From the NCBI GenBank assembly GCA_041879415.1, contig CP090853.1, positions 180,705 through 244,704 on the forward strand: a stretch of 64,000 nucleotides of DNA, read 5' to 3'. Of the stretch, positions 1-64,000 are shown one piece after another. Under the pieces are notes generated by a model. It was not told the DNA's origin. It saw nothing but the letters and a program-made list of their open reading frames with translations, and made no database searches. Positions within the stretch are counted from its first letter, which is position 1. The number at the start of each line of letters is the position of its first letter. A program made the translations under genes and the position numbers. The DNA is from Vibrio chagasii (GTDB lineage Bacteria; Pseudomonadota; Gammaproteobacteria; Enterobacterales; Vibrionaceae).

Positions 1-2
1 TT

Positions 3-1247
3 GAAGGTAACCCTCAAGGAGTGATTGACGTACTGCTAGCGCCGATTGACGGCTTCTACGACCACAATAGCTATGAAGCTGCTGCAATCGACGTTTCACT
101 GTTCATTCTCATCATTGGTGGCTTCTTAGGGCTAGTCACCAAGACTGGTGCGATTGATGCTGGTATCGAACGCGTCACCGCACGCCTCGAAGGGCGAGAA
201 GAGTTGATGATACCAATACTGATGGCACTGTTTGCTGCTGGCGGTACTGTCTATGGTATGGCGGAAGAATCACTCCCATTCTATACACTTCTTGTACCTG
301 TCATGATGGCGGCTCGCTTTGACCCTCTAGTGGCAGCAGCAACTGTACTTCTAGGCGCGGGCATAGGGGTGCTAGGTTCCACCATTAACCCATTCGCAAC
401 GGTTATCGCTGCTAACGCCTCTGGCATCCCATTTACCGACGGTATCGTGCTACGTGTAGCAATGTTGATTATTGGTTGGGGTATCTGTGTCGCTTACGTC
501 ATGCGTTACGCAAGAATGGTGCAAGCTGATCCAAGCAAGTCGATTGTGTATGACAAATACGAAGAAAACAAAGCGCACTTCCTTGGCAACTCAAGCGGAG
601 AAAAACTTGAATTCACTGCGACTCGTAAGCTGATTCTGACTATTTTTGGTGGCTCATTCGCAGTAATGATTTACGGTGTATCCGTTGCAGGATGGTGGAT
701 GGCAGAGATCTCTGCAATGTTCCTAGCAGCGACCATCATTGTCGGTATTGTGGCTCGCATGAGCGAAGAAGAGTTTACCTCAAGCTTCATTGACGGTGCA
801 CGTGACCTGCTCGGTGTAGCGCTGATCATAGGTATTGCTCGTGGTATTGTAGTGGTGATGGATCGCGGTATGATCACCGATACGATTCTATTCTCTGCAG
901 AGCAGATGGTCACCGGGCTCTCATCCGTTATCTTTATTAATGTGATGTTCTTCCTAGAGATTCTATTGTCATTCCTAGTGCCATCGACATCTGGCCTAGC
1001 AGTACTGACCATGCCTATCATGGCACCATTGGCTGACTTCGCAGGTGTTGGTAGAGACCTTGTGATTACCGCTTACCAATCGGCTTCAGGCTTGGTAAAC
1101 CTTATTACCCCAACCTCTGCGGTGGTAATGGGTGGCTTGGCGATAGCTCGTGTACCTTACGTACGCTGGGTGAAGTGGGTCATGCCATTGATCGGTATCT
1201 TAACCGTGTTCTGCATCGTCGTACTGAGTATTGGTGCGCTTATCTAG
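3..1247 (+). CDS. YfcC/ArcD-family basic amino acid transporter, 5'-truncated by window edge
   Basis: Inner-membrane carrier of the DcuC/ArcD/YfcC superfamily. Next to the arginine deiminase genes it most likely exchanges arginine for ornithine, but the substrate is inferred from context. The reading frame is open from base 3 with no stop before the GTG at 21, and the codons ahead of that GTG read as typical family sequence, so the true start lies left of the window. The visible 414 residues are almost entirely hydrophobic helices. They include a conserved Gly/Asn-rich stretch (GSTINPFAT) and a second one near the C-terminus (SGLVNLITPTSAVV), both typical of this family. A strong terminator follows directly, so the gene is not simply co-transcribed with arcA 770 bp downstream. 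Confidence 0.85.
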   Translation, partial: EGNPQGVIDVLLAPIDGFYDHNSYEAAAIDVSLFILIIGGFLGLVTKTGAIDAGIERVTARLEGREELMIPILMALFAAGGTVYGMAEESLPFYTLLVPVMMAARFDPLVAAATVLLGAGIGVLGSTINPFATVIAANASGIPFTDGIVLRVAMLIIGWGICVAYVMRYARMVQADPSKSIVYDKYEENKAHFLGNSSGEKLEFTATRKLILTIFGGSFAVMIYGVSVAGWWMAEISAMFLAATIIVGIVARMSEEEFTSSFIDGARDLLGVALIIGIARGIVVVMDRGMITDTILFSAEQMVTGLSSVIFINVMFFLEILLSFLVPSTSGLAVLTMPIMAPLADFAGVGRDLVITAYQSASGLVNLITPTSAVVMGGLAIARVPYVRWVKWVMPLIGILTVFCIVVLSIGALI

Positions 1248-1275
1248 CATCCCTTAAGCAAACACATTTCCATTC

Positions 1276-1301
1276 AAAGCCGCTTCCATAGCGGCTTTTT
1301 T
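1276..1301 (+). terminator. Intrinsic terminator after the YfcC-like gene
   Basis: A 9-bp stem (AAAGCCGCT / AGCGGCTTT) with a 5-base loop, ending in a T run. It starts 28 bp after the stop codon. Confidence 0.9.
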
Positions 1302-2013
1302 AGCTCTATCGCTAGCTCAGCTAGTTTTACCGTTACTGCAGCCCATAGCGAACTCAGCAACTCCCGAGAAGCCCCATCTCAACACTCCTACTCATCTGCA
1401 AACATCACAGACAAAGTTAACAAGACCACTCATTATTTACCAAGGTGATATATGGCGAAATATTTAGTCATTTATTAGCGTTAATTATATTTACAGGTTA
1501 ATTAAAAGTAACAGCAAAATATAAATAAACGACTAAACCTAATTAAAAACACCCTCATAAGTCCTATTTTAAAATGTGACCCAAATAACTTTATACGAAT
1601 TTAATTTGTTAACAGATAATTAATTCCACATTCAAAATTAAATATCTAAATAAAAACACTGCATACTTCCATCTTAAGCTCACTTTTATCAATTAAAGTA
1701 CATTGCATATAAACCCTCACTATTTGGATTTTACTAATCTGGATTAGAAAAACATGAATAATGTTCCCCCAGGATTAACTATTTAGAAGCAATCGATGAT
1801 CGTTCAAAGTGCATAAAATTTGTTAAAACCCTTGTTTTTAAAGGGCTGAGGGATAAAAAATGATTTGTGATAGATCTCTAAGAATACCTGAGCAGCAGGC
1901 GTAATATTAATTCCAGACAAGAGATATGAATAAATAATTCATTCTTCTCACCTGAAAATAAATAATTACTCTTAGCAATAAAAGTAATTCAAATATATAA
2001 GAGAGAGACGATC
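1302..2013. other. Long AT-rich intergenic region upstream of arcA
   Basis: About 700 bp with no convincing ORF or RNA gene. From about 1440 on it is very AT-rich, as expected for a silenced or multiply regulated promoter region. It holds the ARG-box-like dyad listed separately. It also holds a short imperfect dyad with the core CCCTTGTTTTTAAAGGG (1829-1845), whose near copy lies at 37343. I could not pick out a single convincing -35/-10 pair. Confidence 0.6.
1925..1943 (+). promoter_or_regulatory. ARG-box-like operator upstream of arcA
   Basis: The dyad TGAAT-AAATA-ATTCA matches the E. coli ArgR box arms exactly, but has a 5-base instead of 4-base spacer. A degraded similar stretch follows about 20 bp downstream (about 1952-1970), the usual spacing for paired ARG boxes. 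It lies about 70 bp before arcA. Binding by the ArgR-like protein at 7592 is an inference. Confidence 0.5.
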
Positions 2014-3237
2014 ATGAGTAAGTTCTATGTAGGTTCTGAAATAGGTCAATTGCGTCGTGTTCTAGTTCATCGCCCAAGACGCGCACTGACTCACTTAACA
2101 CCATCTAACTGTCACGATTTGCTGTTTGATGACGTACTGGCTGTTGAGCGTGCAGGTAAAGAGCATGACGTATTCACTCAAACGCTACGTGATCAGGGTG
2201 TTGAGGTTCTTCTTCTTACTGACCTACTAGCAGATACGCTAGCTGTGCCGGAAGCGAAAGATTGGCTACTGAACTGCCAAGTATCTGATTACCGTTTGGG
2301 TAAAACTTTTGCTAACGACGTACGCTGCTACTTAGGTGACTTACCAAACCTAGAACTTGCAAAAATCCTAACCGGCGGCCTGTCTTACGCTGAAATGCCG
2401 ATGAAGTCTTCTTCAATGATGCAAGGCATGTTCACACCAACCGACTTCATTATTGAGCCTTTACCAAACCACCTATTTACTCGCGACACTTCTTGCTGGG
2501 TTTACGGTGGTGTATCGATCAACCCAATGGCGAAACCAGCACGTCAACGCGAAACCAACCACGTGCGTGCGATTTACCGTTGGCACCCAACCTTTGCAGG
2601 CCAAGACTTCATTAAATACTTCGGCGATGAAGAGAGCATCAACTACGACAACTCAACGATTGAGGGTGGTGACGTTCTGGTTATCGGCCGTGGCACAGTG
2701 CTTATCGGTATGTCAGAACGTACCACGCCACAAGGTGTTGAACACTTGGCTTCTAGCCTATTCAAACACGGCCAAGCGAAGCAAGTTATCGCTATGCAGC
2801 TGCCAAAACACCGCTCTTGCATGCACCTAGATACGGTAATGACACACATGAACGAAGATACGTTCTCTGTTTACCCTGAAGTGGTGAGTAAAGATGTGAA
2901 GTGCTGGAACCTAACCGGTGATGAGTCTGGTGCCGTGAAAGTGAAAGAAGAAGGCTACTTCGTTACCGCTATCGAAAAAGCATTGGGCGTAGACAAGCTA
3001 AACCTGATCACTACTGGTGGTGACAATTTCCATGCAGAACGTGAGCAGTGGAACGATGCAAACAACGTACTGACCGTTAAACCTGGCGTCGTTATTGGCT
3101 ACGAAGGTAACACTTACACCAACGAGAAATACGACAAAGCTGGTATCACAGTACTGCCAATTCCTGGAGATGAGCTTGGTCGTGGCCGTGGTGGCGCACG
3201 TTGCATGAGCTGCCCTATTGAGCGTGATGGTATCTAA
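2014..3237 (+). CDS. arcA: Arginine deiminase
   Basis: Hydrolyses L-arginine to citrulline and ammonia, the first step of the arginine deiminase pathway in the cytoplasm. It gives ATP and acid resistance through the following genes. At 407 residues it is full length. The C-terminal [13 protein letters not shown] segment carries the catalytic cysteine (Cys397). The N-terminal [16 protein letters not shown] and the internal EGGDVLVIG (substrate-binding acidic residues) are family hallmarks. ATG at 2014 follows a GA-rich Shine-Dalgarno (AGAGAGAG). It heads arcA-arcC-arcB; only 71 bp separate it from arcC, with no terminator seen. Confidence 0.97.
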
Positions 3238-3308
3238 TCACTAAGACGAAACGGCCAAGTTGACGAACGCAAATAACCTCAACTTGGCCACAATGAGAGA
3301 ACACAATT

Positions 3309-4220
3309 ATGACTAAACAAACTGTTGTTGTTGCACTCGGTGGTAACGCCCTACTTCGTCGCGGTGAGCCGTTAGAAGCTGACGTTCAGCGCCGTAATAT
3401 TGAAACAGCGGTGAAAACCATCTCGGAAATAGCCAAAGAGTACAACGTGGTATTAGTGCACGGGAACGGCCCACAAGTTGGCTTACTTGCTCTGCAAGGT
3501 TTGGAGTACAAGAAAGTAAATCCATACCCACTGGATGTATTGGGCAGCGAAACTCAAGGCATGATCGGCTACATGCTGATGCAAGAGTTCAAAAACTATC
3601 TGCCGAACCGCAACATCTCATGCATGTTGACCCAAATGACGGTTGATCCAAATGACCCTGCATTTGCAGATCCAACCAAGCCAATCGGCCCAATCTACGA
3701 AGAAGCAGAAGCGCGTGAATTGGCAGAGAAGTTCCACTGGATCGTAAAACCAGACGGCCAACACTTCCGTCGTGTTGTGCCAAGCCCAAGACCAACCGGC
3801 ATCGTTGAACATGAAGCGATCACCCAGCTTATCGAGGCGGGTCACCTAGTGATCTGTACTGGCGGTGGCGGCATTCCAGTGAAAAAAGAGCATGGCAAAT
3901 TGGTTGGTGTCGAAGCGGTTATCGACAAAGACATGTCAGCTGCTTTCTTAGCAAAACAATTGAATGCCGATGCACTACTGATTTTGACTGATGCAGACGC
4001 GGTTTACCTAGATTGGGGCAAACCGACTCAACACGCGCTGCGCAGCACTACGCCAAGTGAACTAGCGAAGTTCGAATTTGATGCTGGCTCCATGGGACCA
4101 AAAATTGAAGCGTCATGCGAATTTATCCAACAAGGCGGCAAAGTCGTCGGTATTGGTGCGCTCGAAGATGGTTTGCAAATTCTGCAAGGCCAAGCGGGTA
4201 CCAACATCACCAAAGGTTAA
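3309..4220 (+). CDS. arcC: Carbamate kinase
   Basis: Converts carbamoyl phosphate plus ADP to ATP, CO2 and ammonia, the energy-yielding last step of the arginine deiminase pathway. The 303-residue protein shows the amino acid kinase fold signatures: GGNALLRRGE at the N-terminus, VHGNGPQVG for phosphate binding, ICTGGGGIPV in the middle and a C-terminal SMGPKIEA. It lies between arcA and arcB, an order that differs from the arcABC order of pseudomonads. Confidence 0.97.
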   Translation: MTKQTVVVALGGNALLRRGEPLEADVQRRNIETAVKTISEIAKEYNVVLVHGNGPQVGLLALQGLEYKKVNPYPLDVLGSETQGMIGYMLMQEFKNYLPNRNISCMLTQMTVDPNDPAFADPTKPIGPIYEEAEARELAEKFHWIVKPDGQHFRRVVPSPRPTGIVEHEAITQLIEAGHLVICTGGGGIPVKKEHGKLVGVEAVIDKDMSAAFLAKQLNADALLILTDADAVYLDWGKPTQHALRSTTPSELAKFEFDAGSMGPKIEASCEFIQQGGKVVGIGALEDGLQILQGQAGTNITKG

Positions 4221-4298
4221 TCCACTCGCGAGCTTTTCAAACCTTGCGAGAAAACTGAATCACCGTTTGAACTGAAATTAATACACAAAAATTGAATC

Positions 4299-4338
4299 GC
4301 GCTTTCTTGAATTTTCTTTCCCTGTAACAGGAAAGCGC
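4299..4338 (+). promoter_or_regulatory. Alternative hairpins in the arcC-arcB spacer
   Basis: GCGCTTTC (4299-4306) can pair with GAAAGCGC (4331-4338). The nearer CTTTCC (4316-4321) can pair with GGAAAG (4330-4335) instead. The two pairings exclude each other and end about 10 bases before the arcB Shine-Dalgarno (AAGGA near 4350). No T run follows, so it is not a terminator. It could affect mRNA stability or arcB translation. Confidence 0.4.
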
Positions 4339-4361
4339 CTAAATCTAAGAAGGAATACATC

Positions 4362-5372
4362 ATGGCTTTTAACCTACGCAATCGTAACTTCCTAAAACTA
4401 CTAGATTTCACTCCACGCGAAATTCAACACTTATTAGATCTTTCAATGGAGCTTAAAAAAGCGAAGTACAACGGTTACGAACAGCCAAAACTGACTGGCA
4501 AAAATATCGCACTTATCTTTGAGAAAACCTCAACTCGTACTCGCTGTGCATTCGAAGTGGCAGCATTCGACCAAGGTGCTCGCGTCTCTTACTTAGGCCC
4601 ATCTGGTTCTCAAATTGGCCATAAAGAATCGATGAAAGATACCGCTCGCGTTCTTGGCCGTATGTACGATGGCATTGAATACCGCGGCTTCGGTCAAGAG
4701 ATTGTCGAAGAGCTAGGCGCTTACGCTGGTGTACCTGTATGGAATGGTCTGACTGACGAATTCCACCCAACTCAAATCTTGGCAGACTTCCTGACCATGA
4801 CTGAATACGGCCGTGGTAAGCAACTGCATGAAATCAAGTTTGCTTACCTAGGTGATGCTCGCAACAACATGGGTAACTCTCTAATGGTTGGTGCAGCGAA
4901 AATGGGCATGGACATTCGCCTTGTTGCTCCTAAGCAATTCTGGCCAGAAGAAGGGCTATTGGCTCAATGCCGTGAAATCGCAGAACACACTGGCGGCAAA
5001 ATCACCCTAACTGAAGATGTTCAAGAGGGCGTGCAAGGTTGTGACTTCCTATACACCGACGTTTGGGTATCGATGGGTGAAGCGAAAGAAGCATGGGCTG
5101 AGCGTATCAACCTAATGATGCCTTACCAAGTGAACATGGAAATGCTAAAAGCAACCGGTAACCCACATGTGAAATTCATGCACTGTCTACCAGCTTTCCA
5201 TGGCGAAGACACCACGGTAGGCAAACAGCTTGCGGCTGAATACCCACAGCTAAAAGACGGTGTGGAAGTGACTGATGAAGTGGTCGAATCTGAATACTCT
5301 ATCGTGTTCGATGAAGCTGAAAACCGCATGCACACCATCAAAGCAGTGATGGTTGCAACACTAGGCAGCTAA
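4362..5372 (+). CDS. arcB: Ornithine carbamoyltransferase (catabolic context)
   Basis: In the deiminase pathway it phosphorolyses citrulline to ornithine and carbamoyl phosphate; the same fold runs in the anabolic direction as ArgF. It has 336 residues, the usual length. Carbamoyl-phosphate binding motif STRTR lies at residues 57-61, and the ornithine-side HCLPAFH motif near 273-279. ATG at 4362 follows AAGGA. Placement after arcA-arcC supports the catabolic role, but sequence alone does not separate ArcB from ArgF; argF would be the alternative name. Confidence 0.93.
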
Positions 5373-5453
5373 TAAACCAAACAGTTAAAAAACTTAGAAG
5401 CAAAGCACTCTCTTATTTACAAACAAGTCGATAGTTTGAGTGCAATAACAGGG

Positions 5454-5508
5454 AAATGCGGGTGGCGTGCATGGGAATTTTCTCTTGGATAAAACCCGCA
5501 TTTTTTTT
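5454..5508 (+). terminator. Intrinsic terminator after arcB
   Basis: A 10-bp stem AAATGCGGGT / ACCCGCATTT with a long loop of about 30 bases, followed by eight T residues. It separates the arc genes from the pyrB promoter. Confidence 0.8.
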
Positions 5509-5597
5509 CATTCGTTTGAAAAGATTATTGCCTAAAAAAGTCGAAGTTTTTCTGCTTCAACAAAGGCTTAAAAAGAAGTAAAAGCACGGACTAATTT

Positions 5598-5611
5598 GGA
5601 ATAAATATCCA
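5598..5611 (+). repeat. 14-base word upstream of the pyrB promoter (copy 1 of 3)
   Basis: GGAATAAATATCCA. The identical word forms both arms of the inverted repeat at 7309-7342 after pyrI. This copy sits about 25 bp upstream of the pyrB -35 box, a plausible regulator position. Confidence 0.6.
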
Positions 5612-5636
5612 TAAAATGAATACTTTACATAAACTA

Positions 5637-5664
5637 TTGCGCGCTGTTTTTATCTGAGTATAAT
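5637..5664 (+). promoter_or_regulatory. pyrBI promoter
   Basis: -35 TTGCGC (5637-5642), 16-bp spacer, perfect -10 TATAAT (5659-5664). Transcription would begin near 5671, about 25 bases before the PyrL leader ORF. This matches the layout of the E. coli pyrBI promoter and leader. Confidence 0.8.
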
Positions 5665-5694
5665 CCTCCGCAATTTGTCTAAAGAGAGCAAAAA

Positions 5695-5802
5695 ATGAAC
5701 CGCAGTTTTGTCGCACATGATTGTCAAACTACACGCCAGAGAATGGCGTTGGTGTCATTTTTATTTTGTTCTATTGATCGTTTCGAAGCCTCCTATTTTT
5801 AG
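5695..5802 (+). CDS. pyrL: PyrL leader peptide of the pyrBI attenuator
   Basis: A 35-codon ORF starting [11 protein letters not shown], preceded by AGAGAG, whose stop codon TAG lies inside the terminator hairpin. The codon stretch for VSFLFCSID is U-rich in the mRNA (tcatttttattttgttct), as expected for the UTP-sensitive pause. In the E. coli system, low UTP slows RNA polymerase, the ribosome catches up, prevents the hairpin and allows read-through. The peptide itself probably has no function. It is shorter than the 44-residue E. coli leader. Confidence 0.8.
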
Positions 5803-5815
5803 GGGGCTTTTTTTT
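5786..5815 (+). terminator. pyrBI attenuator (intrinsic terminator)
   Basis: Stem AAGCCTCC / GGGGGCTT (one G-U pair), 8-base loop, then eight T residues. It overlaps the end of the pyrL ORF and lies 40 bases before pyrB. Confidence 0.88.
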
Positions 5816-5854
5816 GTCCGCAATTTGACTGTATGCATAGAAGGAAGACCCGTT

Positions 5855-6784
5855 ATGGCGCATTCGTTATTTAACAAGCACATCATCTCCATTCCTGAGC
5901 TCTCTCGTGATGAACTGGAGCTTATCGTCGATACCGCAGCAAGGCTCAAGGCTGAACCAAATCCAGAGTTGCTGAAAAATAAAGTCGTTGCGAGCTGTTT
6001 CTTTGAGCCTTCAACTCGAACTCGCCTCTCATTCGAAACCGCAGTTCAACGCCTTGGTGGCACAGTCATCGGTTTTGATAATGGCGGTAACACATCACTG
6101 GCTAAGAAAGGCGAAACACTTGCTGATTCAGTGCAGGTGATTTCATCGTACGTTGATGCCTTTGTGATGCGTCACCCACAAGAAGGGGCTGCGCGCTTGG
6201 CGTCTGAGTTCTCTAACGGTGTGCCAGTGGTGAATGGCGGTGATGGCGCGAACCAACACCCAACTCAAACCCTGCTAGACCTGTTCTCGATTTACGAAAC
6301 ACAAGGCACTCTCGACAACCTCAATGTGGCGTTTGTCGGCGACCTTAAATATGGACGTACCGTGCACTCACTGACGCAAGCACTATCAAAATTCAATAAC
6401 GTACGTTTCTTCTTTATCGCACCTGAAGTATTAGCGATGCCGGATTACATCTGCGAAGAACTGGAAGAGATGGGCATTCAATACAGCACACACAGCAGCA
6501 TTGAAGAAGTAGTACCGGAACTGGATGTGCTATACATGACTCGCGTACAGAAAGAGCGCTTTGATGCATCAGAATACGCACACATGAAGTCGGCTTACAT
6601 CCTCACCGCCGACACATTGAAAGACGCCCGCCAAAACATGAAAGTGCTTCACCCACTGCCACGCGTTGACGAGATCACCACCGACGTTGATAAAACACCA
6701 CACGCTTACTACTTCGAGCAAGCTGAAAATGGTGTATACGCTCGCGAAGCCCTATTAGCTCTAGTTCTAAACGACACTTTATAA
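5855..6784 (+). CDS. pyrB: Aspartate carbamoyltransferase catalytic subunit
   Basis: Condenses carbamoyl phosphate and aspartate to N-carbamoyl-aspartate, the first committed pyrimidine step. It forms the dodecamer with PyrI. I chose ATG 5855 ([12 protein letters not shown], 309 residues), after an AAGGAAGA Shine-Dalgarno. The longer frame from 5708 runs through the leader and attenuator and encodes no family sequence. The carbamoyl-phosphate motif [11 protein letters not shown] lies near residues 53-63, and HPTQTLLD and HPLPRVDEI further on. pyrI follows after 15 bp. Confidence 0.97.
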
Positions 6785-6799
6785 GCAGGAGACACAGTC

Positions 6800-7264
6800 A
6801 TGGTTAAACAAACTCAGCTACAAGTAGAAGCGATCCGTAACGGCAGCGTCATTGACCACATCCCTGCTCACCTTGGTATCAAAATCCTTAAACTGTTCAA
6901 GATGCACAAAACAGAACAGCGCATCACCATGGGATTAAATCTGCCATCATCTGCGTTGGGACACAAAGATCTGATCAAGATTGAGAACATCTTTCTAACC
7001 AAAGAACAGGCGAACCAATTGGCTTTGTATGCGCCACAAGCGACGGTCAATCAGATTGAAGAGTACAAGGTCGTAAACAAACTCACGCTTGTACTGCCAG
7101 AGCAAATCAACAGCGTATTCTCATGCCCAAATAGCAACTGTATTTCACACGGTGAACCCGTTGAAAGTAGCTTTAAAGTTCAGCTAAAACAGGAAAATGT
7201 GCAGCTAAAATGCCATTACTGTGAAAAAGTATTCTCTCGCGAGATCATGAGTGAAATTCGCTAA
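6800..7264 (+). CDS. pyrI: Aspartate carbamoyltransferase regulatory subunit
   Basis: Allosteric subunit that binds CTP/UTP (inhibition) or ATP (activation) and contacts PyrB through a zinc domain. It has 154 residues, the standard length. The N-terminal nucleotide-binding part contains [14 protein letters not shown]. The zinc ligands are the CPNSNC pair near residues 109-114 and the CHYC pair near 138-141. ATG 6800 follows AGGAGA. It is translated from the pyrBI message. Confidence 0.97.
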
Positions 7265-7308
7265 CCCTTATCTTCATTAGTGCCTAGGTCAAAAGCTTCC
7301 CAAGCACA

Positions 7309-7342
7309 TGGATATTTATTCCCAATGCGGAATAAATATCCA
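7309..7342. repeat. Perfect 14-bp inverted repeat after pyrI (copies 2 and 3 of the word)
   Basis: Two inverted copies of the 14-base word at 5598, separated by the six bases CAATGC. Neither strand has a T run after the stem, so it is not a normal intrinsic terminator. It lies about 250 bp upstream of the ArgR-like gene. Confidence 0.75.
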
Positions 7343-7591
7343 CTCACTTCAAGAATAAAGCACCAAAATACAAGCAAATAACCAGAATTTTGTTTGGTGA
7401 TCGCCTTCAAAAAGATAACTATCCTTTAGTGGTAGACTAGATGCATAGATGATCATACATCTCGCATACCCGCCCTTCTTTACTTCAGGATTCGTCGGTA
7501 AGCCCTAATTAACAAATCGTACTCTACGGCTTTGGGAGTGCGCACGACGCTATGGACAAGCGGTATCACTGTTGACCTTAAGGAGTTGTTC

Positions 7592-8080
7592 ATGAACCCG
7601 ATCACTGAGCACGGTTGCTTGTATTCAGCTGAAGATAAAACACTGACTGCAGCGTGCAAACGCTTACTACAACAACAAAGCTTCTCAACCCAAAACCAGC
7701 TGCGCGAAAAGCTGGTCGAGATCGGCTATACCGGTATTAGCCAATCGACGGTATCTCGTATTTTGTCACAGCTCGGCGTAGTCAAAATCCAGAATGCCTG
7801 TGGTAAAAAAGTCTACTGTATTACGGTTGAAAGCGCGCCTGTACGTGTCGATGCCTCCATCTCTTCGCAAATCGAATTAATCACTCATAACCAAGCAATG
7901 GTGATAGTTAAAACCCACCCAGGTTGTGCGCAGTTAGTTGCAAGATTAGTAGATATCGACCCACATACTGAGATTATCGGTACTGTTGGCGGCAACGACA
8001 CCGTGTTAATCATTCCAAAAGACACAACCAATATCGATGCTTGTGAGCAAGTGGTAAAAGCACGCTTAGGTGTCGCTTAA
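7592..8080 (+). CDS. ArgR-family transcriptional regulator (paralogue beside arc/pyr genes)
   Basis: DNA-binding arginine-responsive regulator, 162 residues from ATG 7592. That start follows AAGGAG with 7-base spacing; the upstream 20-codon extension lacks this. The N-terminal winged helix includes TGISQSTVSRILSQLGVVK, close to the ArgR recognition helix. The C-terminal trimerisation and arginine-binding domain contains HPGCAQLVARLVD and the GTVGGNDTVLII core with the paired-Asp region. The usual argR of vibrios lies next to mdh, which is not here. This copy is therefore probably a second, specialised ArgR-type regulator, and the arcACB and pyrBI neighbours are its likely targets (inference). 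Confidence 0.85.
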   Translation: MNPITEHGCLYSAEDKTLTAACKRLLQQQSFSTQNQLREKLVEIGYTGISQSTVSRILSQLGVVKIQNACGKKVYCITVESAPVRVDASISSQIELITHNQAMVIVKTHPGCAQLVARLVDIDPHTEIIGTVGGNDTVLIIPKDTTNIDACEQVVKARLGVA

Positions 8081-8254
8081 ATGGATTACTGGCAAGGGCT
8101 CCCTATGCCTGCTGCAAGGCTGACCCTCTCCCGATTACCTAAGAAAGTGGATTTCCCGCCCTAAGGGATATTTACGAGCCAATGAAACTAATAGCAAACT
8201 ATTACGGTCTGATTGAGTTAAGATACCCATAACTCCATTAAATGACTAAATAGT

Positions 8255-10084
8255 ATGCGACGACTTGCCACATTACTTTTTGTTTGTATTTCCCTATTCA
8301 CCCAGCCTGCGTGGGCGCTTTTTGGAAATGACAACGCCGAGCCAAGCTTCGGAGGCAATAACAACGGTTTTGTTCCTGTTGACCAAGCTTTCCCTTTCAA
8401 TTACTACCAGCAAGATGGCAAGGTGCTTCTCGACTGGCAGGTAAAAGAAGGCTACTACCTCTATCAACATAGCCTCTCTTTTAGCGGCCAAAATCTCGCT
8501 ATCGGTAATGTTGAGTTAGAAGATGGTAAACCACACCAAGACGAATTCTTTGGTGAAGTGAGTGTTTATACTCAACCGCTATTCGTACAAGTTCCCCTGC
8601 AAAGTTACCAAGACGGCTCACAGCTGATCGTTAAGTACCAAGGCTGTGCCGAGGCTGGCTTCTGCTACCCTCCAGAAACTCGAGTCATCGACATTGCACC
8701 GTTTGAAGCAACGGGTTCAAGCGACACTGCAGCTAAAACTACCAGTAACCAAGCGAACACCTCACCACAAGTTGCTTCTCCAAAAGCAGAGGTGGCAAAT
8801 AACACAACACCACAATCAAGCGCACCCGTTTCAAAGGAAGCGAGCCTAGCCGATAAACTCGGTGACAGTTGGTGGACCCCATTACTGTTCTTAGCGCTCG
8901 GTGTTGGCTTAGCCTTCACACCGTGTGTTCTGCCTATGTATCCAATCCTAACGGGCATAGTGTTAGGTGGTGGCAAGCTCAGCCAAGGTCGCGCGTTGAT
9001 GTTGTCCTTCATCTACGTGCAAGGCATGGCGCTAACTTACACCCTACTGGGTTTGGTGGTGGCCTCTGCGGGTATGCAATTCCAAGCTGCGATGCAACAT
9101 CCTTATGTGCTGATTGCGTTGAGCGTTCTCTTCGTAGCATTAGCGATGTCGATGTTCGGCGTATATAACCTACAACTGCCGAGCAGTGTCCAAACTTGGC
9201 TCAACAACCAAAGCAACAAGCAGCAAGGTGGCAATACCTTGGGCGTGTTCGCTATGGGTGCTATCTCTGGTTTGGTATGTTCGCCTTGTACTACAGCCCC
9301 ACTCTCGGGTGCGCTGCTGTATGTTGCTCAAAGTGGCGACCTATTTACCGGTGCGATTGCTCTGTACGCGTTAGCCATGGGTATGGGAATTCCGCTCATC
9401 TTGGTAGCGGTATTCGGCAATAAGCTACTGCCAAAAGCGGGCAGCTGGATGGATAAAGTGAAGGTCGTATTCGGCTTTATCTTGCTGGCAGCACCTATCT
9501 TCCTGCTAGAGCGCATTATCCCAGAACTATGGGCAACTGCGCTTTGGTCTGCCCTTGGTTTCATCGCCTTCGGTTGGTTGTATCACAGTAAGAACGCACT
9601 GCCATTTGGTGGCTGGAAGCAAAGTGCAGTAGGTATTATCGCGATGCTTGGTCTGTTTGCTTCTGCACAACCTGCACTAAATTACTGGTTTGCAGAAAAG
9701 AGCGTTGTAGTGGAACAGCAGATCCAGTTTGCACGCATTAACACTGTTGAAGAACTTGAAATTCAGCTCATTGAAGCGAAGAAACTGGGTAAACCGGTAA
9801 TGCTCGATTTCTACGCCGACTGGTGTGTGGCGTGTAAAGAGTTTGAGAAGTACACCTTCCATCAAGCAGATGTCGAGAACAAACTGTCTGACTTCGTGTT
9901 ACTTCAAGCAGACGTGACTCGAAACATGCCACAAGACATTGAACTACTTAAGCAGTTGCAGGTACTTGGCTTACCAACCATTGAGTTCTGGGATAGCGAG
10001 GGTAACCATGTTCCAAATGCTCGAGTGACTGGTTTTATGCCTGCCGATGTATTCTTAAAACACATGCAAGACCACCAGCTATAA
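8255..10084 (+). CDS. dsbD: Thiol:disulfide interchange protein DsbD
   Basis: Inner-membrane protein that carries electrons from cytoplasmic thioredoxin to periplasmic DsbC, DsbG and CcmG. Three parts are visible. After a signal peptide (residues 1-21, ending PAWA) comes a periplasmic immunoglobulin-like domain with the cysteine pair of [10 protein letters not shown] (Cys131, Cys137). A low-complexity Ser/Thr/Ala linker runs from about 150 to 195. The central 8-helix domain has [10 protein letters not shown] (Cys224) and the CSPC motif. A C-terminal thioredoxin-like domain carries [10 protein letters not shown]. The full length of 609 residues is slightly longer than E. coli (565) because of the linker. 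It has its own terminator. Confidence 0.96.
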
Positions 10085-10115
10085 CGGCAACATTGGTCTA
10101 AATGTAACACCAGAC

Positions 10116-10160
10116 AAAGCCGCACCGCCCCTCATAACGAGATGGCAGTGCGGCTTTTTT
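10116..10160 (+). terminator. Intrinsic terminator after dsbD
   Basis: Stem AAAGCCGCAC / GTGCGGCTTT with an internal GCC/GGC extension, followed by a run of T. Confidence 0.88.
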
Positions 10161-10193
10161 GTTATAGCAAGAAACGCTTTCTTAGAAAGGGGA

Positions 10194-10220
10194 TAAAAGT
10201 CGATATGGTTCAGACTTTTA
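10194..10220. promoter_or_regulatory. Inverted TAAAAGTC repeat upstream of the CrbR-like gene
   Basis: TAAAAGTC (10194-10201) and its exact reverse complement GACTTTTA (10213-10220), 11 bases apart, so centre-to-centre about 19 bp or two helical turns. Similar half sites (CTAAAGTC) occur upstream of other acetate-switch units in this window. This is a candidate autoregulatory operator. Confidence 0.5.
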
Positions 10221-10285
10221 ATGCATAGATATTGTCCACATACTCAATCAGGATGATAATAAATATTAACTAAATTGTTAAAAGT

Positions 10286-10924
10286 ATGGACGTCATGGAC
10301 TCGACCTACACCATCATCATTGCTGATGACCACCCTCTCTTCCGCAACGCCCTATTTCAGTCGGTTCATATGGCGATCAGCGGTGCGAACCTACTTGAGG
10401 CCGACTCTCTCGACGCGTTACTGACTCTGCTTAAAAAAGAAGATGAACCCGACCTACTGCTGCTCGATCTAAAAATGCCGGGAGCCAACGGAATGTCTGG
10501 TCTGATTCAGCTTCGTGCAGAATACCCAGACCTACCGATTGTCGTGATCTCGGCAAGTGAAGACGCTAGCGTGGTCACTCAAGTGAAAAGCCATGGTGCG
10601 TTTGGTTTTATTCCAAAGTCGAGTGACATGCGTGAATTGGTAAGTGCACTGAATCAAGTGCTGAATGGCGACCCGTTCTTTCCTGAAGGGCTGATTACTA
10701 ACAATGCGGCTTGTAGCGACCTTGCAGAAAAAATTGCCACACTGACGCCACAACAATACAAGGTGCTAGGGATGCTTTCCGACGGCCTGCTGAACAAGCA
10801 AATCGCCTATGAATTGAATGTTTCGGAAGCGACCATCAAGGCGCACATGACAGCCATCTTCCGAAAACTGGACGTAAAAAACCGAACTCAAGCGGTTATC
10901 TTACTGCAAGAAGTCCATAATTAA
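10286..10924 (+). CDS. crbR: NarL/LuxR-family response regulator, CrbR-like
   Basis: Two-domain response regulator. The receiver domain (about 1-125) has acidic residues ADD near 13-15, phospho-acceptor Asp61 in [10 protein letters not shown] and the switch Lys in GFIPKSS. The C-terminal LuxR-type HTH (about 145-212) contains [22 protein letters not shown]. Its partner is most likely the CrbS-type hybrid kinase at 17135-20566; CrbS/CrbR controls acs and the acetate switch in Vibrio. The pairing rests on neighbourhood and domain type. The ATG codons at 10286 and 10295 are both possible. Its stop overlaps that of nhaP2: the two convergent genes share the palindrome TTAA. Confidence 0.72.
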
Positions 10925-12672
10925 GCGCCGCTGACATCCTCATCTAAAGTCGTCTTAGGCAAACATAAACCCAGCTTGACGACTTTATGATCTTCTATCT
11001 CTGCAACCACCCAATTGATGTCATGCCACTCAAAACTATCACCCAATACTGGATGAGGACCAAGTTCGCGTTCAGCCAGCTCTTTTAGCGTCATCTCTCG
11101 CTCTTCTTCAGAACCAAGCTCAATGCCATAGCAATCACTCACTGCCGCAATCGACAAGCCAACCTCAAGGAAGAAATCACCAAAGAATCGTGCAGCCTCT
11201 TCAGCTTCCGGTGCTTCACTGAACAGCTCACTTAAACTGTCTAGGTCTTGGTCTTGGCCAAGCACACAAAGAATATCGTTCGCTTCTAACACTGTGCTAC
11301 CCGATGGGTGAAGCAAAGCGTCTTGTCGAAACAGTGCAGTAATACGTGTGCCTTCCGGCATCGACAAGCGCTTGAGCGGCTCACCGACACACCACTTCTC
11401 TTCTTTCAGCTTGTAGACAAACATCTCCCACTCACTGGTCGGGTAAATCTCGATACCAGTGCGTGAAATAGGTGTCGGTGTTGGTGGCAAGGTGACTTGA
11501 GCCAGCCTCGCAACTTTCATCAAGCTACCACCTTGAACAATCAACGACACCATAACCACGAAGAACGCGATATTGAAATACAATTGAGCATTAGGCAGGC
11601 CTGCCATCATCGGGAACACCGCCAAAATGATCGGCACCGCGCCACGTAAACCTACCCAAGAAACAAACCAGCGCTCCTTGGTGGTAAAACGTCGAAATGG
11701 CAACAGACCTAACCAAACCGACAGCGGACGAGCAAACAGGATCATACCGAAAGCTAGCGCCAAAGCAGGGAGTGCGATTTCCATCAATGTCGATGGTGTG
11801 ACCAAGAGACCGAGAACCAAGAACATCACAATCTGGCTTAGCCAGGTCATGCCATCAAGGACATTGAGAATCGAGTGTCGAGCGCGCGTTGGACGGTTAC
11901 CAATGAACAAGCCCACAAGGTAAATCGACAAGATGCCACTGCCGCCAAGCATATTAGAGAAAGCGAACAGAGCCACACCGCCGCTCAGTACCAGAATCGA
12001 GTAAAGACCATCAGCCAGCTGTATTCGGTTGATTAAACTCCACAGAACCCAACCGCCACCAAGACCAATAAGCGTACCAACACCAAATTGCATCGCGAAG
12101 CTTTTCAGCAGAAAGTTCATCCCCATCTCAGCATCTGGGGTGCCAAGTAGCGCGATTAAGGTCACCGTTAGGAAGACCGCCATTGGGTCGTTGGTACCAG
12201 ACTCTATCTCTAAGGTTGAGCCAACACGCTCGTTGAGGCTCTGCCCTTTGAGCAGAGAAAATACCGCCGCAGCATCGGTCGAGCCCACAATCGCGCCCAC
12301 TAGAATGCCTTGCATCAGTGATAGGTCGAATAGCCAAGCCGCCATTAAGCCGGTGAGGGTAGCAGTACAAGCCACACCTATGGTGGCTAACGACAGCGAA
12401 GGCCAAAACGCGACCTTAAAACTCGCCACCTTAGTGCGCATACCACCATCAAGCAGGATCACGGCAAGCGCGAGGTTACTCACCAAGTAAGTTAATGAAT
12501 AGTCATCAAAATTGATGCCGCCGGGGCCATCTTCGCCCGCCAACATACCAACAAACAAAAAGATCAAAAGAATCGGAACGCCCAATCGTGAGGACACTTG
12601 TGAGAAAAGCACACTGATGGCGATAAGCACTGCACCAGTTAAAAATAAGTGATTAATAGTTATTGCGTCCAA
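10921..12672 (-). CDS. nhaP2: K(+)/H(+) antiporter NhaP2 (CvrA)
   Basis: CPA1-type antiporter that expels K+ or Na+ in exchange for protons, implicated in cell volume and low-pH tolerance. It has 583 residues. The first about 400 form the Na/H-exchanger membrane domain, with the conserved [14 protein letters not shown] core and [11 protein letters not shown] cytoplasmic C-terminal part follows with a TrkA-C-like segment ([18 protein letters not shown]) and a final CorC/HlyC-like segment ([25 protein letters not shown], in pieces). The start is a TTG at 12672 preceded by GGGGGA. It converges on the regulator gene with a 4-bp overlap. Confidence 0.93.
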
Positions 12673-13073
12673 TTCGTTCCCCCAAAGAATAAAACTCGTG
12701 ATTAAAGCATGTCTAATTTCTGCTATTAAGCAAGAAAAGGGCTCTAAAAGCAGCGTAATTACTATAACAAACTTATATTTCCCTTCGTGTCATATGCAGG
12801 ACTAAATAATGATTCTCTGTCATTTAGTTGTTAAATTTTATTACTCACTCATTAATTCATCCCTTTTTGTTAGACCTTTGGCTAATTTAACAACCTTGTA
12901 ACATCACATTTTTATATGGTTTTGTCTCCCAACTCCCATATTTCAGTGGATTAGGGCTAATACCGTCCCGACTAAAGTTGCACAGATCCCTTGACTTATC
13001 CTTGCTACATTTCAAATCGTAACATTACGTTAACACAACGACATTCTACGGAAACGGAATAAAGGAGAAGGCA
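12673..13073. other. Divergent promoter region nhaP2 / actP operon
   Basis: About 400 bp without a gene. It is AT-rich in the first half. GACTAAAGT at 12970-12978 matches the word upstream of the DUF294 gene at 22045 exactly. A Shine-Dalgarno AAGGAGAAGG precedes the DUF4212 gene. I could not assign a -35/-10 pair with confidence. Confidence 0.5.
12970..12978 (+). promoter_or_regulatory. Candidate acetate-switch operator upstream of actP
   Basis: GACTAAAGT, about 95 bp before the start of the DUF4212-actP operon. See the finding on the recurrent CTAAAGTC motif. Confidence 0.35.
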
Positions 13074-13340
13074 ATGGCGTTCGAATCTACGGAACATGCT
13101 CAAGCCTACTGGAAGGAAAACTTGGGAATTATGGGAACACTGCTCGCGATCTGGTTCGCAGTGTCTTACGGCGCAGGCATCTTATTTGTTGATGCCCTTA
13201 ACACCGTTCAGTTTGGCGGGTTCAAGCTCGGCTTTTGGTTCGCTCAACAAGGCTCGATATACACCTTCGTGGCGCTGATATTCATTTACGTTGTCCGCAT
13301 GAATGCGCTCGACAAAAAATACAACGTACAGGAAGACTAG
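13074..13340 (+). CDS. DUF4212 small subunit of a sodium/solute symporter
   Basis: An 88-residue membrane protein with two predicted helices (about 19-41 and 58-79). It matches the small-subunit family that is always encoded just before a large Na+/solute symporter. It probably assembles with the ActP-type protein 10 bp downstream. ATG 13074 follows AAGGAGAAGG. Confidence 0.88.
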   Translation: MAFESTEHAQAYWKENLGIMGTLLAIWFAVSYGAGILFVDALNTVQFGGFKLGFWFAQQGSIYTFVALIFIYVVRMNALDKKYNVQED

Positions 13341-13350
13341 AGGCTAGAAC

Positions 13351-15054
13351 ATGGATATTCAAACTTGGACGTTTATTCTCGTCGGTATCACTTTCGCACT
13401 GTATATCGGCATCGCAATCTGGGCTCGCGCAGGGTCTACCAGTGAATTCTACGTTGCGGGCGGTGGTGTACACCCAGTAGCAAACGGTATGGCAACAGCC
13501 GCTGACTGGATGTCGGCAGCGTCATTCATCTCAATGGCAGGTATCATCTCATTCGTTGGTTACGACGGTGCGGTTTACCTGATGGGTTGGACAGGTGGTT
13601 ATGTACTACTTGCGCTATGTTTAGCACCTTACCTACGTAAGTTCGGTCAGTTTACGGTTCCTGATTTCATCGGTGAACGTTACTACTCGAAAACAGCACG
13701 TATGGTAGCGGTATTCTGTGCAATCTTCGTATCATTCACATACGTTGCGGGCCAGATGCGTGGTGTGGGCGTAGTATTCTCTCGTTTCCTAGAGGTCGAC
13801 ATTAACCTAGGTATCATCATTGGTATGGGTATTGTGTTCTTCTACGCAGTACTTGGTGGCATGAAAGGCATCACTTATACGCAGGTAGCTCAATTCTGTG
13901 TCCTCATTTTCGCCTTCCTTGTTCCAGCAATCTTCACGTCAATCATGATGACAGGTAACCCGCTTCCACAAGTTGGTATGGGTTCAACGATTTCAGGCAC
14001 AGACGTTTACCTACTCGATAAACTGGATGGACTCACCGAAGAACTCGGATTTACCGCCTATACCGAAGGTAACAAGAGCATGGTGGATGTATTCTTCATC
14101 TGTGCAGCTCTAATGGTAGGTACTGCAGGTCTTCCACACGTAATCATCCGTTTCTTCACAGTACCTAAAGTACGTGATGCGCGTATCTCAGCAGGTTGGG
14201 CACTACTGTTCATTTCATTGCTATACACAACAGCACCAGGCGTTGCAGCATTCGCTCGTGTAAACATGATTGAAACGATTAACGGCCCAGACATGCAAGG
14301 TGTCGCAGCAGCAGACGCACCTAGCTGGTACAAAAATTGGGAAAGCACTGGCCTAGTAGGTTGGGAAGATAAGAACGGCGATGGCAAAATGTTCTACTCG
14401 GGCGATGAGCGCAACGAGATGAAGATCAACCGTGACATCATCGTACTGGCTTCTCCAGAGCTAGCGAAACTACCAAACTGGGTTGTAGCACTACTGGCAG
14501 CCGGTGGCCTAGCAGCCGCACTATCAACAGCCGCAGGTCTACTACTAGTAATCTCAACATCGATTTCGCATGACTTGTTGAAGAAAGGCTTCAGACCAAA
14601 CATGACCGACAAGCAGGAGCTACTAGCCGCTCGTTTGGCAGCAATGGTCGCGATTATCGGTGCAGGTTACTTGGGTATTAACCCTCCAGGCTTCGTAGCT
14701 CAGGTAGTAGCGTTTGCCTTCGGCTTAGCCGCAGCATCCTTCTTCCCAGCAATTATCCTAGGTATCTTCTACAAGAAGATGAACAAGGAAGGCGCGATTG
14801 CAGGTATGTTGACAGGTATTGCCTTCACGGCAAGCTACATCATCTACTTCAAGTTCGTTAACCCAGCAGCAAGCACACCTGAAAACTGGTGGTTTGGTAT
14901 CAGCCCAGAAGGCATCGGTACGCTAGGTATGTGTCTAAACTTCGTAGTTTCAATTGCGGTAAACAAAGTGACTGCTGAAGTACCACAAGACGTACAAGAG
15001 ATGGTTGAAAACATCCGTTACCCTAAGGGTGCTGGTGAAGCTCACGACCACTAA
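13351..15054 (+). CDS. actP: Cation/acetate symporter, ActP-type large subunit
   Basis: Sodium:solute symporter (SSS family), 567 residues with about 13 predicted membrane segments. The visible SSS features are GGGVHPVANGMATAADWMSAASF near the N-terminus (in pieces), the GGMKG region and AALSTAAGLLLVIS in the middle. It belongs to the subfamily with a paired DUF4212 subunit. Acetate or another short-chain acid is the likely substrate, since acs, CrbS and the CrbR-like regulator are close. A strong terminator follows. Confidence 0.86.
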   Translation: MDIQTWTFILVGITFALYIGIAIWARAGSTSEFYVAGGGVHPVANGMATAADWMSAASFISMAGIISFVGYDGAVYLMGWTGGYVLLALCLAPYLRKFGQFTVPDFIGERYYSKTARMVAVFCAIFVSFTYVAGQMRGVGVVFSRFLEVDINLGIIIGMGIVFFYAVLGGMKGITYTQVAQFCVLIFAFLVPAIFTSIMMTGNPLPQVGMGSTISGTDVYLLDKLDGLTEELGFTAYTEGNKSMVDVFFICAALMVGTAGLPHVIIRFFTVPKVRDARISAGWALLFISLLYTTAPGVAAFARVNMIETINGPDMQGVAAADAPSWYKNWESTGLVGWEDKNGDGKMFYSGDERNEMKINRDIIVLASPELAKLPNWVVALLAAGGLAAALSTAAGLLLVISTSISHDLLKKGFRPNMTDKQELLAARLAAMVAIIGAGYLGINPPGFVAQVVAFAFGLAAASFFPAIILGIFYKKMNKEGAIAGMLTGIAFTASYIIYFKFVNPAASTPENWWFGISPEGIGTLGMCLNFVVSIAVNKVTAEVPQDVQEMVENIRYPKGAGEAHDH

Positions 15055-15131
15055 ACGCGACTACTAAACCGAGATGTTTAGCAAAAAATGACTCAGTACT
15101 TACATTGTAGGGATTAGGTACTGAATCTCAG

Positions 15132-15161
15132 AAAGCCGATACGTTATGTATCGGCTTTTTT
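15132..15161 (+). terminator. Intrinsic terminator after actP
   Basis: Perfect 11-bp stem AAAGCCGATAC / GTATCGGCTTT, loop GTTAT, then T run. Confidence 0.92.
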
Positions 15162-15217
15162 CTTTTGCCTACCGTTTTATAAAAACAGAAACAAAGGGTT
15201 GTTTTTAAAGTTTCATT

Positions 15218-15232
15218 TGATAATAATTATCA
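15218..15232. promoter_or_regulatory. Fur box upstream of the small gene and fumC
   Basis: TGATAAT-A-ATTATCA, an exact 7-1-7 Fur inverted repeat. Extended to 15237 it matches 16 of 19 bases of the classic Fur consensus. It lies about 20-35 bp before the small gene, so iron-bound Fur should repress the small gene and fumC. Confidence 0.85.
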
Positions 15233-15250
15233 TTAACATCCAATAAAGAG

Positions 15251-15643
15251 ATGAAGATGATGATGAAAGAGCAGCAGGTCCTCTATTCGAGGTTCTATAA
15301 AGCGCAGGATCGCTTTACCTCCTCAGAGCAAGTTCACGGCCACGAGCCGTTTGTAATTCGAGACTACATCGAGTGTGCACAAACGCTTGCCGCATACTAT
15401 GAAAAACACGCCGCCCAAGAAAATATCTTGCTATGCGAGCTGTACCTGCGCCAAGTTTTCTTCCATCTGATTGAAGCGATTGAGTCACCTGAGCGCAGTT
15501 TTACCTTTCGTCATATCTGCCTAGACTCAATTCACTCACCACTATTTTATCTAAAACGCCACTACTGCCAGCAACCACATGGCCAAGCGCGTTTTTTGAA
15601 TCTCAGCCAGACACTACAACAAGTCCAAGCCCCACTTGGCTAA
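15251..15643 (+). CDS. Small uncharacterised protein in a Fur-controlled fumC operon (FagA-like by position)
   Basis: A 130-residue soluble protein I do not recognise by sequence. It is rich in aromatic, His and Cys residues and probably all-alpha (YIECAQTLAAYYEKHA; LLCELYLRQVFFHLIEAIE). It has no signal peptide or membrane helix. Four in-frame ATGs lie within 15251-15265; AAAGAG at 15245 fits the ones at 15257-15263 better than the first. It is 12 bp before fumC, behind a Fur box. In Pseudomonas a small Fur-associated gene (fagA) stands in the same place before fumC, so the layout is shared even if homology is unproven. Confidence 0.75.
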   Translation: MKMMMKEQQVLYSRFYKAQDRFTSSEQVHGHEPFVIRDYIECAQTLAAYYEKHAAQENILLCELYLRQVFFHLIEAIESPERSFTFRHICLDSIHSPLFYLKRHYCQQPHGQARFLNLSQTLQQVQAPLG

Positions 15644-15655
15644 CAAGGATAGAAG

Positions 15656-17041
15656 ATGACCCTACAATATCGAATTGAAAAAGACAGCATGGGGGAAGTA
15701 AAAGTCCCTGCTGATGCGCTGTATCAAGCACAAACTCAACGTGCCGCAGATAACTTCGCGTTTAGCTCCCACAAAATGCCCACCAGCTTTATTCAAGCAC
15801 TGGCATTAATTAAACAAGCCGCTGCTGACACCAATGCTCAATTAGGTTTATTGGAAGGCGATATTGCCAATGCGATCGCTGATGCGAGCCAAGAGATCAT
15901 TGATGGTAAACATCTCGATCAATTCCCGATCGATGTTTATCAAACCGGCTCAGGTACTAGCTCCAACATGAACGCCAACGAAGTGATTGCGACACTCGCA
16001 TCAAGAAGTTTGCAAGGCGACGTGAACCCAAACGATCACGTCAATATGGGCCAAAGCAGCAACGATGTGGTGCCAACCGCGATTCAAGTCAGTGTCGCAC
16101 TCACTGCTGAAAACAAGCTGCTACCAGCACTAAGCCACCTGTCTGAAGCACTGAGCGTTAAACAGCAAGAGCTTGCTGAGGTCGTGAAAACCGGCCGCAC
16201 TCACCTAATGGATGCGATGCCGATTACCTTTGCGCAAGAGTTGGGTGGCTGGAAATTCCAGATTGAACACGCTAAACAAGCAATTGAAAGCACCTTGCCC
16301 GCTATTAAAGCACTTGCTCAAGGTGGAACGGCGGTAGGTACAGGCATCAATGCTGACCCTCGCTTTGCCGATAAGTTTGCAAGTAACCTGTCGCAGTCGA
16401 CAAAGATCGGCTTTAACTCGAGTGAAAACTTCTTTTTCAACCTCAGTAGTCAAGATGCGATCGTTGCCTTTTCGGGTCAGCTCAAAACTGCAGCAGTTGC
16501 GATCATGAAGATCGCAAACGATCTTCGTTGGATGAACTCTGGTCCATTAGCTGGCTTAGGAGAAATTGAATTGCAGGCGCTACAGCCAGGCTCATCCATC
16601 ATGCCTGGTAAAGTGAACCCTGTAATACCAGAAGCTGCAGCGATGGCCGCTGCACAGGTGATTGGTAACGACACCACCATTACGGTAGCTGGCCAGTCTG
16701 GCAACTTCCAACTGAATGTGATGCTGCCAGTGATTGCTCATAACGTATTAGAAAGTATCGAGCTTTTAGCTAACAGCTCTGTTGCGCTGGCAGATAAAGC
16801 AATTGCGACTTTCACTGTACGCCAAGACAATCTTGATTTAGCGCTTTCAAAGAATCCAATTCTGGTGACGGCGCTTAATCCTGTAATTGGTTACCTAAAG
16901 GCAGCAGATATTGCCAAGAAAGCCTACAAAGAAGGTTTGCCTATCCTTGATGTTGCAGAAAGAGAAACCGACCTAAGCCGAGAAGAACTCAGCAAGTTGC
17001 TTGACCCAACCGCGCTCACTCAAGGTGGTATCGCAGGTTAA
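15656..17041 (+). CDS. fumC: Class II fumarate hydratase
   Basis: Iron-independent, oxygen-stable fumarase interconverting fumarate and malate in the citric acid cycle. It has 461 residues. The signature GSSIMPGKVNPV lies near 320, with GTGTSSNMNANEV-type substrate-binding residues near 98-112 (here SGTSSNMNANEV) and TGRTHLMDA with the conserved His. The start follows AAGGAT. Being downstream of a Fur box, it is expected to replace Fe-S fumarases when iron is scarce. Confidence 0.96.
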   Translation: MTLQYRIEKDSMGEVKVPADALYQAQTQRAADNFAFSSHKMPTSFIQALALIKQAAADTNAQLGLLEGDIANAIADASQEIIDGKHLDQFPIDVYQTGSGTSSNMNANEVIATLASRSLQGDVNPNDHVNMGQSSNDVVPTAIQVSVALTAENKLLPALSHLSEALSVKQQELAEVVKTGRTHLMDAMPITFAQELGGWKFQIEHAKQAIESTLPAIKALAQGGTAVGTGINADPRFADKFASNLSQSTKIGFNSSENFFFNLSSQDAIVAFSGQLKTAAVAIMKIANDLRWMNSGPLAGLGEIELQALQPGSSIMPGKVNPVIPEAAAMAAAQVIGNDTTITVAGQSGNFQLNVMLPVIAHNVLESIELLANSSVALADKAIATFTVRQDNLDLALSKNPILVTALNPVIGYLKAADIAKKAYKEGLPILDVAERETDLSREELSKLLDPTALTQGGIAG

Positions 17042-17072
17042 ACCAGTCATTCATAACATGTCTATCGGATCA

Positions 17073-17098
17073 AAAAAGGCCTCATCTGAGGCCTTTTT
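17073..17098. terminator. Bidirectional terminator between fumC and crbS
   Basis: Stem AAAAAGGCCTC / GAGGCCTTTTT with ATCT loop. It has A and T runs on both sides, so it can stop both fumC (+) and crbS (-). Confidence 0.9.
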
Positions 17099-17134
17099 AG
17101 GATCTAATAGTTAATGGAAAATAGGTTAATTAAA

Positions 17135-20100
17135 TTAACTCACACGATTCAATACCGCTCTGAGTTTTAGCGGCTTCACAGGCTTGGCAATAAAGCTAAA
17201 ACTATTGGCTTTTATCGCTGCCAACATGTCATCGGTTCTATCGGCACTGATAATGACTCCCTCAAAAGAGTCACCCAGGCGTAAGCGACACTGCTGCAAC
17301 ACCTCAAGCCCTGTTCGCCCATTATCGAGACGGTAATCAGAGAAGATCACATCGGGTTTCCAGTCACCATCGAGGCACTTCAAACTCTCAACTAAATCAA
17401 CTGCGGTCTTAACCTCACAGCCCCAGCGACCGATCAGATTCTCCATACCCACTAAAATCTCTCGTTCATTATCGACACACAAGATTTTAAGGTGCTCGAT
17501 ATCACTGCTTGCCACTGGCGCAGCAGCTTGCACAACCGGAGCCACTTGTTCCGCTCTTGCTAAGGTAATAGAAAAGACACTGCCTCGTCCCGGCCATGAA
17601 CGCATCGATATTTGATGACCAAGCACATGAGCAATACCTTTAGAAATCGCGAGCCCCAGCCCTAAACCTTGATCAGAACGCACTTGGCTACCACGAGTGA
17701 ACTCTTCGAAGATCTCTTGTTGCTTGTCTTCATCAATACCGGTTCCGTTATCCCACACATCGATTCGCACCTGCCCGTTGACTCGTCTTGCTCCGAGCAC
17801 CACTTTGCCTTCTGGGTTATAGCGGAAGGCATTAGTCAAAAAGTTCTGAATCACTCGTCTCAGCAACTTAGGATCAGATTGAATAAACAAGGATGATGGG
17901 ATCATCTTGAAATCAATTTTTTGCTGCGTCGCTAAAGCACTAAATTCCGCATTCAAGTTCGCAAGCACATCATGCACCGCAATGGCGTGGATGTTGGTTT
18001 CCAGTTTGCCAGACTCTAATCGTGAAATATCTAGCAAGTCGCCTATCAAGTCCTCGGCTGCACCCAATGCACTTTCAATATGAGACGAAAGCTGCTTCAC
18101 TTCCTGCTCTTTTGCTACCTCCGAAAGTGACGAAGCAAACAAACGCGCGGCATTCAGTGGCTGCATCAAATCGTGGCTCACCGCCGCTAAGAAACGACTC
18201 TTTGATTGGGATTCTTGATCAGATATCTGCGTTGCTTTAACCAAGCGATGGTTCAGCTTTTCGAGCTCTTGAGTTCGTTCGTGTACTCTTGATTCCAAGC
18301 TTTCATTCGCGTCTTTTAACGCCTGTTCTGCTTGTCTAAATACCGTGATATCGGTAAAGCTCATCACAAAGCCGCCGCTTGGCATTGGGTTACCTTGCAC
18401 CTCAATCACTCGACCATCAGGACGAATGCGAGAAGAGGTGTGTCGTGTACCTTGTTCCAAGTGATAAACACGGCGACGCACGTGATCTTCAGGGTCACCC
18501 GGACCACACAAACCTTGCTGCGCATTGTGACGAATCACATCGGAGATCGGCCTGCCCACTTGTATCAAGCCAGCAGGGAATTCAAACAGTTCTAAGTAAC
18601 GCTGATTCCATGCCACCAGCCTCATCTGTTTGTCCACCACTGCAATCCCTTGACCAATGTGCTCAATCGCTCCTTGTAGCAAACCACGGCTGAAATCGTA
18701 CAACTCCGAGGCTTCATCAACGATGGTCGCCACTTCTTCAAGCTGCATATTTCTGCCCTGTAAAGCAGAAGTGAGTACTAACTTTGCAGATGAAGCACCA
18801 AACACACCCGCCAACACGCGCTCAGCATGTCGAATCAAGCTTGCAGGGGCTTGCTGATTAGGAAGCAGTGGCTGACCTTGTTGTTGCCAGTAGCTTTGAA
18901 TAGCGCTTTTCGCTCGCTTGCGACCGACAAAACGCGACGCCAACATCTCTAGTTCCGCAACTGTCACACGGTTTTGATAGAGGCTAATATTTTCATTTTC
19001 AGGTAGTGGCGTACCAACGAATGCCGCCGATTGTAAGCGCTCACTTAGGCTTGGTCTGGTAGAGATCGAGACCACAGCATAGCAAAGAGTATTAAGCACA
19101 ATACTTAGCACTATCCCCCAATTTGAACTACTGATATTCCAACTACTGAGCAGCTCTGGCGGTGTGATAATCCACAACAATAGGTTACTTTCACTGTCTC
19201 CAGCCAACATACTGGTTTGACTCATCAGGGTAATGAGCCAAATCACCGAGCCAACCATTAAGCCGACATAAACACCCTTACGATTGCCCGGGCGCCAATA
19301 CAAACCACCAATAAGTGCCGGTGCAAATTGAGCAATCGCAGCAAACGAAAGAAAGCCGATAGCAGATAAAGAATGTATGGTATCGAGCGCTTGATAGAAT
19401 AACCAAGCACCAAGTAGAAGCAGTAAAATAAGCCCGCGACGAATCACCAATAGCAACCCAGAGAAATGGCGATGAGTCCTTTGAGTGAGTCGCATACGGC
19501 GCAGCAATAGTGGCATCACTAAATCGTTCGACACCATGATCGCCAACGCGATGGTCGATACGATCACCATGCCACTGGCCGCCGACGTACCGCCAAGGAA
19601 CGCAAGCAAAGCAATGTGATTGGCACCTTCAGCCATCGGCAGGCTAATCACATACGTATCTGCGGGCATGCTTGGAAGCAGTCCTTGCCCCGCCCATGCA
19701 ATCGGAAGAACAAACAGCCCCATCAAAATCAGATAAAGCGGAAATAACCAGCGAGCGGTGTGCAGGTCTTGAGGTCTTTCATTCTCAACAACCATGGTAT
19801 GGAACTGACGCGGTAAGCAGACAATCGCCAACATGGTCAAAACAGTATGGATAATTAAGGTCGGAATATTCGGCGATTCATAAGTGCTCGCGGCCACGTC
19901 GAGCAGGTCAATCTTGTCGCTGCTCATCGCCAGATACATGATAAACAGGCCAACAATCAAAAATGCCGCCAGCTTAACGATGGATTCAAACGCCACCGCC
20001 ATCATCATGCCACGGTGGTGTTCCGTGTTATCAATGTGCCTTGTACCAAACAGCATGGTAAAAATGGCCAGCGCACCGACCACAAACCAAGAAACATGGT

Positions 20101-20566
20101 AATCCTGATAGCCAAAATCTTGCGTCAAACTAGGTGCGACAATATCTAACCCCATGGTGATGCCACGCAGTTGTAAGGCAATATAAGGAAGAATACCGAT
20201 CACAGCAATCACGGTGACGGCTACCGCTAAGCCCTGAGACTTTCCGTAACGAGCCGCGATGAAGTCGGCAATTGAGGTAATGTGTTCCCGTTTCGCTATC
20301 AGAATCAGTCGCGCTAAGATCCGCCACCCAAGAGTGAAGACCAAAATCGGTGCAAGATAGATGGGTAAGAAAGACCAAGGGTTATTACTCGCCTGACCCA
20401 CCGTTCCATAGAAGGTCCACGAAGTACAATACACCGCAATAGAAAGACTATAGATCCACGGTCGCCAACGCGATAGCCAACGAACCTGCCTGTCTCCATA
20501 CCAAGCGATCAGAAATAACACGCCCAAGTAGGCTAAAGAGACTGGAATTACTACCCATCCTTGCAT
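17135..20566 (-). CDS. crbS: CrbS-type hybrid histidine kinase with N-terminal solute symporter domain
   Basis: A membrane sensor combining an SSS-family transporter domain (about residues 1-500, about 13 helices), a linker, a PAS domain (about 610-730), a coiled coil, and a histidine kinase. The phospho-acceptor is His798 in AVSHDLMQPLNAAR; the ATPase has DNGTGID and GLGLGLAISKG. A C-terminal receiver carries Asp1077 in FSDYRL. I chose ATG 20566 (MQGWVVIPV, 1143 residues) with AAAGGG upstream. The frame from 20620 would be encoded by the upstream terminator hairpin. CrbS in vibrios activates acs through CrbR; the gene is close to actP, the CrbR-like gene and acs. Whether the SSS domain transports or only senses is open. 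Confidence 0.9.
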   Translation of the reverse strand: MQGWVVIPVSLAYLGVLFLIAWYGDRQVRWLSRWRPWIYSLSIAVYCTSWTFYGTVGQASNNPWSFLPIYLAPILVFTLGWRILARLILIAKREHITSIADFIAARYGKSQGLAVAVTVIAVIGILPYIALQLRGITMGLDIVAPSLTQDFGYQDYHVSWFVVGALAIFTMLFGTRHIDNTEHHRGMMMAVAFESIVKLAAFLIVGLFIMYLAMSSDKIDLLDVAASTYESPNIPTLIIHTVLTMLAIVCLPRQFHTMVVENERPQDLHTARWLFPLYLILMGLFVLPIAWAGQGLLPSMPADTYVISLPMAEGANHIALLAFLGGTSAASGMVIVSTIALAIMVSNDLVMPLLLRRMRLTQRTHRHFSGLLLVIRRGLILLLLLGAWLFYQALDTIHSLSAIGFLSFAAIAQFAPALIGGLYWRPGNRKGVYVGLMVGSVIWLITLMSQTSMLAGDSESNLLLWIITPPELLSSWNISSSNWGIVLSIVLNTLCYAVVSISTRPSLSERLQSAAFVGTPLPENENISLYQNRVTVAELEMLASRFVGRKRAKSAIQSYWQQQGQPLLPNQQAPASLIRHAERVLAGVFGASSAKLVLTSALQGRNMQLEEVATIVDEASELYDFSRGLLQGAIEHIGQGIAVVDKQMRLVAWNQRYLELFEFPAGLIQVGRPISDVIRHNAQQGLCGPGDPEDHVRRRVYHLEQGTRHTSSRIRPDGRVIEVQGNPMPSGGFVMSFTDITVFRQAEQALKDANESLESRVHERTQELEKLNHRLVKATQISDQESQSKSRFLAAVSHDLMQPLNAARLFASSLSEVAKEQEVKQLSSHIESALGAAEDLIGDLLDISRLESGKLETNIHAIAVHDVLANLNAEFSALATQQKIDFKMIPSSLFIQSDPKLLRRVIQNFLTNAFRYNPEGKVVLGARRVNGQVRIDVWDNGTGIDEDKQQEIFEEFTRGSQVRSDQGLGLGLAISKGIAHVLGHQISMRSWPGRGSVFSITLARAEQVAPVVQAAAPVASSDIEHLKILCVDNEREILVGMENLIGRWGCEVKTAVDLVESLKCLDGDWKPDVIFSDYRLDNGRTGLEVLQQCRLRLGDSFEGVIISADRTDDMLAAIKANSFSFIAKPVKPLKLRAVLNRVS

Positions 20567-20588
20567 TGAAAACCCTTTCTTCATCCAT

Positions 20589-20617
20589 AAAAAAACCTCT
20601 CCATAAGGGAGAGGTTT
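20589..20617 (-). terminator. Intrinsic terminator immediately upstream of crbS
   Basis: On the minus strand AAACCTCTCC, loop CTTAT, GGAGAGGTTT, then seven T. It would end the HcaT-like gene (stop at 20698). The T run ends only 22 bases before the crbS start codon. Confidence 0.88.
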
Positions 20618-20668
20618 CATTTAACTAAGGATGAGTCATTAACTCAATCGCATCGCTTAAATTCTGTG

Positions 20669-20677
20669 CTTTAGACT
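20669..20677. promoter_or_regulatory. TTAGACT motif between the HcaT-like gene and crbS
   Basis: Reads GTCTAAAGC toward crbS, and TTAGACT on the plus strand. The heptamer also occurs upstream of the DUF294 gene and acs. Confidence 0.3.
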
Positions 20678-20697
20678 CTAATAATCACGATTGGTTA

Positions 20698-21879
20698 TCA
20701 GCTATGAACTTCTGACTCAGGTTGATTAACTTCAACCACAGAGCTTCTTTCATCAAGCTTGATAAACAGGGCAATTGCACCCATCGCAGCCATTCCCCAG
20801 AAGATATTCGCCCCCCACAATTCGTAGCCCCAACCACTTAAGGTCGTCATTAACGCGATAAAGGCGCCAAGTGGTATCGCATTGTATAGAGCTTGCAGTG
20901 CCACCATTTTGTTCGACTCTTGAGACTGAATGTACTGAATCGCCGCGATATGTGCCATGGCGAAAGTCACCCCGTGCAACAACTGAACCAATATCAATAC
21001 TGGAATCGCAGTCGTTGACGCAGTAATACCCCAACGAGCCATGACCCCAATCGCGGCAATCACAAACAGAGTACGCAACGCTAACCCAGCAAACAGTCGC
21101 TTGCTCAGAGCAAATACTGCCACTTCAGCAACCACGGCTAAGCTCCACAGATAACCGATGATCGCCTCAGAGTGGCCCGCCTCTTTCCAGTAAATCGCAC
21201 TAAAGCTGTAATACGCGGCGTGGCTTCCTTGAAGCAATGCCATCAATGCAAGAAACTTAACTACCGATGATTCACGTAACAGTTGACCAAGTTTAGGTCT
21301 TTCAGCCACCTGCTCTGATTCTGTCACCGGCATCACGTTCGGGTTTCTCATCGCAAACAACAGAGAAACCAACACACCTGCCAGCGCAGTATATAGAATC
21401 ATATCTGTGCCAAATTCAGCCACCAGATAACCAACTACGGTAGAGCCCGCAATAAATGCCACTGATCCCCACAGACGCGTACGTCCGTAATCAAGCATAT
21501 TAAGTCGGCTGTAATGGTTTGCCATTGCATCTGAAAGTGGAATCACAGGACCACAGCAAAGGTTGAAAAGTACCGTTGCCAACAACATCAGTACAAAGCT
21601 ACCGCCGGTGAAAAAGTGGAAGCCAACAAATAGCAGTGCCGCAAAACTCAACCAGCGCAGAGCTGGCATCAGGTGTTCAACCTTGTGTATACGAGGTGTG
21701 ATTAATAAATTTGCCACACAACGCGTCGCAAAACCCACACCAATCAATACGCCAATGTCCCCCGCAGAAACACCTTGGTCTTCAAACCATAACGCCCAAA
21801 ATGGCAGATAAACGCCATAGGCAAAAAAGAAACCGAGAAAATACTGGGATATCCAGCCATAAGGGGAAGGTTTAAACAT
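20698..21879 (-). CDS. MFS transporter, HcaT-like (3-phenylpropionate transporter family)
   Basis: A 393-residue major facilitator with 12 predicted helices. Long stretches resemble E. coli HcaT, for example LLQGSHAAYYSFSAIYW and GYLWSLAVVAEV, plus PLSDAMAN and GRTRLWGSVAF. I chose ATG 21879 (MFKPSPYGWIS); the longer frame to 21918 begins at a TTG without family sequence. The true substrate in Vibrio is unknown. No aromatic-acid catabolism genes are nearby, so the phenylpropionate role should not be assumed. Confidence 0.85.
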   Translation of the reverse strand: MFKPSPYGWISQYFLGFFFAYGVYLPFWALWFEDQGVSAGDIGVLIGVGFATRCVANLLITPRIHKVEHLMPALRWLSFAALLFVGFHFFTGGSFVLMLLATVLFNLCCGPVIPLSDAMANHYSRLNMLDYGRTRLWGSVAFIAGSTVVGYLVAEFGTDMILYTALAGVLVSLLFAMRNPNVMPVTESEQVAERPKLGQLLRESSVVKFLALMALLQGSHAAYYSFSAIYWKEAGHSEAIIGYLWSLAVVAEVAVFALSKRLFAGLALRTLFVIAAIGVMARWGITASTTAIPVLILVQLLHGVTFAMAHIAAIQYIQSQESNKMVALQALYNAIPLGAFIALMTTLSGWGYELWGANIFWGMAAMGAIALFIKLDERSSVVEVNQPESEVHS

Positions 21880-22040
21880 AGGCAACCTATAAAAATGTGC
21901 GGAACAAGGAAGCGCCAATTATGCCTAGGTCACAAAAGATGAAAAAGGGAATTATTGCGGGGATAGTATTCCCATATTCAATTAGTTCAGATATCGCATT
22001 TCAGCAAGATATCTAAGCTCTCCAAGTCGCCACTCTCTCA

Positions 22041-22053
22041 CTTAGACTAAAGT
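22041..22053. promoter_or_regulatory. Candidate acetate-switch operator upstream of the DUF294 gene
   Basis: CTTAGACTAAAGT contains the small dyad TTAG-A-CTAA and the octamer CTAAAGTC (22047-22054), which is repeated upstream of acs. Confidence 0.4.
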
Positions 22054-22117
22054 CGTCTGGAGCTTCGCTAGTAATTTGTCAGACTGAAAAGAGACTCCCA
22101 TTTCTTTGCCATTGCTT

Positions 22118-23944
22118 ATGCCTGATAAATTTAATATGCAGCACCCGCCTTTCGATAGCTTGTCTGAAACTGAACAGTTAACGCTGCGCTCGGCTTTGGA
22201 CGTGGTTTACTACCGAGCACACGAAGTGATATTGGAAGCAGACCGCCCGAGTCGACACCTGCATATTCTGATTAAAGGTGCTGTTGAAGAGCGTTCCAGC
22301 AGTGATGGAGAGATCTATGCGCACTATGCCAATGACGATATTTTCGATGTACGCAGCCAGTTCGAGCCTCATACAAAACATCAATATATCGCGCTGGAAG
22401 ACACACTAAGTTACCTATTACCAAGCGACGTTTTTCTTGAGCTATACCACGCCAACGGCCAATTCGCCGCTTACTTTGATAGCAACCTCTCAACCCGAAA
22501 AGCATTGATTGAAGCCGCTCAGCAACAGCAGAATCTTGCCGAGTTCATACTGACCAAAGTCGATGATTCGATTTATCACCCACCACTGATACTTGAACCC
22601 GACCAACCTATCAATCAAGTGACTCAAACCCTTAAAGAACAAGGCTTAGACTCGGCCTTGGTTCATTTGGAACATGATAATCCAAAAGCTTTTGGATCAT
22701 CATGTTCCTTTCCGTATGGAATCGTCACGCGGACCAATTTATTGCACGCGGTGATGCTCGATGATCGCCCACTCGATACACCTGTCGGCGAGATAGCAAC
22801 CTTCCCTGTTTTGCATGTTAATCATGGTGACTTCTTGTTTAACGCCATGATTACCATGACAAGGAATCGTGTAAAAAGGCTGATGGTGTGTGATGGTCTC
22901 AATGCGGTCGGCATGGTAGATATGACGCAAATACTCAGTGCGTTTTCCACTCACTCGCATGTTCTTACGTTGCGTATTGCTCGAGCCACCAGCATTGAAG
23001 AATTGGCGATGGCTTCCAACAAGCAACGTCAACTGGTCGAAAGCCTGCTCAGTAATGGTATTCGCACACGTTTCATCATGGAGCTGATTTCTGCCGTCAA
23101 TGAACAGATTATTGAAAAGGCATTTGAACTGGTGATTCCCCCTGCGCTACACAACCATTGTTGTCTCATCGTGCTAGGTTCAGAAGGTCGCGGAGAACAG
23201 ATACTCAAAACCGATCAAGACAATGCGTTGATCATTCAAGACGGATTAGAGTGGCACCAATGCCAAAATGCGATGAATGATCTCACTCATACGTTGCAAC
23301 AATTAGGTTATCCACTGTGTCCTGGCAACGTAATGGTCAACAACCCGAAGTGGGTTCATTCAGAACAAGAATGGAAACAAACTCTGACGAGTTGGGTAAA
23401 AAAAGCGACGCCAGATACGGTGATGGATATTGCCATTATGGCGGATGCACACGCAGTTGCAGGCAATAGAGATCTGCTACTCCCTGTTAAGCAGCACTTG
23501 AGTGATTTAATGCTAGGGCAAGAGCTAATTCTGACCGAATTCTGCCGCCCTGCATTGAACTTCTCAGTACCTCTCACTCTGTTTGGCAACGTGAAACAGT
23601 CCAAGTCAGGACTAGACATCAAACAAGGCGGTATTTTCCCAATTGTCCACGGTGTAAGAGCACTGAGCCTTGAACACGGCGTGACGGCCAATAGTACCTT
23701 CGAACGCATTGAACAACTGGTGAACAAGAAAGTGTTGGAGCAAAGCACCGCAGACAACCTCAGTGAAGCACTCAAACAATTCTTCAAATGGCGCTTAGCA
23801 CAACGCCTGTCACAACAGCACAGCAGTAACAAAATAGACGTCAAACTGATGGAGAGAGCGGATAGAGATCTGCTTCGTCATAGCCTGCATGTGGTTAAGA
23901 AGTTCAAACAATGGCTTGGATACCACTATCAGATAAGAGATTAG
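22118..23944 (+). CDS. Cyclic-nucleotide-binding/CBS/DUF294 nucleotidyltransferase-like protein
   Basis: A signal-transduction-type protein of 608 residues from ATG 22118 (the longer frame begins at a TTG with no better ribosome site). It has, in order: a cNMP-binding-like beta-roll (about 1-130), two CBS motifs (about 155-275) that in other proteins bind adenine nucleotides, and the DUF294 GlnD-like nucleotidyltransferase core. That core has GSEGRGEQ followed by KTDQDNALI (about residues 354-370), containing the expected GS and DxD metal-binding residues. A DUF294_C helical domain follows. The true reaction is unknown. The stop is 11 bp before an exonuclease gene, and acs follows. This set is a recurrent neighbour of CrbS-type kinases. 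Confidence 0.88.
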   Translation: MPDKFNMQHPPFDSLSETEQLTLRSALDVVYYRAHEVILEADRPSRHLHILIKGAVEERSSSDGEIYAHYANDDIFDVRSQFEPHTKHQYIALEDTLSYLLPSDVFLELYHANGQFAAYFDSNLSTRKALIEAAQQQQNLAEFILTKVDDSIYHPPLILEPDQPINQVTQTLKEQGLDSALVHLEHDNPKAFGSSCSFPYGIVTRTNLLHAVMLDDRPLDTPVGEIATFPVLHVNHGDFLFNAMITMTRNRVKRLMVCDGLNAVGMVDMTQILSAFSTHSHVLTLRIARATSIEELAMASNKQRQLVESLLSNGIRTRFIMELISAVNEQIIEKAFELVIPPALHNHCCLIVLGSEGRGEQILKTDQDNALIIQDGLEWHQCQNAMNDLTHTLQQLGYPLCPGNVMVNNPKWVHSEQEWKQTLTSWVKKATPDTVMDIAIMADAHAVAGNRDLLLPVKQHLSDLMLGQELILTEFCRPALNFSVPLTLFGNVKQSKSGLDIKQGGIFPIVHGVRALSLEHGVTANSTFERIEQLVNKKVLEQSTADNLSEALKQFFKWRLAQRLSQQHSSNKIDVKLMERADRDLLRHSLHVVKKFKQWLGYHYQIRD

Positions 23945-23955
23945 GCACTTCAACG

Positions 23956-24588
23956 ATGAATAGACTGGTTCGCTATTATTGGCATTACAAGCTCAAAGGC
24001 TCTCCCTACCAGCCTCTGTTTACTGCGCCTGTTCATCAAGAATATGTCTCACTCGATTGTGAAACCACCAGCCTCGACCCTAATCAGGCTGAACTAGTCA
24101 CCATTGCCGCGACCAAGATCATCGGCAACCGCATCATCACCAGTAAGCCCTTCGAAGTGCGGCTACGAGCCCCTCAATCCCTCGACTACAATTCAATCAA
24201 AATTCACCGTATTCGCCACCAAGATTTAAAACACGGCATCGAAGAGAAGCAGGCTCTGATTGAATTACTTAACTTTATTGGTAATCGTCCTTTAGTCGGC
24301 TATCACATCCGCTATGACAAAAAAATTCTCGACCGCACCTGTTTAAAACAACTCGGATTCCCGCTGCCTAACCGCTTAGTCGAAGTGAGCCAGCTCTATC
24401 AAGATAAATTGGAAAGACAGCTGCCGAATGCTTATTTCGACCTCAGTATGGATGCGATTTGTCGCCAACTCGACTTACCGATTCCAGTCAATAAACATGA
24501 TGCATTACAAGACGCTATCTCTGCTGCTCTGATCTTTGTTCGTCTGAAACATGGCGATCTACCCCGTTTCAACTCTTCATACACCTAA
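23956..24588 (+). CDS. DEDDh 3'-5' exonuclease (DNA polymerase III epsilon-like)
   Basis: A 210-residue stand-alone exonuclease of the DnaQ superfamily. Exo I is SLDCETTSLD (Asp, Glu), Exo II GYHIRYDKKIL (Asp), Exo III HDALQDAISAA (His, Asp), so all DEDDh residues are present. I chose ATG 23956 because the frame from 23911 overlaps the DUF294 gene. It is not the replicative DnaQ: it is too short at the C-terminus and lies in the wrong context. Co-transcription with the DUF294 gene is very likely (11-bp gap). Its substrate could be DNA, RNA or short signalling nucleotides. Confidence 0.88.
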   Translation: MNRLVRYYWHYKLKGSPYQPLFTAPVHQEYVSLDCETTSLDPNQAELVTIAATKIIGNRIITSKPFEVRLRAPQSLDYNSIKIHRIRHQDLKHGIEEKQALIELLNFIGNRPLVGYHIRYDKKILDRTCLKQLGFPLPNRLVEVSQLYQDKLERQLPNAYFDLSMDAICRQLDLPIPVNKHDALQDAISAALIFVRLKHGDLPRFNSSYT

Positions 24589-24672
24589 TTCAACCCCTGC
24601 ATCTCGACATAGAGAGCAACATCTCAAAAATGAACTTAACTCGCTATTTTTTAAGTGAAAAGCGGCGTCTCA

Positions 24673-24685
24673 TCCTAAAGTCTAA
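24673..24685. promoter_or_regulatory. Candidate acetate-switch operator upstream of acs
   Basis: TCCTAAAGTCTAA, about 125-140 bp before acs. It contains CTAAAGTC (24675-24682) and, on the other strand, TTAGACT. Confidence 0.4.
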
Positions 24686-24810
24686 TTGTGGAAATCGCCG
24701 TCCTAGCCGAGAGTGATAACACAAAGACGGTTCTGTAATAGACCTAGAAACTGAACGAACACAAAGGAAGTTGCCAGTTCATTAGGAATGTAGGCACAAG
24801 GAGAGATGCA

Positions 24811-26760
24811 ATGAGTGAAGCCCACGTTTATCCGGTAAAAGAAAATATTAAATCAACCACACACGCGGATAATGACACTTACCTAGCCATGTACCAACAA
24901 TCTGTTTCTGACCCAGAAGGCTTTTGGGGTGAACACGGAAAAATCGTGGATTGGATTAAGCCATTCACAAAAGTAAAAAATACCTCTTTCGATCCAGGCC
25001 ACATCGATATTCGCTGGTTTGAAGATGGCACACTCAACGTGTCTGCTAACTGTATTGACCGACACCTTGCTGAGCGCGGTGATGAAGTCGCAATCATCTG
25101 GGAAGGCGATGACCCTGCTGATGATAAAACCCTCACTTTTAATGAATTGCACAAAGAAGTGTGTCTGTTCTCTAACGCTCTAAAGGAGCAAGGCGTACGT
25201 AAAGGCGACGTAGTTTGTCTGTACATGCCAATGGTACCTGAGGCTGCGGTTGCTATGCTGGCGTGTACTCGTATTGGTGCGGTTCACACAGTAGTATTCG
25301 GTGGTTTCTCACCAGAAGCTCTGTCAGGTCGTATTATCGATTCGAATGCTAAAGTCGTGATCACAGCCGATGAAGGCGTGCGTGGCGGCCGAGCTGTTCC
25401 TCTTAAGAAAAACGTCGATGAAGCACTGACTAACCCAGAAGTGAAAACCATCGAAAAAGTGATGGTGCTTAAGCGCACTGGCGGCGATGTTGCATGGCAT
25501 GAGCACCGTGATATTTGGTGGCATGAGGCGACAGCAAACGTATCAGCAGACTGCCCACCAGAAGAGATGAATGCGGAAGACCCACTATTTATCCTTTATA
25601 CATCAGGCTCAACAGGCAAACCAAAAGGTGTAATGCATACTACCGGTGGTTACCTTGTTTACGCAGCGATGACCTTTAAATACGTATTTGATTACCAAGA
25701 AGGCGAAACCTTCTGGTGTACTGCCGATGTGGGTTGGATTACTGGCCACACATACCTTGTTTACGGACCACTGGCTAACGGCGCTAAGACAATCCTGTTT
25801 GAAGGTGTACCAAACTACCCGAACACAAGCCGCATGAGCGAAGTGGTTGATAAGCACCAAGTCAACATTCTTTACACTGCACCAACAGCTATTCGTGCAT
25901 TAATGGCGAAAGGCAATGAAGCGGTTGAAGGCACATCTCGTGACAGCTTAAGAATCATGGGCTCGGTAGGTGAACCTATTAACCCAGAAGCGTGGGAGTG
26001 GTACTACAAAACGATTGGTAACGAGCAATCTCCAATTGTTGATACATGGTGGCAAACCGAAACGGGCGGTATCCTAATTGCCCCACTACCGGGCGCTACC
26101 GACCTAAAACCGGGCTCAGCGACTCGTCCATTCTTCGGTGTACAACCTGCGCTAGTAGATAACATGGGTAACATCATTGAAGGCGCTACCGACGGCAACC
26201 TCGTCATTCTAGACTCGTGGCCTGGTCAAATGCGTACCGTTCATGGCGATCATGACCGTTTTGAGCAGACATATTTCTCTACCTTCAAAGGCATGTACTT
26301 CACCAGTGATGGTGCTCGTCGTGATGAAGACGGCTACTACTGGATTACTGGTCGTGTTGATGACGTACTGAACGTATCTGGTCACCGTATGGGTACTGCT
26401 GAGATTGAGTCAGCGCTAGTTGCATTCGATAAGATTGCAGAGGCTGCGATTGTCGGTATTCCTCACGACATCAAAGGCCAAGCGATTTACGCTTACATCA
26501 CGCTTAATGATGGCGAGTTCCCAACCGCAGAGCTTCATAAAGAAGTGAAAGACTGGGTACGTAAAGAGATCGGCCCTATTGCGACACCAGATGTACTGCA
26601 CTGGACCGATTCATTACCGAAAACACGTTCAGGTAAGATCATGCGTCGTATCCTACGTAAGATAGCAACGGGCGATACCGGCAACCTTGGTGATACTTCA
26701 ACGCTAGCTGACCCAAGTGTAGTTGATAAGCTGATCGCAGAGAAAGCTGAATTGGCATAA
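24811..26760 (+). CDS. acs: Acetyl-CoA synthetase (AMP-forming)
   Basis: Activates acetate with ATP and CoA through acetyl-AMP, scavenging acetate in the acetate switch. It has 649 residues, the family length. The adenylate-forming signature [18 protein letters not shown] (A3) lies near 265, [10 protein letters not shown] (A5) near 414. The C-terminal [11 protein letters not shown] holds the lysine (third residue from the end of SGK) that Pat-type acetyltransferases modify and CobB restores. ATG 24811 follows AAGGAGAG. It lies downstream of the DUF294/exonuclease pair with its own 220-bp regulatory region. Confidence 0.97.
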
Positions 26761-26802
26761 CAGCTATCACATCAGAATCACTGTTTAAAACAGAACATTT
26801 CC

Positions 26803-26830
26803 AAACCGTCACCTATGTGGCGGTTTTTTT
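26803..26830 (+). terminator. Intrinsic terminator after acs
   Basis: Stem AAACCGTCAC / GTGGCGGTTT (one G-U pair), loop CTAT, then T run. The rest of the gap up to aroQ holds a TATAAT at 26964-26969, probably the aroQ-accBC -10 box, with no clear -35. Confidence 0.88.
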
Positions 26831-27079
26831 ATGGCTGATCTTGCTCTCAAATATCCACATTACAATTAAGGCAATAACGCTTTTTTGTTAAGTTGGTAAC
26901 AATTTCACTTGCTATCAATAGGAGATTAGACCAGTAAATTGCTGCGATTTGCGCTGAATTAGCTATAATCTGGTTCTAATTTTTAAATTTGGGTTTTTCT
27001 CACTGGAAATTAACCTCAAATTTTCAATAAAATGGCAACATTCACGGTCGTAATCACGATAAAGGAAGATAGCCCCACG

Positions 27080-27529
27080 ATGTCTACAAAGTTTCGCATT
27101 CTAGTTTTAAATGGCCCAAACCTTAACCTGTTAGGCCTAAGAGAACCGGCACACTACGGCTCTCAAACACTTGACCAGATTATTAGCTCACTAACCGAGC
27201 AAGCGAAAACACAAGATGTTGAGCTATCGCACTTACAGTCAAATCGTGAGTATGAACTGATCGAAGCTATCCATAGTGCATATCAAGATATTGATTTCAT
27301 TATCATCAACCCAGCAGCCTTTACACATACCAGTGTGGCGTTGCGTGATGCACTACTTGGTGTAGCGATCCCATTTATTGAAGTGCACCTATCGAATGTT
27401 CACGCACGTGAACCTTTTAGGCACCACTCTTACCTCTCAGATAAAGCAGAAGGGGTAATCTGTGGCTTAGGCGCACAAGGCTACCAATTTGCTTTGACTG
27501 CTGCGATTCACAAGTTGCAGTCAAAATAA
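27080..27529 (+). CDS. aroQ: Type II 3-dehydroquinate dehydratase
   Basis: Removes water from 3-dehydroquinate in the shikimate pathway; dodecameric cytoplasmic enzyme. It has 149 residues from ATG 27080 ([19 protein letters not shown]). The 16-codon extension from 27032 is outside the family. Catalytic features are NGPNLNLLG with the following GxREPxxYG loop (Tyr), [16 protein letters not shown], and [18 protein letters not shown] with the catalytic His. The aroQ-accB-accC order is conserved in gammaproteobacteria. Confidence 0.96.
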
Positions 27530-27601
27530 CGAACATAACCGAACTAATAGACACCAGCTCTAGTCATAGAGCATGGTTAATTAACAAAAGAGAAAGAAAC
27601 G

Positions 27602-28069
27602 ATGGATATTCGCAAAATCAAAAAGCTGATCGAATTGGTTGAAGAGTCTGGTATCGCAGAACTAGAAATCTCTGAAGGTGAAGAGTCAGTACGCATCAGC
27701 CGCAACGGCACTGCACCTGTAGCAGCACCAATTCAATACGCAGCAGCTCCGGCTCCAGCAGCGGCACCAGCTCCTGCAGCAGCTCCAGCTCCAGCGGCGG
27801 CTCCAGAAGCAGCTGAAGCTCCAGCAGCAGTAACTGGCCACCAAGTTCTTTCTCCAATGGTTGGTACGTTCTACGGCGCACCAAGCCCAGACGCAAAACC
27901 ATTCGTAAAAGTTGGTCAACAAGTTAACGCTGGCGACACACTATGTATCGTTGAAGCAATGAAGATGATGAACCAAATCGAAGCTGATAAGTCTGGTGTT
28001 GTAACTGCAATCCTTGTTGAAGACGGCCAACCAGTTGAGTTCGACCAAGCTCTAGTAATTATCGAATAA
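27602..28069 (+). CDS. accB: Biotin carboxyl carrier protein of acetyl-CoA carboxylase
   Basis: Carries the biotin that shuttles carboxylate between AccC and AccAD in fatty acid synthesis. It has 155 residues. The N-terminal helical part is followed by an Ala/Pro-rich flexible linker (about 40-78). The biotinyl domain has Lys121 in VEAMKMM as the attachment site for BirA (encoded at 59140). accC follows after 15 bp. Confidence 0.97.
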
Positions 28070-28084
28070 TAGAGAAGCCTCATT

Positions 28085-29428
28085 ATGTTAGATAAATTAG
28101 TAATCGCGAACCGTGGTGAGATTGCACTACGTATTCTGCGAGCATGTAAAGAGCTAGGCATTAAAACGGTTGCTGTTCACTCAACAGCTGACCGTGACCT
28201 TAAGCACGTACTGCTAGCAGACGAAACCATTTGTATCGGTCCTGCTCGTGGTATCGATAGCTACCTAAACATCCCTCGTATCATCAGCGCAGCTGAAGTT
28301 ACGGGCGCTGTTGCTATCCACCCTGGTTACGGCTTCCTATCTGAAAACGCAGACTTCGCTGAACAAGTTGAACAAAGCGGTTTCATTTTCGTTGGTCCTA
28401 AAGCAGAAACTATCCGCATCATGGGTGACAAAGTTTCAGCAATCACGGCAATGAAGAAAGCAGGCGTACCTTGTGTACCTGGTTCTGACGGTCCGCTAAA
28501 CGACGACGAAGCAGCAAACAAAGCACATGCTAAGCGCATTGGCTACCCAGTGATCATCAAGGCGTCTGGCGGCGGCGGCGGTCGTGGTATGCGTGTTGTT
28601 CGCACTGAAGGTGAACTAACAGAAGCAATCGCAATGACACGTGCTGAAGCAAAAGCATGTTTCAACAACGACATGGTTTACATGGAGAAATTCCTAGAAA
28701 ACCCACGTCACGTTGAAGTACAAGTAATTGCTGACGGTCAAGGCGGTGCTATCCACCTTGGTGAGCGTGACTGTTCAATGCAGCGTCGTCACCAGAAGGT
28801 TGTTGAAGAAGCGCCAGCTCCAGGTATCACTGAAGAGATGCGTAAATACATCGGTGAACGTTGTACTCGTGCATGTCTAGAAATCGGCTACCGCGGTGCA
28901 GGTACATTTGAATTCCTATACGAAAATGGCGAATTCTACTTCATCGAAATGAACACTCGTATTCAAGTAGAGCACCCAGTAACAGAGATGGTAACTGGCG
29001 TTGACCTAATCAAAGAGCAACTACGTGTTGCTGCTGGTCAACCTCTATCTTTCACGCAAGACGATATCAAGATCAAAGGTCACGCGATCGAATGTCGTAT
29101 CAACGCGGAAGATCCAGAGAAGTTCCTACCTTCACCTGGTAAGATTGAGCGCTTCCACGCTCCTGGTGGTATGGGCGTTCGTTGGGACTCTCACATCTAC
29201 ACTGGCTACACAGTTCCACCACACTACGATTCAATGATCGGTAAGCTAATCACTTACGGTGAGAACCGTGATGTTGCGATTTCTCGTATGAAGAACGCAC
29301 TAGGTGAGATGATTGTAGAAGGCATCAAAGTAAACATCTCTCTACAAGAGTCGATCATGAACGACGAGAACTTCCAACACGGTGGTGCAAACATCCACTA
29401 CCTTGAGAAGAAACTTGGTCTTCAATAG
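28085..29428 (+). CDS. accC: Biotin carboxylase subunit of acetyl-CoA carboxylase
   Basis: ATP-dependent carboxylation of biotin on AccB. It has 447 residues, typical length. The ATP-grasp features are [14 protein letters not shown] (glycine-rich lid) near 159-172, EAPAPG and the catalytic [22 protein letters not shown] region near 285-305 (in pieces). It forms the accBC operon. Confidence 0.98.
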
Positions 29429-29467
29429 AAACTAGCCTCGTGTAATTTGTTCTTAAATGAACAAAAT

Positions 29468-29495
29468 AAAATGCTCACTTTGGTGGGCATTTTTT
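29468..29495 (+). terminator. Intrinsic terminator after accC
   Basis: Stem AAAATGCTCAC / GTGGGCATTTT with loop TTTG, followed by a T run. Confidence 0.88.
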
Positions 29496-29617
29496 GTTTT
29501 TAAGCGTCCAAAAAACGCAATCAATATTCCCCATTATATTCCTTGGGGTTTTGGTGAATTTGCTCATATTTTCTGCTAGACTCGCCATCCAATTTTTCTC
29601 ATATAGAAGATTCAGCC

Positions 29618-30505
29618 ATGCCTTGGATTCAAATCAAGCTTAATGCTACCAATGAAAATGCCGAACAAATCGGCGACATGTTAATGGAAGAGACTGGTGC
29701 TCTATCTGTAACTTTCCTGGATGCACAAGATACCCCTGTATTTGAGCCTCTGCCGGGTGAAACTCGCCTTTGGGGTGACACTGACATTCTTGCGCTTTAC
29801 GACGCTGAGATTGATACAGGTGTCGTTCTAGCGCAGATTAAAGCAAGCAACATGTTCCCTGCAGACTTTGCTCATAAAGTTGAGCAAATTGAAGACAAGG
29901 ATTGGGAACGTGAATGGATGGACAACTTCCACCCAATGAAGTTTGGTGAGCGTTTATGGATTTGCCCAAGCTGGCGCGATATCCCTGAACCTGACGCGGT
30001 AAACGTAATGCTAGACCCTGGCCTTGCATTCGGTACTGGCACTCACCCAACAACAGCATTGTGTCTTGAGTGGCTTGAAGGATTAGATCTGACAGGCAAA
30101 ACCGTTATCGACTTCGGTTGTGGCTCAGGCATCCTAGCGATCGCAGCGATCAAACTAGGCGCAGCAAAAGTTATCGGGATCGACATTGATCCTCAAGCAC
30201 TACTAGCATCAAAAGACAACGCAGAGCGCAATGGCGTTGCAGAGCAACTTGAGGTGTTCTTGCCACAAGATCAGCCTGAAGGCTTGCTAGCAGACGTTGT
30301 CGTTGCCAACATTCTTGCCGGTCCACTGCGCGATCTTTCAGGCATCATTAAAGGCTTAGTTAAGCCAAATGGTGTGCTTGCGATGTCGGGTGTTTTAGAT
30401 ACACAAGCGGAAGATGTTGCGACTTATTATCGTGATGAGCTTCACATTGATCCGATTATCGAGCAGCAAGAGTGGTGTCGAATCTCTGGTCGCAAGCAAG
30501 GCTAG
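29618..30505 (+). CDS. prmA: Ribosomal protein L11 methyltransferase
   Basis: Trimethylates lysines and the N-terminus of L11 (rplK is also in this window). It has 295 residues. The N-terminal substrate-recognition domain is followed by a class I SAM domain with [16 protein letters not shown] and a [10 protein letters not shown] motif IV. It has its own promoter region. dusB follows 140 bp downstream behind a separate promoter. Confidence 0.96.
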
Positions 30506-30580
30506 ACAAGACTTTGGGCGCTAATTGATTGAATTTTATGCAAATTACAAAAACAAATTGTAAATGCTCAAATATTAGTC

Positions 30581-30609
30581 TTTTCACGCAGCGAAAAAAT
30601 GCGTAAAAT
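30581..30609 (+). promoter_or_regulatory. dusB-fis promoter with GC-rich discriminator
   Basis: -35 TTTTCA (30581-30586), 17-bp spacer, -10 TAAAAT (30604-30609), then GCGCGCCC. The GC-rich discriminator is the mark of stringently controlled, growth-rate-dependent promoters, as for fis in E. coli. Confidence 0.75.
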
Positions 30610-30644
30610 GCGCGCCCTTGCTGGTACAGAACTGTGATGACGTT

Positions 30645-31613
30645 TTGAAAATCGGAAATTATCAACTTAAGAACAATCTAATCGTCGCTCCAATGGCTGG
30701 CGTAACGGATAGACCATTCCGTGAGTTGTGTCTTCGCTACGGTGCGGGGATGGCAGTCAGTGAAATGATGTCCTCCAATCCAAAGGTTTGGAAAACGTCG
30801 AAGTCTCAGCAGCGTATGGTACATGAAGGCGAATCGGGCATTCGTTCAGTACAAATCGCTGGTGCAGATCCACAGCTTATGGCCGAGGCTGCGCAATTCA
30901 ATGTAGATAACGGTGCGCAAATCATCGATATCAACATGGGTTGTCCAGCAAAAAAAGTGAATAAGAAGCTTGCGGGCTCTGCCCTACTTCAGTATCCAGA
31001 CCTCATTGAAGAGATCTTGAAAGCTGTAGTAAACGCAGTCGACGTTCCAGTAACGTTAAAGACTCGTACAGGCTGGGATACAGATAACAGAAACTGTGTC
31101 CAAATCGCTAAAATAGCCGAAGACTGCGGCATACAGGCACTTGCCCTTCACGGGAGAACTCGCGCTTGTATGTACAAAGGTGAGGCAGAATACAAACACA
31201 TTAAAGCGGCGAAACAAGCTGTATCTATTCCGGTTATTGCTAACGGTGATATCGATAGCCCGGAAAAAGCGAAGTTTGTGCTGGAGTACACCGGCGCTGA
31301 CGCTTTAATGATTGGTCGTCCTGCCCAAGGTCGTCCATGGATTTTTAACGAAATCCTACACTATTTGGAAAACGGCACCACGATGGACCCACTCCCGATT
31401 TCGGAAGTGAAAGACATCATGCTTGGCCATGTTCACGCTCTACATGAATTTTATGGAGAGTTTTTAGGCCCTCGCATCGCTCGTAAGCATGTGGGTTGGT
31501 ACCTAAAAGAACATGAACAAGCGAGTGAGTTTCGCCGTACCTTCAACGCACTCGAAGCAGGTGATCTGCAGCTTGAGGCGTTAGAAGGTTATTTTGATAA
31601 CGTTGCACCATAA
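30645..31613 (+). CDS. dusB: tRNA-dihydrouridine synthase B
   Basis: FMN-dependent reductase that makes dihydrouridine in tRNA. I chose the TTG at 30645 ([25 protein letters not shown], 322 residues). The next upstream in-frame start, TTG 30618, lies at or next to the predicted transcription start and would leave no ribosome site. Motifs are [14 protein letters not shown], the catalytic Cys in [16 protein letters not shown], and LALHGRTR for FMN phosphate. It is the first gene of the dusB-fis operon. Confidence 0.93.
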
Positions 31614-31636
31614 TTACGAGAAGAGCTAGACCGAAT

Positions 31637-31933
31637 ATGTTCGAACAAAATCTGACTTCAGAAGCATTGACAGTGACTACAGTAACATCACAAGACCAAA
31701 TCACGCAGAAACCACTACGTGATTCAGTGAAAGCATCATTGAAAAACTACCTTGCTCAATTAAACGGTCAAGAAGTCAGCGAGTTATACGAACTAGTATT
31801 AGCTGAAGTTGAACAGCCACTACTAGACACCATCATGCAGTACACTCGCGGTAACCAAACTCGCGCAGCAACTATGATGGGTATCAACCGCGGTACTCTT
31901 CGCAAGAAACTTAAAAAATACGGCATGAACTAA
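31637..31933 (+). CDS. fis: DNA-binding protein Fis
   Basis: Growth-phase nucleoid protein and activator of rRNA and tRNA promoters. It has 98 residues. The C-terminal HTH (about 73-96: [20 protein letters not shown], in part) is essentially identical to enterobacterial Fis. The N-terminal beta-hairpin arm is more variable. It is translated from the dusB-fis mRNA. Confidence 0.98.
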
Positions 31934-31969
31934 TCGTTCTTTCGTAATTAATTGAATTGAAAGCCAAGC

Positions 31970-32005
31970 TCATTCATTGAGTTTGGCTTTTTTTTGGCTT
32001 GTAGA
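31970..32005 (+). terminator. Intrinsic terminator after fis
   Basis: A 13-bp stem AAAGCCAAGCTCA / TGAGTTTGGCTTT (one G-U pair), loop TTCAT, then T run. Confidence 0.92.
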
Positions 32006-32063
32006 TTGGAAAACGAAGAAATGGGTAATGAGAGATAGGCTTTCCTTTAAACTAATGAGCCTA

Positions 32064-32495
32064 TCAGCTACAACAACGGCCTTTTTCAACATTTTCTGAA
32101 TCTAGTGCAGCCAGAATCGAACAATGGCTAGCGTTGTCATCTATGTGGCCACAACACGCATCGTTAATCTTTTTAAGCGCAGTGCGAATCTTGGTTAACT
32201 CAGTAATCTTCTCATCAATCATCTCCAACTTGGCGGTGGTGATGGACTTCACTTCGGCACAGCTATGTTGCGTCGCTTCCAAGCGAATCTCGAGCAATTC
32301 TTTAATCTCATCTAAACTAAGCCCCAACTCTTTAGATTTGAGAATAAAGGTCACCTGTTTTTGGTTATTTTCATCATATAGGCGATAACCCGATTCACTG
32401 CGGCTCGCTGGGGCAATCAAATTATTTTTTTCATAAAAGCGTAAGGTATCGGCTGTCACACCGCATCGTTTCGCTAATTCACCGATCTGAAACAT
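32064..32495 (-). CDS. zntR: Zn(II)-responsive MerR-family regulator
   Basis: Metal-sensing activator that in E. coli twists the zntA promoter on binding zinc. It has 143 residues from ATG 32495 (MFQIGELAKRCGVT, with AGGG upstream); the ORF extends eight codons further without support. N-terminal MerR HTH, dimerisation coiled coil, and a metal site with CCGHIDDNASHC, like the CCG...C loop of ZntR, plus Cys76-type HSC. A second CCS ends the protein. No zntA is in the window, so the target is elsewhere. Confidence 0.9.
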   Translation of the reverse strand: MFQIGELAKRCGVTADTLRFYEKNNLIAPASRSESGYRLYDENNQKQVTFILKSKELGLSLDEIKELLEIRLEATQHSCAEVKSITTAKLEMIDEKITELTKIRTALKKINDACCGHIDDNASHCSILAALDSENVEKGRCCS

Positions 32496-32583
32496 GTTTT
32501 TCCCTAATCCTTCGTCCATTTCACAATTAACCTTATCGTTACTTTTTAGGCTGAAATGGCACTTTTCATAATTATTTTTGAGA

Positions 32584-32599
32584 TGCCAAACGATTGCGC
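32584..32599 (+). promoter_or_regulatory. PurR box upstream of purH
   Basis: TGCCAAACGATTGCGC agrees with most of the 16-base PurR consensus ACGCAAACGTTTGCGT, including the central CAAACG and TTGCG. It precedes a probable -10 TAGAAT (32623-32628), so PurR would block the promoter. The mRNA leader up to purH would be about 190 bases; no riboswitch is recognised in it. Confidence 0.7.
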
Positions 32600-32820
32600 G
32601 AGCTTTTTTGTAATAAATTAGTTAGAATCTGCGCCATCAAATTTGGAGTTGGTTATCTTATAGCTTAATCGTAAGACTAACCTCAAAGGTCTTTACCAAA
32701 ACTGGCCAATATTTTATCTCTTACTGGAATCTAGAATAATCCACGTTGAGAAGATAGAAACAAGTTCTTTTTTGGCAAATATCTTTATTTTAACCCCATG
32801 AATTTGAGGAAGATGGAAGC

Positions 32821-34413
32821 ATGAATAACGCTCGTCCAATTCGCCGCGCTCTAATCAGCGTATCAGACAAAACTGGTATCGTTGAATTTGCACAAGCTCT
32901 TGCTAACCGTGGTGTAGATATCCTATCTACCGGTGGCACTGCTCGCCTGCTTGCTGAAAAAGGCATCTCTGTTACAGAAGTATCTGACTACACTGGTTTC
33001 CCAGAAATGATGGACGGCCGTGTTAAGACTCTGCATCCAAAAGTTCATGGTGGTGTTCTAGGCCGTCGCGGCCAAGACGATGACGTGATGGAAACACACG
33101 GTATCAACCCTATCGATATGGTTGTTGTAAACCTATACCCATTCGCAGAAACCGTTGCCAAAGAAGGTTGTACGCTTGCTGACGCTGTTGAGAACATCGA
33201 CATCGGTGGTCCAACAATGGTTCGCTCTGCAGCGAAAAACCACAAAGACGTAACTATCGTTGTTAACGCTCACGACTACGACCGTGTTATCGCTGAAATG
33301 GACGCGAACGAGAAGTCTCTAACACTAGAAACTCGTTTCGACCTAGCTATCGCAGCATTCGAACATACAGCTTCTTACGACGGCATGATCGCTAACTACT
33401 TCGGCACTATGGTTCCATCTTACGGTGAGAACAAGGAAGGTGATGAAGAGTCTAAATTCCCTCGCACGTTCAACCAACAGTTCGAGAAGAAACAAGACAT
33501 GCGCTACGGTGAGAACAGCCACCAAGCAGCAGCATTCTACGTTGAAGCAAACCCTGAAGAAGCATCAGTTTCTACTGCTCGTCAAATCCAAGGTAAAGCT
33601 CTTTCTTACAACAACATCGCTGACACAGATGCAGCACTTGAGTGTGTGAAAGAGTTCGACGAGCCAGCATGTGTGATCGTTAAGCACGCTAACCCATGTG
33701 GTGTAGCACTAGGTGAAAATATCCTAGAAGCTTACGACCGTGCGTTCAAAACAGACCCTACGTCTGCATTTGGCGGCATCATCGCATTCAACCGCGAACT
33801 AGACGCAGCAACAGCAACGGCTATTACTGAGCGCCAATTCGTTGAAGTTATCATTGCTCCTTCTGTTTCTGCTGAAGCAGTAGAAATCGTAGCGGCTAAG
33901 AAAAACCTTCGCCTACTTGAGTGTGGTGAGTGGACAACTAAGACAACTGGCTTTGACGTGAAGCGCGTTAACGGCGGCCTACTGGTTCAAGACCGCGACC
34001 AAGGCATGGTGTCTGAAGATGACCTGAAAGTAGTTTCTAAGCGTCAGCCAACGGCTGAAGAGCTAAAAGATGCCCTATTCTGCTGGAAAGTAGCGAAGTA
34101 CGTGAAATCTAACGCGATCGTTTACTCGAAAGGTGACATGACTATCGGCGTAGGCGCAGGCCAAATGAGCCGCGTTTACTCTGCGAAAATCGCAGGCATC
34201 AAAGCTGCAGACGAAGGTCTACAGGTTGAAGGTTGTGTAATGGCATCAGACGCATTCTTCCCATTCCGTGACGGTATCGACGCGGCTGCAGAAGCTGGCA
34301 TCAAGTGCGTTATCCAACCGGGTGGCTCTATGCGTGATGACGAAGTTATCGCAGCAGCAGACGAGCACGGCATGGCGATGATCTTTACTGGCATGCGTCA
34401 CTTCCGCCACTAA
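32821..34413 (+). CDS. purH: AICAR transformylase / IMP cyclohydrolase
   Basis: Bifunctional enzyme for the last two steps of IMP synthesis. It has 530 residues. The N-terminal MGS-like cyclohydrolase domain has [11 protein letters not shown] and STGGTARLL. The C-terminal transformylase has KHANPCGVA with the catalytic Lys-His pair, and ends GMRHFRH as in E. coli. ATG follows GAGGAAGATGGAAGC. purD follows after 296 bp. Confidence 0.98.
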
Positions 34414-34435
34414 TTTCCTCTTCGTATTTGGCACT

Positions 34436-34519
34436 GTGGCGTCGTTAGCTGCTTTCGCCCACCCCGGTCACATAGCGGGCTATGCTCCCCGGGGATGGGC
34501 TCAATTGCTGCCTAGCCAC
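34436..34519. repeat. Large imperfect palindrome in the purH-purD spacer
   Basis: Arms from GTGGC (34436) to GCCAC (34519) fold around CATAGC-GG-GCTATG, with GCCCA(C/T)CCC matched by GGGGATGGGC. It looks like a repetitive intergenic palindromic element rather than a terminator (no T run). The remaining bases up to purD show nothing recognisable. Confidence 0.55.
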
Positions 34520-34709
34520 ATCACCAACTACTTTGAGCAAAACTTATTTAATTTAGCTAATTTGAAATACTCTTATTTTTAGGAATTTTTCATTTTAGAG
34601 CAAAGCCATATTGATAAGGTCAAGGAGAGCTCGCGGAGTTTATAACTATAAATGAGCAAGCTCGACGCAGAGATTAACAATATGGCGCAGCTATCAAAGG
34701 ATAAATAAA

Positions 34710-35999
34710 ATGAATGTATTGATTATCGGTGCTGGCGGTAGAGAACATGCTTTGGGTTGGAAAGCAGCACAAAACCCAAACGTTGAAACAGTTTTCGTCG
34801 CTCCAGGTAACGCAGGGACTGCACTTGAGCCAAAACTTGAGAACGTAAACATCGGAGTTGAAGACATTGCTGGTCTAGTGGCGTTTGCTCAAGAGAAAAA
34901 AATCGAACTGACTATCGTTGGTCCAGAAGCACCACTGGTTATTGGTGTGGTTGACGCGTTCCGCGAAGTGGGCCTGCCAATCTTTGGTCCAACTCAAGCG
35001 GCGGCTCAGCTAGAAGGCTCTAAAGCATTCACTAAAGACTTCCTAGCTCGTCACGATATCCCAACCGGTTCTTACGCGAACTTCACTGAGATTGAGCCAG
35101 CTATCGCTTATGTTCGTGAGCAAGGCGCACCAATCGTTGTTAAAGCTGATGGCCTTGCCGCTGGTAAAGGCGTTATCGTTGCGATGACTCTTGAAGAAGC
35201 AGAAGACGCAATCAAAGACATGCTAGCAGGCAACGCATTTGGCGAAGCTGGCAGCCGCGTGGTTATCGAAGAGTTCCTTGAAGGCGAAGAAGCAAGCTTC
35301 ATCGTGATGGTTGACGGCTCTAGCGTTCTGCCTATGGCCACCAGCCAAGACCACAAACGTGTTGGCGACAAAGACACTGGTCCTAACACGGGCGGCATGG
35401 GTGCTTACTCTCCAGCTCCAGTGGTAACGCCTGAAATCCACAACCGTATCCTTGAAGAAGTTATCTACCCAACAGTACGTGGTATGGATGCAGAAGGCGC
35501 ACCTTACACTGGTTTCCTTTATGCGGGCCTAATGATCGACGCTGACGGCACTCCGAAAGTTATTGAATACAACTGCCGCTTCGGCGATCCAGAAACGCAA
35601 CCTATCATGATGCGTATGGAGTCAGACCTTGTTGAACTTTGCCTAATGGCTATAGACGAGAAGCTGGACGAAGCAGAATCTAAGTGGGATCCACGTGCTT
35701 CTATCGGTGTTGTTCTTGCGGCTGGCGGCTACCCTGCTGACTACGCAAAAGGTGACGTAATTTCACTGCCAACAAGCGAAGTTGAAGGTCAAAAGATTTT
35801 CCACGCTGGTACTGCAAATAACGAAGCTGGCGATGTTGTGACAAACGGTGGTCGTGTACTTTGTGCAACAGCACTAGGTAACACGGTTTCTGAAGCTCAA
35901 GAGCGTGCTTACGCGCTAACTAAGCAAGTGAGCTGGAATGGTATGTTCCACCGCAATGACATTGGTTACCGTGCGATTGCGCGCGAGCAAGAGCAGTAA
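34710..35999 (+). CDS. purD: Phosphoribosylamine-glycine ligase
   Basis: ATP-grasp enzyme of the second purine step, joining glycine to phosphoribosylamine. It has 429 residues. N-terminal VLIIGAGGREHALGWK, ATP-grasp KADGLAAGKGV, and the signature RFGDPETQP near 290 are visible. The purH-purD order is as in E. coli. Confidence 0.98.
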   Translation: MNVLIIGAGGREHALGWKAAQNPNVETVFVAPGNAGTALEPKLENVNIGVEDIAGLVAFAQEKKIELTIVGPEAPLVIGVVDAFREVGLPIFGPTQAAAQLEGSKAFTKDFLARHDIPTGSYANFTEIEPAIAYVREQGAPIVVKADGLAAGKGVIVAMTLEEAEDAIKDMLAGNAFGEAGSRVVIEEFLEGEEASFIVMVDGSSVLPMATSQDHKRVGDKDTGPNTGGMGAYSPAPVVTPEIHNRILEEVIYPTVRGMDAEGAPYTGFLYAGLMIDADGTPKVIEYNCRFGDPETQPIMMRMESDLVELCLMAIDEKLDEAESKWDPRASIGVVLAAGGYPADYAKGDVISLPTSEVEGQKIFHAGTANNEAGDVVTNGGRVLCATALGNTVSEAQERAYALTKQVSWNGMFHRNDIGYRAIAREQEQ

Positions 36000-36061
36000 T
36001 CACTGTTATCACTCGCTTACTTTCCAATAACAGTAAGTAAATGACAGCAAGCCAAGAATAG

Positions 36062-36090
36062 AAAAAGGCGCCTTAGTGGGCGCCTTTTTT
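36062..36090 (+). terminator. Intrinsic terminator after purD
   Basis: AAAAAGGCGCC / GGCGCCTTTTT with a 6-base loop and a T run. The flanking A run makes it potentially bidirectional for the convergent yjaH. Confidence 0.92.
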
Positions 36091-36159
36091 ATTGTCCGAC
36101 ATACACATGTACAGACTAATAAGTATTTAGCCTACCGTAGGCCAAATGCTTTTAATGAT

Positions 36160-36864
36160 CTATTCGCTACTCTTCAGCAGTGATGGTCTTGCAACACAAT
36201 CATGGCTTTCTTCCGCTAACATCAATAGCTCCTCTACCGTGATTTTTCCTAGTGAGTCACTGCCAAGAAACGCCGCATAACTTTCCACTGATGCCAAACG
36301 GTTAATCACAAAGTTGGGTAAGGCTTGGTTAATATCGATGCTTGAAAACTCTTTACCCGAGCAAGTTTCGAAAGATTGACCGTTCCAATAACCTTGGACC
36401 AATTTGAACCCTTCGTCATTCTGCTTAGCCGTGGTCTCTAAGACCTGTGAGGCTTCTTTCTTATAGTTCTCTAACTGTGAAGAGCGGATAGGTAGAATTT
36501 TGCCAGCAATGCGGTACTGCTGGTACACAGCTTCGCCTGACTTGTTGAAACGTACATGAACACGATATGGGGCCAGTTCATTCGATGCGTTGCGTTGCTC
36601 GCCTTCACGGATAAACTCGCGAAGTACACCTTCCGACCAGGCATAATCAGTTTGATACAAACCGTAATCACCGACGGTAACGTAATCTGCTGATGTATGA
36701 GGTTGCGTGAGCTTGTTGGTCACCCAGTAAAAACTTGTCGCGTCGCCCATGACTTGGCCGCCGGTGTAAGTTTCAAATTGTTCTAGGTTTTTGCGAGGGC
36801 TTGTTGAAGAACAGCCAATGAGAAATGTAGATAATAGTGAAACGAGGAGAAATGCTTTTTTCAT
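36160..36864 (-). CDS. yjaH: DUF1481 lipoprotein YjaH
   Basis: A 234-residue lipoprotein of unknown function. The signal peptide MKKAFLLVSLLSTFLIGC ends at Cys18 in a lipobox (LIGC), with Ser at +2. The rest is soluble and matches the DUF1481 family that stands next to hupA in E. coli and vibrios. It follows hupA on the same strand with a hairpin in between. Confidence 0.85.
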   Translation of the reverse strand: MKKAFLLVSLLSTFLIGCSSTSPRKNLEQFETYTGGQVMGDATSFYWVTNKLTQPHTSADYVTVGDYGLYQTDYAWSEGVLREFIREGEQRNASNELAPYRVHVRFNKSGEAVYQQYRIAGKILPIRSSQLENYKKEASQVLETTAKQNDEGFKLVQGYWNGQSFETCSGKEFSSIDINQALPNFVINRLASVESYAAFLGSDSLGKITVEELLMLAEESHDCVARPSLLKSSE

Positions 36865-36871
36865 AAAAACC

Positions 36872-36904
36872 TGTACCGAGGTGGAATACGACTACCTCGG
36901 TACA
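36872..36904 (-). terminator. Hairpin between hupA and yjaH
   Basis: Perfect 11-bp stem TGTACCGAGGT / ACCTCGGTACA with an 11-base loop. On the minus strand a GG then five T follow, so termination may be partial. Confidence 0.7.
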
Positions 36905-36911
36905 GTTTAGA

Positions 36912-37184
36912 TTATTTCACTGAATCTTTCAGCGCTTTACCTGCAACAAATGCTGGAACGTTTGCAGCAGCGATTTGGATCTCATCACCAGTTTTTGGGT
37001 TACGACCAGTGCGAGCTGCACGGTGGTTTACTTTAAAAGTACCAAAACCAATTAGCTGAACTTGATCGCCATCTTTAAGAGCATCTGTTACACCACCAAG
37101 AGTCGCTTCTAGAGCAGCTTTAGCTTGTGCTTTAGAAAGGTCCGCTTTTTCAGCAATAAAGTCGATTAATTGAGTCTTGTTCAT
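36912..37184 (-). CDS. hupA: DNA-binding protein HU-alpha
   Basis: Histone-like nucleoid protein that bends DNA as a dimer. It has 90 residues. The DNA-binding arm signature [21 protein letters not shown] is visible from about 46 (in parts). The neighbours yjaH and yjaG are as in E. coli. Confidence 0.97.
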
Positions 37185-37454
37185 TTTAGGTTTCCCTTCT
37201 TTGTATTTTTGAATTCAATTCACTCTAAAACATAAATGCCCCATCTGGCAAAGGTTTGTCGCCGATCTTTGACTCTAATGCCGTAGTTTTAGCCATAATA
37301 TGAGTAATAACTCACAATTTGTTACTGATTTTATTAAGCAAGCCCTTGTTTAAAAGGGGCTGAGCGCAAAATTAATGATGACCTAGCCACTACTTTTTCT
37401 CTATAATCCACGCTGAATCGCTGATAAAGCGTACAATTTAATTTAAGGGCAAAC

Positions 37455-38606
37455 ATGCTGCTGCTAACTATTTACGTCTCCATCGCCATTGGAGTTTCTT
37501 TCATTTGTTCTGTTTTGGAAGCTGTACTTTTGAGTATTAGTCCGAGCTACATCGCTCAACTAAAACAAAATGGGCATCCTGCAGCAGAGTCGTTAGACAA
37601 ACTGAAAACAGACATCGACCGCCCACTGGCGTCAATTTTAACGCTTAACACCATCGCGCACACAATCGGTGCTGCAACTGCAGGTGCACAAGCGGCGGTT
37701 GTTTTTGGTAGCCAATGGTTAGGTGTATTCTCTGCCGTACTGACTCTAGGTATCTTAGTACTGTCTGAAATCGTTCCAAAAACAATTGGTGCAACTTACT
37801 GGCGTCAACTTGCGCCAGCATCGGCAACCGTACTTCGTTGGATGGTGTTCTTCCTAACCCCGTTTGTATGGTTCTCAGAGCAAATTACTAAGCGCTTGGC
37901 TCGTGGTCACGAAGCACCAAAAATGCGTGACGAGCTATCTGCAATGGCAATTTTGGCAAAAGAAAGTGGTGAGTTTGCAGAAGGTGAATCGAAAATCCTA
38001 AGTAACTTATTAGGCATTCAAGATGTGCCTGTGACTCAAGTAATGACACCACGTCCGGTTGTGTTCCGTGTCGATGCTGAAATGAGCATCAATCAGTTCC
38101 TTGCGGACCATAAAGACACGCCATTCTCACGTCCGCTGGTTTACAGCGAGCAGAGTGACAACATCATCGGCTTTGTACACCGCTTAGAGCTGTTCAAGCT
38201 GCAACAAGCGGGTTGTGGCGAAAAGCCACTAGGTGACGTAATGCGCCCTATTCACGTATTACTGAATAACCTGCCATTACCAAAAGCGTTCGATCAGATG
38301 ATGGCTCAACGCCTTCAGCTATCTCTTGTAGTGGATGAATACGGCACAATTCAGGGCATCATTACCCTAGAAGACATCTTTGAGCACCTAGTAGGTGAAG
38401 AGATTGTTGATGAAGCGGATAAAACGACCGACATGCAAGAGTTGGCGTTCCAACGCTGGGAAAAATGGAAAGAGAAACACGGCGTAATTGAGAGCCGCGA
38501 TGAAGAAGACGAGTTGGAAGAAGAAACTCAAGCAGATAGCGATACTTCAGATTCGAAGGCAACCGACAAAGAGCAAGCGTCTAAAGAAGAGAAAAAAGAC
38601 GCTTAA
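37455..38606 (+). CDS. CNNM-domain / CBS-domain membrane protein
   Basis: A membrane protein of 383 residues. A DUF21/CNNM domain (about 1-170, four hydrophobic segments, with the Pro-Lys-Thr-containing LSEIVPKTIGA motif) is followed by a CBS pair (about 190-320: VMTPRPVVFR, VVDEYGTIQGIITLEDIFEHLVGEEI). Homologues are implicated in Mg2+/Co2+ export. It lacks the C-terminal CorC_HlyC domain and instead ends in a highly charged Asp/Glu/Lys tail. ATG 37455 follows AAGGG. Confidence 0.85.
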   Translation: MLLLTIYVSIAIGVSFICSVLEAVLLSISPSYIAQLKQNGHPAAESLDKLKTDIDRPLASILTLNTIAHTIGAATAGAQAAVVFGSQWLGVFSAVLTLGILVLSEIVPKTIGATYWRQLAPASATVLRWMVFFLTPFVWFSEQITKRLARGHEAPKMRDELSAMAILAKESGEFAEGESKILSNLLGIQDVPVTQVMTPRPVVFRVDAEMSINQFLADHKDTPFSRPLVYSEQSDNIIGFVHRLELFKLQQAGCGEKPLGDVMRPIHVLLNNLPLPKAFDQMMAQRLQLSLVVDEYGTIQGIITLEDIFEHLVGEEIVDEADKTTDMQELAFQRWEKWKEKHGVIESRDEEDELEEETQADSDTSDSKATDKEQASKEEKKDA

Positions 38607-38632
38607 TCTGAATTGGTTATCAATAGATACAA

Positions 38633-38660
38633 CAAAGGCTCCCAAGGGAGCCTTTGTTTT
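38633..38660. terminator. Terminator after the CNNM gene
   Basis: CAAAGGCTCCC / GGGAGCCTTTG, two-base centre, then T run on the plus strand. It lies between convergent genes. Confidence 0.85.
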
Positions 38661-38687
38661 TATATGTACTTTGGTTCGATTGCGGAC

Positions 38688-39275
38688 TTATAGAGTAACG
38701 CCAATGTTACTTACTGGTTCTTCACGCAGTTCGTGGCGTAAGTCTTTAATCAACTCGATATCACGTTCCGTCGCTTCACGCAGTGGCCTGAAAATGGCCC
38801 ACTGAACGTCCCACTCTTCACATACCGCTTCGTTTTCTTTCTGATTTTCGTTGGTCACTTCTTCAGCGCCTTGAGCAAACTCAAGCTCAGCAACCGTTTT
38901 AACCGACTGTTGGCTTACTTTAATTACAGCCTCAAACATATGCTCGCGGTCAAGCAGACCATGAACAAGCGTTGCCAAACCTTGGCAAGCGTCCATTGCA
39001 GGGTAAACACCATAGAAGTCAAAATCGTCTGCGCTAGGGAAAAGTTCTTCAACCTTCTCTAATTGGCGTTCAAAGTTCACCTTCGCCGTTTTAACCGTTA
39101 GGATTTCCCAAATACTATCCAAAACATCACGATAGATTCGAGCTTCCGCAAATTCTGTATTCTCACAAAACATGGCATAGTTAGGGTACATACGCTCGCA
39201 TAGACACGCCATAAAGGTAATTTGTTGCCAAGGTTCTAACTTTTCAAGACGAACCTGCAGTGGATTCTGAAGCAT
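38688..39275 (-). CDS. yjaG: YjaG family protein (DUF416)
   Basis: A 195-residue cytoplasmic protein of unknown function. It is clearly homologous to E. coli YjaG along its length: LQNPLQVRLEKLEPWQQITFMACLCERMYPNYAMFC (in parts) and ERDIELIKDLR. I chose ATG 39275 (MLQNP), which matches the E. coli start; the frame extends two codons to a GTG. Confidence 0.93.
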   Translation of the reverse strand: MLQNPLQVRLEKLEPWQQITFMACLCERMYPNYAMFCENTEFAEARIYRDVLDSIWEILTVKTAKVNFERQLEKVEELFPSADDFDFYGVYPAMDACQGLATLVHGLLDREHMFEAVIKVSQQSVKTVAELEFAQGAEEVTNENQKENEAVCEEWDVQWAIFRPLREATERDIELIKDLRHELREEPVSNIGVTL

Positions 39276-39346
39276 AGTCACTCAATAATTGCAGAAAAAG
39301 ACAGCGAAAGTGTACTTGATAAACCCTGGGGGGAAAAGGTAAGCCG

Positions 39347-40273
39347 ATGAACAATTTTACTAATAAGCTCTATATTGCTACTGAGCATGACGATACTTAC
39401 GTACAACTGATTCTAAACCAAGATTTACCCGACCTAGAAATCACTCAAAACCCAGAGTCTGCAGAGATCGTATTAGCCTCACCTCACCTCATCGCTGATC
39501 GTCTGGATGAATTTACGCAGTTAGATTGGCTACAAAGTACCTACGCTGGTATCAATAAACTCACTCAGCCCAACCTGCGCCATGATTACACCCTAACTAA
39601 CGTGAAAGGTATCTTCGGGCCAGCGATCGCAGAGTACGTACTAGGTTATACCATTAGTCACTTCAGACACTTTTTCCACTACCACCAGCAACAACAGCAA
39701 CAAAATTGGCAACCTCAGCTTTATACTAGCCTTACCGATAAAACCATGGTGGTTTTAGGTACGGGTTCAATTGGCAGTCATCTAGCGCAAGCCGCATCAG
39801 CCTTTGGTATTCACACCATAGGAGTCAATCGCACAGGCATTCCCCCAAAGCACGAAGCCTTTAAAGATACTTTCCATATCAATGAACTAGAGGCGGCTCT
39901 CAAGCAAGCGGACATTGTGGTCAACACGTTACCTTCAACCGCTGAAACCTATCAACTGCTCAACCAAACGACCCTTGGCTACTGCTCTAACGTACTGCTG
40001 TTCAATGTTGGGCGAGGCGAAAGCATCGATAACAAAGCGCTGTTATTGGCGATTAAAAACCGTTGGGTTGAGCATGCATTCCTTGATGTGTTTGAACATG
40101 AGCCTCTTTCTCAAGATCACCCTTTCTGGAAACTGCCACAAGTCACTATTACACCGCACATTGCCGCACTCAGTGAACCGAGACAGGTGGTCGAGATCTT
40201 CGCAGAGAACTACAAGCAGTGGCGAGATGGATTTACCCTAAACCATGTCATCGACTTTAATAAAGGTTACTGA
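39347..40273 (+). CDS. D-isomer-specific 2-hydroxyacid dehydrogenase family protein
   Basis: NAD(P)-dependent 2-ketoacid reductase of 308 residues, nearest in type to glyoxylate/hydroxypyruvate reductase. The Rossmann motif is VLGTGSIGSHLA. The catalytic Arg is in LFNVGRGE, Glu in DVFEHEPL, His in TPHIAALS. Substrate is not predictable from sequence. Its TGA overlaps the ATG of the next gene (TGATG), so the two are translationally coupled. Confidence 0.88.
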   Translation: MNNFTNKLYIATEHDDTYVQLILNQDLPDLEITQNPESAEIVLASPHLIADRLDEFTQLDWLQSTYAGINKLTQPNLRHDYTLTNVKGIFGPAIAEYVLGYTISHFRHFFHYHQQQQQQNWQPQLYTSLTDKTMVVLGTGSIGSHLAQAASAFGIHTIGVNRTGIPPKHEAFKDTFHINELEAALKQADIVVNTLPSTAETYQLLNQTTLGYCSNVLLFNVGRGESIDNKALLLAIKNRWVEHAFLDVFEHEPLSQDHPFWKLPQVTITPHIAALSEPRQVVEIFAENYKQWRDGFTLNHVIDFNKGY

Positions 40274-40866
40274 TGAGCTCACCATTACTCACCGAGATAA
40301 GACAGTGCCGAGCTTGTGAACCCCACCTTTCACATGGTGCTAACCCGGTTATCCAAGCCCCCCCAAATGCACGCTTGCTGATCATTGGGCAAGCGCCAGG
40401 TATCAAGGTGCATGAATCCTCCATCCCGTGGAATGACGCCAGTGGCGAGCGATTAAGAGAATGGCTAGGGATAGACAGCGATACCTTTTATGACGAACAA
40501 AAGGTCGCGATTGTACCTATGGGTTTCTGCTACCCAGGTAAAGGAAAGAGTGGCGATCTGCCACCACGTAAGGAGTGTGCTGAGCTCTGGCATAAGAAAG
40601 TATTGCAGTCACTGCCCAATGTTCAAATGACACTTTTGATTGGGCAGTATGCGCAAAACTACTATTTGAAAGAAAGAGCCACCAAGACACTGACAGAGAC
40701 TGTCAAAAACTGGCAGGTTTGGGCACCAGAGTTTTTACCACTTCCCCACCCTTCACCACGCAATAATATTTGGCTCAAGAAGAACCCATGGTTTGAAAGT
40801 GAGGTTATTCCTTACATACGCAAACACATCTCAGAGCATTTGGCCTACCATGATCCAAATGCCTAA
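40273..40866 (+). CDS. Uracil-DNA glycosylase superfamily protein
   Basis: A 197-residue protein with the UDG-like alpha/beta fold: RLLIIGQAPGIKVHESSIPW (motif 1 type, in part), AIVPMGFCYPGKG, and PLPHPSPRNNIW as the second catalytic-type loop. It resembles the family annotated as uracil-DNA glycosylase family without a tested activity. An N-terminal CRACEPH could bind metal, but only two Cys are present, unlike the 4Fe-4S families 4/5. Coupled to the upstream dehydrogenase. Confidence 0.83.
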   Translation: MSSPLLTEIRQCRACEPHLSHGANPVIQAPPNARLLIIGQAPGIKVHESSIPWNDASGERLREWLGIDSDTFYDEQKVAIVPMGFCYPGKGKSGDLPPRKECAELWHKKVLQSLPNVQMTLLIGQYAQNYYLKERATKTLTETVKNWQVWAPEFLPLPHPSPRNNIWLKKNPWFESEVIPYIRKHISEHLAYHDPNA

Positions 40867-40921
40867 TGAGCTGCACACAGCCGAAATTAAACGAGTATAG
40901 AATTACCAATCTGAAGGAAAT

Positions 40922-40954
40922 AAAAAAGCGCTGCCAGTTACCCAGCAGCGCTTT
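40922..40954 (-). terminator. Intrinsic terminator after hemE
   Basis: AAAGCGCTGC / GCAGCGCTTT with a 10-base loop and a T run on the minus strand. Confidence 0.9.
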
Positions 40955-40972
40955 CAATTATCTTACTCAGAA

Positions 40973-42040
40973 TTACTTATGGTACGGCTTAGATAGTTCG
41001 TGAACAGCATCAACGAACACACCAGCGTTTTCTGGCGGCACATCTAAGTGAATACCGTGGCCTAGGTTAAATACATGGCCAGTACCAGCATCACCAAAGC
41101 CTTCAAGGATAGTCGATACCTCTTCACGAATACGCTCTGGAGAAGCGTAAAGCATTGAAGGATCCATGTTACCTTGCAGAGCAACCTTATCACCCACACG
41201 CTTAACTGCGTCTTGGATGTTGATAGTCCAGTCTAGGCCAACTGCATCACAGCCCGTTGCAGCGATCTGCTCTAGCCACATACCACCGTTCTTAGTGAAT
41301 AGTGTTACTGGTACACGACGACCATCGTTTTCACGGATTAGACCATCAACGATTTTGTGCATGTATTGCAGTGAGAATAGGTTGTAATCACGAGGAGTCA
41401 GTACACCACCCCATGTATCAAATACCATTACCGATTGAGCACCCGCTTTGATTTGCGCATTTAGGTATTCGATAACGCTGTCTGCTAGCTTATCTAGAAG
41501 TAGGTGCAGCGTTTGTGGTTCTGCGTACATCATCTTCTTGATTTTAGTGAACGCTTTAGAGCTTCCGCCTTCAACCATGTAAGTCGCTAGAGTCCATGGA
41601 CTACCAGAGAAACCGATCAATGGAACTTCGCCGTTCAAATCTTTGCGGATCTGACGTACTGCGTTCATTACGTATTGCAGCTCACCTTCTGGATCTGGCA
41701 GGCCAATTTTTTCTACGTCAGCTTTGCACGTGATAGGACGCTCAAACTTAGGACCTTCACCTGTCTCAAAGTACAAACCTAGGCCCATAGCATCAGGGAT
41801 CGTTAGGATGTCAGAGAACAAGATTGCCGCATCAAGCGGGAAACGACGTAAAGGTTGAAGGGTTACTTCTGATGCAAGTTCCGCGTTTTTGCACAAAGAC
41901 ATGAAGTCGCCTGCTTCTGCACGCGTTGCTTTGTACTCTGGAAGATAGCGGCCAGCTTGGCGCATCATCCATACCGGTGTGTAATCAACAGGCTGCTTTA
42001 AAAGTGCGCGTAAATAGCGATCGTTCTTTAATTCGGTCAT
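40973..42040 (-). CDS. hemE: Uroporphyrinogen decarboxylase
   Basis: Decarboxylates the four acetate groups of uroporphyrinogen III to coproporphyrinogen III in haem synthesis. It has 355 residues from ATG 42040 ([15 protein letters not shown]), matching family length; the frame extends 18 codons to a GTG without similarity. Signatures are [15 protein letters not shown] and [13 protein letters not shown]. The usual operon neighbour nudC lies upstream but is separated by 300 bp. Confidence 0.97.
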
Positions 42041-42195
42041 TCCGTTAAATTCCAATTCAATCTTGTCTAGTTTTGATGGCAAGTATTCTAACACTGATTG
42101 AGGGGTAAAAGCTGTGTGCTTTGCAACCTAGATCAAGTTATTAACTTTTAAATCAATGCTTAATTTGCACCCAATTAAGGGAGCATGTTAAAAAT

Positions 42196-42225
42196 TTGTT
42201 CGCTAGCGAAAATTACAATTATAAC
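42196..42225 (+). promoter_or_regulatory. Candidate promoter for an sRNA between hemE and nudC
   Basis: -35 TTGTTC, 18-bp spacer, -10 TATAAC on the plus strand, opposite to both neighbours. The perfect 12-bp palindrome TTCGCTAGCGAA (42199-42210) overlaps the -35/spacer. Confidence 0.4.
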
Positions 42226-42228
42226 ACC

Positions 42229-42298
42229 TGAGTAGTCACTACTCAGCATCTCATAACGACATCTTACTTACCCCCTCCACTTGTGGAGGGTTTTTTTT
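42229..42298 (+). ncRNA. Candidate small RNA ending in an orphan intrinsic terminator
   Basis: Stem CCCTCCAC / GTGGAGGG (42273-42290) followed by eight T on the plus strand, where no gene ends; hemE and nudC are both on the minus strand, and the minus side lacks a T run. Just upstream lies a perfect palindrome CTGAGTAGT-C-ACTACTCAG (42228-42246). A 60-70 base transcript from the promoter above would contain both. Expression is unproven. Confidence 0.45.
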
Positions 42299-42339
42299 AG
42301 CTTTTGACCACCCATAGGCCAAATACTATTACAGGCGAT

Positions 42340-43149
42340 TTAGTGCTCCAACGCTTGTTCTGCTACGCCCGCTTTGATCACGTCATCAACCGTTTTCTCT
42401 ATCAATTGTCTCGCAATGGTGCCCACAGGAGCCACATCTGGCAGGGTCGTCACATCAAACCATTGCGCGTCGGATAGCTCGCTATAATCTGGCTTGAGCG
42501 TACCACCAGCATAATCAGCAAGAAAGCCCATCATCATACTCGACGGGAATGCCCAGGGTTGGCTGCCAAAATAGCGAATATTATCCACATCAATCCCCGT
42601 CTCCTCTTTCACTTCACGAGCAACACACTGTTCCAAGGTCTCTCCGACCTCTAGAAAGCCCGCTATAACGGTATACATGCCCGTTTTATGCCTTGGGTGC
42701 TGCGCGAGTAATATCTTGTTGTCGTTGCGTACAGCGACAATGATGCATGGGAAAATACGCGGGTAATGAAGAGTACGACAGTCTCCACATTGCATCGCCA
42801 CTTGATTATGGTTTAGGTGATTACGGCCACCGCACTGCGGGCAAAAACGCATGCTCTGGGTCATGTGACCATATTGGATGGCTTTACTTGCAGTAAGAAA
42901 ACTCGATTCAGGCCAGTGTAATAACTCTCTTAGGTTGACCATGGTCAGCTCTGCCTCAACGTCACAGTCGTTCAACCAATAGACTTTACGACCTTGATGC
43001 TGACCAATACAGATTGCATGCTCAACACTCAGCCCTAGCTCGTCGGCAGAGCCGAAAGGAAACTGATCATTATTAACCCAAATATCACTACCGGAAACGA
43101 CGCACCAATAAGCTTGCTCTGTCATTTTCTTATCACTTTTTTTTAACAT
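42340..43149 (-). CDS. nudC: NAD(+) diphosphatase / RNA decapping hydrolase NudC
   Basis: Nudix enzyme cleaving NADH and removing NAD caps from RNA. It has 269 residues. A zinc ribbon (CPQCGG and CGDC) near the middle is followed by the Nudix box [23 protein letters not shown] (in parts), then the [11 protein letters not shown] NudC-specific motif. ATG 43149 follows GAGG with 7-base spacing. A second ATG at 43125 is possible. Confidence 0.95.
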
Positions 43150-43320
43150 CCCTATGCCTCATTGCTTGCAGTTCGTTCATTTTACTGGCAATCTAATTTC
43201 ATACTAGAGTTGTGGCAGAGAATATTTCAAGCTATTACTTTTAGTAGATATCGATAAACGGACCCTGCTTAGGCAATTTCAATGATCACACGGTTGTGAT
43301 CAGATCATGAGGACATGGTC

Positions 43321-43812
43321 ATGCTAAATAAATTTAAACAAATACAAGAACAATGGGGTGGCTCAAGCGAGGTCATCGATCATTGGCTCGAAACTCGACA
43401 AGCTCTCATCGTCGAATATTGCAAGCTAGGTGCCTTGCAGCCAGCTAGCAACGGGCAATCAAACGTTGTTGAACTCCCTTCTCCTAAAGAAATCAGCTCA
43501 TTCTGCGATCATGTTGTCGATTATATCTCAGAAGGCCATTTTAAGATCTACGATATGGTCATGAAGAAATGGCAAGCAACAGGCTTTAAAACCAATGACG
43601 AGATTGATACAACTTACGCGAAGATCGTACTCACAACCGAGCCGCTTCTAGAGTTCAATGATAAGTACGTTAAAGTAAGTGCAAACGATGAGTTGCCTAA
43701 CTTCGAAGGAGATATGTCGAAAGTAGGTGAACTACTCGAAGTACGTTTTGAAGTCGAAGATACTCTTATCCAGCTTATTGCAGACAGCTTAGCGATTCCA
43801 CCAGGCGCTTAG
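43321..43812 (+). CDS. rsd: Anti-sigma-70 factor Rsd
   Basis: Binds sigma-70 in stationary phase and frees core polymerase for other sigma factors. It has 163 residues from ATG 43321 (MLNKFKQIQEQWGG); GAGGA at 43309-43313 is 7 bases before this ATG but only 1 before the ATG at 43315, which rules that one out. All-alpha; VIDHWLETRQALIVEYCKL fits Rsd/AlgQ. Its neighbours nudC and rpoC fit the E. coli region. Confidence 0.92.
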   Translation: MLNKFKQIQEQWGGSSEVIDHWLETRQALIVEYCKLGALQPASNGQSNVVELPSPKEISSFCDHVVDYISEGHFKIYDMVMKKWQATGFKTNDEIDTTYAKIVLTTEPLLEFNDKYVKVSANDELPNFEGDMSKVGELLEVRFEVEDTLIQLIADSLAIPPGA

Positions 43813-43829
43813 TTAACTGAACCCTTAAT

Positions 43830-43854
43830 AAGCTTGCCTCTGTGCAAGCTTTTT
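43830..43854 (+). terminator. Intrinsic terminator after rsd
   Basis: AAGCTTGC / GCAAGCTT with a 6-base loop and a T run. The following 180 bases up to the rpoC terminator show nothing recognisable. Confidence 0.85.
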
Positions 43855-44037
43855 GTTTTGCCTATAACTCCCCTGCCCACTCAACTCTGTTGAAGCCTAA
43901 TTACCACCAGCAAACCATCAATCCGTATCTACGACCCATCCACGATTATCCTCTTGCCACCGATGCTTGTGATTCACCGGCTAGCATCAGTAAAAGCACG
44001 CACGAATCCACATACCAATAACCCAAACGCCAGATAC

Positions 44038-44064
44038 AAAAAAGGCACCCGAAGGTGCCTTTTT
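44038..44064 (-). terminator. Intrinsic terminator of rpoBC with a UUCG tetraloop
   Basis: On the minus strand AAAAAGGCACC, TTCG, GGTGCCTTTTT. The C(UUCG)G loop is exceptionally stable and suits the end of a strongly expressed operon. It is also active-looking on the plus strand. Confidence 0.93.
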
Positions 44065-44079
44065 GTTATCTCTTAGAGA

Positions 44080-47000
44080 TTACTCTTCTGAAGAGAAACC
44101 TGCATTTAGAAGTGCTGCTAGGTTGTCAGTAGCTTGTTCAGCTGATGGACCTTCCTGCTCTTCTTCACGCTTAGCTTGACGCTCTTGGTGGTATGCGAAA
44201 CCAGTACCAGCTGGGATCAGACGACCAACAATTACGTTCTCTTTCAGACCGCGAAGGTCATCACGCTTACCAGAAACCGCAGCTTCTGTTAGTACGCGAG
44301 TCGTTTCTTGGAACGATGCAGCTGAGATGAATGACTCAGTTGCAAGAGATGCTTTAGTAATACCTAGTAGATCACGTTCGAAACGTACTAGTTCTTTACC
44401 TTCAGCTTCTAGCTTACGGTTAGCAATCTTCACATTGTGGTACTCAACTTGTTCGCCAGGTAGGAACTGAGAGTCACCAGAGTGTGTGATTGTACACTTA
44501 CGTAGCATTTGACGAACGATAGTCTCAATGTGCTTATCGTTAATCTTAACACCTTGTAAGCGGTAAACTTCTTGAACTTCGTTCGCGATGTACTGAGTTA
44601 CTGCGTGGATACCACGTAGACGCAGGATATCGTGTGGAGTTTCAGGACCGTCGGCGATTACATCACCACGTTCAATCTTCTCACCTTCGAACACGTTCAA
44701 TTGACGATGCTTAGGAATCATCTCTTCGTAAGTGTCACCACCTTCACGAGTGATTACTAGACGACGCTTACCTTTCGTTTCTTTACCGAAAGACACAGTA
44801 CCTGTGTGCTCAGCAAGGATCGCAGGCTCTTTAGGCTTACGAGCTTCGAATAGGTCTGCTACGCGTGGTAGACCACCGGTGATATCTTTGTTACCGCCAG
44901 ATTTCTGAGGGATACGAGATAGTGTGTCACCAATGCCAACTTCAGCGCCATCTTCGATGTTTACAATCGCTTTACCAGGTAGGAAGTAGTGAGCTGGCAT
45001 TTCAGTACCAGGGATCATTACATCGTTACCTTGCTCGTCAACAAGTTTGATAGCTGGACGCATATCTTTACCTGCTGCTGGACGAGCCGCTGCGTCTGTA
45101 ACTTCAGAAGAAGAAAGACCAGTTAGATCATCCGTTTGACGAGAAACAGTTACGCCATCGATCATATCAACGAACTGGATGCGACCTGCCACTTCAGTGA
45201 TGATTGGCATAGTGTGCGCTTCCCAGTTAGCAACAACTTCGCCAGCTTCTACTGCGTCGTTGTCCGCTTTGCTCAGTACAGAACCGTAAGGAAGTTTGTG
45301 CTTCTCTTTAGTACGACCGAACTCATCAACAATCGTCATCTCAGATGCACGAGAGGTGATAACCAGCTTCTTATCTTTGTTGATTACGAACTTAGCGTTG
45401 TGAAGTTTCACAGTACCAGTTGTCTTAGCTTGGATGCTGTTCTCTGCTGCTGCAGTAGATGCCGCACCACCGATGTGGAACGTACGCATCGTTAGCTGTG
45501 TACCCGGTTCACCGATAGATTGTGCAGCGATAACACCAACTGCTTCACCTTGGTTCACTAGGTGACCACGTGCTAGGTCACGACCGTAACACTGTGCACA
45601 ACAACCGAAGTCTGCATCACAGGTAACAACAGAACGCACTTTCATGCTATCTACAGAGTTGTCTTCCATGATCTGACACCACTTCTCATCAATCAGAGTA
45701 TTACGTGGAATCAGTACATCTTCAGTACCAGGCTTAAGAACGTCTTCAGCTACTACACGACCTAGAGCAAGCTCAGAAAGTGCAACTTTAACGTCACCAC
45801 CTTCGATGTGAGGCATCATGTCGATACCTTCGTGCGTGCCACAGTCATGTTCGTGAACTACAACGTCTTGAGCAACGTCTACTAGACGACGAGTTAGGTA
45901 ACCCGAGTTCGCTGTTTTCAGTGCTGTATCCGCAAGACCCTTACGAGCACCGTGCGTTGAGATAAAGTACTGAAGGACGTTTAGACCTTCTTTAAAGTTC
46001 GCTGTGATCGGCGTTTCGATGATTGAACCATCTGGACGCGCCATCAGACCACGCATACCTGCTAGCTGACGAATCTGAGCTGCAGAACCACGTGCGCCTG
46101 AGTCGGCCATCATGTAGATGCTGTTGAACGATTCTTGCTGTTCTTCTTCGCCGTCACGGTTGATAACTGTTTCAGAAGATAGGTTATCCATCATCGCTTT
46201 CGCAACGCGGTCATTCGTAGATGCCCAGATATCGATAACTTTGTTGTAACGCTCACCCGCTGTAACAAGACCAGATTGGAATTGCTCTTGGATTTCGCGA
46301 ACTTCTTCTTCAGCAGATTCAATTTCATCGTATTTCGCTTGAGGTACAACCATATCGTCGATACCTACAGAAACACCTGAAAGTGCAGCGTATGCAAAAC
46401 CTGCGTACATGATTTGGTCAGCGAATACTACTGTGTCCTTAAGACCAAGCTTACGGTACGCTTCGTTAAGCAGGGTAGAAATTTGCTTCTTACCTAGCTT
46501 TTGGTTAACGATGCTGTACGGTAGGCCAGCTGGAACGATTTGCCATAGCATTGCACGGCCAACCGTTGTATCAACCAGCTTCGTTTCAGTAGTGCTGTTA
46601 CCATCTTCGTCTACTACGGTCTCAGTGATACGAACTTTAACGCGAGCGTGTAGCTCAGCAGTCTTAGTACGGTATGCCTTCTCAGCCTCTTCAGGGCCAG
46701 CAAGGTACATACCTTCGCCTTTCACGTTGATCTTTTCACGAGTCATGTAGTAAAGACCCAATACAACGTCCTGAGAAGGTACGATGATCGGATCACCTGA
46801 CGCTGGCGACAGAATGTTGTTTGTCGACATCATCAGAGTACGTGCTTCAAGCTGTGCTTCTAGAGTTAGAGGCACGTGTACCGCCATTTGGTCACCATCG
46901 AAGTCGGCGTTGTATGCCGCACACACTAGTGGGTGAAGCTGAATCGCTTTACCTTCGATTAGTACTGGTTCAAACGCTTGGATACCTAGACGGTGAAGTG

Positions 47001-48282
47001 TAGGTGCACGGTTAAGTAGTACTGGGTGTTCGCGGATTACTTCGTCTAGGATATCCCAAACGATAGCTTCTTCGCGCTCTACCATCTTCTTAGCAGCTTT
47101 GATTGTCGTAGCCATGCCACGAGTCTCTAGCTTGCTGTAGATGAACGGCTTAAATAGCTCAAGTGCCATCTTCTTAGGAAGACCACACTGATGTAGACGA
47201 AGGTATGGACCTACTGTGATTACAGAACGGCCAGAGTAGTCTACACGTTTACCTAGAAGGTTCTGACGGAAACGACCTTGCTTACCCTTGATCATATCAG
47301 CAAGAGATTTCAGAGGACGCTTGTTCGAACCTGTGATTGCACGACCACGACGACCGTTATCTAGAAGTGCATCAACAGACTCTTGCAGCATACGCTTTTC
47401 GTTACGTACGATGATGTCCGGAGCAGCTAGCTCTAGAAGACGCTTCAAACGGTTGTTACGGTTGATCACACGACGGTAAAGGTCGTTCAGATCTGAAGTC
47501 GCAAAACGACCGCCATCTAGAGGAACTAGAGGACGTAGATCTGGCGGAAGAACCGGAAGTACAGTCAGAATCATCCATTGCGGATCGTTACCCGATGCAA
47601 TGAACGCTTCAACTAGCTTCAGGCGCTTAGTGATCTTCTTACGCTTAGTTTCAGAGTTAGTTGTTTCCAACTCTTCGCGCATTTCTTCCACTTCTTGATG
47701 AAGGTCCATTGTTGCAAGCAGATCTTTGATCGCTTCTGCACCCATCTTAGCAGTGAATTCATCACCCCACTCTTCTAGACGATCCAGATACTCTTCTTCA
47801 GTAAGCATCTGAGATTTTTCTAGATCAGTCATACCTGGTTCAGTTACTACGTACATTTCGAAGTAAAGAACACGTTCGATATCACGTAGAGGGATATCCA
47901 TTAGTAGACCGATACGAGACGGTAGCGATTTTAGGAACCAGATGTGAGCAACTGGTGAAGCAAGCTCGATGTGGCCCATACGGTCACGACGAACTTTAGT
48001 TTGTGTAACTTCTACGCCACACTTCTCACAGATAACACCACGGTGTTTCAGACGCTTGTATTTACCACAAAGACATTCGTAGTCTTTAACTGGACCAAAA
48101 ATACGCGCACAGAACAGACCATCGCGTTCAGGTTTGAACGTACGATAGTTGATCGTTTCAGGTTTTTTAACTTCACCGAAAGACCATGAACGGATCATGT
48201 CTGGTGAAGATAGACCGATTTTGATTGCATCAAATTCTTCGGTCTTATGCTGCGCTTTTAGAAAGTTTAATAAGTCTTTCAC
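44080..48282 (-). CDS. rpoC: RNA polymerase beta-prime subunit
   Basis: Catalytic subunit with the active-site Mg motif NADFDGDQ. It has 1400 residues, close to E. coli (1407). The N-terminal zinc ribbon has [20 protein letters not shown] (cysteines 70-88); the second zinc site has [13 protein letters not shown]. Start is a GTG at 48282 with GGAG 6 bases upstream. It is 92 bp after rpoB, translated from the same mRNA. Confidence 0.99.
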
Positions 48283-48374
48283 AATCAGCTCCTGTAAGGA
48301 GTTAAAAGGGGCTCACCCGCAAAAGTGAGCACCTTCAACCAAATAATCTCTTTTCTCTAGAAAGAAAGAAGGGA

Positions 48375-51300
48375 TTACTCTTCGTCTTCTAGCTCGATGT
48401 TGATACCTAGCGAGCGAATCTCTTTCAACAGTACGTTGAACGACTCTGGCATGCCAGGTTCCATGCTGTGGTTGCCATCTACGATGTTCTTGTACATCTT
48501 AGTACGGCCGTTAACGTCATCCGACTTAACTGTTAGCATTTCTTGAAGCGTGTAAGCAGCACCGTATGCTTCTAGTGCCCATACTTCCATCTCACCGAAA
48601 CGCTGACCACCGAACTGAGCTTTACCACCAAGTGGTTGCTGAGTTACTAGGCTGTACGAACCAGTAGAACGAGCGTGCATCTTGTCATCAACAAGGTGGT
48701 TCAGTTTCAGCATGTACATGTAACCTACAGTTACAGGACGCTCAAACGAGTCACCAGTACGACCATCAAACAGTTTAAGCTGACCAGATTCTGGCAGATC
48801 ACCCAGTTTAAGTAGTTCTTTGATTAACGTTTCAGAAGCACCATCGAACACAGGAGTAGCAATCGGTAGACCGCCACGTAGGTTCTTGATCAGTGTACGA
48901 ACTTGATCATCAGACAGTTCAGCAATATCAACTTTCTGACGAGTATCACCAAGATCATAAACCTTCTGTAGGAACTCACGGAACTTATGAAGTTCTTGCT
49001 GTTCCTTAACCATTTGGTTGATCTTGTCACCGATACCTTTCGCTGCCAGACCTAAGTGTACTTCTAGGATCTGACCGATGTTCATACGCGATGGTACACC
49101 CAGTGGGTTAAGTACGATGTCTACAGGCTGACCTTTCTCATCGTATGGCATGTCTTCAACAGGGTTAATCTTAGAGATTACACCTTTGTTACCGTGACGA
49201 CCCGCCATCTTATCACCAGGCTGGATACGACGTTTAACCGCTAGGTAAACTTTAACAATCTTAAGAACGCCAGGCGCTAGATCATCACCTTGAGTGATCT
49301 TACGACGCTTAGTTTCAAACTTCTTATCGAAGTCTGCTTTTAGCTCATCCCACTGCTCAGCAAGTTGCTCAAGCTGTGTTTGTAGCGCATCGTCTTCTAG
49401 AACTTGCTCTAGCCATTGCTTACGACCGATCGTATCAAGCTTAGCTTCAGAGTAACCACCAGACAGAAGTACAGCTTTAACACGGTTAAGAAGGCCGCCC
49501 TCAAGAATTTGGAACTCTTCAGTTAGGTCTTTCTTAGCTTCTTTAAGCTGCATCTGTTCGATTTCAAGTGCACGCTTGTCTTTCTCTACGCCATCGCGAG
49601 TGAAGACTTGTACATCGATGATAGTACCCGAAACAGAGTTTGGTACACGTAGAGAAGTATCTTTAACATCAGATGCTTTCTCACCGAAGATTGCACGTAG
49701 TAGCTTCTCTTCAGGAGTCAGTTGAGTTTCACCTTTAGGTGTTACTTTACCAACTAGGATGTCGCCACCCTTAACTTCAGCACCAATGTAAACGATACCT
49801 GACTCGTCTAGTTTAGACAGAGCAGACTCACCTACGTTTGGAATATCAGCTGTGATCTCTTCAGAGCCCAGCTTAGTATCACGAGCCACACAAGATAGTT
49901 CTTGGATGTGGATAGTCGTGAAACGGTCTTCTTGAACTACGCGCTCAGATACTAAGATCGAGTCTTCGAAGTTGTAACCGTTCCAAGGCATGAACGCGAT
50001 ACGCATGTTTTGACCAAGTGCTAGCTCACCAAGGTCTGTTGAAGGACCGTCAGCTAGTACGTCACCACGTGATACAGGTTCACCTGGAAGCACGGTAGGA
50101 CGTTGGTTGATACATGTGTTCTGGTTTGAACGCGTGTACTTAGTTAGGTTGTAGATGTCGATACCAGCTTCGCCAGGTACTAGCTCATCTTCGTTAACCT
50201 TAACTACGATACGAGAAGCGTCCACAGACTGAATCATACCGCCACGTTTAGCAACCGCTGTAACACCAGAGTCAACTGCGATGTTACGTTCAATACCAGT
50301 ACCTACTAGAGGCTTGTCAGCCTTAAGTGTTGGTACCGCTTGACGTTGCATGTTCGCACCCATCAATGCACGGTTCGCATCATCGTGTTCTAGGAACGGG
50401 ATAAGCGATGCAGCGATAGATACTACTTGGTTTGTCGCAACGTCCATGTAGTCAACGTGGTCGCGTGGGTGAAGACCAGATTCACCTTTTTGACGAGCAG
50501 TGATTAGCTCATCTGCGAACGTACCGTCTTCAGTAAGAACGGTGTTCGCCTGCGCGATTACAAATTGACCTTCTTGGATTGCAGACAGGTAATCAACTTC
50601 GTCTGTTACTACGCCATCTACTACACGACGGTACGGAGTTTCTAGGAAACCGTAATCGTTACAACGTGCAAATGCAGATAGTGAGTTAATTAGACCGATG
50701 TTTGGACCTTCAGGCGTTTCGATCGGACATAGACGACCGTAGTGAGTTACGTGAACGTCACGTACTTCGAAGCCTGCGCGCTCACGAGTAAGACCACCAG
50801 GACCTAAAGCAGAGATACGACGCTTGTGCGTAACTTCTGACAATGGGTTGTTTTGGTCCATGAACTGTGAAAGCTGTGAAGAGCCAAAGAATTCTTTAAC
50901 TGCAGCAGAGATAGGCTTAGCGTTGATTAGGTCTTGAGGCATGATTGCATCAAGGTCACCAAGGCTTAGACGCTCTTTAACGGCACGTTCTACACGAACT
51001 AGACCAACACGGAATTGGTTTTCTGCCATTTCACCTACAGAACGGATACGACGGTTGCCAAGGTGGTCGATATCGTCCACTTCGCCTTTACCGTTACGGA
51101 TGCCGATCAGTTTCTTCATCACTTCGATGATGTCTGATTCATCCAGAGTACCGCGCTCTTCTTCTTCTTCACGCTCGATAGAGCTGTTGAACTTCATACG
51201 GCCTACAGTTGATAGGTCGTAGCGTTCTTCTGAGAAGAATAGGCTTTCGAATAGAGACTCTGCAGCTTCTTTCGTTGGTGGCTCGCCAGGACGCATCATG

Positions 51301-52403
51301 CGGTAGATTTCTACCAATGCAGAGATGCGATCTACTGTGCTATCTGCACGTAGAGTGTCTGACATGAATGGACCATGGTCTAGGTCATTCGTGAACAGTA
51401 CTTCTAGAGCTTTGTGACCTGCTTGAGATAGGTTAGCAAGTGCCTCTAGGCTGATCTCTTGGTTCGCGCCAACGATGATCTCGCCAGTTGCTTCGTTGAT
51501 GTAATCTTTAGATGCAACTTTACCAACGATGTACTCTACAGGTACTTCGATGTGCTCAACGCCATCTTTCTCAAGTTGACGGATGTGGCGAGCAGTAACA
51601 CGACGACCAGTCTCAACGTAAACTTTACCGTTTGCTTCGATGTCGAATGACGCAGTTTCACCACGTAGACGATCAGGAACCAACTCCATAAGAAGAGTTT
51701 GGTCTTTCACTTCGAAGTTCACCTTGTCGAAGAACAGATCTAGGATCTCTTCAGTTGACTTACCTAGTGCACGAAGGATGATTGAAGCTGGTAGCTTACG
51801 ACGACGGTCGATACGTACGAATAAGTTATCCTTAGGATCGAACTCAAAGTCTAACCATGAGCCACGGTAAGGAATTACACGTGCGTTATAAAGAACTTTA
51901 CCAGATGAGTGGGTCTTACCCTTATCACTGTCGAAGAACACGCCTGGGCTTCGGTGCAGCTGGGATACGATAACCCTCTCGGTACCATTAATTACGAAAG
52001 TACCATTGTCTGTCATAAGCGGAATTTCGCCCATGTAGACTTCTTGTTCTTTAATGTCTTTTACAGTACCTGCTGGCGCATCTCGATCAAAGATAACTAG
52101 ACGTAGCTTAACGCGTAGTGGCTTTGAGTAAGTTACACCACGGATTTGACATTCTTTAACATCAAAAACTGGCTCACCAAGACGGTAGCTAACGTATTGC
52201 AGCTCAGAATTGCCGTTGTAGCTCTGAATTGGGAATACAGAACGAAAAGCAGCCTCAAGACCGTATTGACCTTCTGGATCCTGTTCGATGAATTTATCGA
52301 AAGAATCAAGCTGGATCGATAACAGGTATGGAATGTCCAAAACTTGTGGACGAGTACCAAAGTCCTTACGGATGCGCTTTTTCTCGGTATAAGAGTAAAC
52401 CAT
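48375..52403 (-). CDS. rpoB: RNA polymerase beta subunit
   Basis: A 1342-residue subunit with the rifampicin-binding cluster ([23 protein letters not shown] in parts). The motif has wild-type residues: Asp at 516-, His at 526-, and Ser at 531-equivalent (RISALGPGG), so no obvious resistance change. ATG 52403 follows GAGGAA. It lies downstream of the rplL attenuator. Confidence 0.99.
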
Positions 52404-52574
52404 GGGGTTCCTCAGCTCGCTGATAAGTGACCCAAACTACCCAAAACACTCCTCGGAGGGGGTAGTGACTAACAGCTGTTTAATGTAGTGAACAATCATA
52501 TCGAAAACATGACTGTTTTTTTGCTCGGGTTATGACGCTTAAACAGCGGAAAATTCGTCATAGCCCTACAGCGC

Positions 52575-52605
52575 AAAAAGGCCGGTGGTTAAATAACCAC
52601 CAGCC
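52575..52605 (-). terminator. rplL-rpoB attenuator
   Basis: GGCTGGTGGTT / AACCACCGGCC (one mismatch) with ATTT loop and five T on the minus strand. It sits between rplL and rpoB as the known partial terminator does in E. coli; read-through sets the L7/L12 to polymerase ratio. Confidence 0.85.
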
Positions 52606-52637
52606 ATTAGCCTTGCGGCTAAGAAATTAAGTAATAA

Positions 52638-53006
52638 TTACTTAACTTCAACAGAAGCGCCAGCTTCTTCTAGCTGTGCTTTAAGAGCTTCAGCTTCAGC
52701 TTTGTCAACGCCTTCTTTTAGAGGTGCTGGAGCTGAGTCTACAAGACCTTTAGCTTCTTTAAGACCTAGGCCAGTTGCGCCACGTACAGCTTTGATAACT
52801 TGTACTTTGTTAGAACCAGCAGAAGTTAGGATAACGTCGAATTCAGTTTGCTCAGCAGCAGCGTCGCCGCCAGCAGCGCCACCAGCTACAACTGCAGCAG
52901 CAGCTGATACGCCGAATTTCTCTTCCATAGCTTCGATAAGCTCAACAACTTGCATTACAGACATTTCTGCAACTGCGTCTAGGATTTGCTCGTTAGTAAT
53001 AGACAT
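52638..53006 (-). CDS. rplL: Ribosomal protein L7/L12
   Basis: Stalk protein recruiting translation GTPases, present in several copies per ribosome. It has 122 residues. N-terminal dimerisation part, Ala/Gly-rich hinge (about 34-50), C-terminal factor-binding domain with [12 protein letters not shown]. It is co-transcribed with rplJ. Confidence 0.98.
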
Positions 53007-53063
53007 AACAATTCTCTTTTAAGTCAACAATAAGTTTAATTTGCAACCAGTGAAAAGCAAGGC

Positions 53064-53558
53064 TTAAGCCGCTGCTTCTTCTTTTTGGTCACGTAGTGCA
53101 GCGATAGTACGAACCAGCTTGCCAGCAGAAGCTTCTTTCATGCACATCATTAGGCGTGCGATAGCTTCGTCGTAAGTTGGTAGTGTCGCTAGTACTTCAG
53201 CATCAGTAACTGCGCCTTCAAATGCAGCAGCTTTGATCTCGAAATCTTTGTTCTCTTTAGCGAAGTCTTTGAAAAGACGCGCTGCAGCACCTGGGTGCTC
53301 GTTAGAGAACGCGATCAGAGTTGGACCAGTGAAAGTGTCAGTTAGACACTCGTAGTCTGTACCCTGAACCGCACGGCGTGCTAGTGTGTTACGAACAACT
53401 TTCATGTAAACACCCGCTTCGCGAGCTTGTTTACGTAGAGAAGTCATTGCGCCAACTTCAACGCCACGAGAATCAGCTACAACTGCAGAAAGTGCACCAT
53501 TAGCTGCTTCGTTGACTTCAGCAACAATTGCTTTTTTGTCTTGAAGATTTAAAGCCAT
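53064..53558 (-). CDS. rplJ: Ribosomal protein L10
   Basis: Stalk base that anchors L7/L12 and represses translation of its own mRNA by binding the leader. It has 164 residues with [19 protein letters not shown] at the N-terminus and the C-terminal L7/L12-binding helix ([11 protein letters not shown]). It starts after a leader of about 200 bases. Confidence 0.98.
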
Positions 53559-53767
53559 TTGGATTAACCTCTGGTTGTGATTACAGCACCCATTACAGTG
53601 TGTAATGAGCGTTTACGATGCTAATAAATATGAATCACTTCATTTAAATTAGGCACCGCCTACGTAGGTTTTATTAAGCTGTAACTCCGAAAAGTACAGC
53701 GCCTACGGTCTTGGGATAGATAATTTGAATTGCTTCAAATCACCCAACCACAAATATTAGGCGCAGA

Positions 53768-53795
53768 AGTATACACTAAATCTGCGCCTAAGCAA
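53768..53795 (-). promoter_or_regulatory. Probable rplJL-rpoBC promoter and start of the L10-regulated leader
   Basis: Minus strand -35 TTGCTT, 16-bp spacer, -10 TATACT. The -10 lies in the loop of a perfect TAGGCGCAGA / TCTGCGCCTA inverted repeat (53759-53790). The leader to rplJ (about 53761-53559) matches the position of the E. coli L10 autoregulatory leader. Confidence 0.6.
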
Positions 53796-53796
53796 A

Positions 53797-54501
53797 TTAG
53801 TTTGCTTGAGTGTTCAGGCTAGCCTGATCAACAGCAACACCAGCACCCATAGTAGTAGAGATGCTTACTTTCTTCAGGAAAGTACCTTTCGCTGAAGAAG
53901 GCTTAGCTTTCTTAAGAGCAACTAGAAGAGCTTCTAGGTTCTCTTGAAGCTGGTTAGCTTCGAAAGATGCTTTGCCGATAGTAGTGTGGATGATGCCGTT
54001 CTTGTCGTTACGGTAACGAACCTGACCAGCTTTAGCGTTCTTAACAGCTTCAGCAACGTTAGGAGTTACAGTACCAACTTTAGGGTTTGGCATAAGGCCG
54101 CGTGGACCTAGGATAGTACCTAGTTGACCAACAACACGCATTGCATCTGGAGAAGCAACAACAACGTCGAAGTTCATTTCGCCTTTCTTCACTTGCTCAG
54201 CAAGATCTTCCATACCAACAACATCTGCGCCAGCTTCTTTAGCTGCTTCTGCGTTTGCACCTTGAGTGAACACAGCAACGCGGATTTCACGGCCAGTACC
54301 GTGAGGTAGCACAGTTGCGCCACGTACGTTTTGGTCAGATTTACGAGCATCGATGCCTAGGTTAACAGCAACGTCTACAGACTCAACGAATTTAGCAGTA
54401 GCTAGTTCTTTAAGAAGAGCAACAGCTTCGTTGATTTCGTATTCTTTAGTCGCGTCAACTTTGTCGCGGATTACGCGCATACGCTTAGTAAGTTTTGCCA
54501 T
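53797..54501 (-). CDS. rplA: Ribosomal protein L1
   Basis: Mobile stalk protein at the E site and translational repressor of rplKA. It has 234 residues. Signature [15 protein letters not shown] is present. It starts 4 bases after the rplK stop, so translation is coupled. Confidence 0.98.
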
Positions 54502-54505
54502 CTTA

Positions 54506-54934
54506 TTAACCCTCTACCACTAGGCCCATTGAACGAGCAGTACCAGCGATTGAACGCTTCATTGCTTCGATGTCAGCACCAGTCATATCAGCAGCTTTAG
54601 TTTCTGCGATTTCTTGGATTTGAGCGTCAGTTACAGTACCCACTTTTTCAGTGTTTGGACGACCAGAACCAGACTTAACGCCAGCAGCTTTCTTAAGAAG
54701 AACAGCAGCAGGTGGAGTCTTAGTTACGAACGTGAAAGAACGGTCGTTGTATACAGTAATAACTACTGGAGTCGGTAGACCTTTCTCAACAGATTCTGTT
54801 TTTGCGTTGAACGCTTTACAGAATTCCATGATGTTAACACCGTGTTGACCTAGAGCAGGACCAACCGGTGGCGACGGGTTTGCCATACCAGCTGCAACTT
54901 GCAGTTTGATATAAGCTTCAACTTTCTTAGCCAT
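54506..54934 (-). CDS. rplK: Ribosomal protein L11
   Basis: GTPase-centre protein needed for RelA activation; substrate of PrmA. It has 142 residues from ATG 54934 ([12 protein letters not shown]); the frame extends 20 codons upstream into the leader. N-terminal Pro-rich [19 protein letters not shown]. The leader (54935-55020) contains a GGGGAGC stretch that could be part of an L1-binding hairpin (low certainty). Confidence 0.98.
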
Positions 54935-55023
54935 GATATTTCCTAATATTTGGGTACATGCGCTAGCCGTAAGGCAAGCTCCCCATAAATTCAATTAACG
55001 CTTTTTACTTCCATAGAAGCAAA

Positions 55024-55056
55024 AAGGCGCGAAATTATAATCATAATTCGCGCCTT
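55024..55056 (-). terminator. Intrinsic terminator after nusG
   Basis: A long stem AAGGCGCGAATTA / TAATTTCGCGCCTT (one bulge) with a T run on the minus strand. It separates secE-nusG from rplKA. Confidence 0.85.
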
Positions 55057-55146
55057 AAACAACCCTAAAAAGGTGATTTTTTATACTCTTTTATTTTGAA
55101 CAAGTTGCTAATAAGTTATCCACAACTTAGTTCAACTAATCGAGTC

Positions 55147-55695
55147 TTAGTCCAGTTTTTCAACCTGACCAAATTCAAGCTCAACCGGTGTTGCACGACC
55201 AAAGATCGATACAGATACCTTAATGCGGCTCTTCTCGTAATCTACTTCTTCAACAGTACCGTTGAAGTCAGCAAATGGACCATCGTTAACACGAACCACT
55301 TCACCTGCTTCGAACATCGTCTTAGGACGTGGAGCTTCGCTCGCTTTCTCTAGACGGTTCAAGATAGCATCAGCTTCTTTATCAGTGATTGGTGCTGGAC
55401 GATCAGAGGTACCACCAATGAAGCCCATAACACGCGGAATGCTGCGTACTAAGTGCCATGATTCATCATTCATGATCATTTGAACTAATACGTAGCCAGG
55501 GAAGAATTTACGTTCACTTTTACGACGTTGCCCAGCACGCATTTCCACTACTTCTTCAGTAGGTACTAGCACATCGCCAAATAGTTCTTCCATGTTGTGC
55601 ATTTTAATATGCTCGCGTAGCGATTGTGCAACACGACCTTCAAAACCAGAAAAGGCTTGAACTACATACCAACGTTTTTTTGGAGCTTCACTCAT
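55147..55695 (-). CDS. nusG: Transcription termination/antitermination factor NusG
   Basis: Links RNA polymerase to Rho or to ribosomes. It has 182 residues. NGN domain ([18 protein letters not shown]) and a C-terminal KOW domain ([21 protein letters not shown]). Starts 13 bp after secE. Confidence 0.98.
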
Positions 55696-55708
55696 GAATC
55701 AGAACCCT

Positions 55709-56086
55709 CTACACCCCAGTCGCTAGAGAAACTAAACGGACCATAATGCCGTCAATTCCCCAAAGCACTAGAGACATAACAATACATACAGCTAAAACGA
55801 TCAATGTAGTTTGCATAGTTTCTTGGCGAGTAGGCCAAACCACTTTACGAATCTCCATACGAGATTCTTTTGCAAAATCGATCGCAGCTTTACCTTTAGT
55901 TGTTGTTGCTGCAACGCCTAGTGCGGCAGCAATCAGCACAACTACACCTGCAGCGCGAATTACAACAGACAATTCACCATACAGGTAATTACCCACAACA
56001 GCAGCGGCTAACAGTACAAAAGCGACTACCCACTTCATTGTATCTGCTGCACTTGAGCTATCAGGAGTTTCAGCGTTTGCTTTCAT
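55709..56086 (-). CDS. secE: Preprotein translocase subunit SecE
   Basis: Essential membrane subunit clamping SecY. It has 125 residues with three predicted helices; the conserved amphipathic segment [17 protein letters not shown] precedes the last helix. It forms an operon with nusG. Confidence 0.97.
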
Positions 56087-56262
56087 AAAACCAACCTGTG
56101 ATAAGTCTTAAATATAGACGACAATAACCCCGCTGTTGCAGGGCACATTCCTTTGCGTTGCAGAACAACACATCTAACAGTCATTTTAGTCAAAAAGACT
56201 GTTTAATTCTTTACTAAGAGCTGAAATTGATGCCAATTCGCTCAACTCTTTTTTTAGCGCAG

Positions 56263-56290
56263 AAAAAGGGCATCAAATGATGCCCTTTTT
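56263..56290 (-). terminator. Intrinsic terminator after tufB
   Basis: AAAAAGGGCATC / GATGCCCTTTTT with ATTT loop on the minus strand. The 170 bp from here to secE must hold the secE promoter; I cannot place it firmly. Confidence 0.9.
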
Positions 56291-56309
56291 ACTAGTGGTT
56301 CGTCAAATC

Positions 56310-57494
56310 TTATGCAAAGATTTTAGCTACAACACCAGCACCAACTGTACGGCCACCTTCGCGGATTGCGAAACGTAGACCTTCGTCCATTGCGATTGGA
56401 GCGATTAGCTCAACAGTCATTTGAACGTTGTCACCTGGCATTACCATTTCTACGCCTTCTGGTAGAGTGATGTCGCCTGTTACGTCAGTTGTACGGAAGT
56501 AGAACTGTGGACGGTAACCTTTGAAGAAAGGAGTGTGACGGCCGCCTTCGTCTTTAGAAAGTACGTATACTTCAGACTCGAACTTAGTGTGTGGGTTGAT
56601 AGAACCTTTAGCAGATAGTACTTGGCCACGTTCAACTTCGTCACGCTTAGTACCACGTAGTAGTGCACCAACGTTCTCACCTGCACGACCTTCGTCAAGC
56701 AGCTTACGGAACATTTCAACACCAGTACAAGTAGTAAGAGTAGTCTCTTTGATACCAACGATTTCTACTTCGTCACCTACACGTAGGATACCACGCTCGA
56801 TACGACCAGTTACAACAGTACCACGACCTTGGATCGAGAATACGTCTTCGATTGGTAGTAGGAACGGTTGGTCAACTGCACGCTCTGGCTCAGGGATGTA
56901 AGAATCTAGTGCTTCTGCAAGCTCAACGATCTTGTCTTCCCACTGCTTCTCGCCGTTTAGTGCGCCAAGTGCAGAACCTTGGATAACTGGTAGGTCATCA
57001 CCTGGGAAGTCGTACTCAGAAAGAAGTTCACGAACTTCCATTTCTACTAGCTCAAGTAGCTCTTCGTCATCAACCATGTCACATTTGTTCATGAATACGA
57101 TGATGTAAGGGATACCAACTTGACGACCAAGTAGGATGTGCTCACGAGTTTGAGGCATTGGGCCGTCAGTCGCAGCAACAACTAGGATACCACCGTCCAT
57201 TTGCGCAGCACCAGTGATCATGTTTTTAACATAATCCGCGTGTCCTGGGCAGTCTACGTGTGCGTAGTGACGTGATGGAGTGTCGTACTCAACGTGAGAA
57301 GTAGCGATTGTGATACCGCGCTCACGCTCTTCTGGAGCGTTATCGATAGATGCGAAATCTTTAGCAACACCACCGTACACTTTTGCAAGTGTAGTACAGA
57401 TAGCAGCAGTTAGAGTTGTTTTACCGTGGTCAACGTGGCCGATAGTACCAACGTTTACGTGCGGTTTCGTACGTTCAAATTTTTCTTTAGACAT
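56310..57494 (-). CDS. tufB: Elongation factor Tu
   Basis: GTPase delivering aminoacyl-tRNA to the ribosome. It has 394 residues from ATG 57494 ([16 protein letters not shown]); the frame extends 18 codons without homology. GTP motifs are [21 protein letters not shown] and NKCDMVDD. Position after tRNA-Thr identifies it as the tufB copy, co-transcribed with the four tRNAs. Confidence 0.97.
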
Positions 57495-57589
57495 GGGGTG
57501 TCCCTCTAGGTACGGATTAGGTGGCTTAAAATAAGACCACGCAACCAAAAAAAATGGTTTTCTTTATTAAAGGAGAAGAAGCTTTAGAC

Positions 57590-57665
57590 TGGTGCTAATA
57601 CCCAGAGTCGAACTGGGGACCTCACCCTTACCAAGGGTGCGCTCTACCGACTGAGCTATATCAGC
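57590..57665 (-). tRNA. thrT: tRNA-Thr (GGT anticodon)
   Basis: A 76-base gene with encoded CCA; anticodon loop CTTGGTA; nearly identical to E. coli thrT in the acceptor and D arms. Last tRNA before tufB. Confidence 0.96.
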
Positions 57666-57678
57666 ACACAAAATGAGT

Positions 57679-57753
<75 letters not shown>

Positions 57754-57792
57754 AACACGTAACTCTGTTTGAGCTATTTAACCTTTAGAATA

Positions 57793-57877
<85 letters not shown>

Positions 57878-57922
57878 AAATTTTTGAGCTTTCTCTCGCT
57901 TGCCTCAAAGGAAGGGAGAAAG

Positions 57923-57998
<76 letters not shown>

Positions 57999-58011
57999 AC
58001 AAGTGGGGCGC

Positions 58012-58040
58012 ATTTTATTGAATGATTTTCCACCTTGCAA
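58012..58040 (-). promoter_or_regulatory. Promoter of the tRNA-tufB operon
   Basis: Minus strand -35 TTGCAA, exactly 17-bp spacer, -10 TAAAAT, then GCGCCCC, a GC-rich discriminator typical of stringent control. It begins 14 bases before the first tRNA. Confidence 0.85.
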
Positions 58041-58208
58041 TAGTAAATTGAAAAAAAGTGCAAAATTCTCTGCCCAAACTCCGACATACGGCTATTTAGC
58101 TCAAGGTTTCCGTCTTTAACCCGCATCTAGTACAGGAAGATATTTTATTTATCTATCGCTTGATGTATTTTCCATGCACTTGTTTTGTTATCCACTATAG
58201 AGTTTTGT

Positions 58209-59132
58209 ATGAGCCCATTCATGTCATTTGACCGTACACACTGGTCTGAACTAAGGAATTTAGTTCCGATGACACTTTCTGAAAGCGACTTAAAAGAGCT
58301 TCAAGGCATCAATGAAAAGCTCACCATGGAAGAAGCTGTAGAGATCTACCTGCCGCTTTCTCGTCTATTGAACCTCTATGTGGCAGCCAGACAAAATCGT
58401 AATTCAGTGCTTCATCAATTCCTTGATAAAAAAGAGAAAGCGCCACCATTCATTATTGGTATTGCTGGTAGTGTTGCAGTGGGAAAAAGCACAACTGCGC
58501 GTCTACTTAAGGCACTACTCTCTCGTTGGGAAAACCACCCGAAAGTAGAGCTAGTCACCACCGACGGTTTCTTATATCCAAATGAAGTATTGGAAGAGAA
58601 AGGCTTGATGAGTAAGAAAGGCTTCCCTGAGTCTTACGATATTAAGCGTCTAGTTAATTTTGTCTCAGACGTTAAAGCGTGCAAAAGAAACGTCACAGCG
58701 CCAGTTTACTCGCATCTAACCTACAACATTACTGATGATGTTAAGTGTGTTGACCTACCTGACGTGTTGATCATTGAGGGCCTAAACGTATTGCAGAGTG
58801 GAATGAACTACCCACACGAGCCACACCGTGTGTTCATTTCTGACTTCCTGGACTTTTCACTCTATGTGGATGCAGACAGCCAGCAAATCAAAGAGTGGTA
58901 CATCAACCGCTTTATGAAGTTTAGAGAAGGGGCATTTACCAAGCCAGGCTCTTACTTTAGTCATTACACTAAATTATCGAACCAAGCGGCATTGGATAAA
59001 GCAGAAGGGATCTGGAGTTCAATCAATGGGTTGAACCTAGAGAAGAACATCCTTCCAACCAGAGAGCGAGCGCACCTAATCCTACGAAAAGGTGCAGATC
59101 ACATGGTTGAAGAAGTATTACTAAGAAAATAG
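58209..59132 (+). CDS. coaA: Pantothenate kinase (type I)
   Basis: Phosphorylates pantothenate, the regulated first step to CoA. It has 307 residues from ATG 58209 ([15 protein letters not shown]), aligning with E. coli MTPYLQFDRNQW; the frame begins at an unlikely TTG at 58185. Walker A is [12 protein letters not shown], and INRFLKFREGAF-type C-terminal conservation is present. Convergent with birA. Confidence 0.96.
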
Positions 59133-59139
59133 GAAGGTC

Positions 59140-60105
59140 TTAACTACCCTTCCTAAGTGAGATTTCACCGCCGATATAACTTTCGATACCATTCTCAGTT
59201 TTGAGTAATACAGCACCCTGCTCATCAATACCTTGTACGACCCCTTCAATTTCTCTAGGTCCAATAATCAGCTTCACATTGCGACCTAAGAAATTATCCA
59301 AGCGATTCCAACGCTCAACAAAGTTCGACATCCCTTTCATTTCATAATCAACCAGTGCTTTATCCCAAGCGTTAATCAGGGATTGTGCAAGCTGATTACG
59401 ATCAGGTACCTGACCATCACACACTTCTTTAAGTGAGGTCCATGGTTGACCAATACCAGAAGTTGAAGGATCCATTGAAAGATTAAGCCCTAACCCAATG
59501 ACAATATGAGCAGCACCGCCAGATTGCCCAGACAGCTCAACTAAGATACCCGCAAGTTTCTTATCGTTATGGTAAAGGTCATTAGGCCATTTGAGCTTCA
59601 CGCCTTCAACGCCCATCTCTTCCAGAGCCTCAACAACCGCAACGCCAACAACAAGACTTAGACCCATCGCAGCTGCCATCCCAGCGTCAAGTCTCCAGTA
59701 CATAGAAAGGTATAGGTTGGCTCCAAATGGTGACACCCACTCCCTGCCACGACGACCGCGACCAGAGGCTTGGTATTCAGCAACACAAACCGAGCCAGAT
59801 TCTAGCTCATTGGCGCGCTCCAATAAGTGTTGGTTGGTTGAACCTATAATAGGGATAAGCTCAAGAGAGGCGTTGCTATTGGCAGCAGATAGTCGCTCAT
59901 GATCCAGCATGTCTAATCGGTTCGCTAGCTTGTAGCCTTTACCCTGCACACGGTAGATATCCAAACCCCACTCTTGAATACCCTTGATGTGCTTGCTTAT
60001 AGCGGCTCGAGATACGCCAATCACTTCACCGAGGTCTTCGCCAGAATGAAATTCACCATCAGCAAGGCATTTTAAAAGTGCTAGCTTGGTGCTGTGCTCT
60101 CTCAT
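59140..60105 (-). CDS. birA: Biotin-protein ligase / biotin operon repressor
   Basis: Attaches biotin to AccB and represses biotin synthesis genes. It has 321 residues. The N-terminal winged helix (HSGEDLGEVIGVSRAAISKHI) supports the repressor role. The catalytic domain has GRGRRGREWVSPFGANLYLS and KWPNDLY. Its start overlaps the murB stop by 4 bp. Confidence 0.97.
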   Translation of the reverse strand: MREHSTKLALLKCLADGEFHSGEDLGEVIGVSRAAISKHIKGIQEWGLDIYRVQGKGYKLANRLDMLDHERLSAANSNASLELIPIIGSTNQHLLERANELESGSVCVAEYQASGRGRRGREWVSPFGANLYLSMYWRLDAGMAAAMGLSLVVGVAVVEALEEMGVEGVKLKWPNDLYHNDKKLAGILVELSGQSGGAAHIVIGLGLNLSMDPSTSGIGQPWTSLKEVCDGQVPDRNQLAQSLINAWDKALVDYEMKGMSNFVERWNRLDNFLGRNVKLIIGPREIEGVVQGIDEQGAVLLKTENGIESYIGGEISLRKGS

Positions 60106-61148
60106 ACTAACGCCTCCAAAGCCTTATCAAGATTTGTCTCACCATCACGTCCCATAAAACGAACCTCATGTTCAAGGCGAATATCGAACCTGTCTAATAC
60201 GGCTTGACGAACTCGGTCTGCTAGCTTAAGCACATCCACTGCCGTCGCCTCATCATAGTTGATGATCACAAGTGCTTGATTTGGGTGAACCTGAGCACCA
60301 CCTTGATTAACGCCTTTAAACTGACATTGATCGATCAGCCAGCCAGCAGCGACTTTGATCATATCGTTACTCGCGTAACCAACAATAGTCGGATATTCTG
60401 CCTGCAAGCGATCAAAGTGATCTTTGCTGATCACCGGGTTTTTGAAGAAGCTGCCAGCATTACCTTGAACGGTAGGGTCTGGCAATTTGCTCGAGCGAAT
60501 TGCGCATACTTCACCAAATATCGTTTGAGGAGAAAGTGTCTCTTCAGACAGACTTTTCAAGGGGCCATAGTGATTACATGGCTGCCATGTTTTCGGTAAA
60601 GTTAAGCCAATCGCAACCACAATAGCTTTGCCGTAAAGGGCGTGTTTAAAAATCGAATCTCGGTAACCAAAGAGACACTCCTCTCTGCTTAATCGCTTAA
60701 CTGTATAAGTATCCAGACAAAGAATATCGACGTATTCACACACATCCTGTAACTCGACACCATAAGCACCGATGTTTTGAATTGGAGCCGATCCGGAACA
60801 ACCTGGAATCATTGCTAAGTTTTCTAAACCACCAAGCCCTTGATCAACGGTCCACTTAACTAAGCTTGGCCAATCCTCACCACCATTAACATGAAGCAAG
60901 TGATGGCTATCCGACTCCGTTAAGGTAATACCAGACAGCTTATTGATAATGACAAGGCCTGCAAAATGCTCAGTAAAAAGCATGTTGCTGCCCTTTCCTA
61001 ACATCAGCTTAGGCGTAGACTGCCATTTAGGGTTCTGATAAACCGAGATCAACTCTTCAATCGTGGTCACTTCAACTAAAGCATCACAGGTTTGATCAAT
61101 AGAAAAGGTATGAACGTTTTTTAAACTAGCATTGAGATGGAATTGCAT
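60102..61148 (-). CDS. murB: UDP-N-acetylenolpyruvoylglucosamine reductase
   Basis: FAD-dependent reductase making UDP-MurNAc for peptidoglycan. It has 348 residues from ATG 61148 (MQFHLNASLKNVHTF). Motifs are the FAD-binding GKGSNMLF, IPGCSGSAPIQNIGAYGVE, and GNAGSFFKNPV with the catalytic Ser. Type I MurB as in E. coli. The first part of the murB-birA operon. Confidence 0.96.
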   Translation of the reverse strand: MQFHLNASLKNVHTFSIDQTCDALVEVTTIEELISVYQNPKWQSTPKLMLGKGSNMLFTEHFAGLVIINKLSGITLTESDSHHLLHVNGGEDWPSLVKWTVDQGLGGLENLAMIPGCSGSAPIQNIGAYGVELQDVCEYVDILCLDTYTVKRLSREECLFGYRDSIFKHALYGKAIVVAIGLTLPKTWQPCNHYGPLKSLSEETLSPQTIFGEVCAIRSSKLPDPTVQGNAGSFFKNPVISKDHFDRLQAEYPTIVGYASNDMIKVAAGWLIDQCQFKGVNQGGAQVHPNQALVIINYDEATAVDVLKLADRVRQAVLDRFDIRLEHEVRFMGRDGETNLDKALEALV

Positions 61149-61214
61149 GGCGATATTCAATTAACTTACACTGCGTTCATTCTACAGCAGATAAACCAGT
61201 GGCGCAGTGACTGA

Positions 61215-61646
61215 ATGAACAATGTCATCATTACTCAATTAGACCCAGTAAAGGTTCCCCTTGTTAAACGCTTCTATAAAGAGCATTACCCAACAGGGAA
61301 AGCCAATAAAAGTGAGCTAATTTATTCACTCTTACTTGATGACGAACTTTGTGGCGTCGTCCGTTTCCGTACTATAGAAGACTCGCGCTTACTGACAGGT
61401 ATGGCAATCTCAAAGCAACATCGCGGTAAACAGTTAGGTTCTCAGCTAATGGAGTATTGTGCAAAGCATACACTCACAGAGAACGATTACTGCTTTGCCT
61501 ATGCCCACCTCACGAGCTTTTACGGTCGACACCGATTTGTGCAGATCGATCCGAAACAGCTACCGAACGCCTTACGGGGTTTATATGAGCGTTATTCAAA
61601 TAGCGGGAAAGATCTCATTCCTATGCAATATCAGCAAAATTGTTAG
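61215..61646 (+). CDS. GNAT-family N-acetyltransferase
   Basis: A 143-residue acyl-CoA-dependent transferase. Motif A for CoA binding is MAISKQHRGKQLGSQLMEY; a C-terminal SFYGRHRFVQI follows. Substrate unknown. Divergent from murB with about 66 bp between them. It is followed by pssA after 91 bp. Confidence 0.87.
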   Translation: MNNVIITQLDPVKVPLVKRFYKEHYPTGKANKSELIYSLLLDDELCGVVRFRTIEDSRLLTGMAISKQHRGKQLGSQLMEYCAKHTLTENDYCFAYAHLTSFYGRHRFVQIDPKQLPNALRGLYERYSNSGKDLIPMQYQQNC

Positions 61647-61737
61647 AGAATGCCTCGATTTTCTAGTATTTGGGGCTGTGCCTTTGGTAAAATTAAAGGT
61701 TCGCAATTTTGCATATTTTTAAGGTAAAACAGTCAAT

Positions 61738-63078
61738 ATGATTGCCAGTAGGAATCCATTCATACAGTTGCCAACCATAGCGCAGAATCCTGACAAGTTT
61801 GAAGTACTACTATCAGCGCAAGAGTTTCGAACTCGCCTTCTTGACGAGATATCTCGTGCAACGACCCGCATTAGCTTAGTCGCTTTATATCTTGAAGATG
61901 ATGAGGCTGGCCGTGAGATCCTAACTGCCTTATATGAAGCAAAACAAAAGAATCCAGATCTTGATGTAAGCGTTTGTGTTGATTGGCACAGAGCTCAACG
62001 CGGATTGATTGGTGCAGAGTCTTCTGAAGGCAATGCAGCCATGTACAAAGAGTTTGCTGAAAAGTATCAGCATCCAGTTCCTGTCTATGGCATTCCTGTT
62101 CGCGGTAAAGAAGTCTTCGGTGTGTTGCACTTAAAGGGCTTTATCGTTGATGACAGCGTGATCTACAGTGGTGCAAGCCTTAACAACATCTACCTGAACT
62201 ATCACGACCGTTACCGCTTTGACCGATACCATGTTTTAAACAACGCAGCACTGGCAGACTCAATGTTTGCCTACGTTCATGAGCAAATGATCTCTGACAG
62301 CGCTGTTTACGACTTAGCAGACAAGAATAAGCCAGCAACTAAAGAACTAAAGCCAGCGATCCGCCAGTTTCGTGCATCTCTAGCCAGATCTCAGTACCAA
62401 TTTGATGGTCAGGAAGTTTCACCAGAGCAAGTAGCCGTAACGCCGTTAGTAGGCATTGGCAAACGACGTAATCGTCTTAACCAAGGCATCAACCAACTGG
62501 TCGCTCAGGCTAAAGACGAGATCTTCATTTGTACTCCTTACTTTAACTTCCCTCCTAGCCTAGCTAAAGAAGTTAAGAAGGCGCTTAAGCGTGGTGTAAA
62601 GGTCAGCATTGTTGTTGGTGACAAAACGGCTAATGATTTCTTCATCTCTCCAGAAGAAGAGTTTAAAACGATTGGTGGCTTACCATACCTTTATGAACTG
62701 AACTTACGTCGCTTTGCTAAGGCCAATGAAGCACATATTGCAAGCCGCAATCTATCTATTCAACTTTGGCGACACGACTCTAACAGCTTCCACCTGAAAG
62801 GTATTTGGGTCGATAAACGCTACATGCTACTTACCGGTAATAACCTAAACCCAAGAGCTTGGAAATTAGACCTAGAGAACGGAATCTTTATCCAAGATAA
62901 CTATCACCACCTAACTGACAAGTTCCAAGCTGAAGTAGATAATATTCTTCAACACACTCAACTTATTTGTACTTATAAGCAGTTAGACAAAGTAGATAGC
63001 TATCCAGAAGAAGTTCAAAAGCTGATTCGCAAGATCACGCGAGTGAAAGCTGACAGAGTACTTAAACAGATACTCTAG
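61738..63078 (+). CDS. pssA: CDP-diacylglycerol-serine O-phosphatidyltransferase
   Basis: Makes phosphatidylserine, the precursor of phosphatidylethanolamine. It is a phospholipase-D-superfamily, membrane-associated type I enzyme of 446 residues. The two HKD-type motifs are HLKGFIVDD near 137 and HLKGIWVDKR near 352. YSGASLNNIYLNYHDRYRFDRYH (in parts) matches E. coli PssA. Confidence 0.96.
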   Translation: MIASRNPFIQLPTIAQNPDKFEVLLSAQEFRTRLLDEISRATTRISLVALYLEDDEAGREILTALYEAKQKNPDLDVSVCVDWHRAQRGLIGAESSEGNAAMYKEFAEKYQHPVPVYGIPVRGKEVFGVLHLKGFIVDDSVIYSGASLNNIYLNYHDRYRFDRYHVLNNAALADSMFAYVHEQMISDSAVYDLADKNKPATKELKPAIRQFRASLARSQYQFDGQEVSPEQVAVTPLVGIGKRRNRLNQGINQLVAQAKDEIFICTPYFNFPPSLAKEVKKALKRGVKVSIVVGDKTANDFFISPEEEFKTIGGLPYLYELNLRRFAKANEAHIASRNLSIQLWRHDSNSFHLKGIWVDKRYMLLTGNNLNPRAWKLDLENGIFIQDNYHHLTDKFQAEVDNILQHTQLICTYKQLDKVDSYPEEVQKLIRKITRVKADRVLKQIL

Positions 63079-63104
63079 TGAATATACACAAGACATGATT
63101 TACC

Positions 63105-63131
63105 AACGCCTAGCAAACGCTAGGCGTTTTT
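63105..63131 (+). terminator. Intrinsic terminator after pssA
   Basis: AACGCCTAGC / GCTAGGCGTT with loop AAAC and a T run. Confidence 0.9.
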
Positions 63132-63714
63132 GTATTTGTAAGTACCCGATAGGTCTCTCTACCTTCAGCCCAAGAAGGAAACAACAGTTGGGGACAGAAG
63201 AGCTATAGTCGTACTCGGTCAGAGCAGAACTATGGACAGCAACCTTTACCATAAATCGCTTCTCTGTAAGTACTCTCAAACATAGTGAGCAACTACTAAC
63301 TCAATCAGTACTCACATATGTAATTGAGGTATTCAGTTCCACTGAGTACCAGCAGAAAGCATAGGTTACACATCAGCTTTGGTAGGAAAGCATCAAGGTG
63401 TCGTGTTACTGGGCCATCAGGCAGAAACTAACGTTGTACTACCGCATACACCAAGTAACAGATGACCGATAAGCTTGGAGCTAGAACCTGCAAGACCAAA
63501 CATCGTAAGCTGAAACCTATGCATTCCTAACACGAATAGGCGTATAGGCTCATCGGTTTAATATGGCGGACTAACCCAGATAATCCTCAGTAATAGTAAT
63601 GAACTTAATCTAAAACTGATTAGAGCCAAGTCGTAGGCTAAGCACCCTAATAAGCAGCAAAGTAGTTCTATCCATGCACTAATCAAAGAAGCCTACGTTT
63701 AAACAAGAGGGGTT
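63132..63714. other. Non-coding region of unknown role
   Basis: About 580 bp with no ORF of note in any frame and no tRNA or rRNA that I recognise. Base composition is close to that of the coding DNA, unlike normal AT-rich spacers. Short inverted repeats occur, for example CGTAGGCT (63632-63639) with AGCCTACG (63690-63697) and TAATC/GATTA near 63606-63622. It may be a decayed gene, a structured RNA, or the flank of an rRNA operon. Confidence 0.4.
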
Positions 63715-63783
63715 ATGGGACAAATACCGATACCGATACCGATACCGATACCGATACCGATACCGATTATAAGTCTGAGATAA
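63715..63783 (+). CDS. Possible 22-codon ORF with seven Ile-Pro repeats
   Basis: Reads Met-Gly-Gln-(Ile-Pro)x7-Ile-Ile-Ser-Leu-Arg-stop. The frame is created by the ATACCG tandem repeat (63724-63767). A GA-rich AAGAGGGG lies 2-9 bases upstream of the ATG. It may simply be the chance reading of a repeat. No homologue known to me. Confidence 0.3.
   Translation: MGQIPIPIPIPIPIPIPIISLR
63724..63767 (+). repeat. Hexamer tandem repeat (ATACCG)x7
   Basis: Seven perfect ATACCG copies plus two bases. Copy-number change keeps a reading frame, as the unit is six bases. Confidence 0.97.
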
Positions 63784-63846
63784 CTTAAGTTGAAATGGCT
63801 GGGATTTGTTAGTCGAAGAGCAAAAGCTCATAGCCTAGAAACGACG

Positions 63847-63872
63847 AAAGCCTAGTCGTAAGACTAGGCTTT
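63847..63872. terminator. Perfect hairpin with GTAA loop
   Basis: AAAGCCTAGTC / GACTAGGCTTT around GTAA (a GNRA tetraloop on the plus strand). Weak T runs on both sides, so it may be a terminator or a stable RNA end. Confidence 0.6.
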
Positions 63873-63967
63873 CTAAAAGGTATGATGTAGTTGGGTTGTC
63901 ATTCTACCTATTCACCAATCAATTACTGAATATAGCCTGATACCACATACGTTTTTGATAGATGTAA

Positions 63968-63997
63968 AAAAGCCCTGCTATTTCTGGCAGGGCTTTT
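63968..63997 (-). terminator. Intrinsic terminator at the right edge, stronger leftward
   Basis: AAAAGCCCTGC / GCAGGGCTTTT with an 8-base loop. The minus strand carries six T after the stem, the plus strand four, so it most likely ends a leftward transcript from beyond the window. Confidence 0.75.
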
Positions 63998-64000
63998 CTA

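Follow-up and report, generated by a model that had tools for sequence, protein, structure and literature searches.

The motif that recurs upstream of the acetate-switch genes of Vibrio chagasii is, at a probability of roughly 0.9, the ACTU box, acting as operator of the response regulator CrbR at acs, at DUF4212-actP (two boxes) and at the DUF294-exonuclease pair, and it is not carried by crbR or crbS. The object behind the recurring strings in the window (the whole stretch of 64,000 nucleotides that was analysed) is a 17-bp imperfect inverted repeat, approximately TTAGnC(T/C/A)AA(A/G)GTCTAA, known from earlier work as the ACTU motif, on which activation by CrbR depends (PMC5715377). The basis shown here is the sequence and conservation of the four boxes; CrbR dependence of the box in Pseudomonas fluorescens and of acs in V. 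cholerae, as well as binding in P. putida, are taken from published work. CrbR binding and activation in V. chagasii we infer.

Genes of the cluster and their ACTU boxes

The following genes make up the cluster:

10286..10924, plus strand: crbR, response regulator with REC and LuxR-type HTH domains (Pfam PF00072, PF00196)
13074..15054, plus strand: DUF4212 small symporter subunit and actP (SSF)
17135..20620, minus strand: crbS, hybrid histidine kinase with a long N-terminal part (Pfam)
22118..24588, plus strand: DUF294 (cNMP-CBS-DUF294) gene and 3'-5' exonuclease gene
24811..26760, plus strand: acs, acetate-CoA ligase (TIGR02188, 1012.9 bits, cut-off 724.95)

By its Pfam domains the crbR product is a REC plus LuxR-type HTH protein. 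Its best NCBIfam match is ErdR (NF041830), yet the 249.3 bits obtained lie below the cut-off of 390; we interpret this model as narrow to Pseudomonas. The protein is therefore termed CrbR-like, from its context and this best match. CrbS kinases are built of an SLC5-type N-terminus, PAS, HisKA, HATPase and a receiver; for the protein of this cluster, Pfam reported PAS_7, HisKA, HATPase_c and Response_reg domains and no SSF. A stretch of 502 aa in its N-terminal part matches the 'histidine kinase' chain 10ed_A (E 1.9e-60).

Four ACTU boxes were annotated:

24670..24686, plus strand: TCATCCTAAAGTCTAAT, upstream of acs, score 18.2
22042..22058, plus strand: TTAGACTAAAGTCGTCT, between mfs (minus) and DUF294 (plus), score 20.0, the best of the window
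12967..12983, plus strand: CCCGACTAAAGTTGCAC, proximal box upstream of DUF4212-actP, score 16.7
12869..12885, minus strand: TTAGCCAAAGGTCTAAC, distal box before actP, some 98 bp further upstream than the proximal one, score 17.6

The distal actP box was absent from the sites listed by the initial annotation. All four have the published 17-bp imperfect inverted-repeat form. As in the published cases, the genes behind them are homologues of acs, actP and pflu5625 (the DUF294 type), and the boxes are conserved there from species to species. They are the top four scores of the ACTU matrix in the window, the fifth being 12.4; as orthologues of the same four sites supplied the matrix, these scores measure specificity and are not an independent discovery. 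An Infernal box model ranked the same four on top. Among Vibrionaceae upstream regions, the acs core CTAAAGTCTAAT is present in 78 of 78, the DUF294 form GAC[CT]AAAGTCG[TC]CT in 76 of 76, the proximal actP form [CT]GACTAAAGT in 55 of 60 and the distal actP form TTAGAC.TT.GG.TA in 49 of 60, with Aliivibrio accounting for 8 of the 11 misses. Their conservation ranks among 285 upstream windows are 4 (acs), 4 (DUF294), 15 (actP proximal) and 1 (actP distal). With a matrix trained on acs alone, just 23 of 76 DUF294 regions exceeded the 95th percentile of shuffles. Hexamers resembling -10 elements, read by eye, occur about 20-27 nt downstream of the boxes.

The initial annotation had quoted shorter strings and placed them accurately: TAAAAGTC-N11-GACTTTTA at 10194-10220, GACTAAAGT at 12970-12978 and 22045-22053, CTAAAGTC at 22047-22054 and 24675-24682, and GTCTAAAGC on the minus strand at 20677-20669. 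As signals in themselves they did not hold up. The four copies of CTAAAGTC in the window compare with 2.49 expected, a chance level (at least four occur in 24 of 100 shuffles of the window), and two of them (10944, 25349) lie inside coding sequence. Over the whole genome, GACTAAAGTC with at most one mismatch was counted 245 times versus 552 for the reversed control, and other short and mid-length forms of the box gave 16 versus 18, 55 versus 75 and 9 versus 16. Short-string counting was dropped as evidence, its counts not being above controls; because genome-wide such forms only equal control or fall short of it, calling a box needs conservation or position. These counts fit the explanation that a short AT-rich string has matched intergenic DNA by chance, an explanation to which we give hardly any credence, given the near-invariant conservation at four Vibrionaceae promoters and prior experiments (PMC5715377). 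For the four boxes it is already refuted, and for the crbS string it stands. A motif recurring upstream of cluster genes was borne out in part, as 17-bp conserved boxes at acs, DUF294 and DUF4212-actP and not at crbR or crbS; it was no commoner than controls as short forms across the genome, and at orthologous Vibrionaceae promoters the four boxes proved conserved.

Published work agrees with the proposal that the motif is a CrbR site (PMC5715377, PMC5436829, PMC8402216, PMC9927547), which fits the conservation found here, and with the predicted inclusion of the DUF294-exonuclease pair in the CrbR regulon. In P. fluorescens, activation by CrbR depends on ACTU, as established by a mutational test and reconstitution in E. 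coli, and at P. fluorescens acs it spans -52 to -36, just upstream of the RpoD promoter (PMC5715377). Sepulveda and Lupas (2017, PMC5715377) describe the motif of the CrbS/CrbR (MxtR/ErdR) regulon with the same 17-bp repeat letters, for example TACGACTAAAGTCTAAA at PFLU0447, before acs, actP and pflu5625 homologues, also in five species listed as Vibrio (Tables 3 and 4); V. chagasii differs in having two conserved boxes at actP. In V. cholerae, deletions of crbS and of crbR abolish acs transcription; no mention of a motif or binding site was found in the accessible part of that report (PMC5436829), nor were crbS, prp, acs or actP found named in the accessible part of one on the V. vulnificus acetate switch (PMC8788688). 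In EMSA, P. putida ErdR binds the promoter of pp_0354, which forms an operon with pp_0353; it gave no shift with acsA-I fragments, which according to the authors are without the motif (PMC8402216, PMC9927547). These MxtR/ErdR targets of strain KT2440 resemble the DUF294-exonuclease pair in combining a gene for a CBS-domain protein with a second gene in an operon; unlike pp_0354/pp_0353, the V. chagasii pair lies between mfs-crbS and acs. The pp_0353 product is probably an exonuclease of the kind found in the V. chagasii cluster. In P. putida, pp_0353 matters for pyruvate and not for acetate (PMC8402216, PMC9927547).

Upstream regions of crbR and crbS

Four features of these regions are relevant:

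10209..10220, plus strand: conserved block TTCAGACTTTTA before crbR, including the right arm of the noted inverted repeat
10232..10260, plus strand: likely crbR promoter TTGTCC-17-GATAAT, read by eye, with ATTGTCCA conserved
20669..20677, minus strand: string GTCTAAAGC before crbS, not an ACTU box
20594..20616, minus strand: terminator-like hairpin and T-run in the mfs-crbS gap, fold z -2.78

The initial annotation had the same motif before both regulatory genes. Direct autoregulation of crbR and crbS through a CrbR box at each would be in keeping with several observations: CAGACTTTTA occurs in 37 of 57 crbR orthologues, at -74 to -76 from the start, and the TTCAGACTTTTA block ranks first in conservation among 289 windows of the crbR upstream region; in some orthologues its reverse complement, CTAAAAGTCTGAA, resembles the acs box; 15 of 57 crbR and 8 of 80 crbS regions exceed the shuffle 95th percentile with the acs-trained matrix; and a weak box (q 0.6) was predicted for P. 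fluorescens CrbS (PMC5715377). We nevertheless judge it unlikely. The box letters were not found at 10194-10220, nor the letters and conservation at 20669-20677, and the best region scores with the four-promoter matrix are 1.9 for crbR and 5.1 for crbS versus 16.7-20.0 for the four boxes. With the acs-trained matrix, median best scores fall below those of shuffles at both crbR (5.8 versus 6.9) and crbS (5.8 versus 6.4). The crbS string, in the form [TC]CTAAAGC, is kept in 13 of 80 orthologues and ranks 167 of 292 windows in conservation, the compared region being mostly mfs coding sequence; on these scores, counts and rank it was excluded as an ACTU box.

At crbR the symmetry is not retained. 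Of 57 orthologues examined, 41 were readable, and the left arm is AAAAGT in 26 of these but AAAACC in 10; for this reason the inverted repeat was rejected as a conserved dyad. A single inverted repeat before crbR is also not rare here because the window contains 108 perfect 8-bp inverted repeats with spacers up to 20, compared with 23.0 in shuffles. Perhaps the conserved block is a weak or different operator. That 10194-10220 belongs to a different regulator, binding upstream of the crbR -35 element, has odds slightly short of even: the block is conserved beside the TTGTCC-17-GATAAT promoter and scores poorly as ACTU, but the site has the half-site AGTCT/AGACT in common with ACTU and we identified no other regulator.

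The mfs gene precedes crbS, and in 76 of 77 cases mfs and DUF294 point away from each other, at most 600 bp apart. The 22042 box could reach crbS via mfs, though the terminator-like hairpin separates the two genes; with the hairpin at 20594..20616, the crbS start is probably 20566. A terminator-like structure was present in 55 of 80 mfs-crbS gaps by our own criterion, applied with no control.

Whole-genome candidates and a small membrane protein

The whole-genome box model, for which 150 of 2689 candidates were scored, gave three matches (E 0.29 to 2.5), none of them at acs or actP: a palindrome before a 43-aa ORF, the DUF294 box and a site after htpG. At the htpG-adk site (L097), all 10 loci checked, own genome counted, have a box-like string (seven TTAGCCCAAAGTCGAAA, three TTAACCTAAAGTCGAA[AG]), with 10 further weak-match loci (L217-L226) omitted. 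It was set aside as probable chance, as nine relatives are 81-91% alike over the whole matched stretch and a terminator-like stretch follows the site. A site upstream of fumC lies inside a 130-aa ORF (15251-15643) and was ascribed to coding sequence. A further candidate site (L089) precedes an 81-aa membrane-protein ORF. Of nine loci, own genome counted, eight keep 15-16 of 16 bases there; the remaining one (L235) is an unrelated short match with 9 of 16.

The best model match among the 150 scored candidates (14.5 bits) is a perfect palindrome before the 43-aa membrane-protein ORF, outside the window and outside the training set of the model. It contains the 12-base acs core CTAAAGTCTAAT and, with at most one mismatch, occurs 85 times in 80 genomes of the genus versus 21 for the reversed control. 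The ORF, which ends in LLNTHHKEFFGW in the V. chagasii genome and gave no match in a family search, is retained in all 30 loci fetched, each time with 14-16 of the 16 bases of the box. Its codon differences, for 29 sequences compared with our own, are 453 synonymous versus 142 nonsynonymous, and full-length CrbS was found in 15 of 15 tested genomes carrying it. From these sequence comparisons, the gene is probably a further member of the CrbR regulon. A GntR/FCD gene adjoins the ORF in V. chagasii and in 21 of 30 genus loci, which would suit an operator of that neighbour rather than of CrbR. We consider this improbable: no GntR gene was found within about 1.5 kb in the other 9 loci, which keep 14-16 of the 16 palindrome bases, or in seven ORF loci (L192-L198) keeping 13-15, and the palindrome includes the acs core.

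A box is also retained before propionate-type prpR-prpB genes. Direct control by CrbR of both the 43-aa membrane protein and prpR-prpB, and with it a broader short-chain fatty acid regulon in vibrios, has in our estimate an even chance. Neither predicted target appears in Table 3 of PMC5715377 or in its Table 4, which is limited to P. fluorescens.

Proposed regulation

In the proposed scheme, CrbS, active under acetate-using conditions, would drive CrbR, which would act via TTAGnC-N4-GTCTAA, an imperfect dyad immediately upstream of where RNA polymerase binds. CrbR would thereby activate acs, DUF4212-actP with its two boxes, and the DUF294-exonuclease pair; the 22042 box may serve the divergent mfs gene too, and crbR and crbS would be without an ACTU box.

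This analysis sorts probable CrbR sites from look-alikes in a metabolic switch that has been studied before, and adds a second conserved box at actP. It also flags an unnamed small membrane protein whose promoter has the top-scoring putative CrbR box of the genome among the 150 of 2689 candidates scored. If its predicted regulation is true, the acetate switch would have a small-protein component and would extend to propionate use.

The ACTU motif in the acetate-switch cluster

The motif recurring in the acetate-switch cluster is the already published ACTU motif, described as a 17-bp imperfect inverted repeat required for CrbR-mediated activation (Sepulveda and Lupas 2017, PMC5715377). The paper places it ahead of the acs, actP and pflu5625 genes of Gammaproteobacteria, among them five species listed as Vibrio. 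According to further reports, deletion of crbS or crbR abolishes acs transcription in V. cholerae (PMC5436829), and in P. putida ErdR (CrbR) binds the promoter of pp_0354, which encodes a CBS-domain protein and forms one operon with pp_0353 (PMC8402216, PMC9927547). The window contains four such boxes:

24670-24686: box upstream of acs
22042-22058: box upstream of the DUF294 gene
12967-12983: proximal box upstream of DUF4212-actP
12869-12885: distal box upstream of DUF4212-actP

The initial annotation, which proposed a binding site of a CrbR-like regulator, was right in its core, yet the site was already known; two of its listed sites (before crbR and crbS) are not boxes, and the distal actP box was absent from its list. 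The window counterpart of pp_0354/pp_0353 is presumably the pair of cNMP-CBS-DUF294 and 3'-5' exonuclease genes, a match that we base on domain make-up.

The loci around crbS from the best 80 of 244 relatives, chiefly Vibrio together with Aliivibrio and one Photobacterium, were compared. Upstream regions of at least 60 bp were used where the gene had 50% identity or more and its match started no more than 25 residues from the start; this retained, with the window counted, 78 of 79 hits for acs, 76 of 77 for DUF294, 60 of 60 for DUF4212, 57 of 58 for crbR and 80 of 81 for crbS. The acs core CTAAAGTCTAAT is present in all 78 regions, and GAC[CT]AAAGTCG[TC]CT in all 76 DUF294 regions. The two boxes of DUF4212-actP occur in 55 ([CT]GACTAAAGT) and 49 (TTAGAC.TT.GG.TA, the distal one) of 60 regions. 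When redundancy-reduced sets (45, 53 and 32 representatives) were ranked for conservation among 285 windows per region, the distal actP box came first, the acs and DUF294 boxes each fourth, and the proximal actP box 15th.

A matrix weighting the four promoters equally (20 orthologous sites) gave its top four scores in the window, 20.0, 18.2, 17.6 and 16.7, to the four boxes, followed by 12.4, and an Infernal sequence model from the same 20 sites ranked these boxes highest as well. Because this training set consists of orthologues of the very boxes being tested, the result shows only that no other site in the 64 kb resembles them as much. An acs-only matrix lifted just 23 of 76 DUF294 regions above the 95th percentile of shuffles, so the boxes vary among themselves.

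The short strings around CTAAAGTC first reported ahead of the genes in the acetate-use cluster were all found where claimed. Nevertheless, the short form fails by genome-wide commonness, the measure proposed along with it, its counts lying below control: GACTAAAGTC with one mismatch occurs 245 times in the whole genome vs 552 for the reversed control, and MCHAARGTCTAA 16 times vs 18, with 11 of its 16 matches inside ORFs. In the window, four copies of CTAAAGTC (two within coding sequence) compare with 2.49 expected, and at least four were found in 24 of 100 shuffles.

Upstream regions of crbR and crbS

The same box had also been proposed before crbR and crbS, where the best matrix scores are 1.9 and 5.1, respectively. 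The window does contain the inverted repeat before crbR. Its left arm varies, however: among 57 orthologues examined, 41 had both parts readable, and of these 26 read AAAAGT and 10 AAAACC. The right block of the repeat, TTCAGACTTTTA, is the top-conserved window of the crbR upstream region, and a likely promoter recognized by eye (TTGTCC-17-GATAAT) lies directly downstream. With the acs-trained matrix, 15 of 57 crbR regions pass. The block may be a weak CrbR site or the site of another regulator.

Of 80 crbS orthologues, 13 retain the crbS string. Its stretch, within a region made up mainly of mfs coding sequence, ranks 167th of 292 windows. The mfs gene lies ahead of crbS, on the same strand, in 80 of 80 loci and scores as a 3-phenylpropionate-type MFS transporter (20701-21918, minus strand; PRK11128, 537.7 bits, above the cut-off of 259). 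One further feature may bear on crbS expression:

20594-20616, minus strand: terminator-like hairpin

By our own criterion, applied without a control, such a hairpin occurs in 55 of 80 mfs-crbS gaps. In the window, the longest crbS frame overlaps the hairpin with its first codons; the true start is therefore probably 20566. Transcripts of crbS must either cross the hairpin or begin very near the gene. The box at 22042 lies between mfs and DUF294, divergent in 76 of 77 cases, and could act on crbS only via mfs and the hairpin. Between actP and crbS (15251-17041) are a 130-aa ORF without a family match and fumC, the latter matched in only 36 of 81 sequences, with flanks of at most 10 kb.

Candidate boxes elsewhere in the genome

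In the whole-genome model search, 150 of 2689 candidates were scored and three matches reported: a site ahead of a 43-aa ORF, the DUF294 box and a site after htpG. Boxes of acs and actP are missing from this set, so the whole-genome ranking is rough. The top match (G000:C1:2553060-2553076 on a contig of this genome, outside the cluster; 14.5 bits, E 0.29) contains a perfect palindrome, TTAGACTAAAGTCTAA. The candidate loci, numbered within their own extracted regions, are:

L086:1137-1268, minus strand: 43-aa ORF, with the palindrome at L086:1501-1516
L109:1501-1547: prpR-prpB candidate, a conserved ACCTTAGTCTAAATTGTCGACAA island upstream of a GntR gene and a methylisocitrate-lyase-like gene
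L089:1497-1513: box TAAGACCAAGGTCTAA upstream of an 81-aa membrane-protein ORF
L097:1497-1513: third whole-genome match, in the htpG-adk interval, ahead of a terminator-like stretch

The palindrome starts 248 bp ahead of the 43-aa ORF (MFVDFLVRLTIGTLVILGFKLSALYFLPMVLLLNTHHKEFFGW) on the same strand. Neither Pfam nor NCBIfam gave a match to the ORF at E up to 1; its hydrophobic sequence suggests a membrane protein. Its DNA is matched in 36 of 80 genus genomes and in none of the other 44; the ORF is present in all 30 loci fetched from the 36, together with 14-16 of the 16 bases of the palindrome. The 29 other ORFs together differ from the one in this genome by 453 synonymous and 142 nonsynonymous codons, as in coding genes. 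Among 197 genomes order-wide, the protein is matched in 17, six of them in the genus, and at least seven more genus genomes lack a match; it is therefore widespread, not universal. Two further families (six loci) keep 13-14 of 16 palindrome bases, and a third family (five loci, L199-L203) has a different ORF C-terminus and a best string of 8-9 of 16. Allowing up to one mismatch, the 80 genus genomes contain 85 copies of the palindrome vs 21 of the reversed control (56 vs 17 genomes). The neighbouring GntR gene was not found, within about 1.5 kb, in nine of the 30 genus loci retaining the palindrome. A full-length CrbS relative (at least 55% identity) is present in all 15 ORF-bearing genomes tested; of 17 ORF-less genomes, 10 have CrbS relatives and seven gave weak matches only (best E 1e-16 to 1e-33). 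With the same box upstream, the 43-aa membrane protein is a probable member of the CrbR regulon.

Of 80 genus genomes, 62 match the L109 region. Its GntR and PEP-mutase/ICL-family (Pfam) pair is taken, on our reading of the names, as prpR-prpB for propionate use. By eye, a CTTAGTCTAA-like string stands next to TTGTCGACAA, no more than 250 bp upstream, in 28 of 30 such loci. Of the same 30, 25 carry ACCTTAGTCTAA at some position in their middle 1.7 kb. Part of the box conservation here may be due to the two TTGTCGACAA repeats, which are possibly operators of GntR. The L089 box keeps 15-16 of 16 bases in eight of nine loci with divergent flanks. Both it and the L097 site after htpG were seen only in closer relatives; adk would recycle the AMP produced by Acs.

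Neither the 43-aa protein nor prp was found named as a CrbR target in a literature search that covered chiefly openly available papers. Our odds for a wider regulon were lowered from 0.6 to 0.5, since 44 of 80 genus genomes lack DNA matching the ORF and the whole-genome ranking missed acs and actP. At about even odds, then, CrbR directly controls the 43-aa membrane protein and prpR-prpB, and the acetate switch would be a broader short-chain fatty acid regulon.
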